In this document: positions 1-64,000 of the stretch, one piece after another
Layout: each line of letters opens with the position of its first letter
How positions within the stretch are numbered: the stretch's first letter is position 1
Virus record (IMG/VR): IMGVR_UViG_3300036715_002570
Span: 1-64,000 of that record
Strand: one strand, 5' to 3'
Source: a virus
Length of the DNA stretch: 64,000 bases
Translations under genes and position numbers: made by a program
Notes under the pieces: generated by a model
Told to the model about the DNA's origin: nothing
Database searches by the model: none
The model's input: only the letters and a program-made list of their open reading frames with translations

Positions 1-1
1 C

Positions 2-1066
2 CCCGGCAACACCCCACTGTTCGATTCCGTTGGTGACCTGATCACCGAGTTCGAAGGAGCTGCCCGCTGGGCAGCTCCCGACACCGCATTCCTGGTGACG
101 GCAATCACCGACGGCCAAGAATACGGGTCCCGCCGCTGGAACGCAAGCATGATCGCGCGCAAGATGCGCGAACTGCAAGCGACCGATCGTTGGACGTTTG
201 TGTTCCGTGTTCCGCGAGGCTACGCTCGTGAACTCGCCCGCCTCGGCATCCCCGCTGACAACATCCTCGAATGGGATCAAACCGCCCGCGGTGTGGAAGT
301 CGCAACCCGCGCTACCGAATCCGCATTCGACGGCTACTTCCAAGCTCGCGCGATGGGCGCAACTTCGACGAAGAAGTTCTACGCCGACTCCAACATGGCG
401 AAGGTTGACCTGAAGACCGTCCAGGCGAATCTGGTCGACATCTCCAGCCTTGTCAACATCTGGATGACGTCTGCCAAGGAAACGATCGCTCCGTACTGTG
501 AGCGCATGTCCGGCAAGCCGTTCATCAAGGGCGCCGCGTTCTACCAACTGGTTAAGACTGAATCTGACGTGCAAGACTACAAGAAGATCGTGATCCGTCA
601 CAAGGCGACGGGCGCAGTCTACGGTGGTGACGCTGCTCGTCAACTGCTCAGCCTGCCGCTGACCGGCACGTGCGGCCTGCGCGTCGGCGACAACGGCGAC
701 TACGATGTGTACGTGCAATCGACCTCGGTCAACCGCGTTCTGCCTCCTGGCACGACGCTGCTGTACTGGCCGACGCATACCCAGACTCATGTCGCACCCA
801 CCACGCCGGTCGCACCGACTCTGCATCCGAACCAACAAGCCGCAAAGAAGACTGTCGCCTCCGGCAAGACGACTCGCGGTGCTACGCACGGCCCGGCTGT
901 TGCTCCGAAGGTGTCGGCCGATTTCGTGGCTGGTTACAAAGCCGGCTTCCAACAAGGCAAGGCAAAGCTGTCGATGACCGGCACAACTGGCACAACTGAG
1001 TACGCGCTCGGCTTCCGTGCCGGGTACAAGGACGGCCGCGGCAAGAAGAAGAACCTCTACAAGTAA
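2..1066 (+). CDS. Unknown phage protein, 5' end outside window
   Basis: The frame is open from the window edge with no stop, so the GTG at 95 is internal and at least 31 further residues lie upstream. I do not recognise the family. The last 70 residues are rich in Ala, Thr, Lys and Gly and contain two similar motifs, FVAGYKAGFQQGK and YALGFRAGYKDGR, then a Lys-rich end. This tandem (F/Y)xxGxxxGxxxG pattern occurs in phage structural or nucleic-acid-binding proteins, but that is only inference. A strong terminator follows. Confidence 0.8.
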   Translation, partial: PGNTPLFDSVGDLITEFEGAARWAAPDTAFLVTAITDGQEYGSRRWNASMIARKMRELQATDRWTFVFRVPRGYARELARLGIPADNILEWDQTARGVEVATRATESAFDGYFQARAMGATSTKKFYADSNMAKVDLKTVQANLVDISSLVNIWMTSAKETIAPYCERMSGKPFIKGAAFYQLVKTESDVQDYKKIVIRHKATGAVYGGDAARQLLSLPLTGTCGLRVGDNGDYDVYVQSTSVNRVLPPGTTLLYWPTHTQTHVAPTTPVAPTLHPNQQAAKKTVASGKTTRGATHGPAVAPKVSADFVAGYKAGFQQGKAKLSMTGTTGTTEYALGFRAGYKDGRGKKKNLYK

Positions 1067-1087
1067 CCCACAACGGGTTTGTTGAGC

Positions 1088-1129
1088 GGGAAGATGTGTT
1101 CAGTTTACCTGAACACATCTTCCCTTTTT
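1088..1129 (+). terminator. Rho-independent terminator
   Basis: A perfect 16-bp inverted repeat (1088-1103 with 1109-1124) has a 5-nt loop and is followed by TTTTT. It ends the transcription unit of the first gene. Confidence 0.9.
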
Positions 1130-1140
1130 CAGGATTCGAT

Positions 1141-1395
1141 ATGGCAAATCGCAAAAAATACTACGCGTTACCGGACTACCAAACCGTAACGGAGAACATC
1201 GACACCTACCTCAAAGCTTGGCGTACGATGGCAGAACCCGTTGAGCAAGCCCTCGGAGTTACAATGACAGGTTTTGATCCTGCGGTTGTGTTCCAGAAGG
1301 GCAATCCACAATCAAGCAACGTCGCGTCTGTCCAACTCCCCGTTTGGTTTGTTCGCGACCTGTCCAACTCACTTCGTAAGGCAGCGCCCCTGTGA
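1141..1395 (+). CDS. Small unknown protein (84 aa)
   Basis: It starts at ATG 1141 just downstream of the terminator, with AGGAT about 7 nt upstream. An in-frame start further upstream lies inside the terminator stem and was rejected. There is no recognisable domain. The stop overlaps the GTG of the next gene (GTGA), which suggests translational coupling with the M23-like gene. Confidence 0.7.
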   Translation: MANRKKYYALPDYQTVTENIDTYLKAWRTMAEPVEQALGVTMTGFDPAVVFQKGNPQSSNVASVQLPVWFVRDLSNSLRKAAPL

Positions 1396-1928
1396 CCCTC
1401 AAATCCCCACTGAATCGTAGACTGATCGCCACTTCAGCGTCCGACAGCTTTCGAGGCATGGGGGCAGCAGAAATAGGACTACCGTTGACACCTCATCCCG
1501 GGGCGTTTGCTGCTCAACGTCGACACCATCAACACGAGGGCGTCGACCTGTACGGCAGTGAAGATGAGCCTGTGTACGCAATGACGGACGGTGTTGTTGT
1601 TTCTGTGTACAAATTCACAGGCGAAAGCGTTGGAATGCCGTGGTGGAATGAGACGTCTGCTGTCGCCATTGAAGACGACACAGGAATCTGGGTATACGGT
1701 GAGCTTGAACCAGCAGAGCACCTTGTGCCTGGGTACCAGCTGCATCAAGGGCAGTACGTTGGATGCCTCAGGCCAGTACTCAAGAACGACAAAGGTCGTC
1801 CAACGACGATGCTTCACCTTGAGCGTTGGACAAAAGGGTCGAAACCATTCACACGTAATTGGCTGCTTGGCGAACCACAACCCACTGACATGCTTGACCC
1901 AACACCACTTCTACTTGAGATTAGGTAG
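1392..1928 (+). CDS. M23 (LytM-like) metallopeptidase-fold protein
   Basis: The 178-residue protein carries the first M23 zinc motif, HEGVDLYGSEDEPVYAMTDG (H and D ligands around residues 51-55), and a late motif, TMLHLERW, matching the LHFE segment of LytM/NlpD proteins. In an active M23 enzyme this segment is HxH. Here the first His, the catalytic one, is Met, while the zinc-binding second His is kept. The fold is therefore clear but hydrolysis of peptidoglycan is uncertain. GTG start, 4-nt overlap with the preceding gene. A virion lysin or degenerate lysin is the likely role. Confidence 0.7.
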   Translation: MTLKSPLNRRLIATSASDSFRGMGAAEIGLPLTPHPGAFAAQRRHHQHEGVDLYGSEDEPVYAMTDGVVVSVYKFTGESVGMPWWNETSAVAIEDDTGIWVYGELEPAEHLVPGYQLHQGQYVGCLRPVLKNDKGRPTTMLHLERWTKGSKPFTRNWLLGEPQPTDMLDPTPLLLEIR

Positions 1929-1934
1929 GACATC

Positions 1935-2081
1935 ATGGAACGTAAGACAGACGAACTAGGAAGTTACGTTGAGTTTTCTCACTTTGGTGATACTAAGGAA
2001 CAGATCATCGCCAAACTAATTGAGCACCAAGAGCAACGGGCAGAGGAATACGAACAAGCTCGTGACCGCCGCGACGGCTAA
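1935..2081 (+). CDS. Small acidic/charged unknown protein (48 aa)
   Basis: The ATG lies 7 nt after the preceding stop and the ORF ends 12 nt before the next gene. The protein is highly charged with a helical C-terminal half (EHQEQRAEEYEQARDRRDG). Spacing supports it as part of the same operon. Function is unknown. Confidence 0.6.
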   Translation: MERKTDELGSYVEFSHFGDTKEQIIAKLIEHQEQRAEEYEQARDRRDG

Positions 2082-2093
2082 CCAAGGATCAAC

Positions 2094-2840
2094 ATGAAAC
2101 CATACATTGGTGTAACCGACTTTACCAGTCGTGCTCAAGTGGAGCAAGCAAAGGCTCTGATTCCAACAGACGCCAACCGCCGTCTGCATGTTGGCGTGAT
2201 GATGAGCTACAAGACGCTGAACCATATCCCAACAGCAACTGGCTGGGAAAGGATCTGGCCAAACCAAGCTCAACTTCGCAGCATTTTTGCTGACGATCCA
2301 GAAGTGTTTAACGTACTGCACTATGCTGATTACGATGATTTGACAGACCTCAGCCACCTTACTGCAGCTACGCTGATTGCTGGTCCGAATGTGCACGGTC
2401 TGCAGCTCGATATGAAGTGGCCGCTCCCGACAATGCTGACACAGTACAAAGCGATCAACGGCCACATCAAGTTGATCGTCCAAGTTGGCGCTACAGCAAT
2501 GGCGGAGTCGACCGACTGGGAACGCGATCTCGCTGCATACGAAGGGATTGCCGACTATGTTCTACTCGATAGCGGAATGGGTCGAGGCAAAACGTTCAGC
2601 CCCGATCTAATGCTACACAACGTTGCTGTCGCACTGAAGTACTTTGACCAAAATCAAATCGCTGTTGCGGGTGGCCTCGGTCCAGAGACGTACCTAAATC
2701 TGAAGCCGATTGTTGAGCTGTATCCACAGATCAGCTGCGATGCACAAGGCCGCCTTCGCGACAGTGGTAGCGCCAAGGATCCACTAAACATGGACCTTGT
2801 TGCGAAGTACGTATCAGGTATTTGTTCACTACTGGAGTAA
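2094..2840 (+). CDS. TrpF-like (phosphoribosylanthranilate isomerase-like) TIM-barrel protein
   Basis: The 248-residue protein resembles TrpF. It begins KPYIGVTDF and ends with the barrel signature DYVLLDSGMGRGKTFS (about residues 155-170), then AVAGGLGPETYLNLKPI, then SAKDPLN, in place of the TrpF LLD-GGTGK, LAGGL-PENV and G-KD segments. TrpF isomerises phosphoribosylanthranilate in tryptophan synthesis. No other trp genes are present, so a different phosphoribosyl substrate is possible. RBS AAGGA 6 nt upstream. The 3' end overlaps a convergent GIY-YIG gene by 12 nt. Confidence 0.65.
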   Translation: MKPYIGVTDFTSRAQVEQAKALIPTDANRRLHVGVMMSYKTLNHIPTATGWERIWPNQAQLRSIFADDPEVFNVLHYADYDDLTDLSHLTAATLIAGPNVHGLQLDMKWPLPTMLTQYKAINGHIKLIVQVGATAMAESTDWERDLAAYEGIADYVLLDSGMGRGKTFSPDLMLHNVAVALKYFDQNQIAVAGGLGPETYLNLKPIVELYPQISCDAQGRLRDSGSAKDPLNMDLVAKYVSGICSLLE

Positions 2841-3758
2841 TTGGTCAACTAAGGCTTTGGTTTGCTCTGATGTTAAGTTAAAACACTCTGTATCACCACC
2901 GATCTTCCTAGAAGGCGTATATGCGCAATGCATATACGCCTTCTTTATTTGCTGTTCAAGCTTGTAACATTCATACAAAGGCATACTACGTTCAATCAGC
3001 ACTTGAACTGTATAACCACTATTTGAGCGGAACCGTTCATTGGTGGATCGTTTAGTGATTCCAACTTTGGTAAAAGACTCCTCTCCGCTGGCAAATTGCA
3101 CACAATATATCGTACCAGGCAGATCCTTATACTCAGGATTACAGGCGAAAAAATGCTCAGTGTAACAACCTTGGTATCCACACGCTGGACATCCCTGTTT
3201 CATGTTAATGTGATTAGTAACACGTTGTTGAAACTCTCCGTGGGTCGGGCATTTAATTGTGATGTAGTCTTTAATGCTAGCGAAGGATAAGCCGGGATAC
3301 GTATATTTCCCGTGGTGAATTTGCTTAGCCCGATCCAAAAATTGATCTTGCGTCAACCTCCGGTTAGCCACTCCTTCAGAATGTCTACATGAACTGCATC
3401 CCGCTCGTCTTGCTATGTGATTAGTTGGTAGTTGGAAGAAGGGTCCGTGGACATGGCATGTTATTTCAACCTTGGTTTTGTTGTTAACGTACGTTACTTT
3501 GGAATAGTCGTATCGGTCGCCGTGAACGGCAATAGCTCGCTCGATGAATAGTTCTGTTGTATGAGTGGTCCGCTGTCGCGAGCAAGTCTGGCATCCAGAC
3601 TCGTATATTAAGTGAGTGTGAGGCGTTTGTTCGAAATAGCCGTGTTCCTTACACCCTATTACGACTGGCCGATCTATCCGTTTGTAGATAGTACGACTAT
3701 AATCGTATCTATCGCCATGAATGGTCATGGCGCGTTTGATAAATTGTTCGGTGTCCAT
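2829..3758 (-). CDS. Homing endonuclease: three zinc-binding repeats plus C-terminal GIY-YIG-like domain
   Basis: The 309-residue protein has three N-terminal repeats of about 65 residues of the form HGDRYDYS..Y....V.I.C..HG.F.Q...H....GC..C. The C-terminal domain, GTIYCVQFASGEESFTKVGIT, is of the GIY-YIG (T5orf172/MUG113) type. Such repeats are DNA-binding modules in phage homing proteins. It lies head-on to the TrpF-like gene and overlaps its stop by 12 nt. A CATAAATA late promoter and an AGGAGA ribosome site precede the ATG. It is a mobile gene. Confidence 0.85.
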   Translation of the reverse strand: MDTEQFIKRAMTIHGDRYDYSRTIYKRIDRPVVIGCKEHGYFEQTPHTHLIYESGCQTCSRQRTTHTTELFIERAIAVHGDRYDYSKVTYVNNKTKVEITCHVHGPFFQLPTNHIARRAGCSSCRHSEGVANRRLTQDQFLDRAKQIHHGKYTYPGLSFASIKDYITIKCPTHGEFQQRVTNHINMKQGCPACGYQGCYTEHFFACNPEYKDLPGTIYCVQFASGEESFTKVGITKRSTNERFRSNSGYTVQVLIERSMPLYECYKLEQQIKKAYMHCAYTPSRKIGGDTECFNLTSEQTKALVDQLLQ

Positions 3759-3761
3759 AAA

Positions 3762-3802
3762 TATCTCCTGTGGTGGTATTTATGTTACCACCACAGGAGA
3801 TA
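3762..3802. repeat. 17-bp inverted repeat carrying ribosome sites for two divergent genes
   Basis: Arms 3762-3778 and 3786-3802 are perfect complements with a 7-nt loop. Each arm carries AGGAGA upstream of one of the divergent genes (homing gene at 3758, RNA ligase at 3807). The hairpin would mask the ribosome site in either transcript. Confidence 0.85.
3777..3784 (-). promoter_or_regulatory. Late promoter CATAAATA
   Basis: T4-late-type octamer on the minus strand, 19 nt upstream of the ATG of the homing gene at 3758. Confidence 0.7.
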
Positions 3803-3806
3803 TAAG

Positions 3807-4923
3807 ATGAATACGTACCAGCAAACCTTGTATGCTGATCTGATACAGTTGTGCCAGAAGGAAGCGTTTAACTTTGTTGACCAACAGGTTGAAGGAACCA
3901 CGTTCCGTATCTTCACGTATCGCCTCGCGTCGTACACAGACTTCCTAACGCTCTGGAATGTCGGGGACACATGTTCGAACTTGATGCGACCGGCAATCCG
4001 GTCGCATTGGTGGCGTTGCCGCCTCCAAAGTTCTTCAACAACGAAGAGAACCCATTGACGATGGGGTTGGATTTCTCTAACCCCCGGCAAATCATGTTGA
4101 AAATGGACGGTTCCCTCATCAACACATACATGATGAGTTGTGGTAAGCTACGGTTGAAATCAAAGGCATCCCTTGCTTCCGACCAAGCTGTAGCTGCAAT
4201 GAGTCTCCTTGAGACAACTCCTGACTTCAAAGCAGAGCTGGAACAGCTTGTGTGCCAAGGATACACTGTATCAATGGAGTTCATCAGCCCCACAAATCGC
4301 ATCGTAGTGGGCTATGCAACACCTGATTTGGTGGTGCTGGCAGTTCGCAACCACAACGATGGATCTTTCGTGTACAAAGATGACGATCTCCTAGCAAACT
4401 ACCCGACCATTGTTAACAAATGGGTTAATCATGTTGAAACGACTAACCCTGTGCAGTTTGTTCAAAGCATCAAGGATGTTGAAGGAATTGAGGGCTACGT
4501 AATTCAACTGCGCACAGGTCAATTCGTCAAATGCAAGTCGATGTGGTACATGTCGCTTCACCATGCAAAGGATTCGATCAACAACCCCGTCGCCTGTTCG
4601 AAGCAGTCATCGACGAGGGCGTCGATGATCTCCGTTCGATGTTCGCCCATGACGAGCTCGCAATGAAGCAGATCGATGAGATGCAGACCAAGGTGATGGT
4701 GATGTACAACCACCTCGCCACTGTGTGTGAACAGTATCACGCTGATCACAAGCACGAAGATCGCAAGACGTACGCAATTGGCGCACAAGGTCTGGAACTG
4801 AACAAGATTCGGTTGCTGAGTCTGGTGATGAATATGTACCTCGGTAAGGATCCGGACTTCAAGGGCTGGTTGAAGGGCAAATACCGCGAATTGGGATTCC
4901 GAGATACTTCAATCTCTGACTGA
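3807..4923 (+). CDS. rnlA: RNA ligase 1 (T4 RnlA family), two frameshifts, 3' end replaced
   Basis: ATP-dependent RNA ligase that seals 5'-phosphate and 3'-OH RNA ends, as in T4 tRNA repair. Three frames join into one RnlA-like protein. Frame A, from ATG 3807, covers TFRIFTYRLASYTDF. Frame B, from about 3944, covers ALECRGHMFELD, the nucleotidyl-lysine motif KMDGSLINTY and KSKASLASDQA. Frame C, from about 4588, covers RLFEAVID, EDRKTYAIGAQGLE and the C-terminus. Both junctions behave as loss of one base, the second in a CCCC run at 4585-4588, so sequencing error is likely. The RBS lies in the inverted repeat. The last 15 codons appear replaced by homing. Confidence 0.85.
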
Positions 4924-5580
4924 TTGGATGGCCCACTGCCGCTTGTAGAGGTTACCGGCACTGGCTGCAGCATACACACTGGATATCTTCCATCCACGTT
5001 GACGACACCAATCCTTAATGTCGTCAACGTGGATGATCTCTCCGGTATTTGCGTTAGTTAGAATCCACCTTCTTGCATTGGGGTTGTTCGATCCAACAGC
5101 ATTACTTCCACAGTGTCGCATTCGACACTCAGTTAGGATTGTCTGAACATGAGGTGGCCGTGGAACACCTATTTTGCTATTGGCAATGTTTTGTCGATGT
5201 TGTTGTGAATATGTGCGACCCAGGTTAACCAAGCGTAGTTTTTGTCGCGTCTCTTCTGTTGGTACGTATCCATGCATACCGTCTCCGCCACGAGTCATGT
5301 TGTATCCTTTAGTGGGGTGATCTACGTAGAACGTTTGATATGAGGCAATCAGAGCGACTTCCATCTGCTTCGCCTCACCTGCTGTATTCACCGTCAGCAA
5401 TTCTGTGCACGTGAAAGAATTTACTCCGTACTTCTTCATGGCTTTATGCACTAAACACTTTGGATGTGCCCCTCGAGCACATGTCTGGTGGCGGGCGAAC
5501 CGCCTCTCAACTGTCGTCCCCGTAATGCCAACATACCGCTTACCGTTGATCAAATTCTCTATCAAATATACCCTGTACAT
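4909..5580 (-). CDS. GIY-YIG homing endonuclease with NUMOD3 motifs
   Basis: The 223-residue protein has an N-terminal GIY-YIG nuclease domain (YRVYLIENLINGKRYVGITG), central NUMOD3 DNA-binding motifs (YNMTRGGDGMHG, EETRQKLRLVNLGR, HRQNIANSKIG) and a NUMOD1-like C-terminus. The ATG at 5580 has AGGGAG 8 nt upstream. A GTG at 5589 is less likely. It runs head-on into the RNA ligase gene and overlaps its present stop by 15 nt. The ligase's apparent original 3' end lies on the other side, at 5624-5674. Confidence 0.9.
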   Translation of the reverse strand: MYRVYLIENLINGKRYVGITGTTVERRFARHQTCARGAHPKCLVHKAMKKYGVNSFTCTELLTVNTAGEAKQMEVALIASYQTFYVDHPTKGYNMTRGGDGMHGYVPTEETRQKLRLVNLGRTYSQQHRQNIANSKIGVPRPPHVQTILTECRMRHCGSNAVGSNNPNARRWILTNANTGEIIHVDDIKDWCRQRGWKISSVYAAASAGNLYKRQWAIQSVRD

Positions 5581-5623
5581 ATTTTCCACTCCCTAGTAGA
5601 AGGTATATATGCAAAACGATGTC

Positions 5624-5674
5624 AAGTACAAGGAGCTCGGCTTCAAGGACACGTCAGTGGAGAAGGCTGAATGA
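5624..5674 (+). pseudogene. rnlA: Displaced original 3' end of the RNA ligase gene
   Basis: This reads KYKELGFKDTSVEKAE then stop, a diverged copy of the ligase's present C-terminus KYRELGFRDTSISD at 4879-4923. Its TGA overlaps the next gene's ATG (ATGA), as expected for an ancestral operon junction. The GIY-YIG gene sits between the two copies. Confidence 0.8.
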
Positions 5675-5901
5675 ACATTGAGACGATGCAATGCGAGAAT
5701 CCCAAGCTTCAACGCTTGCTTGACGTAATTGGGATTCTCGACCATTACAAGGTAACCGGTGTATTTGGCGATGACGGGTCGATTGTATTCATCCTAGCAA
5801 ACGACGAGGTAGTACACCCCGCTCATGTTCACCTCCTGAATACTATGTACGGTACTTTCAACCAGACTGAACCATCCTCATGGGAGGTGCACCTTGACTG
5901 A
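5671..5901 (+). CDS. Unknown protein (76 aa)
   Basis: The ATG overlaps the displaced ligase stop. The protein is mainly hydrophobic beta/alpha with no recognised motif. It was probably once translationally coupled to the RNA ligase gene. Confidence 0.65.
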   Translation: MNIETMQCENPKLQRLLDVIGILDHYKVTGVFGDDGSIVFILANDEVVHPAHVHLLNTMYGTFNQTEPSSWEVHLD

Positions 5902-6218
5902 ATTTGTCAATCCATATGAGATGGTCGATGAGTCGTGGACAAACGAGCAGGATCCCGATGGCTCCTGCTCGCGAGCATCGGTGTTATCAGACGACGGGGT
6001 TCGAACAACGCACCGATTCGGACGGTAACCAACTGCCATACCGCCTCAGGGGAATTACGCGGACGATCATTCAGCATCGGTACAATCCTCTGTTTGGTGA
6101 TGGTCGCACGTGCACATGCGGTCATTCATACTACCGTCACTTTGACAGTCATGAGAACAACACGCCCGTAGGTTGCAAGTATTGCGCTTGCTTCAAGTTC
6201 GTAGAAAAGAAAGACTAG
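5894..6218 (+). CDS. Small zinc-binding protein, probable frameshift
   Basis: The best start is TTG 5894, 6 nt after GGGAGG, giving LTEFVNPYEMVDESWTNEQ, but that frame stops near 6030. The frame that continues to 6218 encodes DGNQLPYRLRG and a likely zinc ribbon, CTCGHSYYRHFDSHE...GCKYCACFKF. I read this as one gene with a plus-one shift around 5950-5995. The alternative is a shorter gene starting inside the second frame. Function unknown. Confidence 0.5.
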
Positions 6219-6233
6219 TCAAACCAGCTGGGT

Positions 6234-6241
6234 CATAAATA
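6234..6241 (+). promoter_or_regulatory. Late promoter CATAAATA
   Basis: T4-late-type octamer 32 nt upstream of the ATG at 6273. Confidence 0.75.
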
Positions 6242-6272
6242 TCAGGCAACCCTCTCCCGAAGGAACCTGACA

Positions 6273-7304
6273 ATGACAACAGAAGGCTACGTAATCGCGC
6301 GCAACCGTAAGACAAGCGACCAGTTTTTCACCTCCTCCAGCTCGTACGACCGCCCACGTTGGATTCCTGTATCCGAAGCGACCGTATATCTTAGTGCCGA
6401 TCTCGCTCAGAAAGCGGCCGTTAAGCTCGGTATCAATGGTGCGTATGGCGCCGTTGTTCGTCCTCTAAAAGAGGCGATCAGCCTAGAGATGCCAGACGAC
6501 AAGATGGATCAGATGCCTGCTCAAGGTGCAGAAAACCAGACTCCTGGTGTTGATGACGCAGCTGTTGGTGCTGAGCAAGACGCAGCACACGCAGATCCAG
6601 AGTCAGGCATGACAGCTGACGACCAAGAAGACCCATGCCCAGAATGCAAGCATTGCCCATGCACGTGCCACGATCACGAAGGTGATGACGAAGTTGACGG
6701 TGAGATCGCCGATCACTTTGATGGAGACGAAGAGCCTGATGACGAAGCTGGCGACGTAATTGATGACGTTGATGCAGCCGTCTCGAAGCAAGCTCCCAAT
6801 GCACGTATGGAAGGCCTCGACACAACAGTGACGAAGATCACATACAAGCAAAACGCTGTCGACCAGGATGTTAGCCCCATTGATTCGGGTGCAGACGCTC
6901 CCGAAGGCAAGGTAGCCGTTCCTGCCGACATCAAGTCAGAACTTGCCGCAGCAATTGCCGACTTTGACAAACAAGCAAAAGCAAACAACGAAGTTGACGA
7001 CGCGAAGGCAACATTTGCGATGACTGTACATTCGGCGCTGTCGCAGTTGAAAGCTGACCTTGATCTAGGCACATCTCTAGGCATGAAGCAAGCTCAGATC
7101 CACATGACAAGCTGGATGAGCCCAATTACCCAACACGTTCCTCTGAATGTCAAGAAGTTTGTCCAGCAAGGTGGCCGTAAGTCATCATTGAAGGATCTAT
7201 TTGACACTAAGAAGACAGAAAAGAAGGTGATTGCAGAGTCGGAAGAGAACCTGCGAGCAGAACAACTACTCGCACAGCGTTTGGCTGCTGTCAAGAGGGC
7301 ATAA
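6273..7304 (+). CDS. Acidic unknown protein (343 aa), likely virion-associated
   Basis: ATG with AAGGAACC upstream and a late promoter. After about 70 ordinary residues comes a long acidic, low-complexity middle (about 75-170) holding a Cys/His cluster, CPECKHCPCTC. The C-terminal half is helical and ends in a Lys/Glu-rich tail (AAVKRA). There is no recognised family. Late expression and composition fit a scaffold, core or head protein, but this is inference. Confidence 0.7.
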   Translation: MTTEGYVIARNRKTSDQFFTSSSSYDRPRWIPVSEATVYLSADLAQKAAVKLGINGAYGAVVRPLKEAISLEMPDDKMDQMPAQGAENQTPGVDDAAVGAEQDAAHADPESGMTADDQEDPCPECKHCPCTCHDHEGDDEVDGEIADHFDGDEEPDDEAGDVIDDVDAAVSKQAPNARMEGLDTTVTKITYKQNAVDQDVSPIDSGADAPEGKVAVPADIKSELAAAIADFDKQAKANNEVDDAKATFAMTVHSALSQLKADLDLGTSLGMKQAQIHMTSWMSPITQHVPLNVKKFVQQGGRKSSLKDLFDTKKTEKKVIAESEENLRAEQLLAQRLAAVKRA

Positions 7305-7305
7305 G

Positions 7306-7854
7306 ATGAAGTTCACAGAAATCACGTCGAGTATCACAGAATCAAAGCAAAGTAAGGCGAGTCGTGTTCAGAAGCTGCTTAACGAACGAGCAGCTCTGAG
7401 GAACGAATACCGCAAGGCTATTGAGGCTGGTGATACCGAGCGCGTTGATACTCTCAACGTCAAACTCAACCGTCTGACAGAGACGATCGAAGCTTTACAG
7501 GAGTCTGCATCTCCCAAAGTCGCAACTCGAGCATACATTGCTCAATTGAAGCGTGACCTAGCTGAATTGCATCAGAATCCGAGTAGTCAGGAGGGATACG
7601 ATGCCCGAGACGAACTACTCGCCAAGATCAAGAAAGCAGAATCGGAACTTGCATCGATGACGGAATCGGGCGATACAGCGCTAGCCTATCAAGCAGCTCG
7701 TCAGCAAGCGGTTGAAATCTTGAAACGGTTGTCTGGCCAAGTTGATACTCTGACAGAACAACACGTCCGTCATGGGAATGACTGGGGCTACGTCAATGCG
7801 ATGCGAGCAACAGTAGCCAAACTGCAGGAAATCAGCGACTCCTTTGGAGATTGA
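7306..7854 (+). CDS. Coiled-coil protein with capsid-targeting-like N-terminus
   Basis: The ATG at 7306 follows the previous stop by 1 nt. The 182 residues are almost entirely predicted coiled coil (LNERAALRNEYRKAIEAG, LNRLTETIEALQE). The N-terminus MKFTEITSSITES has the short MK-hydrophobic pattern ending in I-x-E shared by several genes here and resembling T4 capsid-targeting peptides. It forms an operon with the acidic protein. Inferred role: internal head or scaffold component. Confidence 0.7.
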   Translation: MKFTEITSSITESKQSKASRVQKLLNERAALRNEYRKAIEAGDTERVDTLNVKLNRLTETIEALQESASPKVATRAYIAQLKRDLAELHQNPSSQEGYDARDELLAKIKKAESELASMTESGDTALAYQAARQQAVEILKRLSGQVDTLTEQHVRHGNDWGYVNAMRATVAKLQEISDSFGD

Positions 7855-7875
7855 TGTTACTGCACGAATTGCAAA

Positions 7876-8145
7876 ATGCCACACCAAGAGCTGGCCGAGC
7901 GAATTGTCAAACGAGGCCAGCGTCAAACCATCAAGCCAGAGCCACTCGGCGATAGCCAACATGGCACTGTAATTTCGCAGCCACACTAACCCAATACCGT
8001 GCTGAATCGGATGCACTGTGACGGGTTCTACGAGGACATTCACCCAGGCAACATGATGGTCTGGCGCTCTCCGTACGGCTTCCAACTGGTGTTCACTGAC
8101 CCGTTTACCTCACACCATTCCGCAGGCGAAGAATCGAGTAGTTGA
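7876..8145 (+). pseudogene. Remnant of a kinase-like (phosphotransferase-fold) gene
   Basis: The frame is continuous except for a TAA at 7987-7989. The 3' part reads FYEDIHPGNMMVWR...QLVFTDPF, matching the catalytic-loop and metal-binding pattern (D-hP-N...DP) of kinase-like folds. The upstream part is unrecognisable. With no clear start and an in-frame stop it is probably decaying, or the stop is an error. Confidence 0.35.
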
Positions 8146-8171
8146 CTTTTTCGTCACTTCGCATATATACT
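8142..8171 (+). promoter_or_regulatory. Sigma70-type promoter
   Basis: TTGACT (8142-8147) and TATACT (8166-8171) are separated by 18 nt, a good host-type promoter reading towards the tRNA array. Confidence 0.65.
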
Positions 8172-8229
8172 ACGACATCGCTGAACAATTCAGCATCCGA
8201 AAAAGATTGGCGAACCCAGTTGACATCTT

Positions 8230-8237
8230 CATAAATA
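8230..8237 (+). promoter_or_regulatory. Late promoter CATAAATA
   Basis: T4-late-type octamer with no gene directly downstream. It could transcribe into the tRNA array. Confidence 0.5.
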
Positions 8238-8451
8238 GATGTACAGTTCACTAATCGACTGACATTAACGCTCTAAGCAACATCATGACCCATCAACTCC
8301 GACAATCCAGTTTGCAGCTCAGCCAACATTGGCTGGGGATGCTCTCCGTCCGTTCAGAGCTGTGTGGTGATTATAGCTTCGAACAACCCACGACCGCCCT
8401 TTGTGGAGAAACTCTAGCGTAAACCGCGAAAAGTTCAGATCAAACACAAAG

Positions 8452-8479
8452 GGCTCTTGAGAAATCAAGGGCCTTTTTT
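8452..8479 (+). terminator. Rho-independent terminator
   Basis: GGCTCTTGA and TCAAGGGCC form a 9-bp stem with one G-U pair and a GAAA loop, followed by TTTTTT. Confidence 0.8.
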
Positions 8480-8599
8480 GTTTGCCTTGAGCAAAACAGT
8501 TAACGTCATCCAATTGGCTGAACCTCTGAACTGTCACGATCTTTAACAATTTGTGTTGTTCCGATAAGCCTAGTGCTTATCGGCAAACAAAAGTTCAAT

Positions 8600-8675
8600 G
8601 GTGGCCATAGTGTAGTGGTCTGCATGAGATGCTGTGAACATCTCGGTACCGGTTCGATCCCGGTTGGACACCCCA
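8600..8675 (+). tRNA. tRNA-His(GTG)
   Basis: It has an extra 5' G pairing with C73 as in all bacterial tRNA-His, anticodon loop CTGTGAA, T-loop TTCGATC and an encoded CCA. One G-A mismatch in the acceptor stem. Confidence 0.85.
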
Positions 8676-8676
8676 A

Positions 8677-8710
8677 GTTGGGTTCAACGTAAATATATGT
8701 TGAACCCAAC
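8677..8710. repeat. 12-bp inverted repeat upstream of the HNH gene
   Basis: Arms 8677-8688 and 8699-8710 lie between tRNA-His and the HNH start. It could be a processing or translation-control hairpin. Confidence 0.7.
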
Positions 8711-8721
8711 GGAGAACAGAA

Positions 8722-9180
8722 TTGCCAGCAAAGATCAAGATATGCACGCAGTGTAAAGCTGAAAAGCCACTCACTGATTACCGGAAGGATAGAAGCAGAT
8801 TAGACGGTCGAAACTCACATTGCAACGTGTGCGCTAGGGAGAAACAAAGTATTCGATATCAAGAAGTATATGCAGCGTCCCGATCGATTCGCGACAAAGC
8901 ACTTCGTGATGCGAATAAACAGAGAATAGATGAATACAAATCAAGTGGCTGCGTTCTTTGTCATGAAGACGAAACCAGCTGTCTCGATTTCCATCACCTT
9001 GATGCAGATAAGAAAGAGTTTGGAATTGGCGGGAACACGCATCGCACTTGGTCGTATATTGAGCGCGAGCTTGCTAAGTGTGTTCTTGTTTGCAAAAACT
9101 GCCATACAAAGATACATGCTGGATTGATTGAACTACTTTTGCCAATAAGCATTGGAACTGCGTCAGGAACCGCAGGATAA
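8722..9180 (+). CDS. HNH homing endonuclease
   Basis: The 152-residue protein has a TTG start 9 nt after GGAG. It has an N-terminal zinc finger (CTQCKAEKPLTDYRKD...C..C) and a C-terminal HNH nuclease: SGCVLCHEDE, LDFHHLDADKKEFG, CVLVCKNCHTKIHAG. A paralogue of the same layout lies at 56619-57110. It is inserted between tRNA genes, as other homing genes here are. Confidence 0.85.
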   Translation: MPAKIKICTQCKAEKPLTDYRKDRSRLDGRNSHCNVCAREKQSIRYQEVYAASRSIRDKALRDANKQRIDEYKSSGCVLCHEDETSCLDFHHLDADKKEFGIGGNTHRTWSYIERELAKCVLVCKNCHTKIHAGLIELLLPISIGTASGTAG

Positions 9181-9327
9181 ACATAACGCCGGACCGCTAA
9201 GAGACAGTCGAGTAGCCTTCAGACTGTGGAGTGCGATAAAGGAATAATTCGTCTCGTGGTGTATCAGTGCACACAGTCCGCGAGGGGCTGAGGAGTTGAT
9301 CGTTAAATTCGATCCGAGACGACAAAT

Positions 9328-9414
9328 GGATGATTGGCAGAGTGGTCGATCGCGGGAGTTTGCTAAACTCCAGGGCCTTCACAGGCCCCACAGGTTCGAA
9401 TCCTGTATCATCCG
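9328..9414 (+). tRNA. tRNA-Ser(GCT)
   Basis: Acceptor GGATGAT/ATCATCC, anticodon loop TTGCTAA, long variable arm and standard T-arm. No encoded CCA. Confidence 0.9.
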
Positions 9415-9423
9415 CAGATATAT

Positions 9424-9507
9424 GCCTTCGTGCAGGGAATTGGTAGACCGAGCACGCTCAAAACGTGTTGACTCGAAAGGGTGTGGGTTCGAATCCCACC
9501 GAAGGTA
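9424..9507 (+). tRNA. tRNA-Leu(CAA)
   Basis: Acceptor GCCTTCG/CGAAGGT, anticodon loop CTCAAAA, long variable arm and T-loop TTCGAAT. CCA not fully encoded. Confidence 0.9.
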
Positions 9508-9514
9508 CAAACAT

Positions 9515-9584
9515 CTCCGATAAGTGTTACGGTAGCACTTGACGTTTGGGGCGTTGGGCGCAGGTTCGATTCCTGCATCAGAGA
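9515..9584 (+). tRNA. tRNA-Pro(TGG)
   Basis: C1-G72 and A73 as in bacterial tRNA-Pro, anticodon loop TTTGGGG. One C-A mismatch in the acceptor stem. No CCA. Confidence 0.75.
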
Positions 9585-9603
9585 CAGAAGATGTGTGTAG
9601 TGT

Positions 9604-9679
9604 CTGGGTATATTGTCAGCCTGGCCAGACGGCTCGCCTTGGAAGTGAGAGGACGCAGGTTCGAATCCTGCTACCCAGA
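9604..9679 (+). tRNA. tRNA-Pro(TGG), atypical D-arm
   Basis: Acceptor CTGGGTA/TACCCAG is perfect. Anticodon stem CTCGC/GTGAG with loop CTTGGAA. The D region is long and A37 replaces the usual G37. Confidence 0.65.
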
Positions 9680-9695
9680 CAGTACACATATCAAT

Positions 9696-9768
9696 CTCTC
9701 CGTGGTGAAACTGGATATCACAGAAGACTACGAATCTTCAGTTCCGGGCTCGAGTCCTGGCGGAGGGA
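9696..9768 (+). tRNA. tRNA-Arg(ACG)
   Basis: Acceptor CTCTCCG/CGGAGGG, D-stem GTGA/TCAC, anticodon stem GAAGA/TCTTC with loop CTACGAA. No CCA. Confidence 0.85.
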
Positions 9769-9776
9769 CATAAACT

Positions 9777-9799
9777 GCTGCGTAGTTGACAGATACTTC
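9777..9799 (+). repeat. Copy A of a dispersed 23-bp repeat
   Basis: This matches copies at 14680, 15265 and 16020 (pattern GYTGCGTAGT, then CAG, then ACTTC). It lies in a spacer between tRNAs. Confidence 0.6.
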
Positions 9800-9815
9800 A
9801 AAACTCAAATATGAT
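9786..9815 (+). promoter_or_regulatory. Possible sigma70-type promoter
   Basis: TTGACA (9786-9791) and TATGAT (9810-9815) are 18 nt apart, inside the tRNA array. Confidence 0.5.
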
Positions 9816-9888
9816 ACTACAAGATCAACTGTCGACGCCTTTGGCTCAGTTTACACGTATGCAGGGAAGAATAACAGAACATGATTAT

Positions 9889-9964
9889 TGGGGTGAAATC
9901 GAAGTGGCACGAGATACATGGCTTTGAACCATGGTATTAGTAGGTTCGAGTCCTACCACCCTAG
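9889..9964 (+). tRNA. tRNA-Gln(TTG)
   Basis: Begins TGGGGTG as usual for tRNA-Gln. Anticodon stem CATGG/CCATG with loop CTTTGAA. Standard T-arm, no CCA. Confidence 0.85.
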
Positions 9965-10002
9965 CATACAAGGAGACAGTTCAACTCCTTCCCTTTGCCA
10001 AT

Positions 10003-10075
10003 CTCACCTTAGCTCAACTGGAAGAGCACCTGTCTGAAGAACAGGGTGTTGCAGGTTCAAGTCCTGCTGGGGGAG
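10003..10075 (+). tRNA. tRNA-Phe(GAA) with weak acceptor stem
   Basis: D-stem GCTC/GAGC, anticodon stem CCTGT/ACAGG with loop CTGAAGA and the T-arm are all good. The acceptor stem has three mismatches in seven (CTCACCT against TGGGGGA). Confidence 0.65.
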
Positions 10076-10084
10076 CAAAACATT

Positions 10085-10156
10085 ACCGCGTTAGTATATG
10101 GGTTATCATTTCTGGCTGTCTACCAGAAGAAAGGGGTTCGAGTCCCCTACGCGGTG
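10085..10156 (+). tRNA. tRNA-Asp(GTC)
   Basis: Acceptor ACCGCGT/ACGCGGT perfect. Anticodon stem TCTGG/CCAGA with loop CTGTCTA. Confidence 0.85.
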
Positions 10157-10206
10157 CACGTATGTTAGTTGACTGAAAACAGGTTATTCAGCTAACATGG
10201 AGTAAT

Positions 10207-10291
10207 GGAGTATTAGACAGTTATGGATGCTGCCGAGGCTGTAACCCTCGTGTCATTGACCACCTAGGTTCGATTCCTAGATACTTCACCA
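10207..10291 (+). tRNA. tRNA-Tyr(GTA)
   Basis: Acceptor GGAGTAT/ATACTTC, anticodon stem CGAGG/CCTCG with loop CTGTAAC, long variable arm, encoded CCA. Confidence 0.9.
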
Positions 10292-10292
10292 A

Positions 10293-10724
10293 ATGTTCGA
10301 AAATGTTGATACAGATATTCGTAAAAAGCAGGGCGACTTAGGTGTTGCGTGAGCTATCTATGAGTACGCCCGAAAAGGTTACGTAATACTTGCTCCACTA
10401 AGTGATAGCGAGAAGTACGATTTAGTCATAGATACGGGTTGTTCCTTGAAGAAAATCCAAGTGAAGACGTCACGCTGCAAGGTTAAAGATTACAAGAGAC
10501 AGTCAGACCGTACTGGTTATCAAGTAAATTTGGCAACGCGTGGTGGCAATACAACTAAGAATACTATTCGAGCACGCATTGATAGTGATTACGATGAATT
10601 ATTCGTTTTGTTGGAGACGGGTGACTGTTGGATGATTCCCACATCTGCTTTGGTAGATGCTCATCACACAATCAATCTAGGTTCTGCTAAACCAAATAAG
10701 TATGATCAGTACAAAGTAATATAA
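10293..10724 (+). pseudogene. PD-(D/E)XK homing endonuclease with in-frame TGA
   Basis: From ATG 10293 the frame reads KKQGDLGVA, then TGA at 10350, then AIYEYARKGYVILAPLSDSEKYDLVID and LKKIQVKTSR to 10724. This is the pattern of group I intron-type PD-(D/E)XK nucleases (I-Ssp6803I-like: GDxG, D, QxK). The stop falls in a conserved helix, so the gene is inactivated, read through or mis-sequenced. It lies right after tRNA-Tyr. Confidence 0.65.
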
Positions 10725-10725
10725 G

Positions 10726-10923
10726 TTTTGTTAGTAGTTGGCACTTGAGTACGCATCCGTGAGGATAGCTAATAATTGTACCCTTCAAGTCCAGTACAAC
10801 GCGTTTGACGCTCAGCAAACGCAAATCTGGTGCCTGACCTGAGCAGTCAGGAAAGTCTCCGGTTGCGGCGGCCCTTTGTAAGGGAGGCCAGCGATCGAAG
10901 CCGAGTGCCAACTACTAACAAAA
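10726..10923 (+). ncRNA. Structured RNA closed by a 20-bp terminal stem
   Basis: Positions 10726-10745 and 10904-10923 are perfect reverse complements. The 158-nt interior folds into several local hairpins: GCGTTTG/CAAACGC (10801-10822), CCTGAC/GTCAGG, TTGTAC/GTACAA and a GC-rich hairpin near 10870-10889. There is no coding frame and no tRNA features. It sits 4 nt before a tRNA. It could be a stable RNA like the T4 species 1 and 2 RNAs, or a small element with terminal inverted repeats. Confidence 0.65.
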
Positions 10924-10927
10924 TTCT

Positions 10928-11001
10928 AGGGGCGTCGTCTAGCCAAGTTAGGACAGCGGGGTTTGACACCGCAAACGGAGGCTCGATCCCTCTCGCCCCC
11001 A
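10928..11001 (+). tRNA. tRNA with anticodon TTG (Gln by anticodon, Glu-like body)
   Basis: D-arm and T-arm resemble tRNA-Glu. Anticodon loop GTTTGAC. A1-C72 and the top anticodon pair are mismatched, so identity is uncertain. Confidence 0.65.
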
Positions 11002-11009
11002 CAGGTTGA

Positions 11010-11255
11010 GTAACTCAACATACGCACACAAGTGCGGTTTGTAAATTGCTCCCTGCTTGGATGGGCAATCCAATGCCGTTGATTCTTGATCATATCAATG
11101 GTATCAATAATGATCACCGTTTAGAAAATCTTCGATTCGTATGTAGTAATTGTGATTCACAGCTGCCAACATACAAATCGAAGAACAAAAAGGAGTGTAG
11201 GGTGCTTGGCGCACAACAAGCCTTGAAAACTTGCCTACTTGTGATGAACAGGTAA
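11010..11255 (+). pseudogene. 5'-truncated HNH endonuclease remnant
   Basis: The frame reads VCKLLPAWMGNPMPLILDHINGINNDHRLENLR...CSNCDSQLPTYKSKNKK, the C-terminal half of an HNH homing endonuclease, but starts abruptly after the preceding tRNA. Its 3' end runs into the tRNA-Ser gene. A TTG at 11046 could start a short product. Confidence 0.7.
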
Positions 11256-11281
11256 CAGTTCGATTCTGTTACACTCCTCCA
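11192..11281 (+). tRNA. tRNA-Ser(TGA)
   Basis: Acceptor GGAGTGT/ACACTCC perfect, anticodon loop CTTGAAA, long variable arm, encoded CCA. Overlaps the end of the HNH remnant frame. Confidence 0.85.
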
Positions 11282-11286
11282 ACTTT

Positions 11287-11361
11287 GTGCCCGTAGCATA
11301 ACTTAAAGGTAATGCAGCTCGTGAAGAGAGCAGGATACGGGTTCGAACCCCGTGAGGTACA
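11287..11361 (+). tRNA. tRNA-Phe-like (GAA), degenerate
   Basis: D-stem GCAT/ATGC and T-arm ACGGG/CCCGT are good. Anticodon hairpin GCTC/GAGC with loop GTGAAGA. Two acceptor pairs fail. Confidence 0.5.
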
Positions 11362-11422
11362 CATAGCAAGAATTTGCTACAGCGGAAGCATGTAGCCGGA
11401 GTTGTAACACACTCCAACCAAT

Positions 11423-11493
11423 GACGAGTTGGTATAGTGGTAGTGCTTCGGATTGCAAATCCGAGGAGACAGGTTCGATTCCTGTACTCGTCT
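11423..11493 (+). tRNA. tRNA-Cys(GCA)
   Basis: Acceptor GACGAGT/ACTCGTC, anticodon stem TCGGA/TCCGA with loop TTGCAAA. Confidence 0.9.
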
Positions 11494-11494
11494 C

Positions 11495-11767
11495 ATGATA
11501 CACAAAAGCACATGCCCTCCAGGCACATCACTGCACGCGATCAAGTACGTGTTCCTAAAGCCGGCTCGGTTAACCATCCGCAACGGTGAAGATCACACAG
11601 TGTACGGCTACGGAATCGGAGAACAGATTGAAGTACTCGAGCCGTCGATGCAGTATTTGGTTGCTGGCGGAGTGAAGCTTGAACAGATCCCGCTGGCTGA
11701 TGGCCGGACAATTGTCCAGTATCCAAATGATTTGTGTGTGCAAAGAGTTTATGCCGCGTTAGACTAA
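11495..11767 (+). CDS. Unknown protein (90 aa) overlapping tRNA-Glu
   Basis: ATG directly after tRNA-Cys; upstream in-frame starts fall inside that tRNA. There is no recognised domain (KYVFLKPARLTIRNGEDH, YGYGIGEQIEVLEPSMQYLV). The last five codons overlap the first 15 nt of tRNA-Glu, so processing of that tRNA would cut this message. Confidence 0.65.
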   Translation: MIHKSTCPPGTSLHAIKYVFLKPARLTIRNGEDHTVYGYGIGEQIEVLEPSMQYLVAGGVKLEQIPLADGRTIVQYPNDLCVQRVYAALD

Positions 11768-11827
11768 TGGTGAGGTCACCAGGCTTTCAACCTGGATGGA
11801 TGGGATCGTGACCCATACGCGGCTCCA
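11753..11827 (+). tRNA. tRNA-Glu(TTC)
   Basis: Acceptor GCCGCGT/ACGCGGC, anticodon stem CCAGG/CCTGG with loop CTTTCAA, encoded CCA. Confidence 0.9.
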
Positions 11828-11830
11828 AAT

Positions 11831-11902
11831 GATGAGGTAGCTCAGAGAAAGAGTACCTGTCTGCAAAGCAGGAAGTCGTAGGTTGAAGTCCTACCCTCAT
11901 CT
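11831..11902 (+). tRNA. tRNA-Cys(GCA), second copy
   Basis: Acceptor GATGAGG/CCTCATC, anticodon stem CCTGT/GCAGG with loop CTGCAAA. Confidence 0.85.
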
Positions 11903-11905
11903 CAA

Positions 11906-12004
11906 AATCACAGAGTCCATGTGGGACGTTCCTTGCATCTTGGAGTGAGGCGAGGAAAGTAGGTTTAGGTGGGCACACTCCACAGCCTAGACTGAACTGT
12001 GATT
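11906..12004 (+). ncRNA. Possible structured RNA between tRNAs
   Basis: An 8-bp stem (11906-11913 with 11997-12004) encloses GTCC/GGAC and TGGAGTG/CACTCCA hairpins, giving a three-way junction of 99 nt. No coding frame or tRNA signature. Confidence 0.4.
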
Positions 12005-12008
12005 CTTA

Positions 12009-12080
12009 CGTGGTGAAGCTAAATGGTCAGGCAGCAGTTTCATAAGCTGTGTATAGTGGGTTCGATTCCCACCACCACGA
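12009..12080 (+). tRNA. tRNA with anticodon CAT (Met, possibly Ile2)
   Basis: Acceptor CGTGGTG/CACCACG, loop TTCATAA. The C1-G72 pair and anticodon stem do not fit initiator tRNA. Elongator Met or lysidine-modified Ile cannot be separated by eye. Confidence 0.8.
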
Positions 12081-12084
12081 CGGA

Positions 12085-12186
12085 GGACTTGCCGGTTGGA
12101 AACGACCGCTGTATGTGGAAGATCATCCCGCGTCAGGGATGCCATGTATATCCAACAGACCTGTCGAAGCAAGATACAGCAGGTCC
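12085..12186 (+). ncRNA. Possible structured RNA between tRNAs
   Basis: A 7-bp end stem (GGACTTG with CAGGTCC, one wobble pair) encloses CATCCC/GGGATG and CGGT/ACCG hairpins. 102 nt. No tRNA T-loop. Confidence 0.35.
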
Positions 12187-12189
12187 CTT

Positions 12190-12262
12190 AGGACGCCTGT
12201 GGGCTACAGACAGAGAACTCCAAATCCTCTAGTGCACAGTTCGACTCTGTGGCGTCCTGCCA
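12190..12262 (+). tRNA. tRNA-Trp(CCA)
   Basis: Acceptor AGGACGC/GCGTCCT, loop CTCCAAA, G73 and encoded CCA as in bacterial tRNA-Trp. One mismatch in the anticodon stem. Confidence 0.85.
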
Positions 12263-12264
12263 AT

Positions 12265-12300
12265 AGGTCATTAGTGTAACGGCAACATTACGGTCTCACA
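12265..12300 (+). pseudogene. 5' half of a tRNA, cut in the anticodon arm
   Basis: A D-arm (TAGTGTAACGGCAACA) and the 5' anticodon strand with GTCTCAC (CTC, Glu-like) are followed at once by the promoter and ATG of a GIY-YIG gene. No 3' half is found nearby. Confidence 0.55.
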
Positions 12301-12301
12301 T

Positions 12302-12309
12302 CATAAATA
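12302..12309 (+). promoter_or_regulatory. Late promoter CATAAATA
   Basis: 16 nt upstream of the GIY-YIG gene at 12325. The predicted leader is under 15 nt. Confidence 0.75.
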
Positions 12310-12324
12310 CGCGATGGAGACATT

Positions 12325-12963
12325 ATGATTACACTCTACATCAAAACACACAACGTAACAGGTCTTAAATATTTTGGCAAAACGGGATCCGCGGATCCAT
12401 ATAAGTACCATGGATCTGGGAAGTATTGGAAACGTCACATTGCAGTTCACGGATATGATGTCACTACGGAAATCATTGGGCAATTTGAGGATTTACAAGA
12501 ATGTTCTCGAATCGCCTTGAAGTTCAGTGAAGACCATCAAATCGCAACTTCCGATTTGTGGGCTAACTTCAAGGCAGAGAATGGACTAGACGGCGGATTT
12601 GCTCACTTAAACGATGGATCAGAAGCGCATCGTACACGGTGTGTTAGAGCAGGTAAGCGATCACAGGAATTACATCCAGAAATTAAAGAGAACTTAGTCC
12701 CAACGACTGCCGCTACTGCCGCTCTGGGTACGGCAACAAAATTGAATAAATATGGGACGTCTTACTTTTCAGACATCGCTAAATATGAAAAAACAGCCGA
12801 ACATAGACAAAAATTAGCCGAACAATCACGGGGTAATGGTGCAGGTAAAGCAAATAAAGGCTTAGTTCGATCTAAGATCGAATGCCCCCATTGTGGTAAA
12901 CTAGGTGCAAATAATGTGATGAGCAGGTTTCACCTAAACAACTGCAAAAAACGTTCAACATAG
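12325..12963 (+). CDS. GIY-YIG homing endonuclease (Seg-like)
   Basis: The 212-residue protein has the N-terminal motif YIKTHNVTGLKYFGKTGSAD, then YHGSGKYWKRHIAVHGYDVT, typical of phage GIY-YIG (Seg-type) nucleases. The C-terminal zinc finger CPHCGKLGANNVMSRFHLNNC is likely for DNA contact. GGAGACATT precedes the ATG. It interrupts a tRNA gene, leaving its 5' half at 12265-12300. Its stop overlaps a degenerate tRNA-Trp. Confidence 0.85.
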   Translation: MITLYIKTHNVTGLKYFGKTGSADPYKYHGSGKYWKRHIAVHGYDVTTEIIGQFEDLQECSRIALKFSEDHQIATSDLWANFKAENGLDGGFAHLNDGSEAHRTRCVRAGKRSQELHPEIKENLVPTTAATAALGTATKLNKYGTSYFSDIAKYEKTAEHRQKLAEQSRGNGAGKANKGLVRSKIECPHCGKLGANNVMSRFHLNNCKKRST

Positions 12964-13034
12964 GAATATAGCTCAATTGGCAGAGCGTTGGTCTCCAAAA
13001 CCAAAGGTTGTAAGTTCGAGTCTGTGCGAACCTG
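12962..13034 (+). pseudogene. tRNA-Trp(CCA) pseudogene
   Basis: The D-arm and anticodon arm (TTGGT/ACCAA, loop CTCCAAA) are intact. The T-stem and most acceptor pairs do not form. An intact tRNA-Trp is at 12190. Confidence 0.6.
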
Positions 13035-13043
13035 CAAATTTAA

Positions 13044-13116
13044 GCCGCTTTGGTACAGCTGGTGCGTACAGGAGCTTGAAACCCTTCAGGTCACGGTTCG
13101 ATTCCGTGAGGTGGCA
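13044..13116 (+). tRNA. tRNA-Phe(GAA)
   Basis: Acceptor GCCGCTT/AGGTGGC, D-stem GTAC/GTAC, anticodon loop TTGAAAC, T-stem CACGG/CCGTG. One C-C mismatch next to the anticodon loop. Confidence 0.75.
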
Positions 13117-13120
13117 CATA

Positions 13121-13128
13121 GATAAATA
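13121..13128 (+). promoter_or_regulatory. Late promoter GATAAATA
   Basis: T4-late-type octamer after tRNA-Phe. Its target is unclear. Confidence 0.45.
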
Positions 13129-13141
13129 GTAGTACAACACC

Positions 13142-13178
13142 GCCCAGGTGGACAAATCTGGTAAATATGCCGTAACCT
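13142..13178 (+). pseudogene. Possible 5' fragment of a tRNA-Leu
   Basis: GCCCAGGTGG followed by a long AAAT/TGGTA D-region resembles the 5' end of the tRNA-Leu at 13836. It is cut off by the promoter of the HNH gene. Confidence 0.35.
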
Positions 13179-13180
13179 GG

Positions 13181-13188
13181 TATAAATA
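13181..13188 (+). promoter_or_regulatory. Late promoter TATAAATA
   Basis: Exact T4 late consensus. The first ATG (13188) overlaps it, so transcripts would start near ATG 13197 and be almost leaderless. Confidence 0.7.
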
Positions 13189-13196
13189 TGTTTACC

Positions 13197-13667
13197 ATGA
13201 AATACACCGAAGCACTCCTTCAACCTCTCGTTGAACAAACAAACACGTACTCAGGGTTGGCTAGATTGTTGAACCTAGCACCCGTGGGAAGCACAGTAAC
13301 ATATCTAAGAAAACGATGTGAACTGTTAGGATTAAATGTAAGTCATTTTGTTGGCCAAGCTTCCAATAAAGGAAAACCCTCTTTCAACAAGAAATCGGTA
13401 GAAGAAATCTTGGTGTTAGGTAAACAGCTAGATCGCCGAGCTGAGCGGCATCAGCTGATGCGAGCTCCATTGGAGCTTGGTATAGAATACAAATGTGCCG
13501 AGTGCACCATCCATAATGTGTGGAATGGCAAGCCATTAACACTTCAAATTGATCATATCAACGGCCAATATTGGGATAACAGAATAGAAAATCTAAGGTT
13601 CCTGTGTCCTAACTGTCACACACAGACGGTTACGTGGGGAACGCAAAACATTGGGCGTGTGGCGTAG
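13197..13667 (+). CDS. HNH homing endonuclease
   Basis: The N-terminal helical region (TYSGLARLLNLAPVGSTVTY) looks like a DNA-reading helix-turn-helix. The C-terminal nuclease is YKCAECTIHNVWNGKPLTL, QIDHINGQYWDNRIENLRFL, CPNCHTQTVTWG. About 156 residues from ATG 13197; the in-frame ATG 13188 lies within the promoter. The stop lies inside the D-arm of the following tRNA, so the gene overlaps it by 15 nt. Confidence 0.85.
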   Translation: MKYTEALLQPLVEQTNTYSGLARLLNLAPVGSTVTYLRKRCELLGLNVSHFVGQASNKGKPSFNKKSVEEILVLGKQLDRRAERHQLMRAPLELGIEYKCAECTIHNVWNGKPLTLQIDHINGQYWDNRIENLRFLCPNCHTQTVTWGTQNIGRVA

Positions 13668-13726
13668 TAGGTAACCGTATTCGTCTCAAACACGAAGTCC
13701 TGAGGGTTCGAGTCCCTCCATGCCCA
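13653..13726 (+). tRNA. tRNA with anticodon CAA (Leu) and short variable loop
   Basis: Acceptor GGGCGTG/CATGCCC and anticodon stem TTCGT/ACGAA with loop CTCAAAC are good. The variable loop is only 5 nt, unlike normal tRNA-Leu. The 5' end overlaps the HNH stop. Confidence 0.75.
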
Positions 13727-13732
13727 CAACTT

Positions 13733-13827
13733 GTCGTTGTAGCTCAATGGTAGAGCGCGAAACTGACGCTTTCGGCGTGAAGTTCCCTTTCAAGGCGGAG
13801 ATGGTGGCTCAATTCCACCCAACAACA
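13733..13827 (+). tRNA. tRNA-Val(GAC) with 28-nt variable region
   Basis: Acceptor GTCGTTG/CAACAAC with one mismatch, anticodon stem CGAAA/TTTCG with loop CTGACGC. The variable region includes a second anticodon-arm-like segment (CCCTTTCAAGGCGG), as if part of another tRNA had been inserted. Confidence 0.6.
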
Positions 13828-13835
13828 CAAACAAT

Positions 13836-13916
13836 GCCCCCGTGGTAAATGCAAATTTGGCACAGCTACTACGTTTAGACCGTGGACTTTTGTCGGTTCG
13901 AATCCGACCGGGGGTA
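13836..13916 (+). tRNA. tRNA-Leu(TAG), short variable loop
   Basis: Acceptor GCCCCCG/CGGGGGT, anticodon stem CTACG/CGTGG with loop TTTAGAC, variable loop 6 nt and long D-arm. Closely similar to 32966-33046. Confidence 0.75.
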
Positions 13917-13925
13917 CAAAACTAA

Positions 13926-14315
13926 TCAACCCAACACCGACGGCAACTGAATATCGTGCCAGTTGATTCCAGCCTTAGTCATCTTACGGCGAAGCGTAGT
14001 CTGTTGTCGTCGAAGGCTAATACGCTCAGCAACCAATTGGTGCATAGTGCTGCTGATTCGAGCAGCAACGGGGTCAGCTTTATCGTAGTACAAGCCGCAC
14101 TCACTGCAGCGAGCGGTAATCGAAGTTGCTAAGTTAGGCCTAGCAAAGAAGTGCTTACCGCGATTTAGCAATGAGCTAGCTTTCAGCATCAAGTGATGAA
14201 CGTACTTAGACAGGTCAGCATCGGTCTGGGAGACAGCAAGGTACCGATCGACCAATCGGTTGTGATCAATTGGTGGAAGTTCATCAAACGGTGAGGCAAT
14301 TTCGATCAGTAGCAT
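13926..14315 (-). CDS. Unknown protein with capsid-targeting-like N-terminus
   Basis: The ATG at 14315 (129 aa) is preferred to a TTG at 14327 because a minus-strand late promoter at 14334-14341 places the transcript start between them. The N-terminus MLLIEIASPFDELPP shares the L-I-E and PF-ELP signature of four other minus-strand genes here. The middle has a Cys pair (CSECGLYY) and basic helices. The target-peptide role is inferred from T4 internal head proteins. Confidence 0.7.
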   Translation of the reverse strand: MLLIEIASPFDELPPIDHNRLVDRYLAVSQTDADLSKYVHHLMLKASSLLNRGKHFFARPNLATSITARCSECGLYYDKADPVAARISSTMHQLVAERISLRRQQTTLRRKMTKAGINWHDIQLPSVLG

Positions 14316-14333
14316 GACGCGGTCCAAAGACAG

Positions 14334-14341
14334 TATTTATC
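14334..14341 (-). promoter_or_regulatory. Late promoter GATAAATA
   Basis: 19 nt upstream of ATG 14315. Confidence 0.7.
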
Positions 14342-14395
14342 GAGCGGCTAGTTGACGGGTAACACTTAACATAGGACAATCTGAAAACGGTGAAA

Positions 14396-14575
14396 ATGAA
14401 CACAAATATTTGGAAACTAGATCTGCTTGATGTCGCAGTCGACATGGAGTTGCCGAGTGAAGCCTTGTGTAGGAAATTAAGTGAACTAATCACTGACATT
14501 GAGGCGTTGTACCGACCTGAAGAACTTCACAAGGAGTGGGTTGAAGCGTTTGAAGCTGGCGTATATGACGACTAA
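14396..14575 (+). CDS. Small acidic unknown protein (59 aa)
   Basis: ATG 14396; an upstream GTG at 14390 is possible. An amphipathic helical protein (LCRKLSELITDIEALYRPEE) with no recognised family, isolated between tRNAs. Confidence 0.5.
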   Translation: MNTNIWKLDLLDVAVDMELPSEALCRKLSELITDIEALYRPEELHKEWVEAFEAGVYDD

Positions 14576-14584
14576 ATAGAGCAT

Positions 14585-14671
14585 GGAAGGTTGTGTATCT
14601 GGTGATACAACTAACTTGGAAAGTTAGTCCGCTTGTGATGAACAGGCGACGGTTCGACTCCGTATCCTTCC
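14585..14671 (+). tRNA. tRNA-Ser(GGA)
   Basis: Anticodon stem CTAAC/GTTAG with loop TTGGAAA, long variable arm, acceptor GGAAGGT/ATCCTTC with one mismatch. Confidence 0.85.
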
Positions 14672-14679
14672 TCTGATTT

Positions 14680-14750
14680 GTTGCGTAGTAAACAGTTACT
14701 TCAATTCTGGAAAAATTGAGTGGACGGTTCGATTCCGTTTTAATGGTGGG
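14680..14750 (+). pseudogene. Degenerate tRNA (anticodon GGA) with replaced 5' half
   Basis: Anticodon arm CAATT/AATTG (loop CTGGAAA) and T-arm ACGG/CCGT remain. Acceptor strands do not pair. The 5' part is copy B of the dispersed repeat (14680-14702). Confidence 0.5.
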
Positions 14751-14792
14751 CCAACTTTGTTCTCTGTTTGCGACTTCATCTCAAATCAATAT

Positions 14793-14866
14793 CGGAGTGT
14801 AGCGCAGTCTGGTAGCGCATCTGCTTTGGGAGCAGAGGGTCCAAGGTTCGAATCCTTGTACTCCGA
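14793..14866 (+). tRNA. tRNA-Pro(TGG)
   Basis: Canonical in all arms: CGGAGTG/TACTCCG, TCTGC/GCAGA with loop TTTGGGA, C1-G72 and A73. Confidence 0.9.
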
Positions 14867-14966
14867 CAGTACGTGCTGAGGTAGCTCTTCAGCTAGGAGT
14901 TCAGAGCATTCCGAACGAACCGCTTAGCTGGCGGCAAAGCTCCGATCAGGTGTAAGGCCTGTCCAT

Positions 14967-15042
14967 GCGGGTAAAGTGTTTACGGTTACACGTCAGTCTT
15001 CCAAACTGAAATACTAGGGTTCGAATCCCTGTACCCGCTCCA
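14967..15042 (+). tRNA. tRNA-Gly(TCC)
   Basis: Acceptor GCGGGTA/TACCCGC, anticodon stem TCAGT/ACTGA with loop CTTCCAA, encoded CCA. Confidence 0.9.
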
Positions 15043-15109
15043 AAAAGAATTGTGTTTCGCGACACAAAAGGTAGACAGAACGCGCTCGAGAGCTAGTAAG
15101 TCTACATCG

Positions 15110-15140
15110 CTTGGCGCTAGACCGTTAATCTAGCGCCAAG
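15110..15140. repeat. 12-bp inverted repeat in tRNA spacer
   Basis: 15110-15121 pairs with 15129-15140 (7-nt loop). A flanking GTAGAC/GTCTAC pair (15071-15104) suggests a folded spacer. No T-tract follows. Confidence 0.6.
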
Positions 15141-15183
15141 AGCATACAGGTTGGTAGGCATATCAACTGCGAGTATGCACCTT

Positions 15184-15255
15184 CAGGGTAGGAGGCGTGT
15201 GGTAGCCGATGACGTCCGGAGCGTTGTAGTCCTGGTTCAACTCCAGGTACCCTGA
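15184..15255 (+). tRNA. tRNA-Pro(CGG) with C33
   Basis: Acceptor CAGGGTA/TACCCTG, C1-G72 and A73. Anticodon stem TGACG/CGTTG as in the Pro tRNA at 9515. Loop TCCGGAG has C instead of the universal T33. Confidence 0.65.
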
Positions 15256-15264
15256 CAGTTTGTT

Positions 15265-15287
15265 GTTGCATAGTGTAGGATTTCTTC
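15265..15287 (+). repeat. Copy C of the dispersed 23-bp repeat (diverged)
   Basis: Upstream of a tRNA 3' half, like copy B. Confidence 0.4.
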
Positions 15288-15330
15288 ATACTCAAGCAGC
15301 GATTTGTGGGTTCGAGTCCCACCTAGTCGG
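15288..15330 (+). pseudogene. 3' half of a tRNA-Leu (placed before its 5' half)
   Basis: It contains CTCAAGCAGC, T-arm GTGGG/CCCAC and 3' acceptor strand CTAGTCG. No matching 5' half lies upstream. Confidence 0.55.
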
Positions 15331-15333
15331 AAA

Positions 15334-15385
15334 CGGCTAGTAGCCAAATTGGTAAAGGCAGCCGCCTCAAAAAAGCAGCCTGCGC
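15334..15385 (+). pseudogene. 5' half of a tRNA-Leu(CAA)
   Basis: Acceptor strand CGGCTAG, D-stem GCC/GGC and anticodon arm GCCGC..GCAGC with a CTCAA loop. No T-arm follows. The acceptor strand pairs with the one that ends 5 nt upstream, giving a permuted order. Confidence 0.55.
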
Positions 15386-15407
15386 GCCCACATCTCAACA
15401 AACCATT

Positions 15408-15479
15408 GCCCCCGTAGTTTAGTGGCTAGAACGCTGCCCTTTCAAGGTGGAGAAGACGGATCGAAACCGTTCGGGGGTA
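15408..15479 (+). tRNA. tRNA-Glu(TTC), second copy
   Basis: Acceptor GCCCCCG/CGGGGGT, anticodon stem CTGCC/GGTGG with loop CTTTCAA. Confidence 0.85.
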
Positions 15480-15498
15480 CATAACAATAAGGCCATAT

Positions 15499-15948
15499 AT
15501 GGACCAGAAGAAATGGGACTTACATTTCCTTGAGGAAGCGAAGCTGATCGCTCGCTTGTCGAAAGATCCTAGCACACAAACAGGTGCTGTGATTGTTGCT
15601 CCCGATGGGAAGCGAATTGTGTCGAAAGGCTACAACGGCTTCCCCAGCAAGATGAAAGACACACACGAGTATCTTCATGATCGCGACGAAAAGTATCGCC
15701 GGATCATTCATTGCGAAATGAATGCTGCAATGTTTGCACGAGAGCCACTTGCGGGGTGTACGCTGTACACATACCCTCTAACATCATGCGATCGATGCTT
15801 CGTCCACATGCTCCAGTACGGAATCACGCGCTTTGTCGGCCCGAGGGCGTCTGACGATATCCGCTCTCGCTGGGGTGACGCACTAGACTGGGTTAAGCGT
15901 GAAGCTGCTGCAGCAGGCGTCGAAATGGTTGAATACGATTTCGACTGA
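15499..15948 (+). CDS. dCMP deaminase
   Basis: The 149-residue zinc enzyme converts dCMP to dUMP for thymidylate synthesis. Visible are the substrate loop KDPSTQTGAVIVAPDG, the catalytic HCEMNA motif (H and E, near residues 73-75) and the zinc cysteines in TSCDRCF. Length matches phage and ComEB-type enzymes. It stands alone inside the tRNA array, with AAGG upstream of the ATG. Confidence 0.92.
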   Translation: MDQKKWDLHFLEEAKLIARLSKDPSTQTGAVIVAPDGKRIVSKGYNGFPSKMKDTHEYLHDRDEKYRRIIHCEMNAAMFAREPLAGCTLYTYPLTSCDRCFVHMLQYGITRFVGPRASDDIRSRWGDALDWVKREAAAAGVEMVEYDFD

Positions 15949-15956
15949 ACAATTGT

Positions 15957-16089
15957 GAGATAGTGTAATGGTCAGCACGGTAAAAACACTCTAAGCGATT
16001 TTGACTCATCCTCATGGATGCTGCGTAGTGTCAGAGTTACTTCTCATTATCAGAGACTAGTGTAGGTTCGATTCCTGCTCTCACAACAA
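15957..16089 (+). pseudogene. tRNA split by about 60 nt between D-arm and anticodon arm
   Basis: Acceptor TGTGAGA/TCTCACA is perfect. D-stem GTGT/GCAC and T-stem GTAGG/CCTGC are intact. The anticodon arm (TTCTC/GAGAC, loop ATTATCA, TAT) follows an insert ending in copy D of the dispersed repeat. It may be a chimera of two tRNAs. Confidence 0.5.
16020..16043 (+). repeat. Copy D of the dispersed 23-bp repeat
   Basis: Begins GCTGCGTAGT and ends TTACTTC. It lies inside the split tRNA at 15957-16089. Confidence 0.6.
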
Positions 16090-16099
16090 TTTTAACCAC

Positions 16100-16155
16100 G
16101 GGAATGTGGCAGAAGAATGCACATTCGGATGTAGGTTCATATCCTACCATTCCCT
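16100..16155 (+). ncRNA. 56-nt tRNA-like RNA lacking an anticodon arm
   Basis: Perfect acceptor GGGAATG/CATTCCC and T-arm GTAGG/CCTAC, but only one short hairpin (GCA/TGC) lies between them. Either an internal deletion or a minimal tRNA-like RNA. Confidence 0.55.
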
Positions 16156-16173
16156 CAACATAAGGACATTAAC

Positions 16174-16397
16174 ATGTCTACTTTGAAACAAATGGTCTCT
16201 GACGGAAAGCAGGTGACGTTCAGTCACTTTCGCCGTAACGAACTTTGGTATACCACGGAATGTGGTTTCCAGTTCGCAGTTCCTGTATCTGACGTGGGTG
16301 ACGCAACATTCAATAGCACAGAAAAAGCTATGCTTAATGATGCGATACATTCGCAAGCAGCTGGAAGCAAATGAGGCAGGCCGTCAAGGCTAAGATT
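16174..16397 (+). CDS. Unknown phage protein, probable C-terminal frameshift
   Basis: From ATG 16174 the protein reads MSTLKQMVSDGKQVTFSHFR, then ELWYTTECGFQFAVPVSDVG. The present frame stops at 16374, but the next frame gives a natural continuation, MMRYIRKQLEANEAGRQG, to 16397. One surplus A at 16336-16337 would explain it. The beta-rich body has no known role. Confidence 0.6.
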
Positions 16398-16399
16398 AT

Positions 16400-16471
16400 T
16401 GGGGTGTAGTATAACGGTTAGTACGATGGGCTCTGACCCCGTAGGACACGGTTCAACTCCGTGCGCCCTTG
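16400..16471 (+). tRNA. tRNA-Gln(CTG)
   Basis: Anticodon stem ATGGG/CCCGT with loop CTCTGAC, T-stem CACGG/CCGTG, T1 start as in tRNA-Gln. The 1-72 pair is mismatched. Confidence 0.8.
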
Positions 16472-16569
16472 CAGAATAAACAACACATATTTGTTAACCC
16501 TACCTGGGAAGGTAGGAAACTAATGATGATTCACCTACAATGAGATTGACTCTCAACTAAGGGAACATC

Positions 16570-17034
16570 ATGTCACTCCTCTCACGAATCAAAGCAGATC
16601 AACTGCAGGCCCGTAAGGCCAAAGACACCATCCAGGCGTCTCTTCTAACCACACTGATCGGTGAAGCTGAAGCTGTCGGTAAGAACGACGGCAACCGCGA
16701 GACCACGGATAGCGAAGTTGTGGCGATGATCAAGAAGTTCCTCAAGAACACCAACGAACTGCTTGCTGTCTTTCCGAAGCCGATCCCTGATCACGACCTC
16801 AAGCAGATTGCAGCCTGCAACGTTGCCTCTCAAGAAAAGCTGATTCTTGAGGCGTATCTGCCAACACAATACACCGGCACAGGTCTACAGTCAATCGTTG
16901 CTGCCTCAATCCAATTGGTTGGCGCATCGACAGCTAAGGACATGGGCAAGGTGATGAAGGATCTCAAGACGCGGTATGACGGCCAATACGACGGCAGTGA
17001 GGCAAGCAAGGTGATCAAGGAGCTGTTGCAATGA
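16570..17034 (+). CDS. YqeY/GatB-domain protein
   Basis: The 154-residue protein matches the YqeY family, which shares the tRNA-binding tail domain of GatB amidotransferase. It begins SLLSRIKADQLQARKAKD, has the central REVVAMIKKFLK-like segment and ends with AKDMGKVMKDLKTRYDGQYD and SEASKVIKELL. These mark the two helical subdomains. It may bind tRNA, which fits its place after tRNA-Gln. It overlaps the next gene by 4 nt. Confidence 0.85.
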   Translation: MSLLSRIKADQLQARKAKDTIQASLLTTLIGEAEAVGKNDGNRETTDSEVVAMIKKFLKNTNELLAVFPKPIPDHDLKQIAACNVASQEKLILEAYLPTQYTGTGLQSIVAASIQLVGASTAKDMGKVMKDLKTRYDGQYDGSEASKVIKELLQ

Positions 17035-17405
17035 CCACCATGACAATCCTCTGGATCATCCTCGGCCTGTTTACGAAGCACCCGATCGTTGACTTCCTGA
17101 TGCAGGGACCGTTCCAGTACCGCAACAAGGGAACGTACGGCCATCCAGGTGGGATTCTTCACTCATTCAACCATCTGATCGGTACTCTGCTGGTGCTGGT
17201 GTATCCGTGCTCAATTGTCACTGCAGCGACGCTTGCCGCAGTTGATGGAGTGGTTCACTACCACATTGATTGGGCAAAAATGAGCCTCAATAAGAAGCTT
17301 GGCTGGGGTCCAACAACGCACGAACAATTCTGGTGGCTACTCGGCGTAGATCAGTACCTACACGCGATCACTTACATCAGCTTCGCTTTCTATTTGGCAA
17401 GCTGA
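17031..17405 (+). CDS. DUF3307-family membrane protein
   Basis: The 124-residue protein has three or four membrane helices. It has the family signature KHPIVDFLMQ, KGTYGHPGGILHS, DGVVHYHIDWAKM and FWWLLGVDQYLHAITY. The conserved His/Asp residues suggest a membrane-embedded site of unknown activity. ATG overlaps the YqeY stop. The 3' end lies in an inverted repeat shared with a convergent gene. Confidence 0.8.
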   Translation: MTTMTILWIILGLFTKHPIVDFLMQGPFQYRNKGTYGHPGGILHSFNHLIGTLLVLVYPCSIVTAATLAAVDGVVHYHIDWAKMSLNKKLGWGPTTHEQFWWLLGVDQYLHAITYISFAFYLAS

Positions 17406-17445
17406 GAAGCGCTGTGTATCATGGAGAAACGCCGCGCTTCTCAGC
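17401..17445. terminator. 12-bp inverted repeat between convergent genes
   Basis: Arms 17401-17412 and 17434-17445 span both stop codons. It could act as a two-way terminator although no T-tract follows. Confidence 0.45.
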
Positions 17446-17877
17446 ATCCTTCTCTGCCTTCTTTGCCTTCTGCAATCGATTATACGTCTTAACCTCCCAC
17501 ATTATAGCGGGAGCCATGTGCTGTTTCCATAGACGCACTAATTTGTCAAACGCAGGAATGTGCTCCTCAGGGAACAATTGCGTCGAGCGCCAGAAAGGAC
17601 CATCTGGATATTCCAGCTTCGACCGAATCTCATCAACCTTCCGTACCGTGCGGTATCTCCAAATGTCTATGTCTTTAGATCCAGGAATTTGGATCTTCTG
17701 AGGCACTCTCTTCATTAACGCAGCGATTCTCAACGAGAGCGCCTCCTCAACTTGGCGTTCACGGTTGCGTGCATCATTCCATTCCCATTGCAGACGACTC
17801 ATCTCCGTGGAGTATTGGCGAGCGGGGATCTCTGCAAATGGATCGTCCGTGGTTTCTGTGAGTTGTTGTAGTCGCAT
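17419..17877 (-). CDS. Unknown protein with PF-E-P N-terminal motif
   Basis: The 152-residue protein begins MRLQQLTETTDDPFAEIPAR, with L-T-E at 6-8 then PFAEIP. The rest is basic and helical (EKDAEKRGVSP end). It is last in a three-gene minus-strand operon of proteins with this start. Candidate internal virion protein. Confidence 0.7.
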   Translation of the reverse strand: MRLQQLTETTDDPFAEIPARQYSTEMSRLQWEWNDARNRERQVEEALSLRIAALMKRVPQKIQIPGSKDIDIWRYRTVRKVDEIRSKLEYPDGPFWRSTQLFPEEHIPAFDKLVRLWKQHMAPAIMWEVKTYNRLQKAKKAEKDAEKRGVSP

Positions 17878-17878
17878 A

Positions 17879-18850
17879 TTATGGGTGGAGTTTCTTCAGT
17901 AGTGCATCTTGTTGCGGCTCTGACAGAAGCGTCAGGTGTGTTGTTTGTATTTTTGTGCCATTGATGTACAGGTAATTTTGTCCGGTGCCGCCACCTCGGT
18001 CATACTTGTACCACACCACAGTATCGGTGGGGTTGACACCAATAAAGTTCAGACATGAAGTTGGTGTGTAGTTCGCCGCATACAATGTATCGATTTCCGG
18101 AATGCCATTACGCTTCAGCGCTGCATTGATCGTTAAGAATGTGTCCAGTGACGGTGTAGAGAACGGGAACTTGTAAGGATCACCCGCGTATCGCTGATTG
18201 GCAAATAAATGGTATGGGTTCTTCAGCTTAGACGTACCCGTATCAATTGTGACGGGCACTTTTCCTGGAGGAATCGTGTTACCTCCAGCAAAGTCAGGGG
18301 CCCATCCAGACTTTGCTGCTGCACCTTGTTTAGCTGCTTGTTTAGCTGCCTTTTGCTGCTTACGCAGAGCATTGCACCGATCGTGTAGGTCGTGATACAA
18401 CGCCAATTCTGGCACTTGTTGGCGAACTAGGTTAACTACCCCTTCGATCCTCCGCTGTAAGTCGCCGGACAGTTTGCTGAAGGACGGATAAATCTGAGCG
18501 ACCGATCCTCGGATCCAGAGGGGAAGATTCACGCTAGCAACCGAGATTAACAACAATGGAAAAAAGGCGGCACCACCGTATTTGTCGTTAATACGACGAT
18601 TGATTCTTGTGATCATATCATTGATGACCCCAAGGTGTAGCTTTGTGTGGTGATTCAAAGCACGCTTGATTTCTTCCAGGCGGTGCAGGTCAGACGACGT
18701 CTCCCATCCTGTTGTGTCAGGTAGTTCTGTGTGAAATAGTGCTAAATCCGACCATTCGTCGCGATAAACACGACCGAACAAAGAACTGGGATCGCGAGGA
18801 TCCTCCGCAAATGGATTGTTTGTCTCGATCAAGTACGTTAGGAAGTTCAT
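17879..18850 (-). CDS. Paralogous candidate internal virion protein A
   Basis: The 323-residue protein begins MNFLTYLIETNNPFAEDPRD. The N-terminal two thirds are helical and Lys/Ala-rich. The last 120 residues are shared with the next gene and with 21130-21960: RYAGDPYKFPFS, LNAALKRNGIPEIDTLYAAN, then a beta-rich end (YLYINGTKIQTTHLTLL). Its ATG overlaps the upstream stop by 4 nt. Confidence 0.75.
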   Translation of the reverse strand: MNFLTYLIETNNPFAEDPRDPSSLFGRVYRDEWSDLALFHTELPDTTGWETSSDLHRLEEIKRALNHHTKLHLGVINDMITRINRRINDKYGGAAFFPLLLISVASVNLPLWIRGSVAQIYPSFSKLSGDLQRRIEGVVNLVRQQVPELALYHDLHDRCNALRKQQKAAKQAAKQGAAAKSGWAPDFAGGNTIPPGKVPVTIDTGTSKLKNPYHLFANQRYAGDPYKFPFSTPSLDTFLTINAALKRNGIPEIDTLYAANYTPTSCLNFIGVNPTDTVVWYKYDRGGGTGQNYLYINGTKIQTTHLTLLSEPQQDALLKKLHP

Positions 18851-19737
18851 GGAACATACGCCTTGAGAGCTTGATCTTGAGCAGCAGTTCCTGCACCAAA
18901 GAATTGACGAGCGTCAACTCGCTGACCACTCACGTACACGTTATGACGATATAGCGTGCCACTAGCGATCTTCTCCCACACAATTGAGTTACGACCGCCG
19001 GAATTACCACAACCACCGCCAATGATCGTGAAACTAGTGTTTGAGGTTCGGCCGTAGTTCTGTGAGAAATATGTGGTCGCAGATGCGTATGTTGTGTGAA
19101 GTTCGGGAATACTGTTGCGTTTGAGAGCAGCATTCAACTCATCAAACAGAGCGCCAGCCAATGTCGAGTACGGATACGTGTTCGCATCGCCAGCGTATCG
19201 TTCTATGTTGCTTTCAAAATACGCATTCTTCAACCGGCGGTGATACACATCAATTTCCTCAGGAACATCCGCTTCATCGATCGTATTGCCAAGGTCGAAC
19301 GCCTCTTGCCTTGCAGATGCCTTAGTTTGCCTTTGCGCCATCGAAGCCTCGCTCTTACGTTGGTTGATTTCTTGTGTGTGATTCTGGTACGTAGTTCGCA
19401 GTTGATCTCGATGGACCTTAACATTGCTTAAGGCTCGGTATGCATTGCGGATGCGTGGATCCGCATCCTTTCGAACGGCGTAGTTGCCAAATTGATCGTA
19501 TTGGTTCTCTTTCTCAGACGGGACACTCCACGAAGATAGTATCGTTCCCGCTGGAGGGACCAGTTGTTGGACAATAGCATTGGCTTTAGCCTCATAGTGA
19601 TCATACGCCGCCTGAGCCTCAGCCGTCGCAACCCGCAGCTCTTCGTTGTACTTCTTCTCACTCTTGGCGCGAGGGAGTTCTTCAAACGGGTTTAACGCAG
19701 GTGTGCGTGCTTCAATGACGATCTGTGTGAGTTTCAT
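18847..19737 (-). CDS. Paralogous candidate internal virion protein B
   Basis: Start ATG 19737 (296 aa) is chosen because a minus-strand late promoter lies at 19760-19767; a longer frame begins upstream of it. It begins MKLTQIVIEARTPALNPFEE. The C-terminal region matches protein A: RYAGDANTYPYS, LNAALKRNSIPELHTTYASA, then HNVYVSGQRVDARQFF. Late transcription supports a virion role. Confidence 0.75.
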   Translation of the reverse strand: MKLTQIVIEARTPALNPFEELPRAKSEKKYNEELRVATAEAQAAYDHYEAKANAIVQQLVPPAGTILSSWSVPSEKENQYDQFGNYAVRKDADPRIRNAYRALSNVKVHRDQLRTTYQNHTQEINQRKSEASMAQRQTKASARQEAFDLGNTIDEADVPEEIDVYHRRLKNAYFESNIERYAGDANTYPYSTLAGALFDELNAALKRNSIPELHTTYASATTYFSQNYGRTSNTSFTIIGGGCGNSGGRNSIVWEKIASGTLYRHNVYVSGQRVDARQFFGAGTAAQDQALKAYVP

Positions 19738-19759
19738 GGTGTTGAGCCTTTGGATCCGA

Positions 19760-19767
19760 TATTTATT
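19760..19767 (-). promoter_or_regulatory. Late promoter AATAAATA
   Basis: 23 nt upstream of ATG 19737. It heads the three-gene minus-strand operon. Confidence 0.7.
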
Positions 19768-19804
19768 GCTACGCGTTGCTAAGGCTCGGGTATTTGCTGT
19801 AGCG

Positions 19805-19812
19805 TATAAATA
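19805..19812 (+). promoter_or_regulatory. Late promoter TATAAATA
   Basis: Exact T4 late consensus, 27 nt upstream of ATG 19839. Confidence 0.8.
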
Positions 19813-19838
19813 TGGGACGAACCTCATGGGAGTCCTCA

Positions 19839-20054
19839 ATGAAGCTGACTGAACTACCTACAGCACCACAAGCTACCACAATTCAAACGCCCGTCCAAGT
19901 TGACGAGAGCGTTGAGGCGGCTGCGCCTCAAGATCTGCCAGGAATGTACGGCATCGATCCCAAGTCTGCTGAAGGTGTGACAATGCTTAAGCGTCTGAAG
20001 CGGATGCAGAAGACGGATCCAGCTTTGTACGCTCGAATCATGAGCATGGATTGA
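19839..20054 (+). CDS. Small unknown protein (71 aa)
   Basis: ATG 19839 has GGGAG 8 nt upstream and suits the promoter at 19805. An in-frame ATG at 19812 overlaps that promoter and was rejected. Begins MKLTELPTAPQA. The C-terminal half is a conserved-looking helix (GVTMLKRLKRMQKTDPALYA). Confidence 0.65.
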   Translation: MKLTELPTAPQATTIQTPVQVDESVEAAAPQDLPGMYGIDPKSAEGVTMLKRLKRMQKTDPALYARIMSMD

Positions 20055-20076
20055 GTGGAGGGATAAACTAGCGTCA

Positions 20077-20084
20077 CATAAATA
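20077..20084 (+). promoter_or_regulatory. Late promoter CATAAATA
   Basis: 33 nt upstream of the gene at 20118. Confidence 0.75.
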
Positions 20085-20117
20085 CGCGTTCAACACCACC
20101 TTGTGTAGGACACGATT

Positions 20118-21113
20118 ATGCGACTGTTAGATGTATCTAAGCTACTCGAAATGGCTGGCCCAGCCCAAACCTGCGGCAACTGCGGAGCTAGCCCAATCCA
20201 CAAAACCCACAACTACAGCAAAGATGCAAATGGCGGCACCCGCTGGGCATGTCGCGGCGCAAACGTTCAAGCGTTCCAAGCTGCTGGCGGTAAGCCAACT
20301 CCCGATCCCGCTACTGGTCGGTATTTCTTTGTGCCCGCTACCGGCACTACACCTGCCGTAACCACTCCAGCTGCAGCACCCACAGCCGGTCCAGCATCAT
20401 CCGCGACACCCGCAGCACCAAAAGCAGCAGTTCCTAAAGCAGCACCAAAGCCCGCTGCTACCCCTGCTCCGGCACCATCCAGTCCTGCTCGCCCCTTCCG
20501 TAAGCAGGCAGAAGAATGGCTAAAGAGTAAGAAGGTAGAAAACTTTACCTTTAACGCTGACGATTCCGTTGACGTTGATGATGACGTTACGTTCGCTGCA
20601 CTCCGCTACACAACGCTGCCGATTAAGTTTGGCAAAGTTGCAGGCAACTTCTCTGTGGTTGGTAGCGCATTGACGTCATTCAAGAACTTCCCCGATCGCG
20701 TGGATGGTTCACTGTATGTGTCTGCCTCCCCAATCACCCACCTGGATGGCTGCACAACATCGATTGGTGAAGACTTCACGTTGAAAGACATGAAGGAATT
20801 GGAATCGATGGCTTCTGCGAAGCCTATTGAGGTTGGTGAAGACTTTAAGCTCAGCGCCCCACTGTTGAGCTCACTACCTGGCATCAACAAGTACATCAAG
20901 CGCGTTGGCGGCCGAGTCACCATTGAAATGGAACTCAAGAGTCATGCTCTAGGTTTGATGGCAATCCGTGGTGTAAAAGAAGTTCAATTACAATACCAAA
21001 ACCGCGCAGTCTCAGACATCATGAACAAGCACTTGAAGTCGGAAGATCGCGACATCAATGCGGCTCAAGAAGAAATGATTGACGCAGGCTTCACAGCCCT
21101 CGCTAAGATGTAA
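20118..21113 (+). CDS. Leucine-rich-repeat-like phage protein
   Basis: The 331-residue protein begins MRLLDVSKLLEMAGP (capsid-target-like, L-L-E). It has a zinc knuckle, TCGNCGASPIHKTH, a long Ala/Pro linker (about 80-130) and a repeat region (GNFSVVGSALTSFKNFP, GSLYVSASPITHLDG) typical of LRR-like phage proteins. The end, DINAAQEEMIDAGFTALAKM, recurs in the genes at 53629 and 53888. Function unknown; late expression. Confidence 0.75.
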   Translation: MRLLDVSKLLEMAGPAQTCGNCGASPIHKTHNYSKDANGGTRWACRGANVQAFQAAGGKPTPDPATGRYFFVPATGTTPAVTTPAAAPTAGPASSATPAAPKAAVPKAAPKPAATPAPAPSSPARPFRKQAEEWLKSKKVENFTFNADDSVDVDDDVTFAALRYTTLPIKFGKVAGNFSVVGSALTSFKNFPDRVDGSLYVSASPITHLDGCTTSIGEDFTLKDMKELESMASAKPIEVGEDFKLSAPLLSSLPGINKYIKRVGGRVTIEMELKSHALGLMAIRGVKEVQLQYQNRAVSDIMNKHLKSEDRDINAAQEEMIDAGFTALAKM

Positions 21114-21120
21114 CCTTAAT

Positions 21121-21160
21121 GATTCAGAGTTACCTAGCGTGTCGCAAGTAACTCTGAATC
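21121..21160. terminator. 13-bp inverted repeat between convergent genes
   Basis: Arms 21121-21133 and 21148-21160 overlap the 3' end of the minus-strand gene. Possible shared terminator. Confidence 0.5.
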
Positions 21161-21960
21161 ACAGCAGCATCTCTCCACATAAACGTCTTCAAGGTCATCA
21201 GTTGACTACCAATGTAGACGTACGTTACTATCGTACCACCGTGCTTGTCGCGCAAGATCAGGGCGTTCTTAGTTGTATTGCGGACCGCAAACACATACTC
21301 GCCCGTGTCTTTGAAGCTTGAGTATTGTTGGGTCAGGGTAGGCATGCCCTCAGCAACCAACAGCCTGTTTAACCTGTCAATACCAGCCTTAGCTTCTGTT
21401 GACATTAGACGTGTGTTAACCGATCCGTGGTATTGGCCGATTGAGCCACCCCAGTATGGGTTGGAGATATTTTGAGCCTTGATGCGTCCATTGAATATCG
21501 TTAAGGCTTTAGTCATTGTCGAATCAACGGGCTGCTGCGGGACAGCTGTTGAGGCTCGCGTTTGAGCAGAGGTGACCTTCTTGTCGATGATTTCCTGCTT
21601 GCGCTTCTTTTTCAATTCTGATAAGCGCTTACTCAACTCTGCCAATTGTGTTGACACGCGTGCGTACGCCTTACAGGCGCGGACGATAGTGGGATCTGGT
21701 TGGTTGCCACGCGCGCATACGTAAGACATGTACTGCGACAGGGGAAGTTTAACCAGGGGTGGTGTCAGCGTTGTCCACGACATCGCCAGTTGGTTTGGGT
21801 AGCGCTTCACCAAACGCTCTCGCATGTGCTGCTCTGCATGCGCTAGAGTTTGCCTCTCATCCTTAATCCGCGTGATGATTTTCTCCGTTTTGTTTGGAGT
21901 GTCATCCGGCAGTTCTGCGAACGGGTCGTTGGTTTCAATCAGGAATTGGAGTAGATTCAT
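21130..21960 (-). CDS. Paralogous candidate internal virion protein C
   Basis: The 276-residue protein begins MNLLQFLIETNDPFAELPDD, the clearest form of the shared motif (L-I-E, then PFAELP). The middle is a Lys-rich coiled coil (LSKRLSELKKKRKQEI). The C-terminal domain is a diverged copy of proteins A and B (NPYWGGSIGQYHG, LNRLLVAEGMPTLTQQYSS). Own late promoter at 21986-21993. Confidence 0.75.
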   Translation of the reverse strand: MNLLQFLIETNDPFAELPDDTPNKTEKIITRIKDERQTLAHAEQHMRERLVKRYPNQLAMSWTTLTPPLVKLPLSQYMSYVCARGNQPDPTIVRACKAYARVSTQLAELSKRLSELKKKRKQEIIDKKVTSAQTRASTAVPQQPVDSTMTKALTIFNGRIKAQNISNPYWGGSIGQYHGSVNTRLMSTEAKAGIDRLNRLLVAEGMPTLTQQYSSFKDTGEYVFAVRNTTKNALILRDKHGGTIVTYVYIGSQLMTLKTFMWRDAAVIQSYLRHAR

Positions 21961-21985
21961 GGTCAGGAGGCTTAGTGTGAGCAGG

Positions 21986-21993
21986 TATTTATC
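21986..21993 (-). promoter_or_regulatory. Late promoter GATAAATA
   Basis: 26 nt upstream of the ATG at 21960. Confidence 0.7.
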
Positions 21994-22019
21994 AAACCTG
22001 GCGCTGGACCGCCGTTGGT

Positions 22020-22027
22020 GATAAATA
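22020..22027 (+). promoter_or_regulatory. Late promoter GATAAATA
   Basis: 30 nt upstream of the MoxR-like gene. Confidence 0.7.
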
Positions 22028-22056
22028 GGAGATCAACTTGACTAACGGGATCTCGC

Positions 22057-25000
22057 ATGGCCAATCAACAAACAATGAAACTGACCCAAAAAGTGCTTCG
22101 TCATATGGAAGCTATGGCGTCAGGCAATCAAGTCGGTAGCATCTTACTCGCAGGCGACCCAGGCATTGGTAAGACAACAATGATCTCTCTGCTTGCAGCG
22201 TTGCTCGGCATGAAGGCTGTGATCATTGAAATTCCGCACATCACTGAAGAACACTTGATCAACATCCCGTTCTTGGTGTTCAACTCTACGACCGGCGCAA
22301 AGACACACGGTTCCACAAACGTTGACACAAACGTTGACACAAGCAAGATGTCAATGGTTCTGGCTGACTCGAACCTGTTTACTGCACTACAAAGCGCAAA
22401 GGCACTGTCAGATGCAGAGTACTTGACATATATGTCAACAAAGGCTCCCCGTCACGTCCAGATGGTCTATCAACAGATGGGTGGCACTGCTGATAAGATT
22501 CCACCAGCGATTGCCCGTGCACGTAAGTCACACAGCACGATTTTGTTCCTCGACGAATACTACCGTATGACGTCCATGCGTATCCGCAACATCATGCGTG
22601 GTATCCTGAACGGTAACATCGGTATGCACAAGATTCCAAAAAATGTGTACATCATGTACGCATCTAACATGCGCGATCCGCATGCTGGTCTGGAGGAAAT
22701 CCCATCGAATCACCAATTCAACGTTGTTGAATTCAAGCCGCCAACCAAAGACGAATGGTTCATCTATCTCGCATCCACGTATGAGCACCACTCTCATATC
22801 CGCCTGAACGAGACTGTGATCCGTAAGTTTCAGAAGATTCTAAAGGATGAAGACATCAGCTATGATGACGTCAACGTTGGCGTCCGCACATCACCGCGTC
22901 GTTGGGAACAACTGATCACGTACATCAACACGTCGATTCCCGTCAAAGATACGACAGAAGCTCGCGCTCTGCTGACAAACGTCAAGAACAACTTCATCCA
23001 CTACCAAGAGGAAACGCACAGCAATCTCGCCGGCAAGGTGACGAAGGCAGTTGCGGAGCTAATCAAGGAAACGTCTGGTATTGACGTCAATGAAAAGGAT
23101 ACGCTAGAGCCACACGAATGGCGTACGGCTCTAGATCACGCAATCACTCAAATCATTCGTTCTGGTGGCGATCGGAAGCACATCCCCGTTGTTTCCGGCC
23201 CTCCAGGTATCGGTAAAGCTCAGCCACTGTATTCTAAAATCAAGACTCCAACGGGCTGGACCACGATGGGAGAGATCCGCGTTGGTGACGTATTAACTAT
23301 GCCCAACGGAGATAAGGCACCTGTGAGTGCTGTATATCCTCAAGGGAGGAAAGAGATTTTCGAACTGACGTTTGCGGATGGTCGAAAGACGCATGCATGT
23401 GCTGAGCACCTATGGAACATTAAAAAAGACCGTGAAAATAACTGGCAAACCGTTGACACGCATGAAATAGAACGCCTACTGAACACAACGAATCGTTGGG
23501 TGTACGTGCAGCTACCCGACAATACTGCCCCCCCTGTTGATGTTCCAATGGATCCATACTTGTTGGGTGTACTGTTGGGCGATGGTTCAATGACATCCCA
23601 CACAATTAGCCTATCAACTGCCGATACACAGATTCTTAGCAACGTAAATGATCTGCTGTCAGAAGGTTATAGTTTCAGGCACAGTAGCAACTACGATTAT
23701 CGTCTGACTCGAGAGCGTGACTCGTATGAAATTGAACCTACGTGGAAGATGGCAGGAATGTATGAAAACGCGTATGTTCAAAAATTAAGTGCTCTTGGAT
23801 TGCTCGGCAAGAGCAGCCTAGAGAAGTTTATTCCTAATGTATATAAGCAGGGATCGCGCGAACAAATTGAACAACTTCTGGCGGGATTAGTTGATACAGA
23901 CGGATATGTGAACAAACAAGGCGCAATCTCTATCTCTACAAGCAGTCGTCAATTGGCTGAGGATATTCAATACATTGTTCGATCAATTGGTGGTATTGCG
24001 AAGATAGCGACAAAGTATCCAACTTACACTTATCAAGGTGAAAGGAAAATTGGCAGTGTGGCATACACTGTGTCAATTCGCTATCCAACACCTCGCGCAT
24101 TATCTCACCTCGATCGTAAGCTTGCTCGAATCCCCAACCACTATCAGTATAGCGATTTGAACCTTCGCGTAGTGTCTATCGATTCAATCGGGGAGGACGA
24201 AGCACAGTGCATCATGGTTGATCACCCCGAACATCTGTATATCACAGATGACTTTATCGTGACACACAACACATCCCAAGCATGGGAAATCGCCGAAAAG
24301 CACAACCTTCGTTTGATTGAAATTGACGTCAGTGAGTTGTTTGCTGACGACGCTGTCGGTATGCCGCTGCCAGGCGAACGCAACGGCAATCAGATCAAGG
24401 TGCAATTCTCCGCTCCCAAATTGTATAAGCAAATCATGGACATGATTGAGCGTAAGGATAAGGCGTACATTGATGAATTGTCGCAAGACCCTGAGGCGGA
24501 TGCTCAGGCTGAGATTGCCAAGTACAAAAAGCAACCATTTAAGTATCTGATTCTGCTTGACGAATTGAACCGCGTTGACCAGAAGACGTTCAACTCCCTT
24601 CGCCGCGTGATCTTGGAAAAGAACTTTGGTGGTAAGGATGAAGAAACGGGTGAGGAATACAAGCTGCCTAAGTCCGCAATTGTGATTGGTGCTATCAATC
24701 CACACGGTGCTGGTACGGAAACACTGACGCAACACTTCCGGGATGCAATTGACGTGATTCCTGCCAAGGGTTCGTGGGACGCGACAAAGTCGTGGCTGAA
24801 GGGTAAGAAGTTCGAGGGAATCACAGATGACGTCCGTACGGTCGTTGAACAGCTGATGAATGCATTCGCAGATAAGTTTGCCGACAAGAGTGAAACACAC
24901 GGTAAGCACCAGCGTGCGTTCAACCTCGACATCAATGGCATGCCTCTGTACATCTCTCCTCGTGAGTACTCTGACATGCACGCAACTTTGATGCGTGAAA

Positions 25001-25701
25001 TCAATGCACGATTCAAGTACCTACTGGATGACCCCGACATCAAGGAATCGCAGATGCGTCCTGAGTTGGATGAGGCTGTGTATGAAGCGTTTGAAGACTC
25101 GCTGAACATGGTGTTCTACAAGCAGAATGCTGACATGAAGGATGAATTCATGGCTAAGTTGCATTCATGGGTTACGCACCTGCCAGCAACAATGTATAAT
25201 CAGTTGATCAAGAAGACAGCCTCAGGCATTCACGCTCTGTCTAACGTCATGAGCAAGTACTTGGATGGATCAACAGATCTAGCCAAGATGCCCGACGACG
25301 TCCACATCGTTAACGCAAACAACACAATTAACCATGCCCAGTTCATGGAAGAAATCAAGTCGGCACTAACGAACAAGATCGTTGATGACAGCACGGTTCA
25401 GAAGTACATTCTTGATGAAGTACACCCACGCGTTCGGTTGCAGGGTGACGAAATCATTGCCGATGGTCCTGACACCTCCTTGCTAACCAACTTCTTCATG
25501 TCGTTGCTATACACACTGCACTTGCACGAGTACGCACACGACCGTCTGGCAGTCGTTGGTAAGGCACTGTCAACAATGATGTCAGACACACGTAAGCGTC
25601 TGATCAAGGACGGCAAGATCACAGAAGATATTGCCGACGAAGCATCCACGTCTGTTGCTAACCTGCGCTCTGAATTGGTCGACGTAATTGAGGCTCTATA
25701 A
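22057..25701 (+). CDS. MoxR-like AAA+ ATPase with two P-loops and an intein
   Basis: The 1214-residue precursor becomes 863 residues after splicing. The first AAA+ module has Walker A GDPGIGKTT (about residue 33) and Walker B TILFLDEYYR. The second has Walker A GPPGIGK|T, split by the intein, and Walker B YLILLDELNRVD. This is the MoxR/CbbQ style of ATPase, which usually remodels proteins with a VWA partner. The next gene encodes that partner, joined by a 1-nt overlap. Late promoter at 22020. Confidence 0.88.
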   Translation: MANQQTMKLTQKVLRHMEAMASGNQVGSILLAGDPGIGKTTMISLLAALLGMKAVIIEIPHITEEHLINIPFLVFNSTTGAKTHGSTNVDTNVDTSKMSMVLADSNLFTALQSAKALSDAEYLTYMSTKAPRHVQMVYQQMGGTADKIPPAIARARKSHSTILFLDEYYRMTSMRIRNIMRGILNGNIGMHKIPKNVYIMYASNMRDPHAGLEEIPSNHQFNVVEFKPPTKDEWFIYLASTYEHHSHIRLNETVIRKFQKILKDEDISYDDVNVGVRTSPRRWEQLITYINTSIPVKDTTEARALLTNVKNNFIHYQEETHSNLAGKVTKAVAELIKETSGIDVNEKDTLEPHEWRTALDHAITQIIRSGGDRKHIPVVSGPPGIGKAQPLYSKIKTPTGWTTMGEIRVGDVLTMPNGDKAPVSAVYPQGRKEIFELTFADGRKTHACAEHLWNIKKDRENNWQTVDTHEIERLLNTTNRWVYVQLPDNTAPPVDVPMDPYLLGVLLGDGSMTSHTISLSTADTQILSNVNDLLSEGYSFRHSSNYDYRLTRERDSYEIEPTWKMAGMYENAYVQKLSALGLLGKSSLEKFIPNVYKQGSREQIEQLLAGLVDTDGYVNKQGAISISTSSRQLAEDIQYIVRSIGGIAKIATKYPTYTYQGERKIGSVAYTVSIRYPTPRALSHLDRKLARIPNHYQYSDLNLRVVSIDSIGEDEAQCIMVDHPEHLYITDDFIVTHNTSQAWEIAEKHNLRLIEIDVSELFADDAVGMPLPGERNGNQIKVQFSAPKLYKQIMDMIERKDKAYIDELSQDPEADAQAEIAKYKKQPFKYLILLDELNRVDQKTFNSLRRVILEKNFGGKDEETGEEYKLPKSAIVIGAINPHGAGTETLTQHFRDAIDVIPAKGSWDATKSWLKGKKFEGITDDVRTVVEQLMNAFADKFADKSETHGKHQRAFNLDINGMPLYISPREYSDMHATLMREINARFKYLLDDPDIKESQMRPELDEAVYEAFEDSLNMVFYKQNADMKDEFMAKLHSWVTHLPATMYNQLIKKTASGIHALSNVMSKYLDGSTDLAKMPDDVHIVNANNTINHAQFMEEIKSALTNKIVDDSTVQKYILDEVHPRVRLQGDEIIADGPDTSLLTNFFMSLLYTLHLHEYAHDRLAVVGKALSTMMSDTRKRLIKDGKITEDIADEASTSVANLRSELVDVIEAL
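23218..24270 (+). mobile_element. Class 3 intein with LAGLIDADG homing endonuclease
   Basis: The 351-residue insertion lies between K387 and T739 of the precursor, in the second P-loop. It starts with Ala (AQPLYSKIKTPTGW) and ends VTHN. Class 3 residues are present: W453 in AEHLW, C718 in AQCIMVD and T736 in VTHN. Two dodecapeptide motifs, LLGVLLGDG and LLAGLVDTDG, indicate an intact LAGLIDADG nuclease. Confidence 0.9.
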
Positions 25702-27671
25702 TGAAGTTCTATCGTATCGATGAAGCCCTGGAGCAGCGCCGCTTTGCTCCGGGCGCTGTGAAGTTTTCAAAGTCAGATTTCACAGATCCACACATCGTTG
25801 CCGTAATTCAAGCAATGGCACAGGCACCTGGCGTCACCCCACAGGCGATTGAGGCACAGGTCCAAGCTCGCCTGAACAAGCTGCATACGATGGCAGCCCG
25901 TGCTCCGTTTCTGTATCAAACAATCATCCAGAATGGTGTTGAAAATGAACTGTTTTCAATGTTCTGGAAGATGGACGTTCCAGTTAACGGCCCCAAGTTC
26001 CGCAGCCTAACGTTCCAGCGTCTGCAGCGTACAATTGCCGGTGAACATGATGAATTCTGGCCTCTGCGTAGTTTCATTGAGAAACGGCCACTAACAGCTA
26101 AGTGGGATCTCAATGAAATCCCACCCGGCCAACCAGGCGTAACGACCGCGGCAGCAACCCCAAGTGGTACGTTCATCTTCAACATTCCATTCATGCAGAA
26201 GTTGATGGACTACGCTCACCTGAAACAGGTGAAGCCAAAAGGCCGCAAATACGTATGCAATGGTGGTGACATCCCTGATGAATATGCGTACATCGAGTTC
26301 TTGATCATGCACGAACTGATGCACTACAGCAATGATGACTTCTATTACCAGAAGATCATTCCAAATGCTAACCCCCGAATCATCAACTGGGTTGGCGACT
26401 TCCGCTCAAATTACCTTTTGGTTAAAAGTGGATACGAACAGTTGCCTCTGGGACTTTTCAACGACGGAATCAATTATGACCGCCAAAAGTCATACGTTGA
26501 GATGTACAACATTGTCAAGGCGGAATTTGACAAGCTAAACGCCCAGGAACAAGAAGAGGTTGGTGACAAGCTTGATGAGATGGGTGACGACCATAAGCCT
26601 GGCCAGGAAGAAGGCGCTGAAAGCGACGTCCAACCCGGTGAGGGCGAAGGTGAGGGCGAAGGTGAGGGCGAAGGTGAGGGCGAAGGTGAGGGCGAAGGTG
26701 AGGGCGAAGGTGAGGGCGAAGGTGAGGGCGAAGGTGAAGGAGACGGTGCCGACCCATCCGCAAAGGGCAACAAGAAAGCCCCCACAGGCCGTCCAGGCAC
26801 AATGACCCCAGAACAAATCGATGAGAACGCGCGCCGCATTGCCGGTCAGATGAAAGACGGCAAGGATAAGACCTCTCAAGAAGTTGAGAAAGAAACCAAG
26901 GCCAAGCGTGCTGGAGAAGGATCCGGAGAGAGCTCCGCAAACGGCGCGCCCGGTTCCGGTAATGGCGGTAGCCCGTTAGAGATTGACTATTCTAAGGTCA
27001 AGCCGTCGTTCGACTGGAAGACGCTCGTTAAGCGATTCCTTTCTACTGCAAAGCCGCAGATGGAAGATACGTATGCGAAACCGAACCGTCGAGCTGTTTC
27101 ACAGCTCGACATCGCCCGGCAGCTCGGTGCGGGTGCAATGAAGCCAGGAGAGCGTGTTGGTGCAACAACTGACAGTAAACTGGGCTTCTTGTTTGACGCG
27201 TCTGGCTCAATGGCTGGCGTGATTTCAAAAGTGTTTGCAAACGCTGTCAACTTGTTGAAGACGCCACAGTTCAAGAATGCTACGTCGCTGGTGTTCCGCT
27301 TTAGTGGATCGTACTCAATGTACAAAGTAATGTTTGCTCAGAACAAGGCAGCAAAAATCGCCAGTGTCAAGGATAAAGTTGCAGCTTGGCCTCTAACGCC
27401 GCATGCGGCGTTTAACATGGCAGAGAGTGGTGGCACTGTATTCTCAAACGTGCTCGCTGGTAAGATCATTGAAGCATTGAAGGATAAGTGGAACATCATC
27501 TTTTTCTTGGATAGCGACATTTACACAGGCAACGAGAACCTGATCAACTTCCTGACTGTAATCAAAGCAGCACCAAACCAAGTGTTCGTTGTGTTCGACA
27601 GCGTTCAAACATATCAACAATTCCGCAAGATTAGTGGGATCACTACCCCAAATATCACCCATTTCAGTTGA
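25701..27671 (+). CDS. VWA-domain protein with HExxH metallopeptidase motif (DUF2201-like)
   Basis: The 656-residue protein begins MKFYRIDEALEQ. An N-terminal peptidase-like domain holds MHELMHYSNDDF (HExxH near residue 209). Then comes a Gly-Glu repeat linker (about 312-345) and a C-terminal VWA domain with the MIDAS motif DASGS (about 500) and a later DSD motif. DUF2201 proteins of this design partner MoxR ATPases. Possible work on the virion or host membrane complexes is inferred. Start overlaps the upstream stop. Confidence 0.85.
   Translation: MKFYRIDEALEQRRFAPGAVKFSKSDFTDPHIVAVIQAMAQAPGVTPQAIEAQVQARLNKLHTMAARAPFLYQTIIQNGVENELFSMFWKMDVPVNGPKFRSLTFQRLQRTIAGEHDEFWPLRSFIEKRPLTAKWDLNEIPPGQPGVTTAAATPSGTFIFNIPFMQKLMDYAHLKQVKPKGRKYVCNGGDIPDEYAYIEFLIMHELMHYSNDDFYYQKIIPNANPRIINWVGDFRSNYLLVKSGYEQLPLGLFNDGINYDRQKSYVEMYNIVKAEFDKLNAQEQEEVGDKLDEMGDDHKPGQEEGAESDVQPGEGEGEGEGEGEGEGEGEGEGEGEGEGEGEGEGEGDGADPSAKGNKKAPTGRPGTMTPEQIDENARRIAGQMKDGKDKTSQEVEKETKAKRAGEGSGESSANGAPGSGNGGSPLEIDYSKVKPSFDWKTLVKRFLSTAKPQMEDTYAKPNRRAVSQLDIARQLGAGAMKPGERVGATTDSKLGFLFDASGSMAGVISKVFANAVNLLKTPQFKNATSLVFRFSGSYSMYKVMFAQNKAAKIASVKDKVAAWPLTPHAAFNMAESGGTVFSNVLAGKIIEALKDKWNIIFFLDSDIYTGNENLINFLTVIKAAPNQVFVVFDSVQTYQQFRKISGITTPNITHFS
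26637..26732 (+). repeat. 12-bp tandem repeat, 8 perfect units
   Basis: The unit GGTGAGGGCGAA encodes Gly-Glu-Gly-Glu. It forms the flexible acidic linker of the VWA protein and may vary in length. Confidence 0.95.
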
Positions 27672-27796
27672 TCAAACGGTAGGGTAACTTGGATAGTGTT
27701 AGCATTGAAAAACAAGGAAGTATATGTGGCAATACTGCAACAAGCGTGCACACGATAGCATTTAACCCCAGACACCCACCCAAAAAGGTACCTCGA

Positions 27797-27988
27797 ATGG
27801 CTGATGAAGCGAACGCCCCCGTGATCCGCGCGTTGTTCGGTATGGTACTCCTGATGGTGATATCAGTGGGTTACGTGCTGTACAGCTTGTCCTCCAGCTT
27901 TGTGCCCAAGTACATCAGCATCCCAATCGGGTGCATTCCAGCCACATGGCTGGCTTACACCCAGGTTCTCCGATGGTTCAGAAAGTGA
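27797..27988 (+). CDS. Small membrane protein (63 aa)
   Basis: ATG 27797 is preferred to an upstream start with poor coding sense. Two hydrophobic helices (LFGMVLLMVISVGYVLYSL and IPIGCIPATWLAYTQVL) flank a short loop. Function unknown; could be holin-like or a small inner-membrane protein. Confidence 0.6.
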   Translation: MADEANAPVIRALFGMVLLMVISVGYVLYSLSSSFVPKYISIPIGCIPATWLAYTQVLRWFRK

Positions 27989-27992
27989 CATC

Positions 27993-28358
27993 ATGACACC
28001 GGCAATTGGCTTCCTATACCAACACGTTGATGGTGGCTTATACCAAGTTACAGGACTTGGCAAAAGCACTGTTGACCAAACGGATCAGGTAGTGTATAAG
28101 CACCTGTTCCCATTTGAAGCAGCAACGTGGATTCGTCCTCTAGTGGAATGGACCGAACAACGGTTTCGGTTGATCTCCTCAAAAGAGTATGACCACATCA
28201 CCGCTTCGACAACGCGAGAAAAGATGCAACAACGCATTGAACAACACAAGGCAGCCCGCAAAGCGCCCGTCAAGCATCAGTGTGAATGGTGCAGCGACAC
28301 CAAGACGGTGTCTGACAATCTAGGTAACCACTACGATTGCATCTGCACTGTTTCGTAA
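27993..28358 (+). CDS. DUF1653-like protein with zinc ribbon
   Basis: The 121-residue protein has the DUF1653 pattern: GFLYQHVDGGLYQVTGL, VVYKHLFPFEAATWIRPLVE and EQRF. This is followed by a helix and a C-terminal Cys cluster (CEWCSDTK...CIC). The family is common in phages and bacteria and of unknown function. Confidence 0.7.
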   Translation: MTPAIGFLYQHVDGGLYQVTGLGKSTVDQTDQVVYKHLFPFEAATWIRPLVEWTEQRFRLISSKEYDHITASTTREKMQQRIEQHKAARKAPVKHQCEWCSDTKTVSDNLGNHYDCICTVS

Positions 28359-28361
28359 CTA

Positions 28362-28431
28362 TCGGGCGTAGAGTAGGTATGAAGTGAGCTGTATACAGCT
28401 CACTTCACAGGTTCAATTCCTGTCACCCGAA
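28362..28431 (+). ncRNA. tRNA-like RNA with a palindrome in place of the anticodon arm
   Basis: Acceptor TCGGGCG/CACCCGA (one mismatch) and T-arm ACAGG/CCTGT are normal. The middle is a perfect 11-bp hairpin with a TATA loop at 28381-28406, so no 7-nt anticodon loop can form. Confidence 0.6.
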
Positions 28432-28447
28432 CAAATAAGGATTTGCC

Positions 28448-28873
28448 ATGGACTGGCATCAAGGATCCGGCACGATCATCTACGATCCACATCGTGCTGG
28501 CATGAAACGAGACATCGACGGTTGGTGCATCATTGCCGCCGATCGTGAAATCACCCGCTACTACCGCTGGTGGTTGCAGAAGGAACGGCATATCTTGCTG
28601 GATCAACCGTCCTGGGATGCGCACATTTCCGTCGTTCGTGGCGAACTTCGTGCAACTCGCCATCAAAACTGGAAGCGTCGCGCAGCAATGAAGGTCAACT
28701 TCAAGTACCAGCACGGAGACGTGCAAACTACGAAGGATGCGGATCGTCCCGGAACGTTCTACTGGATTCGCGTTGACTGTCCTGCAGTTGATGAGATCCG
28801 GACGGAGCTTGGTCTTCCGACGTCTTGGAAATACCATCACATGACGATCGGTCGGACCCATTACGACTGTTGA
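28448..28873 (+). CDS. 2H phosphoesterase-like protein
   Basis: The 141-residue protein has two H-x-(S/T) motifs, WDAHISVVRGE (residues about 57-59) and KYHHMTIGRTH (about 130-133). These are the paired catalytic motifs of the 2H superfamily (LigT, Acb1, AKAP18-like). Such enzymes cleave 2',5' or cyclic phosphodiesters in RNA or cyclic oligonucleotides. In this RNA-rich genome, tRNA-end repair or breakdown of defence signals are both possible. Confidence 0.65.
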   Translation: MDWHQGSGTIIYDPHRAGMKRDIDGWCIIAADREITRYYRWWLQKERHILLDQPSWDAHISVVRGELRATRHQNWKRRAAMKVNFKYQHGDVQTTKDADRPGTFYWIRVDCPAVDEIRTELGLPTSWKYHHMTIGRTHYDC

Positions 28874-28925
28874 AAGGTGAAAAGTCATCAGCTATTCTAG
28901 GTGTTAACTAGAAGAAGGATAGTTG

Positions 28926-29198
28926 ATGACCAAATCCCGGATCAAGATTGTATTCCCTCCAGAAACGATCGCTCAGATTGAGCGTGATTACCCTGCTGAC
29001 CAAGTTCAAAAGGTCATCGACGAACTGACTGCAGCAGCACAGCAATCACTCGACGAAGATACAGGGACTGTGTTTGATGAACTTCACGAAGAAGACCCCG
29101 AACTGCTGATTGCACTACAAGCGCAAATGAAGCGTCTCGGATATTCCACGTTGGATGAATGGTTCAACGCAGAGACAGAAAAACCTGTCTTGAACTGA
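28926..29198 (+). CDS. Small acidic unknown protein (90 aa)
   Basis: ATG 28926 has AGAAGGA 7 nt upstream; the TTG just before it is less likely. A helical acidic protein (VQKVIDELTAAAQQSLDEDT, LLIALQAQMKRLGYSTLDEW) with no recognised family. Confidence 0.65.
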   Translation: MTKSRIKIVFPPETIAQIERDYPADQVQKVIDELTAAAQQSLDEDTGTVFDELHEEDPELLIALQAQMKRLGYSTLDEWFNAETEKPVLN

Positions 29199-29207
29199 CA
29201 TATATAC

Positions 29208-29354
29208 ATGACCATTGATCACAGCTATTACCGAACAGAACTTCACGTGTTGCAAAACGTTTGTCACGGTGACAACGAAAAGTTCCTGAACGCTGTTGCT
29301 ACGATCATTGGCAACCTGACTGCTCAAAGAGATCGGTTTGCTACCGATCTCTGA
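29208..29354 (+). CDS. Small unknown protein (48 aa)
   Basis: ATG 29208 to TGA 29354. Reads MTIDHSYYRTELHVLQNVCH. The 3' end forms a 10-bp hairpin (29328-29337 with 29343-29352) that may stop transcription. Confidence 0.5.
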   Translation: MTIDHSYYRTELHVLQNVCHGDNEKFLNAVATIIGNLTAQRDRFATDL

Positions 29355-29406
29355 ATGGCAGAGCATGAGATTCGTATGTTGCGAACTTGGTATCTGTAGC
29401 CATTAA

Positions 29407-29859
29407 ATGGCCAAACAGCGTCATACACCTACACATTCCTCATGTAAGCAATGAGGAAAGCTCAAGGTGTGGAATTATCACTCCACAAATACGTATTGCT
29501 CTAACGCATGTCAAGCAGATTGGAAGTGGCGGAACGTAACAATTTTGCAGATTGAAGCTGGAGAAAAGTCATACCATGCTGTCAACACTCTAAAGCGATA
29601 CCTATGCGAAAAAGTTGGTGAAAAATGTGCTGTGTGTGGTCAACTTCCGGAGTGGCAAGGTAAACCCTTGGTATTGCAAGTTGATCATATAGATGGAAAC
29701 AGTGATAATAACTTTCCTTCAAACATCAGGTTGATTTGTCCAAATTGTCACACTCAAACGGATACATTTGGTACTAAAGGTCAAGGATCTAGGTATCAGA
29801 AGGTCACTAAACGTAACGCATATATACGAGAATACCGAGGGAGCTTGGCGCAGCGGTAG
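29407..29859 (+). pseudogene. HNH homing endonuclease with in-frame TGA at a zinc cysteine
   Basis: From ATG 29407 the frame gives a zinc finger, SCKQ[TGA]GKLKVWNYHSTN, where the TGA (29452) stands where the second Cys of a CxxC pair is expected. It then continues intact through YCSNACQADWKWR and the HNH part (KCAVCGQLPEWQGKPLVLQV, DHIDGNSDNN, CPNCHTQTDTFG). The stop lies in the D-loop of tRNA-Val. Translation could restart at GTG 29467. Confidence 0.75.
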
Positions 29860-29910
29860 CGCAACGCTCTTACACAGCGAAGGTCACAGGTTCGATCCCT
29901 GTAGCTCCTA
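29839..29910 (+). tRNA. tRNA-Val(TAC)
   Basis: Acceptor GGGAGCT/AGCTCCT, D-stem GCGC/GCGC, loop CTTACAC, T-stem ACAGG/CCTGT. The 5' 21 nt are shared with the HNH frame. Confidence 0.85.
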
Positions 29911-29927
29911 CATATTAGAGGAACAAA

Positions 29928-30056
29928 ATGTCCAACAAGTTTGACACAATCGACAAGATCGTCAGCCATGTGATGTTCGGGTTCTCGCCTGATGACTTCG
30001 CTCACTTCCAAGGCATCACGCTCGAAGCGATCTGGCACAAGATTCGCGCTGAATGA
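29928..30056 (+). CDS. Small unknown protein (42 aa)
   Basis: GAGGAAC lies 6 nt before the ATG. Reads MSNKFDTIDKIVSHVMFGFS. Its stop overlaps the ATG of the following HNH frame. Confidence 0.55.
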   Translation: MSNKFDTIDKIVSHVMFGFSPDDFAHFQGITLEAIWHKIRAE

Positions 30057-30340
30057 AAGTTAACCAATACGGTCCACGTCGTGATGACGTAGATGTGTTT
30101 GTAGAGAACAGCACATATGCTCGTCATATATTGAAAGAGCGTATCATGAAGCAACAGTTGCTGCCTAACAAATGCGCAATCTGCTAAATGTCTCCCGCGT
30201 GGAATGGAAAACCACTGATTCTAATTCTAGATCATATCAATGGAGTCAACAATGATAATAGACTTGACAATCTTAGGTTAATCTGTCATAATTGTGACTC
30301 GCAATTGCCGACATACAAATCACGCAATCGCAAGAAGTAA
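30053..30340 (+). pseudogene. HNH homing endonuclease with in-frame TAA
   Basis: One frame from ATG 30053 reads NKCAIC, TAA at 30185, then MSPAWNGKPLILILDHINGV and CHNCDSQLPTYKSRN. The stop replaces one codon (probably Lys, AAA) inside the zinc site. The product would be truncated unless the stop is read through or is an error. It ends 3 nt before tRNA-Ser. Confidence 0.7.
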
Positions 30341-30343
30341 ACT

Positions 30344-30428
30344 GGAAAGTTGGCCGAGTGGTTTAAGGCAGCAGTCTTGAAAATTGCCGGGTGTAACAGC
30401 CCCGTGAGTTCGAATCTCACACTTTCCG
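30344..30428 (+). tRNA. tRNA-Ser(TGA), second copy
   Basis: Acceptor GGAAAGT/ACTTTCC, anticodon stem GCAGT/ATTGC with loop CTTGAAA, long variable arm. Confidence 0.9.
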
Positions 30429-30433
30429 CAAAT

Positions 30434-30554
30434 ACAGGATGGCCCGAACACCAACCAGGGAACACTTGAGACGCCTAGCGTCGTGGGTCTGCCGTAGAGT
30501 GTAAACGTCGTACTAGTCACCGATGTATGTGAGGTTGGAGTCCTCACTCCTGTA
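30434..30554 (+). ncRNA. 121-nt tRNA-like RNA with enlarged anticodon and variable regions
   Basis: Acceptor ACAGGAT/CTCCTGT (one mismatch), D-stem CCC/GGG and T-arm TGAGG/CCTCA frame a stem ACACT/AGTGT that encloses 31 nt including a GACG/CGTC hairpin, then a 25-nt variable arm. It looks like a class II tRNA with an insertion in the anticodon loop. Confidence 0.45.
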
Positions 30555-30573
30555 TCAGATAACTGGAGAAAAC

Positions 30574-30768
30574 ATGTTTCCTGTACTCTTTCGTACAACG
30601 TGGCGCACATCAGGCTATGCGTTAGCCCAGACAGTCACAGAATTCGACACGTACGAACTGGCTGAAAATGCAATCAAGGCTCTTGATGCATACCAGTCAA
30701 ATCTTCATAAGACAACGAGTCACGTCACTACGCTACCTCACACGGAAGCAATTCGTCTTTACCAATAA
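30574..30768 (+). CDS. Small unknown protein (64 aa)
   Basis: ATG 30574 with GGAG 9 nt upstream. An earlier in-frame start lies in the tRNA-like RNA. Reads MFPVLFRTTWRTSGYALAQT. Unknown. Confidence 0.65.
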   Translation: MFPVLFRTTWRTSGYALAQTVTEFDTYELAENAIKALDAYQSNLHKTTSHVTTLPHTEAIRLYQ

Positions 30769-30780
30769 CAGGAGAAACAA

Positions 30781-30981
30781 ATTCCAATCTACACCTACAA
30801 ATGCAGTCGCTGCAACACGACTGAAGACTACCTCGTCAAGATCAATGATCCAATTCCTCCGTGCAAGGAATGTGGCAACCCTGACCAAGAGAAGCAATTG
30901 TCAACAGGCACAGGATTCTGCCTGATGGGCTACGGTTGGGCCAAGAACGGAATGAACGCCAAAAAGGTTGGTGACAGGTGA
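30781..30981 (+). CDS. FmdB-type zinc-ribbon protein with ATT start
   Basis: The 66 residues read PIYTYKCSRCNTTEDYLV, then PPCKECGN, then QLSTGTGFCLMGYGW, the FmdB (CxxC-CxxC) family pattern. Family members begin MPIYxYxC. Here the first codon is ATT at 30781, 6 nt after GGAG. No ATG, GTG or TTG is available. Either a rare ATT start or an ATG lost by mutation or sequencing. Confidence 0.7.
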   Translation: MPIYTYKCSRCNTTEDYLVKINDPIPPCKECGNPDQEKQLSTGTGFCLMGYGWAKNGMNAKKVGDR

Positions 30982-31187
30982 AGACGCGCACAGAAGTGTG
31001 AGTTGCTCTTGTGGCAACGGAGTCTGGCGACGATCACGTGTGGAATGGTAAGCCGTTAACCCTTGAGTTAGATCACGTAAATAGTGATAATACTGACAAC
31101 AGTTTACGGAATTTGAGAGTGTTATGTCCGCACTGTCATTCTCAGACTCCAACGTTTAGGCGTAAGAAATCCGCGCGAGTGGCGTAA
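30982..31187 (+). pseudogene. Degenerate HNH endonuclease remnant
   Basis: The 3' part reads VWNGKPLTLELDHVNSDNTD, NLRVLCPHCHSQTPTF; the upstream zinc finger (KCEL) is in another frame. The frame ends inside tRNA-Leu. Confidence 0.65.
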
Positions 31188-31255
31188 TTGGTAGCCGCAT
31201 CTGACTTAAAATCAGCCGCCCCTTGGGCGTACGGGTTCGAGTCCCGTCTCGCGCA
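31173..31255 (+). tRNA. tRNA-Leu(TAA)
   Basis: Acceptor GCGCGAG/CTCGCGC, loop CTTAAAA, long variable arm, T-arm ACGGG/CCCGT. Overlaps the HNH remnant. Confidence 0.9.
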
Positions 31256-31263
31256 CATAAATA
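31256..31263 (+). promoter_or_regulatory. Late promoter CATAAATA
   Basis: Between two tRNA-Leu genes, 8 nt before the second. Confidence 0.5.
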
Positions 31264-31270
31264 GACGACT

Positions 31271-31353
31271 GCCCCGATGGCGGAATCGGCAGACGCAGCA
31301 GGTTTAGGTCCTGCCGCTCTTTGAGTGTGGGGGTTCGAGTCCCCCTCGGGGCA
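31271..31353 (+). tRNA. tRNA-Leu(TAG)
   Basis: Acceptor GCCCCGA/TCGGGGC, anticodon stem GCAGG/CCTGC with loop TTTAGGT, long variable arm. Canonical. Confidence 0.92.
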
Positions 31354-31425
31354 CGGAGCCAGGTAACACTGGGCATAATGCACTTCGTCCTCGATAACAG
31401 GCGATCTAAGGTGCGGGAGATTGAG

Positions 31426-31672
31426 ATGACAAAACAAAGCGTCTGCTATGTAACGCTATGTAACGCTGGGCAATGAATCTGCGAACAAGTTTATCGACAT
31501 TAGCAGTGAGTTCGTACGTGCGTACGAATCTCCTGGTGGAGACGGGGTGGTGATCAAAGAGCCGACGTATCTGTCGGTCAGTGCAGACGGCCATAGAGTG
31601 TTTGACGCTTATGGTACTTGCTACTACAATCCCAGGGGATGGATTGTGCTGAAGTGGAATGCCCGTGATTGA
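31426..31672 (+). CDS. Unknown protein (78 aa) frameshifted by a 10-bp duplication
   Basis: ATG 31426 begins MTKQSVCYVTL. The decamer TATGTAACGC is present twice in tandem (31447-31466). Removing one copy restores a single frame through ANKFIDISSEFVRAYESPGG, YLSVSADGHRVFDAYG and WIVLKWNARD to 31672. The family is unknown. Confidence 0.65.
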
Positions 31673-31720
31673 CACCCACATTTCGTCAAGTAAATACATG
31701 ATGGCTCAGGCCATCTCAAT

Positions 31721-31796
31721 GTCGCAGAAGCTGAAAAGGAACAGCGCTATCCTCCGAAGGTAGAGAATGTGGGTTCGATTCCCATCTGCGGCTCCA
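31721..31796 (+). tRNA. tRNA-Arg(CCG)
   Basis: Acceptor GTCGCAG/CTGCGGC, D-stem GCTG/CAGC, anticodon stem CTATC/GGTAG with loop CTCCGAA, encoded CCA. Confidence 0.88.
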
Positions 31797-31798
31797 AT

Positions 31799-31919
31799 GC
31801 GGGAGTAGCTCAGTAGTGCACAGAGGGCTTACACATTTCGGCCGTACAGTGTGTAAGATGTAAGTGCTGTCTAGGATCGAGTCGGTAATAAGGGCGTGTA
31901 GCTAACGCTTGGAAGATCG
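31799..31919 (+). pseudogene. tRNA-Gly-like 5' end followed by a structured spacer
   Basis: GCGGGAGTAGCTCAG is a typical tRNA-Gly start, but it leads into an 8-bp hairpin (31828-31835 with 31850-31857) and a sequence without a matching T-arm or acceptor strand. Confidence 0.4.
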
Positions 31920-31992
31920 ATGGGTGATCAGGCGGTAGAGCAGCCAGTTTCTAACTGGAAGGTCGTTGGTTCGATCCCAACTTCCCGTACCA
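31920..31992 (+). tRNA. tRNA-Arg(TCT)
   Basis: Loop TTTCTAA on a CCAG/CTGG stem, T-arm GTTGG/CCAAC, acceptor ATGGGTG/TTCCCGT with one mismatch, encoded CCA. Confidence 0.75.
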
Positions 31993-31996
31993 ATAT

Positions 31997-32686
31997 ATGA
32001 ACGTCCAATACCAACTCGCAGAACTGCAGCCATCGGTTTTCCTGATCACGTCAGATAATCGGTACGATCTGGCACAACTATTTGCTTGTGTGCAGGAGTT
32101 CTACGAGAGTTCCGATCCGCAATGGAAAGGTAAACACTTCCCCCGTGAAGTGTTTGAACGTTGGTACGCACTGAATCAATGCGAAGACCACATCTTCTCG
32201 TATCCAATGGATTGGAGTGGATTCAACGTACCGAGTTGGGCGATAGACGAGTTCTATAAGCAGTCGCCGTATAACACCGATAACAACTTCTACGACAGAA
32301 TGATCAAGCACATTGACAGCTTGATTTCTGAGCGTATAGGCGTTGACATCCCGTACTACCTCATCGGGACTCAGTCAAACGATTTGGAAACGCTGGATCA
32401 CGAGATCGCTCATGGGTTGTACGCAACGTCTCCTGGCTACAAAATGATGATGGATGAGCAGATTGGCAACCTGCCAACACGGACTCGCAACCGCCTCGCA
32501 AGTGTGCTAACGAACATGGGATATGCTGAATCAGTGCACGATGATGAGATCCAGGCAAACTTTGCCACGGGATTGACGTCGTACTTTAAGGGCTTTCAGC
32601 GGTTCTGTCCACCATTTATTGAGGCGTTTGAGCAATACCGCCAACCATTCAATCCAGACTTCACGATAGTCCATCCTTGCCCATAA
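31997..32686 (+). CDS. HExxH zinc metallopeptidase-like protein
   Basis: The 229-residue protein has DHEIAHGLYATSPGY (HExxH near residue 135), followed by a helical region and an acidic SVHDDEIQANFATGL segment that could hold the third ligand. No signal peptide. Substrate unknown. It begins 4 nt after the CCA of tRNA-Arg with no clear ribosome site. Confidence 0.7.
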   Translation: MNVQYQLAELQPSVFLITSDNRYDLAQLFACVQEFYESSDPQWKGKHFPREVFERWYALNQCEDHIFSYPMDWSGFNVPSWAIDEFYKQSPYNTDNNFYDRMIKHIDSLISERIGVDIPYYLIGTQSNDLETLDHEIAHGLYATSPGYKMMMDEQIGNLPTRTRNRLASVLTNMGYAESVHDDEIQANFATGLTSYFKGFQRFCPPFIEAFEQYRQPFNPDFTIVHPCP

Positions 32687-32689
32687 ATA
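32682..32689 (+). promoter_or_regulatory. Late promoter CATAAATA
   Basis: 24 nt upstream of ATG 32714. Confidence 0.75.
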
Positions 32690-32713
32690 TCCACTCACAC
32701 AGTGGAGACTGGC

Positions 32714-32956
32714 ATGAAACTATTTGAAATCTTGAACGAAATTGATGCAGGTGATCTGTATCTGGCACATATGGTCGATGATCGCCGCAACCGTGGTGAG
32801 CGTGATCGCAACTCTTACCTAACAGGCTTCTGGTTGATCGATCCGACGTCCGGTAAGAAGATTACCGGACCGTTCAAAGATAAGGAAGCAGCACTGCGCT
32901 TCAAGGCCAATCGCCCTGATAAGGTCCCTGCAAACGCTGTTGTAAAACCTCTGTGA
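32714..32956 (+). CDS. Small late protein (80 aa), capsid-target-like start
   Basis: ATG 32714 has GTGGAG 9 nt upstream and a late promoter; GTG 32702 is less likely. Begins MKLFEILNEIDAG (L-N-E at 7-9). The rest (FWLIDPTSGKKITGPFKDKE, AALRFKANRP) looks like a small single-domain protein. Inferred virion component. Confidence 0.65.
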   Translation: MKLFEILNEIDAGDLYLAHMVDDRRNRGERDRNSYLTGFWLIDPTSGKKITGPFKDKEAALRFKANRPDKVPANAVVKPL

Positions 32957-32965
32957 AAGTTTTAC

Positions 32966-33046
32966 GTCCCCATGGCTTAGGTAAATAGGTACAGCCAAAC
33001 CTCTTAAAAGGGTTCGCTTTTGTCGGTTCGAATCCGACTGGGGATA
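32966..33046 (+). tRNA. tRNA-Leu(TAA), short variable loop
   Basis: Acceptor GTCCCCA/TGGGGAT, stem AACCT/GGGTT with loop CTTAAAA, variable loop 7 nt, D-loop long. Same unusual shape as 13836-13916. Confidence 0.75.
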
Positions 33047-33050
33047 CAAA

Positions 33051-33353
33051 ATGAAAAAACAAACACCCGACGTACGACAGCTCGTGTACGTCGTGCAAGA
33101 TTATGATCAGCAATTGTGTGGCGTCTACACCACACTGCGGCTAGCAGCAGAGCGCTACCAACACATCGTAGATCAAGACCTGACAAAGGAAGAGATCGAG
33201 ACGATGATTGAAGAATATGGCGAAGAGTTTCGCTCTCAATTCGAACGGGCTCCCTGTATCGTTGTCTACCGACTAGACACAGGATGGATCTGGTCATACG
33301 ATTCCTTGCACGAAATCAAACATGCTCTTGAGGGTGGAGAGCAATACGACTAA
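33051..33353 (+). CDS. Unknown protein (100 aa)
   Basis: ATG 4 nt after tRNA-Leu. Alpha/beta protein (QLVYVVQDYDQQLCGVYTT, EEIETMIEEYGEEF). No family recognised. Eight nt separate it from thioredoxin, suggesting co-translation. Confidence 0.65.
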   Translation: MKKQTPDVRQLVYVVQDYDQQLCGVYTTLRLAAERYQHIVDQDLTKEEIETMIEEYGEEFRSQFERAPCIVVYRLDTGWIWSYDSLHEIKHALEGGEQYD

Positions 33354-33361
33354 GGAAGACA

Positions 33362-33679
33362 ATGGCTATCGAAGCAACGAGCGAAACGTTCGAACAAGAA
33401 GTACTAAACAGTGATCTGCCCGTACTGGTTGATTTTTGGGCACCGTGGTGTGGACCGTGCAAAGCACTAGCGCCAACGTTTGAAGCGGTTTCTGCTGACT
33501 ATGCAGGGAAGGTCAAATTCGTCAAGGTCAACGTTGACGAGACAGACCTTGCAAGTAAATATGGCGTCCGTGGCATCCCTGCGCTGCTGGCGTTCAGGGG
33601 AGGCCGGGTACAAGCGTCGAAGTCCGGCGCCGTTAGCAAGGCAGTGCTAACGCAACTTGTGGATGCTCAGTTGCTATGA
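33362..33679 (+). CDS. trxA: Thioredoxin
   Basis: The 105-residue protein has the redox motif WAPWCGPCKALAP (CGPC near residues 30-33), VNVDETDLASKYGVRGIPAL with the cis-Pro, and full thioredoxin length. It reduces disulfides, for example in ribonucleotide reductase; phages also use it in polymerase processivity. It overlaps the next gene by 4 nt. Confidence 0.95.
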   Translation: MAIEATSETFEQEVLNSDLPVLVDFWAPWCGPCKALAPTFEAVSADYAGKVKFVKVNVDETDLASKYGVRGIPALLAFRGGRVQASKSGAVSKAVLTQLVDAQLL

Positions 33680-33936
33680 TCGAACAAAGCCCCGTGTTCT
33701 ACTATATGTCGTTTGATGAGATCGTTACAGATTTGATGCTGTACAAGATGTCAGAGGCAACAAAGCGGTACCTCAGGGGGCAGTCGGATCAAGCACAGGA
33801 AGTTGCGCGAGTAATGTTTCCCCTGATTAACAACTATTACAGGTTGACGGATCAGGCCAATACGCACACAAACGATATCCTACCGTCTGTGTTCTGTCAG
33901 AAGATATTTCGAACGATCTGGGGTCGTCTCCAATAA
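33676..33936 (+). CDS. Unknown protein (86 aa)
   Basis: ATG overlaps the thioredoxin stop. Helical, aromatic-rich (VFYYMSFDEIVTDLMLYKMS, MFPLINNYYRLTDQANTHTN). No family recognised. Confidence 0.65.
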   Translation: MIEQSPVFYYMSFDEIVTDLMLYKMSEATKRYLRGQSDQAQEVARVMFPLINNYYRLTDQANTHTNDILPSVFCQKIFRTIWGRLQ

Positions 33937-33992
33937 CGTTGATCGTCACTTCAAACGGTTATACGGTTACTTGACGGAAACTGTTTAGGATA

Positions 33993-34286
33993 ATGATGAG
34001 CAATTTCAATTTCGATGAATGGGCTGAACTGTACCGAACAGACCCCCGCGCCTTCGACAAGAAGCGCCGTGAGGCAACAGATGCAGCAATTGCGAGCGCA
34101 CCGGAGCATCTTCGTGCCAAGTTGCGCGAAACACAAACGCAATGTGATGCAATTCACACAACACAGCCGGGCCGCGAAGGTGCATCACGGATGTTCGCAA
34201 TGATGCATGACAGTCTGTTGGACATGCAAAATGCGTGGTACGATCTCGCATTCGCCCACCGCGAATTGGCAGCCGTTGCCAAGTAG
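33993..34286 (+). CDS. DUF3135-like protein (97 aa)
   Basis: Reads FNFDEWAELYRTDPRAFDKK, then ATDAAIASAPEHLRAKLRET and QTQCDAIH, the DUF3135 pattern of FDEWAxLxxxDPxAFExxR followed by a helix. A helical protein of unknown role. ATG 33993 or 33996. Confidence 0.65.
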   Translation: MMSNFNFDEWAELYRTDPRAFDKKRREATDAAIASAPEHLRAKLRETQTQCDAIHTTQPGREGASRMFAMMHDSLLDMQNAWYDLAFAHRELAAVAK

Positions 34287-34325
34287 GTTGAAAACGGCTA
34301 AGGTATTTGACTAAATACCAAACAT

Positions 34326-34416
34326 GGATGGTTAACCGCACAGGCGTGCGGCACTGTTTCGAAAACAGTTGGAGTCGGCTAGAACCCGGCTTGGGGATCA
34401 AGACCTCAGCCATCCG
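34326..34416 (+). tRNA. tRNA-Ser(CGA)
   Basis: Acceptor GGATGGT/GCCATCC, anticodon stem ACTGT/ACAGT with loop TTCGAAA, long variable arm, T-stem TGGGG/CCTCA. Confidence 0.88.
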
Positions 34417-34489
34417 CATAAGGTGAACCACACCCGGCAATTAGAGCCTCAAGTGTCGTACCTACTCATAACTATACTCAGGGGAGACT

Positions 34490-34753
34490 CTGCTGCGTCC
34501 AGACCATGATAAACTCTTTCACGAGCCAGAACGAGCTGGCTCCTCTAACGGTTACAACAACGTTCGTACCCGTCGCGCGTACGAAGAACGTTTTGATGAT
34601 CGATATTACGACGGCGTGTTGTCGCCGTCGATGATTGGCTCTGTTGCCCGTGAGGGCATGTGCCTCCGCCACAACTGACATTGGAGCGAGGACAAGGGCC
34701 AGCGCTACAACACCAACGCAATCCGTGGCTTGATTCATAAGAACGTTGACTGA
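34490..34753 (+). pseudogene. Unknown ORF with in-frame TGA and no standard start
   Basis: A frame from CTG 34490 (GGGGAG upstream) reads PDHDKLFHEPERAG, YEERFDDRYYDGVLSPSMIG, CLRHN, TGA at 34676, then HWSEDKGQRYNTNAIRGLIH to 34753. Good coding sense on both sides of the stop suggests one gene with a Trp-to-stop change. Low certainty. Confidence 0.35.
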
Positions 34754-34793
34754 CCCTATCCGCTTCCGGATAGTTTGCAATAAGGAGATTCAC

Positions 34794-34928
34794 ATGCTTT
34801 GTTGCAAATGCCAGTCCCGCCTGTCGCTGAACTTGGAGAAGTTGAAGCTGATGAATAAATACACCTCTGCGGAGGTGCAGCGTGACAACAGTGCGTACAT
34901 ACATCCGTGCAGTTGTGCACGGACATGA
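34794..34928 (+). CDS. Small Cys-rich protein (44 aa)
   Basis: ATG 34794 with TAAGGAG 7 nt upstream. CCKCQSRLSLNLEKLKL...HPCSCAR gives two Cys pairs, probably a zinc ribbon. Overlaps the next gene by 47 nt. Confidence 0.6.
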   Translation: MLCCKCQSRLSLNLEKLKLMNKYTSAEVQRDNSAYIHPCSCART

Positions 34929-35106
34929 GACAGTAGTATTTGAAATTCCAGCATGGAAACCAGGCGTCTGGATTCATTTGTCGAAGAGGGATGTACCACC
35001 AATTGAACGAGCACATTTACACCCTGGATTCAGGTGTAACGTGACGATCAACATTGACGCAGAAACACCAGACCAACTTCATATCCGTGATTGGGGTTTG
35101 GATTGA
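34882..35106 (+). CDS. Unknown protein (74 aa)
   Basis: GTG 34882 with GGAGG 6 nt upstream. Beta-rich (YIRAVVHGHETVVFEIPAWK, FRCNVTINIDAETPDQLHIR). The long overlap with the Cys-rich gene is in a different frame. Unknown. Confidence 0.6.
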   Translation: MTTVRTYIRAVVHGHETVVFEIPAWKPGVWIHLSKRDVPPIERAHLHPGFRCNVTINIDAETPDQLHIRDWGLD

Positions 35107-35110
35107 GCCT

Positions 35111-35186
35111 GTCCCCATAGTTCAAATGGACAGAATAAGACACTCCTAAGGTCAAGATCCGAGTTCGAACCTCGGTGGGGGCTCCA
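35111..35186 (+). tRNA. tRNA-Arg(CCT)
   Basis: Acceptor GTCCCCA/TGGGGGC, loop CTCCTAA, T-stem CCGAG/CTCGG, encoded CCA. Body resembles E. coli tRNA-Arg(CCT). Anticodon stem weak. Confidence 0.8.
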
Positions 35187-35189
35187 AAC

Positions 35190-35423
35190 ATGAAAAAGTA
35201 CATCACGGTAATCAACCCACAAGGCGCCACTCTAGATGGGGTGTTTGTTCCGATTAGCCACAGAATCCTAATTGAGGGAACAACCATGCATGGGTATGAG
35301 AGTACTGCAAAGCTGTTCCCCACATATCAACAGTTTGCTGATTTTGTCAGCCAAGCTGCGCGATCTCCATCAGGTACGACTGGGACCGTGCGTACCCTCA
35401 GTTGGGAAGTTGCCGACGCGTAA
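35190..35423 (+). CDS. Unknown protein (77 aa)
   Basis: ATG 4 nt after tRNA-Arg CCA. Reads KKYITVINPQGATLDGVFVP, then TAKLFPTYQQFADFVSQAAR. No family recognised. The 3' end carries a GACGC/GCGTC hairpin and a promoter. Confidence 0.6.
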   Translation: MKKYITVINPQGATLDGVFVPISHRILIEGTTMHGYESTAKLFPTYQQFADFVSQAARSPSGTTGTVRTLSWEVADA

Positions 35424-35438
35424 AGCGTCATATATACT
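35410..35438 (+). promoter_or_regulatory. Sigma70-type promoter for tRNA-Thr
   Basis: TTGCCG (35410-35415) and TATACT (35433-35438) are 17 nt apart and 9 nt before the tRNA. Confidence 0.55.
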
Positions 35439-35446
35439 TGAATCAT

Positions 35447-35532
35447 GCTGGTGTCGCATAGCGGCTATTGCACCGGTCTTGTAAGCCGGCAGGGAAACCT
35501 AATCGTGAGTTCGAGTCTCACCGCCAGCACCA
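35447..35532 (+). tRNA. tRNA-Thr(TGT) with extra variable arm
   Basis: Acceptor GCTGGTG/CGCCAGC, anticodon stem CCGGT/GCCGG with loop CTTGTAA, T-stem GTGAG/CTCAC, encoded CCA. The variable region is 15 nt and forms AGG/CCT, unusual for Thr. Confidence 0.8.
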
Positions 35533-35558
35533 ATTTATGGTAGATCAACCGACTGAGT

Positions 35559-35566
35559 CATAAATA
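35559..35566 (+). promoter_or_regulatory. Late promoter CATAAATA
   Basis: 16 nt upstream of the HNH gene at 35582. Confidence 0.75.
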
Positions 35567-35581
35567 TCCCCAGGAGATTTT

Positions 35582-36223
35582 ATGACCAGCGCTTACCATC
35601 AAATACAACAACACGACGAGTCTATCATCATCGGGATGATGCAAGATGGGCAGTCAAACACTGCAATCATCACCACTCTGGTGAATGAAAAAGCGGCAAG
35701 CGATCCACGAATTCGCAAGTACGTAACCACGATACGAGATCGAGCCGGCATTAAGGCTAAGCGACTACGTCACGCATACGCAGTTGACGATGTTCGCAAC
35801 GCTGTGGCTGCATCCATGTGTATGTCCGACGTCCTTCGCATACTGGGGTTAGCTACCCACGGCGGCAATGGTGAAACAATTCACCGACTGATCTGTGATC
35901 ATGAAATTGACATCTCTCACTTTGACGTCAACTACAGCCGGACCCGCAACCGTCGGCAGTGGACTCGAGAAACTGTGTTTGTTCAGCACTCCAAGGTGCC
36001 ACGACCAACCCTCTCTGGCTACGTGAAGCGGTTCAACGCACTTGAATACAAGTGTACCGGCTGTGGAAATCCCGGTGAGTGGTTGGGTAAACCTATCACG
36101 CTAACAGTTGATCATAAGAACGGCGTGAGTGACGATAATCGCATTGAAAATTTACGTTACCTCTGCCCTAACTGCCATGCACAGACAGATACATTTGGCA
36201 ACAGGAATAGAACCACTAAATGA
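35582..36223 (+). CDS. HNH homing endonuclease with helix-turn-helix region
   Basis: The 213-residue protein has N-terminal helices ending in SMCMSDVLRILGLATHGGNG (likely DNA-reading) and a C-terminal HNH: YKCTGCGNPGEWLGKPITLT, VDHKNGVSDDNRIENLRYLC, PNCHAQTDTFG. A close paralogue is at 55924-56562. CAGGAG precedes the ATG. It lies between tRNA-Thr and denV. Confidence 0.88.
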   Translation: MTSAYHQIQQHDESIIIGMMQDGQSNTAIITTLVNEKAASDPRIRKYVTTIRDRAGIKAKRLRHAYAVDDVRNAVAASMCMSDVLRILGLATHGGNGETIHRLICDHEIDISHFDVNYSRTRNRRQWTRETVFVQHSKVPRPTLSGYVKRFNALEYKCTGCGNPGEWLGKPITLTVDHKNGVSDDNRIENLRYLCPNCHAQTDTFGNRNRTTK

Positions 36224-36240
36224 CTAACAAACGTTGACGA

Positions 36241-36708
36241 ATGACCCGAATCAATCTTGTCGATCCTGTTGAACTAACAGACCAACACCTGATCGCTGAG
36301 TACCGCGAAACGCGCCTGTTGACAGCGAACATGCGTAAGTCGTTTAGGCTGACGGGGTACGATAAGCAAAAGATCCCGAAGCAGTTTACGTTGAATGCAG
36401 GGCACGTAACGTTCTTCAAGAACAAGGGCCCGTACATCTCCAATCGGTATCACAAGTTGATCTACGAGATGGAAAACTGTTGGTTTACCCCCACGTACAC
36501 GTCAATCGATACAACTGCGTGGCCAGCCAATTGCTTCAACGACTGGACACCTACAGAGCGTGACAAACAAATCGTCCGTGAGCGAATCGCCTTGCGGATA
36601 TCGGCTAAACCGTTGTGGTATCGGTACTACAGCAAACCTCTCGGAGAACTCTATGACGCGCGTTGTCGAATGTCCAACCTCAGCTCTACAGCTCCTGCAC
36701 GAACCTGA
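36241..36708 (+). CDS. denV: Pyrimidine-dimer DNA glycosylase (endonuclease V)
   Basis: The 155-residue protein begins MTRINLVDPVELTDQHLIAE, nearly identical in pattern to T4 DenV, with catalytic Thr2 (N-terminal amine after Met removal) and Glu23 in YRE. AGHVTFFKNKG and WYRYYSKPLG are also shared. It excises cyclobutane dimers after UV damage. The last 56 nt overlap the next gene. Confidence 0.93.
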   Translation: MTRINLVDPVELTDQHLIAEYRETRLLTANMRKSFRLTGYDKQKIPKQFTLNAGHVTFFKNKGPYISNRYHKLIYEMENCWFTPTYTSIDTTAWPANCFNDWTPTERDKQIVRERIALRISAKPLWYRYYSKPLGELYDARCRMSNLSSTAPART

Positions 36709-37171
36709 TAATCGGTACGTGTTCCTTGCAGGCGGAATCTCAGGATGCCCCGACTGGCAGAAGGAGATGATCGCTCGCTTCAAGGGCGTTGATGATCACC
36801 TCGTGCTCGTCAATCCACGTCGTGCCTCCTTCGATATTACCAACCCATCAGAGAGCGATTTCCAGATCGAATGGGAGGCAACGCATTTGCATATGTGCGA
36901 TGCTGCGATCTTCTGGTTTCCGTTTCACACACTGTGTCCGATTACGCTGTTCGAAATTGGCAAGCATGCAGAACAGGGAATGACGCTATTCGTTGGCTGC
37001 CATCCTGCATATGCCCGTGCGTTCGACGTGCGCAAGCAGCTATCTCTGATGCGTCCGGATATCGTCGTGCATGACAGTTTCACCCCGTTGGTGGAACAGA
37101 CGATTGACTGGTATCATCGTTCTGTTGATGAGAACCGATTCATCGCTGAGTCAGTTGGTGGCAACACTTAA
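36653..37171 (+). CDS. Nucleoside 2-deoxyribosyltransferase-like protein
   Basis: The 172-residue protein reads YVFLAGGISGCPDWQKEM, LVNPRRASFDI, FQIEWEATHLHMCDAAIFWF and LCPITLFEIGKHA. These are the glycan-binding GGI, the NPRR loop and the ExxxI segment of phage nucleoside 2-deoxyribosyltransferase-like proteins. It probably acts on N-glycosidic bonds of nucleotides or NAD-like molecules. The last 42 nt also encode the 5' end of the RNase P RNA. Confidence 0.8.
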   Translation: MTRVVECPTSALQLLHEPDNRYVFLAGGISGCPDWQKEMIARFKGVDDHLVLVNPRRASFDITNPSESDFQIEWEATHLHMCDAAIFWFPFHTLCPITLFEIGKHAEQGMTLFVGCHPAYARAFDVRKQLSLMRPDIVVHDSFTPLVEQTIDWYHRSVDENRFIAESVGGNT

Positions 37172-37570
37172 ACAGGCTTAGAGGAAGTTCGGGGCTACAC
37201 AGAGCAAGACTCGGCGCTCTGTGGGAGACACCATGTGCACTTACGGAAGCCGTCCTTGAGACGAGTTGACCTTCCAGTGCCTCGACAGTCGGGTAGAATA
37301 CGCTAGTGCTCTGAGCATGAAGGTCGCAATAGGTTGGTAGCCGCCGCGATCAGTTCCCTCGAGTAGGCGTACCTATCTGGACAACATGCCGTTCGCGGGC
37401 CGGGAGGTGCGGTCGTTTGTACCACAACGTTGACTGTAGCAAGCCAAACAGATCCTGCTGACGTTGCTCGCCGAGGGATCGGGTTGGTGCAGCTGCCTAT
37501 AAACGGCAGCCAGGTCGTAAGGCCTGAGATGAATGATGAATTAGAAACAGGACTCCGGCTATGAGTTCTC
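37130..37570 (+). ncRNA. rnpB: RNase P RNA (bacterial-type)
   Basis: Catalytic RNA that cuts 5' leaders from pre-tRNAs, using host RnpA protein. P1 pairs GAGAAC (37130-37135) with GTTCTC (37565-37570). P2 pairs GATTCATC (37137-37144) with GATGAATT (37535-37542), one G-U. The 5' core GAGGAAGTTCGGGGCT matches GAGGAAAGTCCGGGCT of E. coli. GTAGCAAGCCAAACAG matches the GGAGCAAGGCCAAAUAG core. The 3' core GAGATGAAT...AGAAACAGGACTCCGGCTAT matches AGAUGAAU...ACAGAACCCGGCUUAU. The 5' end overlaps the upstream gene and the 3' end touches a convergent HNH stop. Confidence 0.85.
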
Positions 37571-37984
37571 CGCGACACTGCTAGCGCTCAAATATTGGAT
37601 TGCACTTTCCAGTATTTGGGCGTTATCTTTTGCCAAGCCCAACATTACATTGCAGTTTCGACAGAGGATTCCACGCACAGCTCCGGTAGTGTGGCAGTGA
37701 TCGACGGCAACCAAATTGGATGTGATGGGCGCTAGCTTGTCTTTGCATATAGCACACTTACCATCTTGATCAACGATCATTTGCTTTTTGTGCTCTAACG
37801 TAATGCCGTACTTCTGCTGAAGGCGCTCACACGGCGTCATTCGTCTTCGATTCGGATGTGATTTCGACCATGCTCGCGATTTGGCCTTAGCGCACTCCTT
37901 GCACTTTGAATGGATGACCCCTTCTTTTGACTTGTAGAAATCTGGTTCTGGCTTGATAGTAGCACATTGCTTGCATTGTTTCAT
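37559..37984 (-). CDS. Endonuclease VII-like HNH endonuclease
   Basis: The 141-residue protein (ATG 37984; GTG 38011 possible) has N-terminal zinc pairs CKQCATIKPE...CKEC and the endonuclease VII signature YGITLEHKKQMIVDQDGKC, AICKDKL, AVDHCHTTGAVRGILCRNCN, then LGLAKDNAQILESAI. In T4 the family resolves branched DNA; small members like this are often homing genes. Its stop overlaps the last 12 nt of the RNase P RNA. Confidence 0.85.
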   Translation of the reverse strand: MKQCKQCATIKPEPDFYKSKEGVIHSKCKECAKAKSRAWSKSHPNRRRMTPCERLQQKYGITLEHKKQMIVDQDGKCAICKDKLAPITSNLVAVDHCHTTGAVRGILCRNCNVMLGLAKDNAQILESAIQYLSASSVAENS

Positions 37985-38020
37985 GCAGCTATTTACATCC
38001 TTAACACACAAGGAAACACC

Positions 38021-38113
38021 ATGTTTCTACTCGGTCTTTTCATCGGTTTCGTTGTCGGTTTTGTGTTTGGTCCCAAGCTGCGGGACGAATACAACTCTGT
38101 TGCGAACAAGTGA
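38021..38113 (+). CDS. Small membrane protein (30 aa)
   Basis: AAGGAAA precedes the ATG. MFLLGLFIGFVVGFVFGPKL is a single glycine-zipper-type membrane helix with a short charged tail. Unknown role. Confidence 0.6.
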   Translation: MFLLGLFIGFVVGFVFGPKLRDEYNSVANK

Positions 38114-38150
38114 ACGTAAGTGAGCGGTTTTGTCCGCTCACTTACGTTCA
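38111..38150 (+). terminator. 17-bp hairpin terminator
   Basis: Perfect arms 38111-38127 and 38134-38150 include the stop codon. A pyrimidine-rich stretch follows, without a strict T-tract. Confidence 0.65.
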
Positions 38151-38297
38151 CCCTTCATATATACGGTTGTTGAGATGATTGCGGATCGCATTTATTGTTT
38201 CAACAACCGTAACGAGAAGTCAGGCCTCATCAAATTCTGACACAACAGCCAATCGGACAGACCGATTGCGTATCAACTATTGCAAAGGAACTTTGCC
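38151..38297 (+). promoter_or_regulatory. Structured leader of the NAMPT gene
   Basis: About 145 nt without a gene. An 11-bp stem (38163-38173 with 38200-38210) and a CAATCGG/CCGATTG hairpin near 38250-38268 precede AAAGGA and the ATG. A regulatory leader is plausible. Confidence 0.4.
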
Positions 38298-39764
38298 ATG
38301 CTATCTCTGATCAAGTCTCCCAATTTCATCATGGCCCGCGACAGCTACAAGGCTGGTCACTGGCAGGAAATCCCATCCGACATCAAATACGCCGTGTCGG
38401 CAATCGTCCCCCGCAAGCCAAGCAAACGACTGAACATCAACGAAGTCGTCGCTGCCGGTCTCGCCGTTTGTGCGGAGATCCTCGTGAATACGCGGATCAC
38501 GCATGCGATGATCGACGAAGCGGAAATCGAGGCGAATGAACAGGGCTATGAGTTCAACCGTGCAGGCTGGGAGCGAATCGTTACGGAATGTGACGGCAAG
38601 CTGCCGATCGCGATGTACGGCGTTGAAGAAGGCCGCGTCGTGCACCCGCAGACGCCGATCGCGATGTTCACCAACACCAAGCCTGGCTTTGCTTGGCTGG
38701 CGTCCGACATCGAAACATGGTCTCAGGGGATCATCTGGAAGATGTCGTCTGTCGCCAGCGTGTGCCGTGCTGCTCGTCTGAAGATTCGCGCAGGCATGAT
38801 CAAGTCTGGTGCCGATCTGGCATGGCTGGACTACAAGCTGCATAACTTCGGCGACCGTGCAACGACGCCGGAAGACGCAATTATGGCTGGTATCGCGCAC
38901 GCGATGTTGTTCAACGGGTCCGACTGCCTCCGCGCGAACGGGTACATCAAGACGATCTACCACACGAACGAGGCATACCTGTCCAGCGTCGAAGCGACCG
39001 AGCACAGCACGATGTGCATGAACAGCAACGCCGCTGAGAAGGATGACTTCGGTGCGGCAGAAATGGCTGTCACGCGCTTGGAAGCGGTCGTCAAGCGCGT
39101 CAAGCAAAAGTACATCGGTATTCCGCTGATGAGCGCTGTGATTGACACGTACGACAGTCGTCGTTTCGTGCGCGAATACCTCGGCACTCGCCTGAAGGAC
39201 CGAATTCTCGCTAGCGGTGGCAAGTTCGTCGCTCGTCCGGACAGTGGTGATGTCGCTGTTGAACCTGGCCTCGTTGCCAAAGACTGGGAAGACACTGTCG
39301 GTCTTGCCGGCTACACGTCGACCGGCTACAAGATCCTGAACCCCGCTGTTGGTGTGCTGCAAGGCGACGGCATCCGCTTGAACACGATTGATGCAGTGCA
39401 GGAAGGGTTCATGTCCGCAGGCTACAGTTGGGACAACTTCGTGCTCGGCATGGGTCACGGTACGACGAATGACGTGTCTCGCGACGACTTCAGCTTCAGC
39501 ATGAAGGCAATGGCGTTCAGCCGTGATGGCAAGTCGTGGACCCGCCTGCTCAAGGAACCGAAGACTGACCTCAGTAAGAAGTCGCTGAGCGGCCTAATCC
39601 GCTGCGCAGAGACGGTTGATGGTGATCTCGACGTGATTGACATGACGAACGACCCAGCTGGCTACTTCACGTCTACCCCTGGCTGGCGTCTGTACTCTAA
39701 GGACGGTGAACGGCATTACCTTCAGTCGTTCGACGATGTCATGGCGCGAGCGCGATCGCTGTAA
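38298..39764 (+). CDS. Nicotinamide phosphoribosyltransferase (NAMPT)
   Basis: The 488-residue enzyme joins nicotinamide and PRPP to NMN in NAD salvage. Visible: RDSYKAGHWQEIPSDIKYAV (substrate loop), KLHNFGDRATTPEDAIMAGI, YDSRRFVREYLG, KFVARPDSGDV (phosphate site) and GVLQGDGIRLNTIDAV, then GMGHGTTNDVSRDDFSFSMK. Length is as for human and bacterial NAMPT. ATG 38298 has AAAGGA; an upstream TTG is unlikely. Base composition looks richer in G and C than its neighbours, a possible sign of transfer. Confidence 0.95.
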   Translation: MLSLIKSPNFIMARDSYKAGHWQEIPSDIKYAVSAIVPRKPSKRLNINEVVAAGLAVCAEILVNTRITHAMIDEAEIEANEQGYEFNRAGWERIVTECDGKLPIAMYGVEEGRVVHPQTPIAMFTNTKPGFAWLASDIETWSQGIIWKMSSVASVCRAARLKIRAGMIKSGADLAWLDYKLHNFGDRATTPEDAIMAGIAHAMLFNGSDCLRANGYIKTIYHTNEAYLSSVEATEHSTMCMNSNAAEKDDFGAAEMAVTRLEAVVKRVKQKYIGIPLMSAVIDTYDSRRFVREYLGTRLKDRILASGGKFVARPDSGDVAVEPGLVAKDWEDTVGLAGYTSTGYKILNPAVGVLQGDGIRLNTIDAVQEGFMSAGYSWDNFVLGMGHGTTNDVSRDDFSFSMKAMAFSRDGKSWTRLLKEPKTDLSKKSLSGLIRCAETVDGDLDVIDMTNDPAGYFTSTPGWRLYSKDGERHYLQSFDDVMARARSL

Positions 39765-39765
39765 C

Positions 39766-39789
39766 ATGAAGGGCCTTTGGGCCCTTCAT
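39766..39789 (+). terminator. Hairpin after the NAMPT gene
   Basis: Arms ATGAAGGGCC and GGCCCTTCAT with a 4-nt loop. Weak T content follows. Confidence 0.5.
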
Positions 39790-39805
39790 CCGTTTGGAGA
39801 CCACT

Positions 39806-40037
39806 ATGGAACGAAAAACAAGTTGTATTAGCGCGGTCCGACCTGTTCATGATCCTTCGGAAACACATGCTAGAGCTGTTTCCAAATGACAACACGTGTA
39901 ACGTGTCATTTGCGGTGGATGGGAAGCCGCTGGACGTTACCACAGCTGATGTAAAGGTGATCGTTCACATGACGACGTACGAGATTGATCCACAGAAGGC
40001 TCAGCGTGTAATCCCTCGCGGTCGATCGTCTGATTGA
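39806..40037 (+). CDS. Unknown protein (76 aa), frameshift in an A-run
   Basis: ATG 39806 with GGAG 8 nt upstream gives MERK, then the frame is lost. Dropping one A from AAAAA (39813-39817) joins it to VVLARSDLFMILRKHMLELF, CNVSFAVDGKPLDVTTADVK and YEIDPQKAQRVIPRGRSSD. A small alpha/beta protein of unknown role. Confidence 0.65.
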
Positions 40038-40155
40038 ATTACGGATTCGAAAATGGTCCAGTGGGTGGTGTAAATGATACGCCGTATGGGTCGCATGGAG
40101 TATGTAAATTTGCAGGTAGGAATAGCGCTGGGCCTGTGTGAAACATCAGTTGCCT

Positions 40156-40978
40156 CTACGGAACGTGAGGATCCGTTTCTGTTAGCGTGCCATCATTAGC
40201 AACCCACAACGGAGCGCCGACTGTGCTCCAATTCCAGTCGGGATTGACGATCGTTGATGTTTGTAAGTCGTCGTACGTCGCCAGATTCAATTGGCCGAAA
40301 TCAGAGAACTTAACAACCTGATACTTGGCCATTGTCTCAAGAGCCGTGCCAGTAACCACAGTTGCGTCAAGACGGACCGGGTTGATCACCGAACCGTCGA
40401 CAAAGAAGTTGCTTTCAGAGGTAAAAAAAAGTGCCGTTGCTCTGGCGAATTGGCACACCTACAGAATCAGTGATAATGTGGCCCACGGCAACATTTGCTG
40501 TGTTTAGGTCAACCTGTGATCCTGCATATGGCTTCGACGGAAAGCCAGCCCCAAGGCCAGCAAACGTTGATGTGTTGACCTTGGCAGCAAATACACGAAT
40601 CACTTCGCGGTAACGCCCGCTGGTAAACACGTACTGGATCGCATTAGTTGTATCAAACCAGTGCTGATCTGGAACACCAGGAATCTGCGATGGACTATAT
40701 ACAGGCTTAACAGTTGTAAATCCAAACGTACGAGCCCCAGTGCGCAGATCAAGATCCCAGTACAGCCAGCAATCTATACTAGACGGAATTGGACCCCACG
40801 CATTGTTAACGTCTGTATCCTCAGTCAACAGGTAATCAGCTGTGCGGTGTGCAAACGCAACATCAACGTGAGAGGTTGATGCACGTAGGGAAACGTACAA
40901 CCCTTGCTTCTGCAAAAACGCTTGTGCACCACCAGAAATTGGGTAAGAGACGATACCCTGACGGAAATTGATTCGCAT
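40156..40978 (-). CDS. Virion (tail/baseplate) protein, frameshift in an 8-T run
   Basis: Two minus-strand frames join into one protein of about 273 residues if the T8 run (A8 at 40425-40432 on the plus strand) is read as T7: IRQSNGTFF then TSESNFFVDGSVINPVRLDA. It begins MRINFRQGIVSYPISGG. The body (WLYWDLDLRTGARTFGFT, QHWFDTTNAIQYVF, FAAKVNTSTFAGLGAG) is typical of phage fibre or baseplate-associated proteins. Late promoter at 41002-41009. Confidence 0.7.
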
Positions 40979-41001
40979 TTGAACCCCTTGTTGAGATGTC
41001 A

Positions 41002-41009
41002 TATTTATA
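41002..41009 (-). promoter_or_regulatory. Late promoter TATAAATA
   Basis: Exact T4 late consensus on the minus strand, 23 nt upstream of ATG 40978; the ATG at 41002 overlaps it and is rejected. Confidence 0.8.
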
Positions 41010-41079
41010 CAGCGGCCGGCAAGTTGATCTGTGCGAATCGTATCTGTATAGTGATCAAATCTAGACTCAAGTAACCAGC

Positions 41080-41919
41080 ATGGCCTTCATCGACATACAT
41101 ATCGTCCCGAAGTTGAACGCGACAGATGACCCAAAAGTACTCGGCGCGATCTCTGTGATCGAGAACCTTGCCAACCAGCTTGGGGTTCCTGTCGTCCCAG
41201 AACAATCAGTGAATAGTGGAACACTATGTATCGCCGTCGGCGGTGACGGGACGATGATCGAAGCAATGCGTCGCGCTGCTCGATCCCGAGGATGGGCCCT
41301 AGGGATTAACCTTGGCCACATCGGCTTCTTGACTGACTACACAGCAACCTCACAGCTGCATGAGCAGTTGCGTGATGTGATCTTCAACCTCGATGAAATG
41401 CATCAGAGTGACTTCATGAGCTTCGAACGCCGAGCGGTATTGGAGAACTCTCTCGTTGACCGGCTGGCAATAAACGACGTGTCAATCTCGTCGCTCGCCT
41501 CCGATGAGATGATCAAGTACCAACTACTGATTGACGACCATAATGCAGGGATTCACCGAGCAAACTCATTGTTGGTGTCGACAGCGACAGGATCAACAGC
41601 GTACTCCCTGTCGGCTGGTGGAGCACTATTGATGCCCGGCATGCAATCGATCCAGGTTGTGCCAGTCGCCGCAGCTACGATGACGTCTCGCCCCCTGATC
41701 GTCAGCAGTCGTTCAAAGGTTACTGTCCGCGTGTTTGGACAGGGGGTTTCGGTTCGCGTGGATGGCCAACGTGTGTTCTCGAGTGAACAATCGTATACGA
41801 AGGATGCTCCGTTTGAAGTGGTTGTCAACCGGTATTCGCAAGATGTTGCTGTGATTCACCCGAAGGGCTGGAACTTTTTTGACATGCTGTCTATGAAACT
41901 TGGGTGGATCAAGGAATGA
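41080..41919 (+). CDS. nadK: NAD kinase
   Basis: The 279-residue enzyme phosphorylates NAD to NADP. Motifs: CIAVGGDGTMIEAMRRA (GGDGT), LGINLGHIGFLTDY, INDVSISS (NE/ND motif) and RANSLLVSTATGSTAYSLSA, then VDGQRVF. Near-complete family length. It follows NAMPT by 1.3 kb and overlaps NADAR by 4 nt. Confidence 0.93.
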   Translation: MAFIDIHIVPKLNATDDPKVLGAISVIENLANQLGVPVVPEQSVNSGTLCIAVGGDGTMIEAMRRAARSRGWALGINLGHIGFLTDYTATSQLHEQLRDVIFNLDEMHQSDFMSFERRAVLENSLVDRLAINDVSISSLASDEMIKYQLLIDDHNAGIHRANSLLVSTATGSTAYSLSAGGALLMPGMQSIQVVPVAAATMTSRPLIVSSRSKVTVRVFGQGVSVRVDGQRVFSSEQSYTKDAPFEVVVNRYSQDVAVIHPKGWNFFDMLSMKLGWIKE

Positions 41920-42384
41920 TGTTCGACGAACCAACTGTGGCACCGATCCTCGAGTTCTCAGGCGAGCACCACTTTCTGTCAAACTTCCACGAGGGTGATC
42001 CGTTCGTTTGGAACGGCGATCTCTGGCTGACATCGGAGCATGCGTACCAGGCTGCGAAGTGTGCTCGTGAATACCAGTACCACTTGATTCGTAACCTGGC
42101 TCGTCCAAACCAAGCGAAGCGCGCAGGTAAGCATGTTGAGCTGCGTAGCGACTGGGAGCAGGTCAAAGATGGCATCATGCTCAGCATCGTTCGTGCAAAG
42201 TTCAATTCGCATCAACACCTTGCCCGCCTGTTGCTAGCAACAGGTGATGCCCATCTCGAAGAGGGGAATTGGTGGAAGGATCGGTACTGGGGTGTTTTGC
42301 CCCGTTGGAGGGTCGGGACAAAATAAGTTGGGGAAAATTCTAATGATCGTTCGAGACGAACTGACCTTTAGGAGCGAGCAGTGA
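41916..42384 (+). CDS. NADAR-family protein, frameshift in a T-run
   Basis: NADAR (YbiA-like) proteins are N-glycosidases; some remove ADP-ribose from guanine. The frame gives FSGEHHFLSNFHEGDPF, TSEHAYQAAKCA, QAKRAGKHVELRSDWEQVKD and GNWWKDRYWGV, then is lost at TTTT (42295-42298). Reading TTT restores the family end CPVGGSGQNKLGKILMIVRD to 42384, whose stop overlaps the next GTG. As written the product would be 137 residues. Coupled to NAD kinase. Confidence 0.85.
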
Positions 42385-42575
42385 CTGAATACAAAGTGAT
42401 TGAAGAACGATTCAAGCCAGACTTCGAACTGGCTGTTAACCTTTTTCTACGCGATGGCTGGAAACTCGTTGGTGTCGCAATGAATGATGGCTACTACATC
42501 CAGACAATGACGCGCGCGGCAAACTGGGACTACCGAGGTGAATGTTCAGCTCACCTTGCATTGCGTCCAAAGTGA
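42381..42575 (+). CDS. DUF1737-like protein (64 aa)
   Basis: GTG overlaps the restored NADAR stop (GTGA). TEYKVIEERFKPDFELAVN and FLRDGWKLVGVAMNDGYYI follow the DUF1737 pattern. Unknown role. Confidence 0.65.
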   Translation: MTEYKVIEERFKPDFELAVNLFLRDGWKLVGVAMNDGYYIQTMTRAANWDYRGECSAHLALRPK

Positions 42576-42602
42576 TGGGCAAGTTCTACGCCGGTCTTAA
42601 AG

Positions 42603-42610
42603 CATAAATA
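42603..42610 (+). promoter_or_regulatory. Late promoter CATAAATA
   Basis: 17 nt upstream of the HNH-like gene at 42628. Confidence 0.75.
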
Positions 42611-42627
42611 CCCGCATAGGAGACTTT

Positions 42628-43203
42628 ATGCCAAAGACCAGAACAGCTACGCCTCGTGAATTTGAAATTCGTACAGAAAATCGGTATACGTTGCATCCCC
42701 TCGATAAGAAGCGATGCACTGTGTGTGAAATTGTGTACGATGGGATCGTTGACCATTTTGACATCCACCACCTCAAACTTGACGGTACATATTCATATGC
42801 AGGACAATGTAAGCAATGTCTAGCAGCCATTCGTGCTGATCGGACGATGACATATAAGTCTGACATATCTCTGTACGTCAAGCGACTACTCCCAGCAGTT
42901 CGGTGTCGAGCAAAAGAAGTTGGCGTTGAGTTCAATCTCACACCCAACGCTCTGATCGAACAGTGGAATCGACAGCATGGCCTGTGCTATTACACTCACA
43001 TACCCATGGACTTACAAGCCACCAGCGCGTCGGGAAAAGCCCCTCACCATGACTTTCCATCGTTAGATCGTAAGACCCCCAAAGACGGTTACACGGTGAA
43101 TAACGTAGTATGGACTACCTTCGCGGTGAACAGAATGAAAAATGATCTAACAGACAATTTGTTTGTTGAACTGTGTCGCAAGGTACTAACTTATCATGGC
43201 TAA
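42628..43203 (+). CDS. HNH-type homing endonuclease-like protein
   Basis: The 191-residue protein has zinc pairs (CTVCEIVYDG...QCKQC) and the C-terminal motif SLDRKTPKDGYTVNNVVWTT, then FAVNRMKNDLT, found in phage HNH-like proteins (SLDR-GY-NVxW-NxxK). ATAGGAG precedes the ATG. It overlaps the SLOG gene by 8 nt. Confidence 0.8.
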   Translation: MPKTRTATPREFEIRTENRYTLHPLDKKRCTVCEIVYDGIVDHFDIHHLKLDGTYSYAGQCKQCLAAIRADRTMTYKSDISLYVKRLLPAVRCRAKEVGVEFNLTPNALIEQWNRQHGLCYYTHIPMDLQATSASGKAPHHDFPSLDRKTPKDGYTVNNVVWTTFAVNRMKNDLTDNLFVELCRKVLTYHG

Positions 43204-43726
43204 ATATTTCGCCGGAATTGGTTCAAGGGAGACACCTGATGACGTGCTGGAGCAAATGCGTGAGCTGGCAAAGTTGGCTGCGCGTCTCAACTGGTCTCTG
43301 CGTTCTGGAGCAGCTCCAGGCGCTGATACAGCGTTCGAACAGGGTTGTGATCTGGCTGGGGGATTGAAAGAAATCATGTTGCCGTGGAAAGGGTTTAACG
43401 GCAGCACCTCTCCTTATGCAAAGCACAATGAAGCAGCCTTCCAAGTTGCATCCGTTATCCACCCCGCATGGTCTTTCCTGAAACCCGCAGCAAAGCAATT
43501 GGCCGCGCGCAATATGCAACAGATTATGGGGGAAGACATGAATAACCCTGTAAAATGTGTAATTTGCTGGACTAGAGATGGTGCTCGAACGCATCGCGAG
43601 TACAGTCACAAAACAGGTGGAACTGGAACAGCCATTGCCCTCGCGTCTCTGTTTGATATTCCCGTGTTTAATTTGAAGCGCCCGTTGGATCATGACATGG
43701 CTGTTGAGTTCCTTCAATCAGTATAA
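43196..43726 (+). CDS. SLOG/DprA-like Rossmann protein, 3' end replaced
   Basis: The 176-residue protein begins MAKYFAGIGSRETPDDVLEQ and has LRSGAAPGADTAFEQG, the nucleotide-binding signature of the SLOG superfamily (DprA, TIR-associated sensors). Later motifs: KTGGTGTAIALAS and DIPVFNL. It may bind a nucleotide or NAD derivative. The last 40 codons have a diverged second copy at 44464-44619 beyond the convergent GIY-YIG gene, as with the RNA ligase. Confidence 0.8.
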   Translation: MAKYFAGIGSRETPDDVLEQMRELAKLAARLNWSLRSGAAPGADTAFEQGCDLAGGLKEIMLPWKGFNGSTSPYAKHNEAAFQVASVIHPAWSFLKPAAKQLAARNMQQIMGEDMNNPVKCVICWTRDGARTHREYSHKTGGTGTAIALASLFDIPVFNLKRPLDHDMAVEFLQSV

Positions 43727-44430
43727 CGCCACGCCATTCCGTTGAGGGTATGTGAATAGCGATAGCCCTTACAGCATGCAACAATGTTGGCGGCACTTAT
43801 GTCATACGCCAGAGCGGCCGCTTTGATTGACGGAAACGTAGCAACTACAACATTGTCCTGTAGGCACTCCACACGCTTCCGACGGAGAGCATGCCTACTT
43901 TCTGTGATTGGCTGCAGTGGTTCCCCCGAATATGCCCAACGAAATCCGTATGCTTGGTTGGTCCGGCCCTTGCAACATTGTAGAATGCTCGCGATTCTGA
44001 CAGATAGAGCGGCAGCTGCTTGAGAGGCTGACGGGAACGTCTGCACCAAATCCCCATCCATGGTATATTGGATCACTTCCTTAGTCTGTCGCTTAGCATT
44101 ACCCGTTCTTCGATCTGAACTGCATCCGTAAACATTTGTTAGAATTCCTGTCCCGGTTACCAGCAGGCCGTACTTGGTAATCAATGCATCTTCCATGACA
44201 TATGCGGTGTGTTCATCCAAGTGCTCTTGCACCTTAATAATTTTGACCTCGTACCCCTGAGACCAAATTGAGTTAATACGTTCACATTTAATTGCATTAG
44301 TCCAAGTTGTTTTGGGCCGCTTGGCCTCTGCTAAATGCGACCTGTCACGATAACCTACACCCTTACCTACATAGAACGGGTGATCATTCCTGGGATCAAT
44401 TAGTTCGTAAACGTAATAGTTGCCGGTCAT
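43714..44430 (-). CDS. GIY-YIG homing endonuclease with NUMOD1 repeats
   Basis: The 238-residue protein (ATG 44430, GGGGAG 7 nt upstream; an ATG at 44448 is less likely) has a GIY-YIG domain (YYVYELIDPRNDHPFYVGKG) and two NUMOD1 repeats: QYTMDGDLVQTFPSASQAAA and VVATFPSIKAAALAYDISAA, each followed by CCKG. It overlaps the SLOG stop by 13 nt, head-on. Late promoter at 44451-44458. Confidence 0.9.
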   Translation of the reverse strand: MTGNYYVYELIDPRNDHPFYVGKGVGYRDRSHLAEAKRPKTTWTNAIKCERINSIWSQGYEVKIIKVQEHLDEHTAYVMEDALITKYGLLVTGTGILTNVYGCSSDRRTGNAKRQTKEVIQYTMDGDLVQTFPSASQAAAALSVRIASILQCCKGRTNQAYGFRWAYSGEPLQPITESRHALRRKRVECLQDNVVVATFPSIKAAALAYDISAANIVACCKGYRYSHTLNGMAWRYTD

Positions 44431-44450
44431 CCTGAACTCCCCTATCATCT

Positions 44451-44458
44451 TATTTATG
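44451..44458 (-). promoter_or_regulatory. Late promoter CATAAATA
   Basis: 20 nt upstream of ATG 44430. Confidence 0.75.
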
Positions 44459-44463
44459 ATAGT

Positions 44464-44619
44464 ACACGCGACGGATGTGAGAGCATTAAGACTTACAACC
44501 GGAAAACTGGGGGTACGGGAACTGCTATTGCATTTGCTTCATCTCAAGATATACCAATTTTTAACCTGAACAATCCGTTCCGCTACGAATATGCGATCGA
44601 TTTTCTTCAAACCAACTAA
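44464..44619 (+). pseudogene. Displaced original 3' end of the SLOG gene
   Basis: Reads TRDGCESIKTYNRKTGGTGT, AIAFASSQDIPIFNLNNPF and AIDFLQTN then TAA. It aligns residue by residue with the present SLOG C-terminus (TRDGARTHREYSHKTGGTGT...). It has no start codon of its own. Confidence 0.85.
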
Positions 44620-44628
44620 GGACTACTC

Positions 44629-44916
44629 ATGTTGTTTGGAATTCTGTTTTTCGCCGCCCTGCCTGCAGGGATTCTCAAGCGTGATGTGTACGGCAATCGT
44701 CGGTTAGGTTCACATTACCTGTGCTCACTTTGCGGCACCGCAGAGCAGAAGCATGGGGCACACTTTGTGTCCAAAATTTCACCCCAGTACTGTAAAGGGT
44801 GCGTTGACATCGTCAATACGACGAACGAAACCCACCACGACCGGTATCAATTCTTCCTTCAATACATGGAAGGAACGAACCAACAAGTAACTTCAAGGAT
44901 TACGAATGGTCGATGA
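44629..44916 (+). CDS. Unknown Cys-rich protein with N-terminal membrane helix (95 aa)
   Basis: MLFGILFFAALPAGIL is a short hydrophobic segment. Then YLCSLCGTAEQKHGAH and YCKGC suggest a zinc site. It overlaps the next gene by 11 nt. Confidence 0.65.
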   Translation: MLFGILFFAALPAGILKRDVYGNRRLGSHYLCSLCGTAEQKHGAHFVSKISPQYCKGCVDIVNTTNETHHDRYQFFLQYMEGTNQQVTSRITNGR

Positions 44917-45415
44917 CATCTTAGAGAAATTACGCCAATGTGCCGATACTGCAGCAGCCGTACCTGTTGTTCCTCAGAAAACTGAACAAGAACTCGCCCT
45001 TGACGTTGTTGCTGCTTGTCCGTCAAAGTGCTATCTTGGTGGGTCGCGACGTATGGCAGAGCGGGCTCCATTTCGGATCACTGTGACTGATAGCACAGAC
45101 TATGACTACTACGTCACACATTCTGCATCCGTTCTGAGCTATTTCCTTGCGAACGGCTTCGATTACGCGCCCTCATCGAGAGGCGGGTATTATCTCGACG
45201 ACGAGGCTGTTGACATTGTTCAGCGTGGCCCCGTTCAAGTAGTACTACGCCATGACGCAGAGTTCTACTACGACGTTTTCGAAACGATCGACTCTAGATT
45301 CTACTACGAGATGTTGTGGAAATCGTCGCCCGTAGTGACGACTGACATGCGCAAGAACATTCAACCAATTTTCAACGCTTTATTCCAAGCCGCACATTCA
45401 AGAGAGGACAGCTGA
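44906..45415 (+). CDS. Nucleotidyltransferase-fold protein
   Basis: The 169-residue protein contains YLGGSRRMAERAPF, then TDSTDYDYYVTHSASVLSYF, the GS-x-R and D-x-D pattern of minimal nucleotidyltransferases, and VQVVLRHDAEFYYDVFE as the third acidic strand. Substrate unknown. It overlaps the next gene by 1 nt. Confidence 0.6.
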   Translation: MVDDILEKLRQCADTAAAVPVVPQKTEQELALDVVAACPSKCYLGGSRRMAERAPFRITVTDSTDYDYYVTHSASVLSYFLANGFDYAPSSRGGYYLDDEAVDIVQRGPVQVVLRHDAEFYYDVFETIDSRFYYEMLWKSSPVVTTDMRKNIQPIFNALFQAAHSREDS

Positions 45416-45705
45416 TGCCATATATCCGTCAAGAAAAGCGAGAAGCACTCGACCCCGTGATTACCGAAACTCTCCAGGCCCTCCGCGGCCTGGAGAGTGA
45501 CGACCCCACCAACGACATGGGTGGCAATCTGAATTACCTGTTCTCGTGCTTGCTTGATGCTTGCTACGGTAAGAAGTATAGCGAAATGGCTCAGGCTGTA
45601 TCCGTCCTCGAGATGGCCAAGCTTGAGTATTATCGCAGGCGCGCTGCTCCGTACGAAGACAATAAAGCATACCAGAATGGTGAGGTGTACGAACCTTTAC
45701 TGTAA
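45415..45705 (+). CDS. DUF6899-like protein (96 aa)
   Basis: MPYIRQEKREALDP, GGNLNYLFSCLLDACYG, EMAKLEYYRRRAAPYEDNK and NGEVYEPLL match a common phage family of unknown function. Probably translated by coupling with the nucleotidyltransferase-like gene. Confidence 0.7.
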   Translation: MPYIRQEKREALDPVITETLQALRGLESDDPTNDMGGNLNYLFSCLLDACYGKKYSEMAQAVSVLEMAKLEYYRRRAAPYEDNKAYQNGEVYEPLL

Positions 45706-45711
45706 CCTATA

Positions 45712-45762
45712 GGGAACCTCCAAAATTGAGTGCATACATACAGCACTGATTTGGAGGTTCCC
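45712..45762 (+). promoter_or_regulatory. 13-bp hairpin masking a ribosome site
   Basis: 45712-45724 pairs perfectly with 45750-45762. The right arm contains GGAGG and ends at the ATG 45763, so the fold would block initiation. Confidence 0.7.
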
Positions 45763-45942
45763 ATGCTCACAGAAGTGTCGCCAACGTTTTGGGCTGTACG
45801 TGTAAACGGCCGCATTGTTGCTTCAAACCTGCCTTCGCAGCGTCTTGCAGAACATACGATCCTGTCCCTCCCGCCTGAGCAACAGCGTGTTGCTGAAGTC
45901 GTCCCCATGACGAGCAGCGGTCAGCAGATTTTGCTTGGATAA
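45763..45942 (+). CDS. Small unknown protein (59 aa)
   Basis: ATG 45763 with GGAGG 6 nt upstream. MLTEVSPTFWAVRVNGRIVA, then a helix LAEHTILSLPPEQQ. Translation is probably controlled by the hairpin. Confidence 0.65.
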   Translation: MLTEVSPTFWAVRVNGRIVASNLPSQRLAEHTILSLPPEQQRVAEVVPMTSSGQQILLG

Positions 45943-46006
45943 TCTGGCTGTTTTGGGTAGCCCCTCGTAAATACGGTCAGCTTGTTTTGACCCTATATGA
46001 GGCCCC

Positions 46007-46156
46007 ATGAACACCACATCCCTGTACGAACTGCTAGAGCGGGTTGACGACTTTATTGCCGCTCTAGAGCAGGACGAAAATCGATTCTATGTAGCGATCG
46101 ATTTGGCTCATCAGCTGCGTGATGAGTTATCCCAGACTATCGAATTGGCTGAGTAA
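46007..46156 (+). CDS. Small acidic protein (49 aa)
   Basis: MNTTSLYELLERVDDFIAAL, then FYVAIDLAHQLRDELSQ. Entirely helical. Weak ribosome site (GAGG). Unknown. Confidence 0.5.
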   Translation: MNTTSLYELLERVDDFIAALEQDENRFYVAIDLAHQLRDELSQTIELAE

Positions 46157-46187
46157 TGTTGATTTCGCAGGCTCTGGTTGCGTCTTC

Positions 46188-46195
46188 AATAAATA
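46188..46195 (+). promoter_or_regulatory. Late promoter AATAAATA
   Basis: 30 nt upstream of ATG 46226. Confidence 0.7.
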
Positions 46196-46225
46196 CCTCC
46201 CACAACCTCCTGCAGGATAACAAAC

Positions 46226-46420
46226 ATGAGTGACAACACAACTGATTACGAGCCAATGGCTCTTCTCAAGGAAATGCTTCAGCTCGACGAAGCAAAGAAA
46301 AAGGTGCCCCTCAAGAAGGCCGCAAAGTCCGTGTATCACCGTGACTACATGAAGACTCGCAACAAGCCATACCGTAAGTACAGTCCAGAAGACGAAGAAT
46401 TGTCTTCTGACAAGGAGTAA
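46226..46420 (+). CDS. Small charged late protein (64 aa)
   Basis: Late promoter and CAGGA upstream. MSDNTTDYEPMALLKEMLQL then Lys-rich KKKVPLKKAAKSVYHRDYMK. May be a small internal or DNA-binding virion protein. Next gene 2 nt away. Confidence 0.6.
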   Translation: MSDNTTDYEPMALLKEMLQLDEAKKKVPLKKAAKSVYHRDYMKTRNKPYRKYSPEDEELSSDKE

Positions 46421-46422
46421 AC

Positions 46423-47247
46423 ATGGGGCTGAAAACTGTTCGTTGTGAGACGGTAACGGAAGGTCCAATGGACTTCCTACGAGGCGCCGCAGGCGCCGCT
46501 GGTCAGAAGGTTGCCACAGGCGCCCGTAATGTTGGTGCTGCAGTTGCTAACACAGCACGTGATATTCACGCCGCCGGCCAACAAGCGTCTCTTCAGGGTG
46601 ATCTTCAAGCAGCCCTGGTTGATCTCGCAAAGACTCTGTTTGTGCTCGATAAGCTGAAGACAAATGCTGCCGGTGCAAATGCTGGCGAACAACATCAACA
46701 AGCTGAAGAGCCGCCACAGCAGCAGCAACAACAAGCTGAAGATCCCACCTTGGCTAATAATCCATTCCGCACACCAAAGAATGTGCCAACACAACAAAAA
46801 CCGCGCGCCAGCACAGTCAACCGCAGTGGTGCATATCCCGGGTACGGCCCTCAACTGCAATTCAGTAGCTACCTGCAAGCAACACACGGCGAGCGCATTG
46901 ACGAAGGTGTGTGGGATTTCGTGAAGGGTGCTGGTTCCTATGTTGGTTCACGAATCAAGGACAAAATTAACCGGTACGCTGGTACAACGGGCGAAGTCCT
47001 AAATGACGTGATCAAGGCGGGACGGCAAGCCTCTGCTGAAGGTGACCAACGTAAGTTGGGTGAACAACTGCAGCAGACACAGGCCGCTGCTCAGCAGAAG
47101 GTTAAGAGCGTCCTGGGCATGGTTGAAAAACTTGGTCCCAATGGTGCAGCAATGTTGAAGGCGGCGGTGGCAAAGATTGACCCACGCATGCAGCGTCGCT
47201 TGGCATACGTGCAGCCCCTACAGAAGATGTTGCAACCTCAGCAATAA
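46423..47247 (+). CDS. Late protein with two internal repeats
   Basis: The 274 residues hold two similar segments: EGPMDFLRGAAGAAGQKVAT...AGQQASLQGD (about 14-60) and EGVWDFVKGAGSYVGSRIKD...AGRQASAEGD (about 162-210). A Gln-rich, low-complexity linker (QQQQQQ) separates them. V-T-E at 11-13 and I-D-E before the repeats resemble prohead protease sites. A candidate processed internal head protein. A strong terminator follows. Confidence 0.65.
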   Translation: MGLKTVRCETVTEGPMDFLRGAAGAAGQKVATGARNVGAAVANTARDIHAAGQQASLQGDLQAALVDLAKTLFVLDKLKTNAAGANAGEQHQQAEEPPQQQQQQAEDPTLANNPFRTPKNVPTQQKPRASTVNRSGAYPGYGPQLQFSSYLQATHGERIDEGVWDFVKGAGSYVGSRIKDKINRYAGTTGEVLNDVIKAGRQASAEGDQRKLGEQLQQTQAAAQQKVKSVLGMVEKLGPNGAAMLKAAVAKIDPRMQRRLAYVQPLQKMLQPQQ

Positions 47248-47274
47248 TCGTTTTTGGGGTTACCCTCATGACAT

Positions 47275-47309
47275 AGTAAGCTCCAGCTAATCACTGGAGC
47301 TTACTTTTT
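47275..47309 (+). terminator. Rho-independent terminator
   Basis: AGTAAGCTCCA pairs with TGGAGCTTACT (9-nt loop), followed by TTTTT. Confidence 0.88.
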
Positions 47310-47330
47310 ATGGTCCCCCACAATCCAAAT

Positions 47331-47702
47331 ATGAACGTCAAACTTTGGGTTGACGATCTTCGCATTCCGCCTGATGATACATTTGACGTTGCTCGTACGT
47401 TTAACGATGCGATTCAAGCGTTGATGGCCGTCGAGTACGAGGAAATCTACCTCGATCACGACCTCAGTTCTTGGGATGATGTGGGCCGCGAACGGACAGG
47501 AGCACACATTGTCGATTGGTTGGCAGAACAATCGATGACCGTCCCTGGATTTGCAGCACCGAAGCGGTTTTACATCTTGTCCGACAATGGTCCAGGTATC
47601 CGCACGATGCGGTTGACGATTGAGCGGTACTTCGGTCCCGTGCAGCCGTGGATCAAACCGAGCAATTTGAAGTCAATCGCTGACGTGGAGCATTCGAGAT
47701 GA
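47331..47702 (+). CDS. Cyclic-phosphate-processing receiver-domain (cREC) protein
   Basis: NVKLWVDDLRIPPDDTFDVA, EIYLDHDLSSWDDVG and TGAHIVDWLAE match the cREC family, a receiver-like fold tied to RNA-repair systems. ATG 47331 begins the domain; ATG 47310 abuts the terminator and is less likely. The stop overlaps the next ATG, and the CCA-adding enzyme follows, supporting an RNA-end role. Confidence 0.7.
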   Translation: MNVKLWVDDLRIPPDDTFDVARTFNDAIQALMAVEYEEIYLDHDLSSWDDVGRERTGAHIVDWLAEQSMTVPGFAAPKRFYILSDNGPGIRTMRLTIERYFGPVQPWIKPSNLKSIADVEHSR

Positions 47703-47901
47703 GAACATTCAAAATTACGGTCAAAGCTCGCCGCGCCAAGATCGAATTTGCGCCCGGTATGGGCGTTGGAACTCTGGTGTCCCGGGAGATCAGCTCCCCG
47801 ACAACGCACGTGAGGTTGAGATGGGACTGATGGTTGACAATCTGTGTCAAGAGCTGATTCGAGATGCAATCGAAGTCACGACCGAGGAGGTCACGAAATG
47901 A
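47699..47901 (+). CDS. Unknown protein (67 aa), probable frameshift
   Basis: ATG overlaps the cREC stop. [20 protein letters not shown], then the frame is lost. Adding one G at the GG at 47758-47759 restores [20 protein letters not shown] and [18 protein letters not shown], ending in a TGA that overlaps the CCA enzyme ATG. As written the ORF stops at 47830. Confidence 0.6.
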
Positions 47902-48995
47902 AGAAGTACCTCGTAGGTGGTGCGGTTCGTGACCTGCTGCTCGGGATCAAGCCGAAGGATCGCGACTGGGTGGTAGTAGGATCCTCTCCTGAGGAGATGC
48001 TCGCACTTGGATACCAGCAGGTAGGAGCATCTTTCCCCGTCTTCATTAAGGATGGTGAAGAATATGCACTGGCGCGTACCGAACGAAAGACGGGCGTTGG
48101 ATACAACGGGTTCGATGTCACGTTCGATCCTTCTGTCACATTGGAGGAGGACCTGATCCGCCGCGACCTGACGATCAACGCGATGGCGCTCGACATCGAT
48201 ACGTACCAACTGATCGATCCGCACGGCGGTCGCAGGGACTTACACAACGGAATCCTTCGCCATACCAGCCTCGCGTTCGCGGAAGATCCCGTCCGTGTTC
48301 TCCGCACAGCTCGGTTCGCTGCTCGGTACCAGTTCTCCGTGGATCCGACAACGATCCGTCTGATGTCCGACGTTGCACATGAACTTGTGCACGTGCCCCA
48401 AGAGCGGATCTGGGCGGAGTTCAAGAAGGGCCTGACGGAAGATACACCTCATCTGATGATGGACGTTCTCAGCCGCTGTGGCGCGTTGTCAACACCTGCG
48501 CTCGAGATCTACAGCCACGCCAATTTGGACATGATCCGGAATCTGTCCCCAACCCATCCAATGCACGTTCGCCTTGGCGCTGTGTTCCGGAACACAGTGG
48601 GTGACGTCAATGCGTGGTCGAAAAAGCTGAACAATGCGAAGATCCCTGCTGCATTGATCAAGATTCTCGTCACGTACCTGCGTGAGTATGACATCCTGTA
48701 CAACTACTGTCTGCAAGATGCGGATACACGCGTTCGGTTGCTTGACCGCCTTCGTGCGTTCTCGGATCCGAACCTGTTGTCACACGTGATGGATTGCATG
48801 ATCAACAACGATCTGATGTACTTCTACGTGTATCGCCCAATCCCGTCGTATCTGACCGGTCAGAAGGCGGCAGCTTTTCGTGATCTCGATACGATTCAAG
48901 CGAACGTTGACAGCGTTGCAATCGCTGCGTCAGTCGATACCAAGTCGATCAAGCAGGCGATTCATGATGCACGCGTTGCGGCATTGAGCAAGTAG
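47898..48995 (+). CDS. cca: CCA tRNA nucleotidyltransferase
   Basis: The 365-residue class II enzyme adds CCA to tRNA 3' ends. Motifs: [13 protein letters not shown] (GG and RD), KDRDWVVVG (DxD-like metal site), [12 protein letters not shown] (motif B/C) and [16 protein letters not shown] (motif D/E region). It resembles bacterial Cca without a long HD tail. GAGGAGG precedes the ATG. Most tRNA genes in the window lack an encoded CCA, which explains its presence. Confidence 0.95.
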
Positions 48996-49012
48996 CCGGC
49001 TTAGTGATCGTC

Positions 49013-49047
49013 AAGAGGGTGGTTGGGCAATGCCCAACCACCCTCTT
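49013..49047 (+). terminator. 16-bp hairpin terminator
   Basis: 49013-49028 pairs with 49032-49047 (loop AAT). Short T content follows. Confidence 0.75.
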
Positions 49048-49061
49048 CGTTTCGCCTCGTA

Positions 49062-49069
49062 CATAAATA
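49062..49069 (+). promoter_or_regulatory. Late promoter CATAAATA
   Basis: Heads the virion operon starting at 49118. Confidence 0.8.
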
Positions 49070-49117
49070 CGTGCTTAACGTATTGGGTTGAGCCGCTGGC
49101 TCCCCTTGAGGAACAAA

Positions 49118-49468
49118 ATGATCACTCCAGCCCAGCACAACTTCATCATCTATCAAGGCTCCACGCTACGTAAGCCATTTGTGTGGCAGGCAAACAACGT
49201 GCCTGTTGACATCACGGGATACACTGGCCGTTGTCAATTCCGCCCAACGCTGGACTCTGACATTGTTGCCCTCAATCTAACGACACTAAACGGTGGCGTG
49301 TTGATTGATGGTCCAACGGGCACGATCACCCTGTACGCGAGTGACGCCCAGACAGCAGCGCTGACGCTGGACAAGTATGTGTATGATCTTGAAATTGTGG
49401 ACACTGTTGGTGATGTCAGCCGTCTAGTGTTTGGTACCGTGACTCTCAGTAAGGAGATCACGCGGTGA
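49118..49468 (+). CDS. Virion protein (116 aa)
   Basis: ATG 49118 with GAGGA upstream. A beta-rich protein: HNFIIYQGSTLRKPFVWQAN, YTGRCQFRPTLDSD, YDLEIVDTVGDVSRLVFGTV. This pattern is seen in phage tail or baseplate accessory proteins. It overlaps the next GTG by 4 nt. Confidence 0.65.
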   Translation: MITPAQHNFIIYQGSTLRKPFVWQANNVPVDITGYTGRCQFRPTLDSDIVALNLTTLNGGVLIDGPTGTITLYASDAQTAALTLDKYVYDLEIVDTVGDVSRLVFGTVTLSKEITR

Positions 49469-49995
49469 GCACTCCAGTCCTAGTCACTCCCGCACCGTCA
49501 ACGACGGTAGTGGTTGGCACTAATGATACGGTGATTCTGCAGACAACTGAGACGCCTGTATCACTGATTGTCAACCCTGAAGTGACATACACAATCGTGA
49601 CAGCTGCCGAGCAAGGCCCGCGTGGTACTGACGGCGTGAGTCCGGGAGCAATAATCTACCCAGCGGCGACGACTTTGTCTGGCCATATGTTTGTGTATGT
49701 TAACACAAGCGGCCAAGTAGATGTCGCTGACGCTACGGTTATTGCTTCTGCGGCATCCGTTGTAGGAATCACGACAGGTGCCGTAGTTGCAGGGGCGCCC
49801 GTCATTCCTCAGTCTTCTGGTGTGATTGTGTTTAACGGCTGGTCATTTACGCCAGGCGCTAATATAGTGCTGGGTACTAATGGCCAGCCTGTACAAACGC
49901 CCGTGCCTGGATCAGCCTTCACTCTCAGCGTTGGGACAGCTTTGTCGGCGACGAAGTTGCTCATTAGTATCCGTTCGCCGATCATAAATACCTAA
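49465..49995 (+). CDS. Virion protein with collagen-like triplets (176 aa)
   Basis: GTG start (GTGA overlap). After a Thr/Val-rich part comes QGPRGTDGVSPGA, a short collagen-like stretch, then a beta domain (HMFVYVNTSGQVDVADATVI, GITTGAVVAGAPVIPQSSGV) of the type in phage fibres. A late promoter for the next gene lies in its 3' end. Confidence 0.65.
   Translation: MSTPVLVTPAPSTTVVVGTNDTVILQTTETPVSLIVNPEVTYTIVTAAEQGPRGTDGVSPGAIIYPAATTLSGHMFVYVNTSGQVDVADATVIASAASVVGITTGAVVAGAPVIPQSSGVIVFNGWSFTPGANIVLGTNGQPVQTPVPGSAFTLSVGTALSATKLLISIRSPIINT
49983..49990 (+). promoter_or_regulatory. Late promoter CATAAATA
   Basis: Inside the 3' end of the upstream gene, 26 nt before ATG 50017. Confidence 0.75.
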
Positions 49996-50016
49996 CACGC
50001 CTACAAGGACGACACC

Positions 50017-50619
50017 ATGGGAACCACCTCCACAACGAAGTACATCAAGCAGGTTGCTGGTGTATTGACAGAAGAAGCAGCACTAACAACCAGCGCCGGC
50101 GCTGGTGACGCACAAAAGATTCCAGCTCTGAACGCTTCCGGTGTGCTGGATCCGTCAATCGTTAACGCAACGACCGCAAGCGCTGGTGTAGGTTCGTCGG
50201 GGCAGGTTGCTGCTCTTGATAGTTCTGGCCGCCTTGACATAACGATGATGCCGGTAGGCGTTGTTGCAGAAACAGCGTTGATCACTGCAAGTGAGGCACT
50301 TGCATCAGGTGACTACGTCAACGTGTGGAACAGCTCTGGTGCAAAGGTTCGTAAAGCAGACGCCACGGTTGCTGGCAAGGAAGCAATGGGTTTCGTTCTT
50401 GCATCGGTTGGTAGCGGTTCTCCAGCAACTGTATACTTTGAAGGTACCAACACGGCTGTTTCTGGCCAGACAGCTGGCAATGTGTTCCTGTCAACAACGC
50501 CGGGCCAAGGCACATCAACACCTCCGTCTGGCTCTGGTAACGTTGTTCAACCAATTGGTTTTGCTGTCAGCGCAACAGCCGTCAACTTTAACGCATCCCG
50601 TCCTGTAACGCTGGCCTAA
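50017..50619 (+). CDS. Virion protein (200 aa)
   Basis: Ala/Ser/Gly-rich beta protein: KIPALNASGVLDPSIVNATT, GQVAALDSSGRLDITMMPVG, then ALASGDYVNVWNSSGAKVRK and PIGFAVSATAVNF. The Asn-Ala-Ser-Gly-x-Leu-D style repeats are typical of phage fibre or decoration proteins. First gene of its late transcript. Confidence 0.65.
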   Translation: MGTTSTTKYIKQVAGVLTEEAALTTSAGAGDAQKIPALNASGVLDPSIVNATTASAGVGSSGQVAALDSSGRLDITMMPVGVVAETALITASEALASGDYVNVWNSSGAKVRKADATVAGKEAMGFVLASVGSGSPATVYFEGTNTAVSGQTAGNVFLSTTPGQGTSTPPSGSGNVVQPIGFAVSATAVNFNASRPVTLA

Positions 50620-50620
50620 C

Positions 50621-50821
50621 ATGACAACAGCTAAGCCGATCATCGTTGTCAATGGACAACTGCAGGAAATGTCGCCAACGATCCAGATTGATCCTATCAA
50701 TCTGGGTGCCGGCACACCTGACGGCACGAAGTTCTTGCGCGATGATGGTACGTTTGTCACGCCAACGGTGGTTGCGCTACCACCTAGTATTGCACGCACA
50801 TTCATGATGATGGGGGCCTAA
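50621..50821 (+). CDS. Small virion protein (66 aa)
   Basis: MTTAKPIIVVNGQLQEMSPT, then GTPDGTKFLRDDGTFVTPT, a motif common in phage fibre linkers. One-nt spacing from the previous stop and a 1-nt overlap with the next. Confidence 0.6.
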   Translation: MTTAKPIIVVNGQLQEMSPTIQIDPINLGAGTPDGTKFLRDDGTFVTPTVVALPPSIARTFMMMGA

Positions 50822-51150
50822 TGGCTGACGCATTCAAAATTCTAGGCCAAGCAATCCCCGCCGCTACGACGCTGACGGACGTGTATACCGTCACTACTGG
50901 CGCAATGGCAACCGTGTCCACGGTTACGTTCTGTAATCAATCAGCAAACGCAACAACAGTACGCATGGCTGTAGCTGTTGCGGGAGCAGCAAACACACCT
51001 GCACAGTATGTCGTAATGGACGCCTCCGTTCGTGGCAACGACACTCTAACACTAACGATCGGGATGACTCTCGGATCAACTGACGTTCTGCGTGGTTATA
51101 GCGCTAACGGACAAGTGTCAATCAACGTTTTTGGTGTTGAGGTACAATAA
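50821..51150 (+). CDS. Virion protein (109 aa)
   Basis: All-beta small protein: LGQAIPAATTLTDVYTVTTG, VSTVTFCNQSANATTVRMAV, VLRGYSANGQVSINVFGVEV. Family known in phage structural operons; exact position in the particle unknown. 1-nt overlaps on both sides. Confidence 0.65.
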   Translation: MADAFKILGQAIPAATTLTDVYTVTTGAMATVSTVTFCNQSANATTVRMAVAVAGAANTPAQYVVMDASVRGNDTLTLTIGMTLGSTDVLRGYSANGQVSINVFGVEVQ

Positions 51151-52943
51151 TGTCCGCAGGATCAATCCTCAATCTGTCACCAAGTGAAGGCACCACAGGC
51201 CAAGCAGTTCCAGGAGTTGCTCAATTGTTGGGCTACTCCAGCGGCGGTACGTTAACAGGTGTTGCTGTTTCAGCCGGTCTGCCCGTATCACTAAACCAGA
51301 TTTACTACCCCTCAAGCGCCGCCAACAGCAGCACCGTCCAGCTCGCAGCAGGCGCCTCATTCACAGGCTCAATTGAAACGATCCTGAGTCTCCAAGCGGC
51401 GCAGATTGAAATCGTTTGCGATCAACCGTACACTGTAACGATCAACCAGTACATCGATGCTGCAGGAACGAAGCTGTCGAGCACAGACGTGTTCACTATT
51501 GGTGCAGGCGTACCGTTTTCTCAGAACGTAACGCTGCCAGGCAACTACTTTAATTTGGTTGTAACAAACAATGGTGTTGTACCAACGACAACGCTGACGA
51601 TTAACACCACGTTTGGTATCATGGATACGTTGCCGCGTACGCTTACGCTGCTTGGTAATGCTCGCGTCGCTCTGAATGAAGTTGGTGGCACTGCACTGAC
51701 GCTTGGACAAAAGACGTCCGCGGGCTCCATTCCCGTCGTCCTCCCATCGGATCAGGTCGTCATAGTACAAGACACAGACAGCTCCGTTGTGTACTCCGCA
51801 ACGTTGAATGCTATCGGTTACGGTACGTCAATCGACACCTCAGGCGCAGGTGCTGTAACGTTCCAATTTGTCGGCTCCGGCTTCTGGAACATTGGAATTG
51901 AAGGTAGTAACAACAACACCAACTGGGCTCCCGTGTTGATCCAACGCCTGGACAGCAACACTCTGACAGAATATGTTGGTCATGCTGGCAACTTTGCCGT
52001 TAAGACCAGTACGCGCTACCTACGTCTGAACGTTCGCGCGATCGTTGGAACGGCTACAGTCACAGCAGTAGCCCGCAACACTGTGGGGCCAAGCCCGTCA
52101 GACTTGCTAGCTCTTGCTCTTGATTCAGAACACAACGTCCAAATGAACGTCAACTTGGCATCCGGCCTAAAGACGGACGCTGTACAGGCGATGGTTCCGA
52201 GCGACGCCCCACTGCCAATCACGATTCAAGCAGCTGTCAACACGCCGTTCATCATTGACACGCAAGGTTACTCAACATTGCACTTGACCACTGCTGCTCT
52301 TGCAGGTGCACTAACGTGCTCCAACGATAAGGTTACGTGGTCTGCTTTGCAGGCTGTACCAATCGCAATTGCCGCACCAGTGAGTTCGATTGTGGCCAAC
52401 ACTGGTTACGTGATCAACTGCTCGGCACGATACATTCGTATCGTGCCGACGACTGCTGGTACAGCAGTCGGTTACCTGCGCGCCGCCGCTCCTGCCCTAA
52501 CTACGTCAAACATCGCATTCGTTGGTAACTCACTGACCGCGTCGCCAGGCCTTGCCGGCGCATTTGCAGTTGGTGGCGGTACAGCTGCTGGCGCCGCTAC
52601 ATCAATGTACCCGGTTCTTGTAGGTGGTGTTGATACCGGCGCCCTCGTTCGTCGTCTCCTAACAGATACTGCAGGCCGTCTTGCTGTAGCAGCCGATCAG
52701 GTTGGCTCGGGTGTTCGCGCTCCAAGTACACAAACGTCATATTTGAACGGTGCAGCACTAAATATACAGGACACGTCGCAGTTTGAAGGTCAATCATTCG
52801 TAGAACTGCTGGCTCAGATCCTCCTCGAACTGAGGATTATGAACCAGTATATGTATGATCTGCCAGAAACCCTACAGAGCGGTTATGGCTTTACCTCTGA
52901 ACCGCAACACTTCCGTGCTGATACCACGGTATTCAACCTATAA
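51150..52943 (+). CDS. Large virion protein (597 aa), likely fibre or decoration
   Basis: Long repetitive beta protein rich in Ala, Thr, Val and Asn. Begins MSAGSILNLSPSEGTTGQAV. Visible discoidin-like part: VTFQFVGSGFWNIGIEGSNN and TRYLRLNVRAIVGTATVTAV, repeated as SARYIRIVPTTAGTAVGYLR. The C-terminus has a helix, SFVELLAQILLELRIMNQYM, common at trimer ends. Largest gene of the operon; probably host-binding or surface-exposed. Confidence 0.65.
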   Translation: MSAGSILNLSPSEGTTGQAVPGVAQLLGYSSGGTLTGVAVSAGLPVSLNQIYYPSSAANSSTVQLAAGASFTGSIETILSLQAAQIEIVCDQPYTVTINQYIDAAGTKLSSTDVFTIGAGVPFSQNVTLPGNYFNLVVTNNGVVPTTTLTINTTFGIMDTLPRTLTLLGNARVALNEVGGTALTLGQKTSAGSIPVVLPSDQVVIVQDTDSSVVYSATLNAIGYGTSIDTSGAGAVTFQFVGSGFWNIGIEGSNNNTNWAPVLIQRLDSNTLTEYVGHAGNFAVKTSTRYLRLNVRAIVGTATVTAVARNTVGPSPSDLLALALDSEHNVQMNVNLASGLKTDAVQAMVPSDAPLPITIQAAVNTPFIIDTQGYSTLHLTTAALAGALTCSNDKVTWSALQAVPIAIAAPVSSIVANTGYVINCSARYIRIVPTTAGTAVGYLRAAAPALTTSNIAFVGNSLTASPGLAGAFAVGGGTAAGAATSMYPVLVGGVDTGALVRRLLTDTAGRLAVAADQVGSGVRAPSTQTSYLNGAALNIQDTSQFEGQSFVELLAQILLELRIMNQYMYDLPETLQSGYGFTSEPQHFRADTTVFNL

Positions 52944-52958
52944 CCCGGAGAGAAACTC

Positions 52959-53579
52959 ATGCTAGTACAATCACAAGTCGGTCCAGTAACAGCCGTTACT
53001 TCTATTTCAGCAGGTACCCAGCCGCCTCTGCGTGCTGGTCAGATGGGTGACGTTATCGTCTCCGAACTGCACGGCCGTTACTACGAAACCTCATATCGTC
53101 GCGCGCTGTACGCAGCTGCCAACCAGGCTGCCCAGGCAACAACTGTTGCTCTTGCAACAACCTACACTGGCCTCTGCTTGTCAAATCCTGCTGGCTCTAC
53201 AGTCAACTTGGTACTGAATAAAGTTGGCCTCACACTGACTGTTGCTCCTGCCGCCGCCGCTTCGCTTGGCATCATGACTGGTTACAACAGCACAACCAAC
53301 GTGACCCACACCACGCCTGTGACACCTCGTTCACAGTTCTTCGGTGCTGGTGCCGCTGGTATCGGGTTGGTTGATGCTGCCGCCACTCTACCAACCGCTC
53401 CCGTGGTCAACACGATGCTGATGGGTGGTTTCACAGCTGCCGCTCTGCCAAGCACTTCCCCAGCTCTAATCGACTTGGAAGGCTCGATCATTCTGCCTCC
53501 GGGCGCCTACGCTGCGATCTACACACTGACGGCCGTTACTGGTATGTTCAGCTTCCAGTGGGAAGAAGTTCCAATCTAA
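52959..53579 (+). CDS. Virion protein (206 aa)
   Basis: Begins MLVQSQVGPVTAVTSISAGT, then RAGQMGDVIVSELHGRYYET and a Thr/Ala beta body ending LPPGAYAAIYTLTAVTGMFS. CCGGAGAG precedes the ATG. Last gene of the virion operon, closed by a two-way terminator. Confidence 0.65.
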   Translation: MLVQSQVGPVTAVTSISAGTQPPLRAGQMGDVIVSELHGRYYETSYRRALYAAANQAAQATTVALATTYTGLCLSNPAGSTVNLVLNKVGLTLTVAPAAAASLGIMTGYNSTTNVTHTTPVTPRSQFFGAGAAGIGLVDAAATLPTAPVVNTMLMGGFTAAALPSTSPALIDLEGSIILPPGAYAAIYTLTAVTGMFSFQWEEVPI

Positions 53580-53599
53580 TCGTACGTTGGTTAGACGAA

Positions 53600-53625
53600 G
53601 AAAAAGGGCCATATGGCCCTTTTTC
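53600..53625. terminator. Bidirectional terminator
   Basis: AAAAAGGGCC and GGCCCTTTTT with an ATAT loop give an A-tract and a T-tract, ending transcription from both convergent operons. Confidence 0.9.
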
Positions 53626-53628
53626 TGT

Positions 53629-53891
53629 TTATATCATCGCCCACAGTTTCATCCCGTTGTCTATCATCGCTTCTTGGATCTCGTTCAGATCTTTTCCTTG
53701 GTCAGCACAGGACATGGTTTGGGCGATTACCCAGATGCACGCTGCCGTCGATATCAAGCATCCGGTCTTCACGAACCTTAACTTTGATGTAGAACCCATC
53801 ATCTTTGCACCGTTGCAGAGCCATCTTTTTTGTATTGATCGAATGGGATTTCTGGCTCCAGGTTGGCTAGTTTAATTTTGTGGAGTTTCAT
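53629..53891 (-). CDS. Small protein of the QE-(M/L)(I/L)D-GM family, two frameshifts
   Basis: From ATG 53891: MKLHKIKLANLEPEIPFDQY. One base less in the A6 run (plus strand T6 near 53827) joins MALQRCKDDGFYIKVKVRED and RMLDIDGSVHL. One G less in GGG joins AQTMSCADQGKDLNEIQEAM and IDNGMKLWAMI. The C-terminal motif DLNEIQEAMIDNGM is shared with 20118-21113 and 53888-54514. Its start overlaps the neighbour's stop. Confidence 0.6.
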
Positions 53892-54514
53892 AGTCGCGCC
53901 TGCGCTTTCATCCCTGCATCCAGTAGTTCTTCTTGGAATTGATTGATGTCATGGTGTGAGACGTCAAAGTTGATGTTGCGTTTTGACCGCACAATGTGTA
54001 CTGATGAAATTCCTGGGATTAGTGCTAGCCCAAGGATGTTGGTCATATTAGGAGACAAGTATACTCCCTCCTTGACTACGAGGGCCTTGTGCGTCTTGTG
54101 AATGCCAGACAATGACTGGATATTCTCTAGGTACATCAGATTCAGGAACCTCCCAATCTTCGTTGGCATGTGCTCCAACGAAGTCAGCTTAGGATTATAC
54201 TTGATGGATAGCATGCCGCCAACTTGTGAAGGTGCAAATGCCAAAGTCGTCAGCTGACGACTCATAGACATGTCACCACCAACCACAGATGGAGCTCCCC
54301 TCAACGTTGTCAGATAAGAGCAGTAGAAGTTACCTGTCACAATGCCAAATTGCACAGGTAACACACTTTCGTCGTAGCTGATACTACCATTAACGTGAAC
54401 AATCCCGTCCTTATCAGCGTTCCATTGACCGGCAATGTTGAACCGATCCATCACTCTATCGAGGTCCCCAGGGAACGTTGCAGACGTTGAATCAAGAATT
54501 TCGGTTAAGCGCAT
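53888..54514 (-). CDS. Leucine-rich-repeat-like phage protein (208 aa)
   Basis: Begins MRLTEILDSTSATFPGDLDR. Repeats of the type YLTTLRGAPSVVGGDMSMSR, TTLAFAPSQVGGMLSIKYNP and LTSLEHMPTKIGRFLNLMYL form an LRR-like ladder. The end DINQFQEELLDAGMKAQARL is shared with two other genes here. Late promoter at 54534. Paralogue of 20118-21113 without its Ala/Pro linker. Confidence 0.75.
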   Translation of the reverse strand: MRLTEILDSTSATFPGDLDRVMDRFNIAGQWNADKDGIVHVNGSISYDESVLPVQFGIVTGNFYCSYLTTLRGAPSVVGGDMSMSRQLTTLAFAPSQVGGMLSIKYNPKLTSLEHMPTKIGRFLNLMYLENIQSLSGIHKTHKALVVKEGVYLSPNMTNILGLALIPGISSVHIVRSKRNINFDVSHHDINQFQEELLDAGMKAQARL

Positions 54515-54533
54515 AGCAATCCTTCTTTCAAGT

Positions 54534-54541
54534 TATTTATC
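54534..54541 (-). promoter_or_regulatory. Late promoter GATAAATA
   Basis: 20 nt upstream of ATG 54514. Confidence 0.75.
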
Positions 54542-54625
54542 TGACCCCGTTGACTCAATAGGCTAAGTGACGGATAGTCAACGAACTGATTTCAACATCG
54601 CGATTGCAACTTTTCTTGCAGTTGC

Positions 54626-54633
54626 CATAAATA
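54626..54633 (+). promoter_or_regulatory. Late promoter CATAAATA
   Basis: Upstream of the short ORF at 54678. Confidence 0.6.
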
Positions 54634-54677
54634 CCCATACAGACAATCACGTCTACCAAATACAAGAGTTACACGAA

Positions 54678-54758
54678 ATGTTCACCACAACTGTTATCAC
54701 CGTCAAGGTCGTGACAAATGCGATTAAAAATTCGCAGGGGACTCTTCGTACCAATTAA
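54678..54758 (+). CDS. Possible small protein (26 aa)
   Basis: MFTTTVITVKVVTNAIKNSQ after a late promoter and before a terminator. Ribosome site weak. A longer frame from GTG 54567 lies upstream of the promoter. Tentative. Confidence 0.35.
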   Translation: MFTTTVITVKVVTNAIKNSQGTLRTN

Positions 54759-54779
54759 GCATCTGCTAATTAACACAAG

Positions 54780-54813
54780 AGCCCCGCAGAACTAGTTTCT
54801 CCGGGGCTTTTTT
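54780..54813 (+). terminator. Rho-independent terminator
   Basis: AGCCCCG pairs with CGGGGCT across a 15-nt loop, followed by TTTTTT. Confidence 0.85.
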
Positions 54814-54916
54814 GTTAGTTTGTCGAAATTGAAACCAGCTCGATTCCGCGCGTCAACATGCGAACCGCGGCAGCATTTCAACCAGATACTGTTCTTTTAC
54901 AATTTGCGCACGTTTT

Positions 54917-54987
54917 GGGCTTGAAGCTTTAAGGTGAAGCAGCGGACTTTTAATCCGCAGAAGAGGGGTCAGTACCCTCCAGGCCTA
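54917..54987 (+). tRNA. tRNA-Lys(TTT)
   Basis: Acceptor GGGCTTG/CAGGCCT, D-stem GCTT/AAGC, anticodon stem GCGGA/TCCGC with loop CTTTTAA. T-loop starts GTC instead of TTC. Confidence 0.8.
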
Positions 54988-55001
54988 CAAATGTGTCTAT
55001 T

Positions 55002-55093
55002 GCTCCGTCCGGGCTGGCTTGGTGAAGGCCTCTGACTGTTAATCAGAAGGATGCAGAAAATGCATGCGAGGATCGTAACCTCGGGACGGAGCA
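55002..55093 (+). tRNA. tRNA-Asn-like (GTT) in an 18-bp extended stem
   Basis: Anticodon stem TCTGA/TCAGA with loop CTGTTAA, T-arm CGAGG/CCTCG. The acceptor GCTCCGT/ACGGAGC extends to an 18-bp perfect stem (54993-55010 with 55084-55101). Variable arm long (TGCA/TGCA hairpin). Confidence 0.65.
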
Positions 55094-55110
55094 ATAGACA
55101 CTTAGACAAT

Positions 55111-55186
55111 TCCTCTTTAGCTCAGTTGGTAGAGCGTTGCACTGTTAATGCAAATGTCGTTGGTTCGAACCCAGCAAGAGGAGCCA
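55111..55186 (+). tRNA. tRNA-Asn(GTT)
   Basis: Canonical: TCCTCTT/AAGAGGA, TTGCA/TGCAA with loop CTGTTAA, encoded CCA. Confidence 0.92.
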
Positions 55187-55191
55187 AATTT

Positions 55192-55265
55192 GGGATGCAA
55201 GCTTTAAGGTGAAGCAACTGGCTCTTACCCAGTAGAACTCGGTTCAATACCGTGGCGTCCTACCA
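55192..55265 (+). tRNA. tRNA-Lys(CTT)
   Basis: Acceptor GGGATGC/GCGTCCT, D-stem GCTT/AAGC, anticodon stem ACTGG/CCAGT with loop CTCTTAC, encoded CCA. Confidence 0.85.
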
Positions 55266-55266
55266 C

Positions 55267-55339
55267 TCTTCCGTTGGTGTAATTGGCAACACAGCTGGCT
55301 TTTACGCAGTCGTTCTCGAATCGTTGCCGAGGCGGAGGA
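55267..55339 (+). tRNA. tRNA-Lys-like (TTT), irregular T-arm
   Basis: Acceptor TCTTCCG/CGGAGGA pairs. Loop CTTTTAC on a four-pair stem. The T-arm is CTCG/CGAG with a 9-nt loop. Confidence 0.5.
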
Positions 55340-55382
55340 CTTAGACGATTATAGAACAACATAATATCTGGAGACGAAATAG

Positions 55383-55619
55383 ATGATTGGTGTCACGACC
55401 CTCTCGCGTGAAGAACGCGTTAAGCTGAAGAAGGCGCTCGAACGAATCGAGGAAGAAGCAACGAAGACGTACGCGATCACACTAAAGATCGTCGTCAAGG
55501 AAACTCGCAGTGACGACCTTGCAGAACCGGGAAGTGCAGTTGACAGCATTGTTGACGTGCTGCTACCTGGCTCTGAAAGGCTGGTCGTCCTCAACCTGAC
55601 GTTCCCTGACGAAGAATAA
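55383..55619 (+). CDS. Unknown protein (78 aa)
   Basis: MIGVTTLSREERVKLKKALE, then YAITLKIVVKETRSDDL. Alpha then beta. GGAG lies about 10 nt upstream. No family recognised. Lone gene in the second tRNA array. Confidence 0.6.
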   Translation: MIGVTTLSREERVKLKKALERIEEEATKTYAITLKIVVKETRSDDLAEPGSAVDSIVDVLLPGSERLVVLNLTFPDEE

Positions 55620-55629
55620 CAGGACAAAT

Positions 55630-55701
55630 TACCGCGTAGCTCAGAAGTAGAGCAACACTCTTACAAAGTGAAGGTCGAGATTGCAAAATTCTCCGTGGCA
55701 A
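55630..55701 (+). tRNA. tRNA-Val(TAC), irregular T-arm
   Basis: D-stem GCTC/GAGC, anticodon loop CTTACAA, acceptor TACCGCG/CGTGGCA with one mismatch. T-arm GAGA/TCTC with an atypical loop. Confidence 0.6.
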
Positions 55702-55707
55702 CAAAAT

Positions 55708-55781
55708 GGTCGCGTAGCTCAATTGGTAGAGCGTTCTCTTGATAGGGGGAATGGTTGTAGGTTCAACTCCTACCGTGGCCA
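55708..55781 (+). tRNA. tRNA-Ile(GAT)
   Basis: Acceptor GGTCGCG/CGTGGCC, anticodon stem TTCTC/GGGGA with loop TTGATAG, T-stem GTAGG/CCTAC. Confidence 0.82.
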
Positions 55782-55788
55782 CAAATAT

Positions 55789-55860
55789 ACCCGCGTAATT
55801 CAGTGGTAGAATGCACGCTTGATAGGCGTGAGGTCGTAGGTTCAAGTCCTACCGTGGGTA
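55789..55860 (+). tRNA. tRNA-Ile(GAT), second copy
   Basis: Acceptor ACCCGCG/CGTGGGT, anticodon stem CACGC/GCGTG with loop TTGATAG. Confidence 0.88.
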
Positions 55861-55895
55861 CAATGTTTAGGATACGGTACTATACCATATCGACT

Positions 55896-55903
55896 CATAA
55901 ATA
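55896..55903 (+). promoter_or_regulatory. Late promoter CATAAATA
   Basis: 20 nt upstream of the HNH gene at 55924. Confidence 0.75.
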
Positions 55904-55923
55904 ACTTCAGCACAGGAGTTAGC

Positions 55924-56562
55924 ATGCAGTCTATGGAAATTATTCGTCAGGTGGAGATTGAGCGGCTTATTGAGGCATATGCTGAAACAGGGTCAATCGC
56001 AGGTGTGGGTCGAGTGATGGGAATATCTGTTAAGGCTCCATGTGTTCGCAAGCTAATAAAGCAGCGCCTGGCAGCAGCAAGCCCATCATTAATGAAGGAG
56101 CATTCCGCCCGCGGATCGTATAGCATTGAGCAAATAAGAGCTGCAGTAGCGAAATCGATCTGTATGTCAGAAGTGTTGCGAGAAATTGGATTAAGTACAC
56201 ATGGGTCTTGCGCTAATGTAATCAAGCGAATCATGAAAGAACACAACATTCTTTCAGATCACTTTGATCCTGCTTTGGCGCTTCGTAAAGGTAACGCTCG
56301 TAGATGGTCACCAGACGAAGTGTTTATCGAGCACAGCCCAATCCCACGGGCCACTCTGCACACGCATGTTAAACGGCATAACGTAATTGGGACACCGGTG
56401 TGCAGTGAATGTGGAGTTGCAACTACTTACAATCGTAAGCCGATTTCTCTGACCGTTGACCATATAAACGGCGTTAGTGATGATAATCGAATAGAAAATC
56501 TAAGGTGGCTATGTCCAAATTGTCATTCACAGACGAGTACGTATTGTGGGAAGAACAAGTGA
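55924..56562 (+). CDS. HNH homing endonuclease with helix-turn-helix region
   Basis: The 212-residue paralogue of 35582-36223 has the same order of domains: helical N-terminus, SICMSEVLREIGLSTHGSCA, WSPDEVFIEHSPIPRATLHT, then the HNH VCSECGVATTYNRKPISLTV, DHINGVSDDNRIENLRWLC and PNCHSQTSTYCG. CAGGAG upstream. It follows the Ile tRNAs. Confidence 0.88.
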   Translation: MQSMEIIRQVEIERLIEAYAETGSIAGVGRVMGISVKAPCVRKLIKQRLAAASPSLMKEHSARGSYSIEQIRAAVAKSICMSEVLREIGLSTHGSCANVIKRIMKEHNILSDHFDPALALRKGNARRWSPDEVFIEHSPIPRATLHTHVKRHNVIGTPVCSECGVATTYNRKPISLTVDHINGVSDDNRIENLRWLCPNCHSQTSTYCGKNK

Positions 56563-56590
56563 CGGTGTTTCTTGCAGAGAAGTAAAGAAC

Positions 56591-56663
56591 GGGCCTCTAG
56601 TATAGGGGATATTATGCCGTGCTTGCACCGCAGAGACCTAGGGTTCGATTCCCTTCTCTCCTA
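56591..56663 (+). tRNA. tRNA-Ala(TGC) with broken acceptor stem
   Basis: Anticodon arm CCGTG/CGCAG with loop CTTGCAC and T-loop TTCGATT are present. Only three acceptor pairs form (GGGCCTC with CTCTCCT). The 3' half is read through by the HNH frame. Confidence 0.55.
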
Positions 56664-57110
56664 CAAATAAAAAAGACATGCACACGATGCAAGCAAGAAA
56701 AGCTTCTACAAGACTTCACACGAGACTCATCCCAAAAAGAAGGACATTATTCTGCTTGTAAATTGTGCAAGCGTTTCACAGCCAGGATTCGTCATAAAGG
56801 TGATAATGTGGCGCAGGCGCGAAACAAGCTAAGAGTACAGCAAACATCGCAGATGATTCGTGATAAAAAGTCTTCAGGATGCATTGTATGTGGTGAGCTT
56901 GAGCCAGTCTGCTTAGATTTACACCACACGGATCCAAGTAAGAAAGACGTTGATCCAAACAAGCTGTGGAACCGTGTGTGGGATAAGTTCATGCAGGAGG
57001 CACAAAAGTGTATTGTCGTGTGTAGTAACTGTCACAAAAAGATTCATGCAGGGATGATCGTCAGCCAGTGTGACGGGACTGCAACAATGTTAAGAGCTGA
57101 TCAAGTGTAA
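56619..57110 (+). CDS. HNH homing endonuclease wedged between two tRNAs
   Basis: The 163-residue frame has an N-terminal zinc finger (KTCTRCKQEKLLQDFTRD...CKLC) and the HNH part GCIVCGELEPVCLDLHHTDP, CIVVCSNCHKKIHAGM; it is a paralogue of 8722-9180. The only standard start, GTG 56619, is inside tRNA-Ala; an ATA at 56667 is the alternative. The stop lies in tRNA-Thr, so both ends overlap tRNAs. Confidence 0.8.
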   Translation: MLAPQRPRVRFPSLLQIKKTCTRCKQEKLLQDFTRDSSQKEGHYSACKLCKRFTARIRHKGDNVAQARNKLRVQQTSQMIRDKKSSGCIVCGELEPVCLDLHHTDPSKKDVDPNKLWNRVWDKFMQEAQKCIVVCSNCHKKIHAGMIVSQCDGTATMLRADQV

Positions 57111-57167
57111 GTGGTGACACGCCTCTCTCGTAAGGAGGAGAACGGAGTTCAATTCTCCGGATCAGCA
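57096..57167 (+). tRNA. tRNA-Thr(CGT)
   Basis: Acceptor GCTGATC/GATCAGC, anticodon stem CCTCT/GGAGG with loop CTCGTAA, T-stem CGGAG/CTCCG. Overlaps the HNH stop. Confidence 0.88.
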
Positions 57168-57173
57168 CAAATT

Positions 57174-57244
57174 GCCCCTATAGTTAAATGGTATAACAGG
57201 ACCTTTGTAACGTTCAGTCCACAGTTCGATTCTGTGTAGGGGCA
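57174..57244 (+). tRNA. tRNA-Thr(TGT), second copy
   Basis: Acceptor GCCCCTA/TAGGGGC, loop TTTGTAA, T-stem CACAG/CTGTG. One C-C mismatch in the anticodon stem. Short variable loop, unlike the copy at 35447. Confidence 0.85.
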
Positions 57245-57272
57245 CACACTGCAAACAATGGAGGATGCTATG

Positions 57273-57320
57273 ACACAGCTAAACGCAGAACCAATGGAGT
57301 ACCGCGCAAGTCGGTAAACG
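57273..57320 (+). CDS. Possible 15-residue leader peptide
   Basis: MTQLNAEPMEYRASR follows GGAGGATGCT, a strong ribosome site, and precedes a 10-bp tandem repeat and the next gene. A leader or upstream ORF is possible. Confidence 0.35.
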
Positions 57321-57353
57321 GAGTTTCAAACAAGTTCAAACAAGTTCAAACGA

Positions 57354-57692
57354 ATGTCTGAACTTTACAGGCACTTTTCCAAAGACTGGGAGCATGTACT
57401 TGATTACTCTGATCAAGCACTACTCGACTTGTACAACCAAGAATCATACGGTGGCCGCGTAGAGTCCAACAACGGATTCGCTGTCGGTAAGAAATGGTTG
57501 AACGTCTACGTAACAGCATGGAAACAATCGATCAGAGAAGGTACTCTGTTCGTCCATGAACTGTACGAAGACCCAGGTTTCCCACATTGGTGGCTAGATA
57601 GCGTACTGAAGGGTGTGTACGACAATCTAGACGTCTGGTGGCAAGACTACAGCAAGACGAAAGTACATCATGATCTCACAAGCGCTTCATAG
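57354..57692 (+). CDS. Unknown protein (112 aa)
   Basis: Rich in Trp and Tyr: MSELYRHFSKDWEHVLDYSD, VGKKWLNVYVTAWKQSIREG, HWWLDSVLKGVYDNLDVWWQ. Helical. No family recognised. Preceded by a tandem repeat (CAAACAAGTT, about 2.5 units) instead of a clear ribosome site. Overlaps the next gene by 23 nt. Confidence 0.6.
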   Translation: MSELYRHFSKDWEHVLDYSDQALLDLYNQESYGGRVESNNGFAVGKKWLNVYVTAWKQSIREGTLFVHELYEDPGFPHWWLDSVLKGVYDNLDVWWQDYSKTKVHHDLTSAS

Positions 57693-57993
57693 CAAGTTTC
57701 TAACAAACACAGACGATACGGGCCGATTTGTTGTGTATTCACAGCGAACCGGTCGTCGGTACTACGTTGAGCCGATCGAAACACAACACACCCCCAAGTG
57801 GGGTTCAGTTGATCCAGCAACGGGTGAACTGATGCACAAGAAAGGCGATGGCAAGTACCGTGGCGGTGTCTCTCCAAAGGAGAGCCTGGTCACAGCTGAA
57901 AACGGGTTCAGCATCATTCATGAGCTTGGTATTGGCGTGAGCCCACACCATGCAATCGATGTGATTGATGCTAAGTATCCAGACAAAGCATAA
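57670..57993 (+). CDS. Unknown protein (107 aa)
   Basis: RFVVYSQRTGRRYYVEPIET, KWGSVDPATGELMHKKGDGK, GGVSPKESLVTAENGFSIIH. A beta then alpha phage protein seen beside structural and metabolic genes; function unknown. Confidence 0.65.
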   Translation: MISQALHSKFLTNTDDTGRFVVYSQRTGRRYYVEPIETQHTPKWGSVDPATGELMHKKGDGKYRGGVSPKESLVTAENGFSIIHELGIGVSPHHAIDVIDAKYPDKA

Positions 57994-58079
57994 CAGGCCA
58001 ATGTACAAACAGTGTCCCGGGTTCATTGTTATGCTGTAGTAGGGTTTCCTCACTTTGTCCCACCTATACAAAGTGATAC

Positions 58080-58153
58080 GGGGGCGGGGTGTTTACCGGA
58101 TAGCATATTACCCTTGCAAGGTTTTGGATCGAGTTCGAGTCTCGACGCCTCCA
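58080..58153 (+). tRNA. tRNA-Ala(TGC)
   Basis: Acceptor GGGGGCG/CGCCTCC, T-arm TCGAG/CTCGA, loop CTTGCAA. Lower anticodon stem weak. Preceded by a CACTTTG/CAAAGTG hairpin. Confidence 0.65.
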
Positions 58154-58224
58154 CAAACGCTGTTGATTTACCCTGTTGTAATCGAGAAGATTATGTCACA
58201 AATGGGAATAGTCAGGGGCGAGAA

Positions 58225-58440
58225 ATGGAAAAAGCACTCGTGGTATTCGGTTGCACGATAGTTGGCGGTGGTGCTGGCTATCTAGTCAGCCCCGATGGAA
58301 CTGCCGTGACAATCGGAAGTGCAGTCGGTTTTCTGATTGGCTGCATGTTGGTCAGTGGCAGCGGCGGCGACGGCGGAAGTGCAGCGATCGTTGACCTGAT
58401 TGACGACCTCACTGACGGCTTCGCAACCAGTCACCACTGA
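58225..58440 (+). CDS. Small Gly-rich membrane protein (71 aa)
   Basis: ATG 58225 with GGGGCGAG upstream. Two membrane segments (VVFGCTIVGGGAGYLV and TIGSAVGFLIGCMLV), then GSGGDGGSAAIVDLIDDLTD. Unknown role. Confidence 0.6.
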   Translation: MEKALVVFGCTIVGGGAGYLVSPDGTAVTIGSAVGFLIGCMLVSGSGGDGGSAAIVDLIDDLTDGFATSHH

Positions 58441-58448
58441 CAATTTTT

Positions 58449-58521
58449 GGGGATTAGTACAGCTGGAAAAACGCTAGCCTTGCACGCTTGAGTCAGGAGT
58501 TCGATCCTCCACCAGCTAGAA
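58449..58521 (+). tRNA. tRNA-Ala-like (TGC), 3' acceptor strand altered
   Basis: GGGGATT start, loop CTTGCAC and T-arm GGAG/CTCC fit tRNA-Ala. The 3' strand instead pairs with a D-arm segment (CAGCTGG with CCAGCTA). Confidence 0.45.
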
Positions 58522-58541
58522 GTCAAACAAAGACAAATAAT

Positions 58542-58615
58542 AGCTCCATAGCTCAATGGTAGAGCACTGCGTTGACATCGCAGATACGAAGGTTCGATTC
58601 CTTCTGGAGCTACCA
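58542..58615 (+). tRNA. tRNA-Val(GAC)
   Basis: Canonical: AGCTCCA/TGGAGCT, CTGCG/CGCAG with loop TTGACAT, encoded CCA. Confidence 0.92.
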
Positions 58616-58626
58616 ATTAAAGGAAC

Positions 58627-58963
58627 ATGATGATTTACGTCGCAGCACCACACAGCGACCCTGATCTTGCGATCAAGGACGCTAGGGTGCGCGAGTTCTA
58701 CGAGTTTGAGACCACCAAATATAGTCAGATGCCTGATGATTGGGTCTACTGGCAACAGTACAGTGAGCAAATGCTGAGCAAGTGTGACGGGATGGTCTTG
58801 CTGCTGCTAGAAGGCTGGGATAAGTCGACGGGCGTCCTCGCAGAACTCCGTACTGCCGAGACAACGGAATCCCATCCTCGTGACGGATGTCCGCTGGAAG
58901 CAGTTGTACGTTCCCGGACAGGGAATCGAATCATTCGTCATCAAACTGATAACCACTAAATAA
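58627..58963 (+). CDS. DUF1937/deoxyribosyltransferase-like protein, frameshifted
   Basis: MMIYVAAPHSDPDLAIKDAR, then CDGMVLLLLEGWDKSTGVLA, the YVAAP and C-D-GW-S-G-E pattern of small nucleoside-deoxyribosyltransferase-like proteins. After RTAET the frame is lost. One surplus A near 58863 would join NPILVTDVRWKQLYVPGQGI and ESFVIKLITTK to 58963. As written it ends at 58959 with unlikely sequence. Confidence 0.65.
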
Positions 58964-58986
58964 GTGGTCCAGTTAAGGGAGCCCTT

Positions 58987-59145
58987 ATGCGTCTGCAAGA
59001 CCTTTCATTCATCACAGAACAACAACTCCGTGAGCAAGCTGTTGCCCAACAGGCTCATGCTTTGCTAGAATCTGCAACTCCTGAGGAACTGATTTTGTCG
59101 GAACCTCGCAGCGCAGAAGACGTAATTGCGGAGTTGTACAAGTGA
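58987..59145 (+). CDS. Small protein (52 aa) with capsid-target-like start
   Basis: MRLQDLSFITEQQLREQAVA (I-T-E at 9-11), then a helix LLESATPEELILSEP. Overlaps the next GTG by 4 nt, so the two are translated together. Confidence 0.6.
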   Translation: MRLQDLSFITEQQLREQAVAQQAHALLESATPEELILSEPRSAEDVIAELYK

Positions 59146-59495
59146 TCGAAGTTCGCACGTGCATCTTGTTTCGTAAAACCTCGGTACAGCACTCACGTGA
59201 TCCGCGAGTGCGCGACAAGATCGTAGACTTCATCCGATTCAAGTCAGAGCACCCCCTTGAGTTGTATGGCTCGAAGGATCGTGCGTTTGCTAATGAAGGC
59301 AACTTGCGTGGTTTCATCCACGCAGGCCTAACGTTTGACGTTTCGATCGTGTACAAGATTGGGATGGTCGGTGGTAAGCGGACGTTGGATCTGTACGGCG
59401 TGTTCTCCCACGACGAGCTTGGTACAGGCCAGCCTCGTAACATCAATCGTCAACGTTCTGCTGGTGAAAAGCTGCGGAACCAAGAGATGGAGTAA
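59142..59495 (+). CDS. Unknown protein (117 aa), partner of the preceding small gene
   Basis: DPRVRDKIVDFIRFKSEHPL, GLTFDVSIVYKIGMVGGKRT, LDLYGVFSHDELGTGQPRNI. The size and order (small helical protein, then a basic alpha/beta protein with a D-L-Y-GVFSHDELG end) resemble RelE-type toxin pairs, but I do not recognise a catalytic site. Confidence 0.6.
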   Translation: MIEVRTCILFRKTSVQHSRDPRVRDKIVDFIRFKSEHPLELYGSKDRAFANEGNLRGFIHAGLTFDVSIVYKIGMVGGKRTLDLYGVFSHDELGTGQPRNINRQRSAGEKLRNQEME

Positions 59496-59510
59496 CGCTC
59501 CATCTTTCAT

Positions 59511-59581
59511 GCTCTGTTAGTATAGTGGGATAATAACTCCTTGGTACGGAGTAGACACAGGTTCAATTCCTGTACAGAGCA
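59511..59581 (+). tRNA. tRNA-Thr(GGT)
   Basis: Acceptor GCTCTGT/ACAGAGC, anticodon stem ACTCC/GGAGT with loop TTGGTAC, T-stem CACAG..CTGT. Confidence 0.9.
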
Positions 59582-59590
59582 CAAAACATC

Positions 59591-59665
59591 GCCTGGTGAG
59601 CGTAGCGGGTGACACCTCCTCTCCTACAAAGAGGTATTGCAGGGTTCGAACCCAGCCGTGGCCAC
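59591..59665 (+). tRNA. tRNA-Val-like (TAC), degenerate
   Basis: Anticodon stem CCTCT/AGAGG with loop CCTACAA (C33), T-loop TTCGAAC. Acceptor and T-stems pair poorly. ACCA at the end. Confidence 0.4.
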
Positions 59666-59682
59666 CATCTAAAGGAACAAAC

Positions 59683-59905
59683 GTGCGCAATATTGTCCAG
59701 TATCCATTACAGTACGATGAGGTCGTCACGAGCGCTTGAGCGCACAGCTCAAGCGCTCGCTGAAAAAGAAGCCGGTACTTGCGGGAGCATTGACGCACAC
59801 GTGTTGAATTGGCTGCACCGGTTTGTGTTGAGCAACAAGACCAGGATGATCGATGAACTCGCAAACGCTGACCAATACGGCCGCAACCGTCCTTGCCAGG
59901 CCTGA
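59683..59905 (+). CDS. Unknown protein (about 73 aa), probable frameshift
   Basis: GTG 59683 with AAAGGAA upstream reads RNIVQYPLQYDEVVT and then stops early. The next frame continues ALERTAQALAEKEAGTCGSI, DAHVLNWLHRFVLSNKTRMI to 59905. One surplus base near 59730 would join them. Overlaps the next gene. Confidence 0.5.
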
Positions 59906-60734
59906 TCGCCTGGCGTACCACGCAACGTCGTACGACGAAGTATACCAATACTTCCTGATGCGCAACCTTCAACTTGCTCCTCACGGCTTTCGTTGGTCGT
60001 TTGAGTTGACGCCACAAGAAGGTGGCTACACAACACATCTAACCAGCCAAGATGGTACCACGTATGATTCGTTTTATGTAACGAATCAAGGTAAGGGTGT
60101 TGGCAGGCGACTACTCAAGCAGTGCCACAACAAAATCATCACAATCGGCGATTGCCAAATCGTTGAGTGGCTCCGTCATCATGACGCGAACTTTGAAGTG
60201 ATTCATGGTGTCTTTGACACCGTAGAATACCAGATGATTCAGCGGACGTATGGCAACGAGCGCGCTAAACGTAGCGGTGTGTTTAAGATGAACCACATCG
60301 ACGAAGGAATCTACATTCTGTCCAAGCTCGGCGCATCGTCAATCGCACAGAAAGCGTTCTGCTTGCATCCCCTGCTGCAGCTGGATCCTGACCTCGAAAA
60401 GAACTTCGACGTCATCGTCGCACAGTGTGACAAGCGTGCTGTTGCGCTGGCGATGGAGTACCGGAATATCGCCAACGCATACCTTAGCCGTCGGGAGATC
60501 GATACGCTGGAAGAAGTTGCCCTCAGTCCTCTGGAAGGCGTCAACCGCATGTTGGTTGCTGACAAGATCCAAAACTATAAGGACTTTATGGCACATCACT
60601 ACGAAACGCACCCGCGTCGTCGTGAACTGAACGAGTACTTCCACAATTGGTTCGAGCGTTTGGGTGAAGATCGAATGGGCAATCTGCATTGGGTTGACTG
60701 GATCGCAAGCCTCGAATCCCTCCACACCAAGTGA
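59853..60734 (+). CDS. Unknown protein with GNAT-like motif (293 aa)
   Basis: The N-terminal part has RWSFELTPQEGGYTTHL, then VTNQGKGVGRRLLKQC, which resembles the acyl-CoA-binding loop (Q/R-x-x-G-x-G) of GNAT acetyltransferases. The C-terminal part is helical, with LSKLGASSIAQKAFCLHPLL and CDKRAVALAMEYRNIANAYL. No catalytic residues can be assigned with confidence. Confidence 0.55.
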   Translation: MNSQTLTNTAATVLARPDRLAYHATSYDEVYQYFLMRNLQLAPHGFRWSFELTPQEGGYTTHLTSQDGTTYDSFYVTNQGKGVGRRLLKQCHNKIITIGDCQIVEWLRHHDANFEVIHGVFDTVEYQMIQRTYGNERAKRSGVFKMNHIDEGIYILSKLGASSIAQKAFCLHPLLQLDPDLEKNFDVIVAQCDKRAVALAMEYRNIANAYLSRREIDTLEEVALSPLEGVNRMLVADKIQNYKDFMAHHYETHPRRRELNEYFHNWFERLGEDRMGNLHWVDWIASLESLHTK

Positions 60735-60740
60735 GCAACT

Positions 60741-61007
60741 ATGAAAATGATCCTCCCACCACCGCACGCGTCAAATACAACGTTCCCTCTACTGACGATC
60801 AACGTCGGCGAGGTGTGGCACGTTCGATTTCCTGAAGAGACGCGTATTCGACGTGTCTTGGTCGAATCGTTCACGGAGCGAGTGATCGAGCTGCGCGTGT
60901 ACAAGGACGGGCACGGTGACTCGAAGTTCAAGTTCCGTAGCTACATCGTCGATGACCTGCAGTGGATTCATCAGCTCGCTGAACCCGATCCTGAATCTGT
61001 TGACTGA
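60741..61007 (+). CDS. Unknown protein (88 aa)
   Basis: Beta-rich: LLTINVGEVWHVRFPEETRI, RRVLVESFTERVIELRVYKD, SYIVDDLQWIHQL. Six nt after the previous stop; weak ribosome site. Unknown role. Confidence 0.6.
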   Translation: MKMILPPPHASNTTFPLLTINVGEVWHVRFPEETRIRRVLVESFTERVIELRVYKDGHGDSKFKFRSYIVDDLQWIHQLAEPDPESVD

Positions 61008-61057
61008 CACCTGCCGTTTTCAGGAAGATGGGCTGACTTAACAAGAAAGGTCAGTCC

Positions 61058-61615
61058 ATGAGCTCACTAGCAGATGTCGGAATCCCTGGGGTTGGCACGG
61101 GAATTCTTCAACCAAATTTAGCATACAAGTTCCGTGTACGGATCGTTGAGAATGACGTTCAGTACAACGAGCTGTCAATGCAAGTTGTATCAACATCAGA
61201 TTTTGGATATTGGTCATCCCAGTACGGTGGACACCGCCTAACCGTCGTATTCCAAGACGACGTAACTAACCAGGCCGCCCGCCGGCTAGTTGATCTGCAT
61301 GCACGAGGTGCAAAGATTGACGTGTTCGTAGACATTTTAGACGGCAACGACACCGTTACACGCACGCACGCTTTCAACGACGCAGTGATCGCCGGCGACC
61401 TCGTATTTTCACCGTTGGATTACGCTGGTGGCGGTTCTCCCGAACAGTTCGTGTTCAACAGCAACAATCGCGACGATAACCCTTTACGAACTATGCTAAG
61501 TGGCAGTAGGGTAGAGTTTTATAAGCGCGATCACAAGACGGGCGTAAATACGATCACCGCAACGTTTTTTGCACAGCAGTACCAGGTTTTGTTCCCCCAA
61601 CCGACTAAGGAATAG
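61058..61615 (+). CDS. Tail-tube-like (gp19-like) virion protein
   Basis: The 185-residue protein begins SSLADVGIPGVGTGILQPNL, AYKFRVRIVENDVQYNELSM, like gp19-type tail tube proteins of T4-like phages. QYGGHRLTVVFQDDVTNQAA and FNSNNRDDNPLRTMLSGSRV continue a beta-barrel pattern. AAAGG lies 10 nt upstream. Confidence 0.6.
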   Translation: MSSLADVGIPGVGTGILQPNLAYKFRVRIVENDVQYNELSMQVVSTSDFGYWSSQYGGHRLTVVFQDDVTNQAARRLVDLHARGAKIDVFVDILDGNDTVTRTHAFNDAVIAGDLVFSPLDYAGGGSPEQFVFNSNNRDDNPLRTMLSGSRVEFYKRDHKTGVNTITATFFAQQYQVLFPQPTKE

Positions 61616-61647
61616 TCATGCAATAGGTTTTTGAAAAGGTCGTTATC

Positions 61648-61882
61648 GTGTTTCACTTTAACAAGGCTCATCTAGCGGATCCGACGATCCCAATGTGGGT
61701 GTTGAAAGTGAAGGGTGAGTCACACTATGTGTCGCACGTTGAAGTGCAACCCGGGTGTGGGATTCTCCACGAAGGAAACTCCTGACAATCCACACACCGA
61801 AGGTGCGATCAAGATCAAGATCAGGGGGAATCTAAAATTGTTCACCAACGACCAAGGAGAACCTGAAGCATTGATCTACTGA
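61648..61882 (+). CDS. Unknown phage protein (77 aa), frameshift in a GGG run
   Basis: From GTG 61648: FHFNKAHLADPTIPMWVLKV, KGESHYVSHVEVQPG. Reading GG instead of GGG at 61753-61755 restores VGFSTKETPDNPHTEGAIKI, KIRGNLKLFTNDQGE to 61882. The WVLKVKGExxYVxHV and STKETPDNPHT motifs recur in T4-like phages; function unknown. Confidence 0.7.
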
Positions 61883-61883
61883 C

Positions 61884-62117
61884 ATGCGCAAATATCGAAT
61901 CGTGTGCCGCGTATATGGCGATGGCTCCTGCACGTACACACCTCAGTATAAGGTGCGGTTTTGGCCGTTCTGGCTCCACTTCACAGACAATTACCCACAA
62001 TGTCCTGAGGTGTTTAACCAGCTGCACGAGGCACGGGAGTTTGTGATGCTTGAGATTAATCGAGAGCGTTCACACACGTTGGTATCAACCTACATTGAAA
62101 TGTGCGCCAAGGAATGA
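61884..62117 (+). CDS. Unknown protein (77 aa)
   Basis: MRKYRIVCRVYGDGSCTYTP, YKVRFWPFWLHFTDNYPQCP, then a helix. Aromatic-rich. Two nt from the previous stop and overlapping the next start by 4 nt. Confidence 0.65.
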   Translation: MRKYRIVCRVYGDGSCTYTPQYKVRFWPFWLHFTDNYPQCPEVFNQLHEAREFVMLEINRERSHTLVSTYIEMCAKE

Positions 62118-62626
62118 TCAAGTACTTGTACCGCTATCGGTACGTGCTGTTTGATGCAGCGATAGTGGCAGCGGTAATTTGGACGATCTGGCAGTTTTCA
62201 CTACCGCCAATCACCGTTGTCTCTTTCCTGCTCGCATACCTTGGTATGCGGCACACTGTATCGAGGCAGCATGATCGCGAACAGCGCGAACTCGCTGTTC
62301 GCATTTTGCTTGAAAACGCGAAGTTCCACACAGAACAAAATTCAGGCAAGACCGCCGTCAAGGCGCTTCCCGTTTACCGAACGAATTGGTTTACAGGTAA
62401 GCAAACTGGTGAGATAATCGGCGCTCGCATTTTGTATTCCGATGGTCCATCGTCTGAATCGGATGTGTTCACGACACCAACGTTCCTCAGTTTCATGTTC
62501 ACCATCAATCCTGTCGTAACACGCAAGCAACACGTCAATCATGCTGACCACCAATTTCACACACACCACGCAGCGTCTACCAAACGGTGGCGTTCAGATC
62601 GTTCTGACACGGCTGGAGGACGGTAA
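62114..62626 (+). CDS. Membrane-anchored unknown protein
   Basis: ATG 62114 (ATGA overlap). YVLFDAAIVAAVIWTIWQFS and LPPITVVSFLLAYLGM are two membrane helices, then REQRELAVRILLENAKFHTE. The last 30 residues overlap the next gene in another frame and look non-natural (His-rich), so a late frameshift or an earlier end near 62540 is possible. Confidence 0.6.
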   Translation: MIKYLYRYRYVLFDAAIVAAVIWTIWQFSLPPITVVSFLLAYLGMRHTVSRQHDREQRELAVRILLENAKFHTEQNSGKTAVKALPVYRTNWFTGKQTGEIIGARILYSDGPSSESDVFTTPTFLSFMFTINPVVTRKQHVNHADHQFHTHHAASTKRWRSDRSDTAGGR

Positions 62627-62960
62627 GACGCATACGATCGTTGAGCGCCGCACGTCGTACTATGACGATACTGCTCTTGCACGGCTCGTCCAACAAATGG
62701 AGTCATTTACGGACGAGTGTTGCGAATGCTACTTCCCAAAACCTCGCAAGACGAAGGAAGAGAAGAAGGCTGAAAAGGTCGTTGTGGAGAGGGCTCCGTT
62801 GACGAAAGAACAGCTTGAAGAACGGGAGAAGCAAGCGAAGGCAAAGGCTGAAAAGGCCGAGCGCGCGGCTGCTCGTGAGTTGCGAAAAGCTGAAAAGCGA
62901 GAACAAAAGATGAGGGAACGAAATGGCAACATGGTTACCGATGTCGACTGTGCCACTTGA
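62541..62960 (+). CDS. Coiled-coil charged protein (139 aa)
   Basis: Begins MLTTNFTHTTQRLPNGGVQI. A Cys pair (DECCECYFPKPRK) is followed by a long Lys/Glu/Ala coiled coil (KEQLEEREKQAKAKAEKAER). The next ATG lies 38 nt before its stop. Unknown. Confidence 0.6.
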   Translation: MLTTNFTHTTQRLPNGGVQIVLTRLEDGKTHTIVERRTSYYDDTALARLVQQMESFTDECCECYFPKPRKTKEEKKAEKVVVERAPLTKEQLEEREKQAKAKAEKAERAAARELRKAEKREQKMRERNGNMVTDVDCAT

Positions 62961-63189
62961 TGGCACAGAGGTTCTGCTGAAGACGAACATTGGTGTCGTC
63001 TCCGCGTGGTGGGCCACTCCTGTAATTACTCATGACTACTTCGACGGTGATGACATGGAAGGGTGTGAGTGGATATGCTATGACGATAAGTTCAGAATTC
63101 AAGTTGAGTGGTACAGTGATGCACCAAATGGTGAAGAATTCTGGCATAGCAGCGCTGGGATCACTGGCTGGATGCCAATTCCTCAATAA
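62923..63189 (+). CDS. DUF551-like Trp-rich protein (88 aa)
   Basis: MATWLPMSTVPLDGTEVLLK, VVSAWWATPV, GCEWICYDD and ITGWMPIP follow the W-P-DGT-VL...GW-P pattern of small phage proteins (DUF551-like). Unknown role. Confidence 0.65.
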   Translation: MATWLPMSTVPLDGTEVLLKTNIGVVSAWWATPVITHDYFDGDDMEGCEWICYDDKFRIQVEWYSDAPNGEEFWHSSAGITGWMPIPQ

Positions 63190-63192
63190 ATA
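63185..63192 (+). promoter_or_regulatory. Late promoter AATAAATA
   Basis: Overlaps the upstream stop, 8 nt before tRNA-Arg. Confidence 0.5.
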
Positions 63193-63200
63193 GGTTAATT

Positions 63201-63268
63201 GTCCCCGCCTATTGGATAGTAGTCGCTCTTCTAAAGCGACGGTGAAAGTTCGACTCTTTCCGGGGGCA
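63201..63268 (+). tRNA. tRNA-Arg(TCT), second copy
   Basis: Acceptor GTCCCCG/CGGGGGC, anticodon stem TCGCT/AGCGA with loop CTTCTAA, T-stem GAAAG/CTTTC, very small D-arm. Confidence 0.8.
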
Positions 63269-63357
63269 CACACTCCCTCATCTTGGGAGCACAACCGTCG
63301 AGGACACGCAGACGTTAAAACAGTGGTGGGAGTCCAGTGGAAGCCTGGTACCGAATT

Positions 63358-63365
63358 GATAAATA
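63358..63365 (+). promoter_or_regulatory. Late promoter GATAAATA
   Basis: 24 nt upstream of ATG 63390. Confidence 0.7.
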
Positions 63366-63389
63366 GTCCACTAACCTAAGGGGCTATTG

Positions 63390-64000
63390 ATGAAATTCCT
63401 GAAGACTATTGTGGCAGCAGCTCTGTTTGCCATTTCTACAGCACAAGCGTGCACACCCATCACTCTAACAGCTGGCGCTAAAGGCAACAGCATTTGCTGG
63501 GGCTCTGAAACGTGGAATGAAGCTGCGAACAACGGTAAGTTGATGTCGCAGACGCTGAACTTCTACGCTGCAACAACGAATCCGTCAGCACCACTGATCA
63601 TCTACTTCCACCCAAATGGTGGTAGCAGCTATATTGACCAGAAGCAAAACCCAACACTGTACAGCCAGATTGTGCAACCTGCATTGGCTGCTGGTTACGC
63701 TATTGCTTCTGTAGAGTTCCGTCATCCGGTGGACAACGACAACGTACCAAACCGTGTTTCAGATCCACGCGTTCCTCACTGGGACGCCGCCCGAGCAATC
63801 CAGTTCTTGCGTGCTAACGCAACAGCCCTTGGCATTGACAAGCGCAATGTATTCGTGGTGGGTCATTCACGTGGCACACTATCGATGTGGACGGCTATGC
63901 AAGATGACATGGCGATCTCCAATAGCCCCGACGCTATTGCTCGTGAATCAACACGTGTTCGCGCAGTTTGGGCATATCAAGGTCAGACCTCATACAATCC
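63390..64000 (+). CDS. Secreted alpha/beta-hydrolase (esterase), 3' end outside window
   Basis: At least 203 residues, open to the window edge. Signal peptide MKFLKTIVAAALFAISTAQA with cleavage before CTP. LIIYFHPNGGSSY supplies an HxGG-type oxyanion site and NVFVVGHSRGTLS the nucleophile elbow (GHSRG, Ser near 168). A carboxyl-esterase or polysaccharide-esterase role is likely. A true Sec signal on a late phage gene is unusual. Start fixed by late promoter and AAGGGG. Confidence 0.8.
   Translation, partial: MKFLKTIVAAALFAISTAQACTPITLTAGAKGNSICWGSETWNEAANNGKLMSQTLNFYAATTNPSAPLIIYFHPNGGSSYIDQKQNPTLYSQIVQPALAAGYAIASVEFRHPVDNDNVPNRVSDPRVPHWDAARAIQFLRANATALGIDKRNVFVVGHSRGTLSMWTAMQDDMAISNSPDAIARESTRVRAVWAYQGQTSYN

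Follow-up and report, generated by a model that had tools for sequence, protein, structure and literature searches.

Introduction

Few ribozymes are nearly universal, and RNase P RNA is among them. In bacterial RNase P, the specificity domain of the RNA reads the T-loop of the tRNA and the GGU motif binds its CCA. A study of phage T4 suggested that the host RNase P RNA, which is stable in infection, may process the phage tRNAs (PMC9697503). The main survey of huge phages reports on tRNAs, synthetases, CCA-adding enzymes, and ribosomal proteins, and RNase P is absent from its text (PMC7162821). Elsewhere, RNase P RNA has been taken to mark a cellular genome as complete, and two 0.5-Mb megaphages were set apart partly because only tRNAs and tmRNA were detected as RNAs (PMC8172020). 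The type T RNase P RNA of Pyrobaculum reportedly lacks most of the specificity domain (Lai et al. 2010). Type T is archaeal and has different protein partners.

We found no earlier report of RNase P RNA in a phage or virus in the open-access PMC literature searched, which left subscription papers mostly uncovered; within that scope, the remark of a preliminary description, made from sequence alone, that such an RNA is rarely if ever described in phages held. Here we describe a phage-encoded homologue of bacterial RNase P RNA that extends, from P1 to P1, over positions 37130-37570 (+) of a 64,000-nucleotide stretch of viral DNA (IMG/VR record IMGVR_UViG_3300036715_002570; hereafter, the window). 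The homology is shown, while expression and activity of the RNA are inferred.

An RNase P RNA homologue with a class-A-like catalytic domain

When the window was scanned against Rfam with E-value thresholds, RNaseP_bact_a (RF00010) matched at 37127-37577 (+) over model positions 1-367 of 367 (41.8 bits, E 1.7e-11) and was the only family matched within 36900-37800. A search of the whole 150,677-base contig with RF00010 returned a single place (37.3 bits, E 2.2e-11). The score of 41.8 bits lies below the RF00010 gathering cut-off of 100 bits, and a scan of the window at gathering thresholds reported 40 tRNAs only and no RNase P RNA. That cut-off is a curated annotation threshold rather than a structural feature, and scores also fall under it in three of the 11 control genomes that match the model. 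The minimum-energy fold of the window RNA alone is no better than that of shuffles (z -0.45), a measure that is uninformative for a long pseudoknotted RNA.

The RF00010 alignment fits the catalytic domain, whose homology is thereby shown, and skips the specificity domain (146 model positions versus 225 nt in the window). Because the specificity domain is unaligned, we file the RNA as an RNase P RNA variant with a class-A-like catalytic domain and not as canonical class A. A P16-like helix is present, and covaries, in the window group. As part of the best overall reading, a bacterial class A type is the likely source of the phage RNA. Features are listed in Table 1.

Table 1. Features of the RNA and of its surroundings, in window positions.
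Feature	Position	Strand	Remarks
Deoxyribosyltransferase-like ORF (PF15891)	36560-37171	+	final 42 nt overlap the RNA
P1 5' strand, GAGAAC	37130-37135	+	pairs with 37565-37570
P2 5' strand, GATTCATC	37137-37144	+	pairs with 37535-37542
P3 hairpin, CTGAGTC 37146-37152 / GGCTTAG 37175-37181	37146-37181	+	pairing judged by eye
5' conserved region, variant motif GAGGAAGUUCGGGGC (GAGGAAGTTCGGGGC)	37181-37195	+	exact motif in 49 viral-contig stretches
P4 5' strand, AGU-U-CGGGG	37186-37194	+	bulged U at 37189; 8/8 pairs with 37553-37560
P5 5' strand, CUAC	37195-37198	+	pairs with GUAG 37436-37439
Non-canonical specificity-domain region	37199-37435	+	starts with hairpin 37199-37205 / 37216-37222 (P8-like)
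J5/15 region, GCAAGCCAAACAG	37439-37451	+	many invariant or near-invariant columns in alignment A2
P16-like helix, GAUCC 37451-37455 / GGAUC 37476-37480	37451-37480	+	100% paired in 16 RNAs
GGGUU at the GGU-motif position	37481-37485	+	invariant across the 16 RNAs of A2
P18-like hairpin, CAGG...CCUG	37511-37526	+	imperfect alignment with relatives; uncounted
3' conserved region, AGAUGAAUG (AGATGAATG)	37527-37535	+	from RF00010 alignment and sequence position
P2 3' strand, GATGAATT	37535-37542	+	pairs with 37137-37144
P4 3' strand, CUCCGGCU (core segment CTCCGGCT)	37553-37560	+	pairs with 37186-37194
Endonuclease VII ORF (PF02945)	37559-38011	-	overlaps the last 12 nt of the RNA
P1 3' strand, GTTCTC	37565-37570	+	pairs with 37130-37135
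Intrinsic-terminator-like hairpin	37582-37631	+	11 nt past the RNA; 18-bp stem, 6 G-C pairs, then TCTTTT
tRNA-rich region upstream	8601-35532	+	33 of 44 ARAGORN genes
tRNA nucleotidyltransferase (CCA-adding enzyme)	47844-48995	+	PF01743, PF12627; phrog_2244 in the protein set containing it
Second tRNA-rich region	55004-63269	+	11 ARAGORN genes

As features of the sequence, P1 and the adjacent P2 close the molecule, and the pseudoknotted P4 with its bulged U is kept. P4, being a pseudoknot, is unpaired in the structure line of the Rfam model and so counts as a separate check; in the window it differs from the Rfam consensus AAG-U-CCGG on both strands, in a matching manner. The A-rich segment of J5/15, the GGU motif, and the 3' conserved region are invariant or nearly so in alignment A2, the window included. 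By the anchors used, a few of which are doubtful (e.g., that of L008), the specificity-domain region between the P5 strands ranges from 52 to about 250 nt (maximum 251) across relatives; the T-loop contact made by bacterial RNase P may accordingly be missing or have been replaced.

Covariation supports the helices

Alignment A2 comprises 16 RNAs aligned without structure, in which 24 named pairs were counted. Of the cells, 93.5% are paired, and two-sided changes occur at eight pairs (22 cells); on each of the five measures, all 500 shuffles fall short. With slid partners, pairing falls to 30-47% of cells; the slide of -3 yields eight two-sided pairs as well, but 12 cells versus 22. Most of the two-sided change lies in P5 (three of four pairs) and the P16-like helix (four of five pairs). 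In both helices, the window shows compensated pairs of its own, including a compensatory A-U in P5. The weakest helix counted is the P8-like hairpin, with 81.3% of cells paired, and P18 was excluded from the count because it is misaligned in the window.

P4 is near-constant in A2, with one G-U in the window and the last pair lost in three of the 16 RNAs. All eight of its pairs form in 29 of 33 RNAs in a best-fit search; most relatives were found via motifs that fix one or both P4 strands, and an intact P4 is thus partly built in. P1 and P2 were compared by strand matching in 26 of 27 RNAs, one being omitted because an anchor was missing: own strands score 22.3 on average versus 13.1 for mismatched strands in P1, and 16.3 versus 12.4 in P2. 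P1 in the relatives is made from unrelated sequences. The 6-bp P1 of the window is short taken alone, and 22% of mismatched strand pairs score as high (7.8% for its P2).

The structural claims of the preliminary description therefore held: a 441-nt RNA with bacterial RNase P RNA cores, now matched over the whole RF00010 model; P1 (GAGAAC/GTTCTC) and an adjacent P2 (GATTCATC/GATGAATT) at the exact positions; and conserved 5', central, and 3' cores in the right order (GAGGAAGTTCGGGGC, GCAAGCCAAACAG, AGATGAATG, CTCCGGCT). Of its proposed checks, the expected significant full-length match to RNaseP_bact_a was obtained, yet under the gathering score, and compensatory changes in related RNAs support P1, P2, P4, P5, and the P16-like helix without contradiction. 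The deoxyribosyltransferase-like and endonuclease VII-like neighbours that it named were confirmed as PF15891 and PF02945.

The locus and its carrier phage

The RNA lies among phage genes. The proteins of its contig (72 scanned) include Gp23 major capsid protein, confirmed separately, a terminase PHROG, RIIA/RIIB, and RNA ligase, together with tyrosyl-tRNA synthetase (TyrRS), an RF-1-domain protein, and tRNA nucleotidyltransferase. By this gene content, the contig belongs to a T4-like large phage. Pfam Terminase_6N was not found in the contig, despite the terminase PHROG there. A second IMG/VR record (109,519 bases) represents the same virus and is 99.99% identical over 21.5 kb that include the RNA locus. 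The terminator-like region downstream of the RNA has a z of -7.4 for 37577-37626; terminator-like sites number three in 1.8 kb versus 1.3 in shuffles.

Other genes of the contig are noted here in their own right. The window has NAD-related ORFs, namely NAMPT-like (38280-39764), NAD kinase (41080-41919), and NADAR (41904-42326), and the contig also encodes an NMN transporter, an NMN adenylyltransferase-like protein, and an ADP-ribosylglycohydrolase; NAD salvage against defence is a possible role for this set. An AAA ATPase ORF (22057-25701) contains a LAGLIDADG domain, and two contig proteins match the intein splicing domain.

Relatives in viral contigs

BLASTN with the window locus against 50,697 phage records returned no match, and relatives were instead identified by scanning for motifs, by searching with structure models, and by BLAST queries with other viral RNAs. 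In IMG/VR viral contigs, the exact motif GAGGAAGTTCGGGGC is present in 49 stretches, one of them in the window's own virus, which was left out of the RF00010 search. Among the other 48 motif-bearing records, 16 match RF00010 at E 1e-3 or better, three of them above the cut-off, and all 16 matches contain the motif. The 3' motif ACAGAACCCCGGCTA occurs in 34 stretches, including RNAs that RF00010 misses (in contigs of 336 kb, G138, and 167 kb, G018). A scan for canonical motifs gave 116 stretches, of which 80 were searched, with RF00010 matches in 34 of 50 and 19 of 30 records. Phages and apparent bacterial chromosome ends are mixed in this set, and many small contigs in it (e.g., 334-bit matches on contigs of 10-28 kb) were not used because they look like such ends.

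Gp23 was found in 12 of 50 records bearing the RNA versus none of 14 cellular controls, and Terminase_6N in 17 of 50 versus six of 14; the membership of the two sets of 50 is not quite identical, and in some of the records the RNA was detected by motif alone. The NAMPT relatives L003 and L004 have no RF00010 match, and BLAST with the RNAs of contigs G131 and G032 found no phage record. BLAST with viral RNAs also hit fecal 'Bacteriophage sp.' records.

A model of the 3' half of 14 viral-contig RNAs (R1) was built with the window and the 735-kb phage LR756501 held out; its E-values are rough because calibration was short. R1 finds the window at 37434-37561 with 100.4 bits and LR756501 with 63.7 bits. 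On bacterial loci, it gives 32.3 (L261), 23.5 (L265), and 14.9 bits (L262), with no match in a fourth (L260). By these scores, the window RNA resembles the viral group more than it resembles the bacterial RNAs tested. Further RNAs of viral contigs score 34.2 (L008), 32.6 (L014), 25.2-30.2 (Microbacterium phages), 22.4 (L045), and 16.0 bits (L038), hardly or no closer to R1 than bacteria are; several origins are therefore possible, and a single phage lineage is not shown. LR756501, reached via BLAST, has no Rfam match at E 0.1. Its P4, AGU-U-CGCGA with UCGCGGCU, forms 8/8 pairs and was not found through the P4 motif, and its RNA has a terminator-like hairpin.

Carriage is patchy; most of the contigs searched are fragments. 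A Gp23 search seeded with G045, G004, G042, and G138 yielded 25 contigs of at least 40 kb among 80 kept, and R1 is clear in three of the 25, all of them seeds (G045, G042, and G004). In the other 22 there are no clear matches, two marginal ones at 17.8 bits that are probably spurious, and 20 without any; a second matched place in G045 is also probably spurious.

For bacteria, a genome scan for the 3' motif gave four stretches, coding by eye, none of them with the 5' motif upstream, and a P4 pattern search in four bacterial loci returned nothing. The 3' scan pattern fits only five of the 23 viral members with the exact 15-mer, and the absence of the variant P4 from bacteria is consequently not established.

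Three records were set aside. Microcystis phage MaAM05 (MW495066.1, 251.8 bits) was judged bacterial, with the match amid fabI, engB, mtgA, and glyS, as was Acinetobacter phage MD-2021a (CAKLQF020000022.1, one of two contigs examined), where coaD and transporter genes occur; AGRM01000002 is a Salmonella record.

A separate observation concerns IMGVR_UViG_3300048580_000994 (L248). An R1 match at 8027-8169 (43.8 bits) resembles the 3' part of an RNase P RNA, a GIY-YIG endonuclease-like ORF (7469-8107, by eye) precedes and overlaps it, and a possible P1 5' strand lies at 7455-7463. The region 7455-8190 may be a homing-endonuclease insertion into the RNA gene.

Relatives in isolated Microbacterium phages

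Relatives are also carried by complete genomes of isolated phages. In the Microbacterium foliorum phages A3Wally, Zooman, and Big4 and in a fourth record, RF00010 matches 221-nt RNAs at 72.0, 53.0, 51.3, and 64.3 bits, respectively, all below the cut-off. These RNAs occupy the gap between two tRNA genes and are unannotated in all four records. The sister phages show two-sided changes in P3, P4, and P5 (seven pairs, 10 cells); no shuffle out of 500 attains these values on four of the five measures, 37 do so on the fifth, and slid controls are 22-36% paired. Their P4 shifts from AAG-U-CCGGG/CCCGGCUU to AGU-U-CCGGG/CCCGGGCU, and the left half of the latter is that of the window group.

Association with tRNA genes

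ARAGORN predicts 45 tRNA genes in the contig, all but one of them in the window; one of the 44 in the window lacks a clear anticodon. The total does not bear out the figure of about 60 given previously. Among the 43 window tRNAs examined, CCA is encoded in 12 and T occupies position -1 in 33. The window RNA stands alone, with the nearest tRNA gene, the last upstream, 1.6 kb away.

Other RNAs lie closer to tRNA genes. With L234 and L235 removed from the count, a same-strand tRNA gene is found within 30 nt of the RNA in nine, and within 1.5 kb in 15, of the 25 contigs of at least 80 kb with an RF00010 match; for the 31 contigs under 40 kb, the figures are five and 10. Only two of the nine large contigs with a tRNA gene within 30 nt have a virion-gene match (G012 and G129); the nine also include G131 and G089. 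Of 10 proteins adjoining the RNAs of five large contigs without a virion-gene match, three belong to a phage ribonucleotide reductase family (G066, G071, and G072), and the other seven have no PHROG match; for G113 and G083, the tests gave nothing either way. The phage status of these five contigs rests on IMG/VR. In phages with a capsid gene, the gap between RNA and tRNA is 17 nt (G012), 1 nt (G129), or 7 nt (G053). A CCA-adding enzyme occurs in 24 of 50 records bearing the RNA, 23 of them over the cut-off.

Two arrays are described for their content. A 20-kb region of G113 (64401-84400, L284) holds 64 tRNAs and one tmRNA with the RNase P RNA in the middle, and this RNA is similar to the one in Microbacterium phage A3Wally (73% over 81%, E 2e-3). 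In G012, a tmRNA gene (L276 7397-7707, tag VESEFALAA) shares the tRNA array with the RNase P RNA.

A proposed role in tRNA maturation

RnpA (PF00825), the protein subunit, was found in none of 40 viral records, the window's included (many being fragments; 10 of 14 controls), and in none of four further phage records, including the complete genomes of A3Wally, Zooman, and Big4. With no RnpA gene found, the protein subunit would be the host's. We consider it likely that the locus encodes an RNA subunit that replaces the one of the host, borrows RnpA from the host, and matures the 5' ends of phage tRNAs; transcription, assembly, and cleavage are inferred. In this model, the RNA would be transcribed as a short unit ending at the terminator-like hairpin, its catalytic domain would fold around the rewritten P4, a step with covariation support, and it would bind host RnpA. 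The resulting enzyme would cleave the 5' leaders of the phage's many tRNAs, and, as inferred from gene content, the phage CCA-adding enzyme would complete their 3' ends. Where relatives abut tRNA genes, cleavage of the next tRNA may also free the 3' end of the RNase P RNA itself, a self-release that is likewise inferred.

Maturation of the phage's own tRNAs fits with the CCA-adding enzyme, TyrRS, the approximately 45 tRNA genes, and the position of some relatives beside tRNA genes. The earlier suggestion that the phage takes over this 5' maturation held in part: supplying the RNA subunit fits, and its expression and activity remain inferences. Against this reading stand the score under the cut-off, the unrecognisable specificity domain, the lack of evidence for expression or activity, and the 1.6 kb that separate the RNA from the nearest tRNA gene. 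The unremarkable single-sequence fold, the missing Terminase_6N match in the contig, and the patchy carriage also count against it.

Four alternatives were weighed. The RNA could be a decoy, a mimic of RNase P RNA that sequesters host RnpA or pre-tRNAs, blocking or retuning tRNA processing in the host, and that forms no working enzyme for phage tRNAs. The lack of a phage RnpA and a specificity-domain region strongly altered, down to 52 nt, are consistent with this. However, P4 with its bulged U and the CCA-holding GGU motif are kept, P4 through two-sided changes in sister phages, and a protein decoy needs neither; moreover, some RNAs directly adjoin phage tRNA genes. We regard the decoy as unlikely. 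We also doubt that the RNA is an active ribozyme aimed mainly at something other than phage tRNA 5' ends, such as host tRNAs, defence RNAs, or phage mRNAs. The altered specificity domain permits a changed substrate range and 1.6 kb lie between the window RNA and its closest tRNA gene, but the relatives beside tRNA genes and the frequency of CCA-adding enzymes among carriers (24 of 50 records) point to tRNA.

A functionless, decaying copy of bacterial rnpB acquired with tRNAs would accord with the low Rfam score, the patchy carriage, and the partial RNA beside the GIY-YIG endonuclease-like ORF of L248. This is very improbable, as two-sided substitutions keep the helices across viral contigs and close sisters, whereas neutral decay would break them. 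Finally, although certain database records labelled as phage have an RNase P in what looks like bacterial sequence (MW495066 and the Acinetobacter phage MD-2021a contig), assembly artefact or bacterial contamination is all but ruled out by phage genes on the same contig, ORFs on both sides, a second record of the same virus, and relatives in complete genomes of isolated phages.

Returning to the replacement subunit, a bolder version can be stated, toward which we remain slightly more skeptical than convinced: large phages would swap the host RNase P RNA for one whose active-site helix is recoded and whose specificity domain is reduced or replaced. This RNA would capture host RnpA, producing a hybrid enzyme dedicated to phage tRNAs, and, where flanked by tRNA genes, would free its own 3' end by cleaving the next tRNA. 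If true, this would be a viral ribozyme derived from the cell's core tRNA machinery, and an RNase P RNA of bacterial type that works nearly without a specificity domain. More generally, with a phage RNase P RNA, viral control of translation would reach as far as the maturation of tRNA 5' ends. The relatives would supply RNase P RNAs that are small by nature, at about 220 nt, and the culturable Microbacterium foliorum phages would provide a system to ask why phages carry so many tRNAs.

Comparison with known systems

The phage RNAs resemble bacterial class A (RF00010, clan CL00002) in the order of elements (P1-P2-P3-P4-P5, then J5/15, the P16-like helix, GGU, AGAUGAAUG, and the P4 3' strand) and in the bulged U of P4. 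They differ in the P4 sequence, which is AGU-U-CGGGG in the window rather than the consensus AAG-U-CCGG, in a specificity region that is unalignable and variable in size, and in carriers without a detected RnpA. The viral cases with 52-70 nt between the P5 strands lack most of the specificity domain, as does the archaeal type T RNA of Pyrobaculum (Lai et al. 2010), but the viral RNAs score with the bacterial class A model. The diverged RNase P RNAs of CPR bacteria (PMC8172020) are likewise related to RF00010, were detected only below its cut-off, and have helices missing; unlike those described here, they are cellular. Lastly, theta ribozymes of gut phages (PMC10879173) are also phage-encoded ribozymes linked to tRNA genes, but they are HDV-like, self-cleaving, and unrelated to RNase P, and their postulated role is the processing of 3' trailers.
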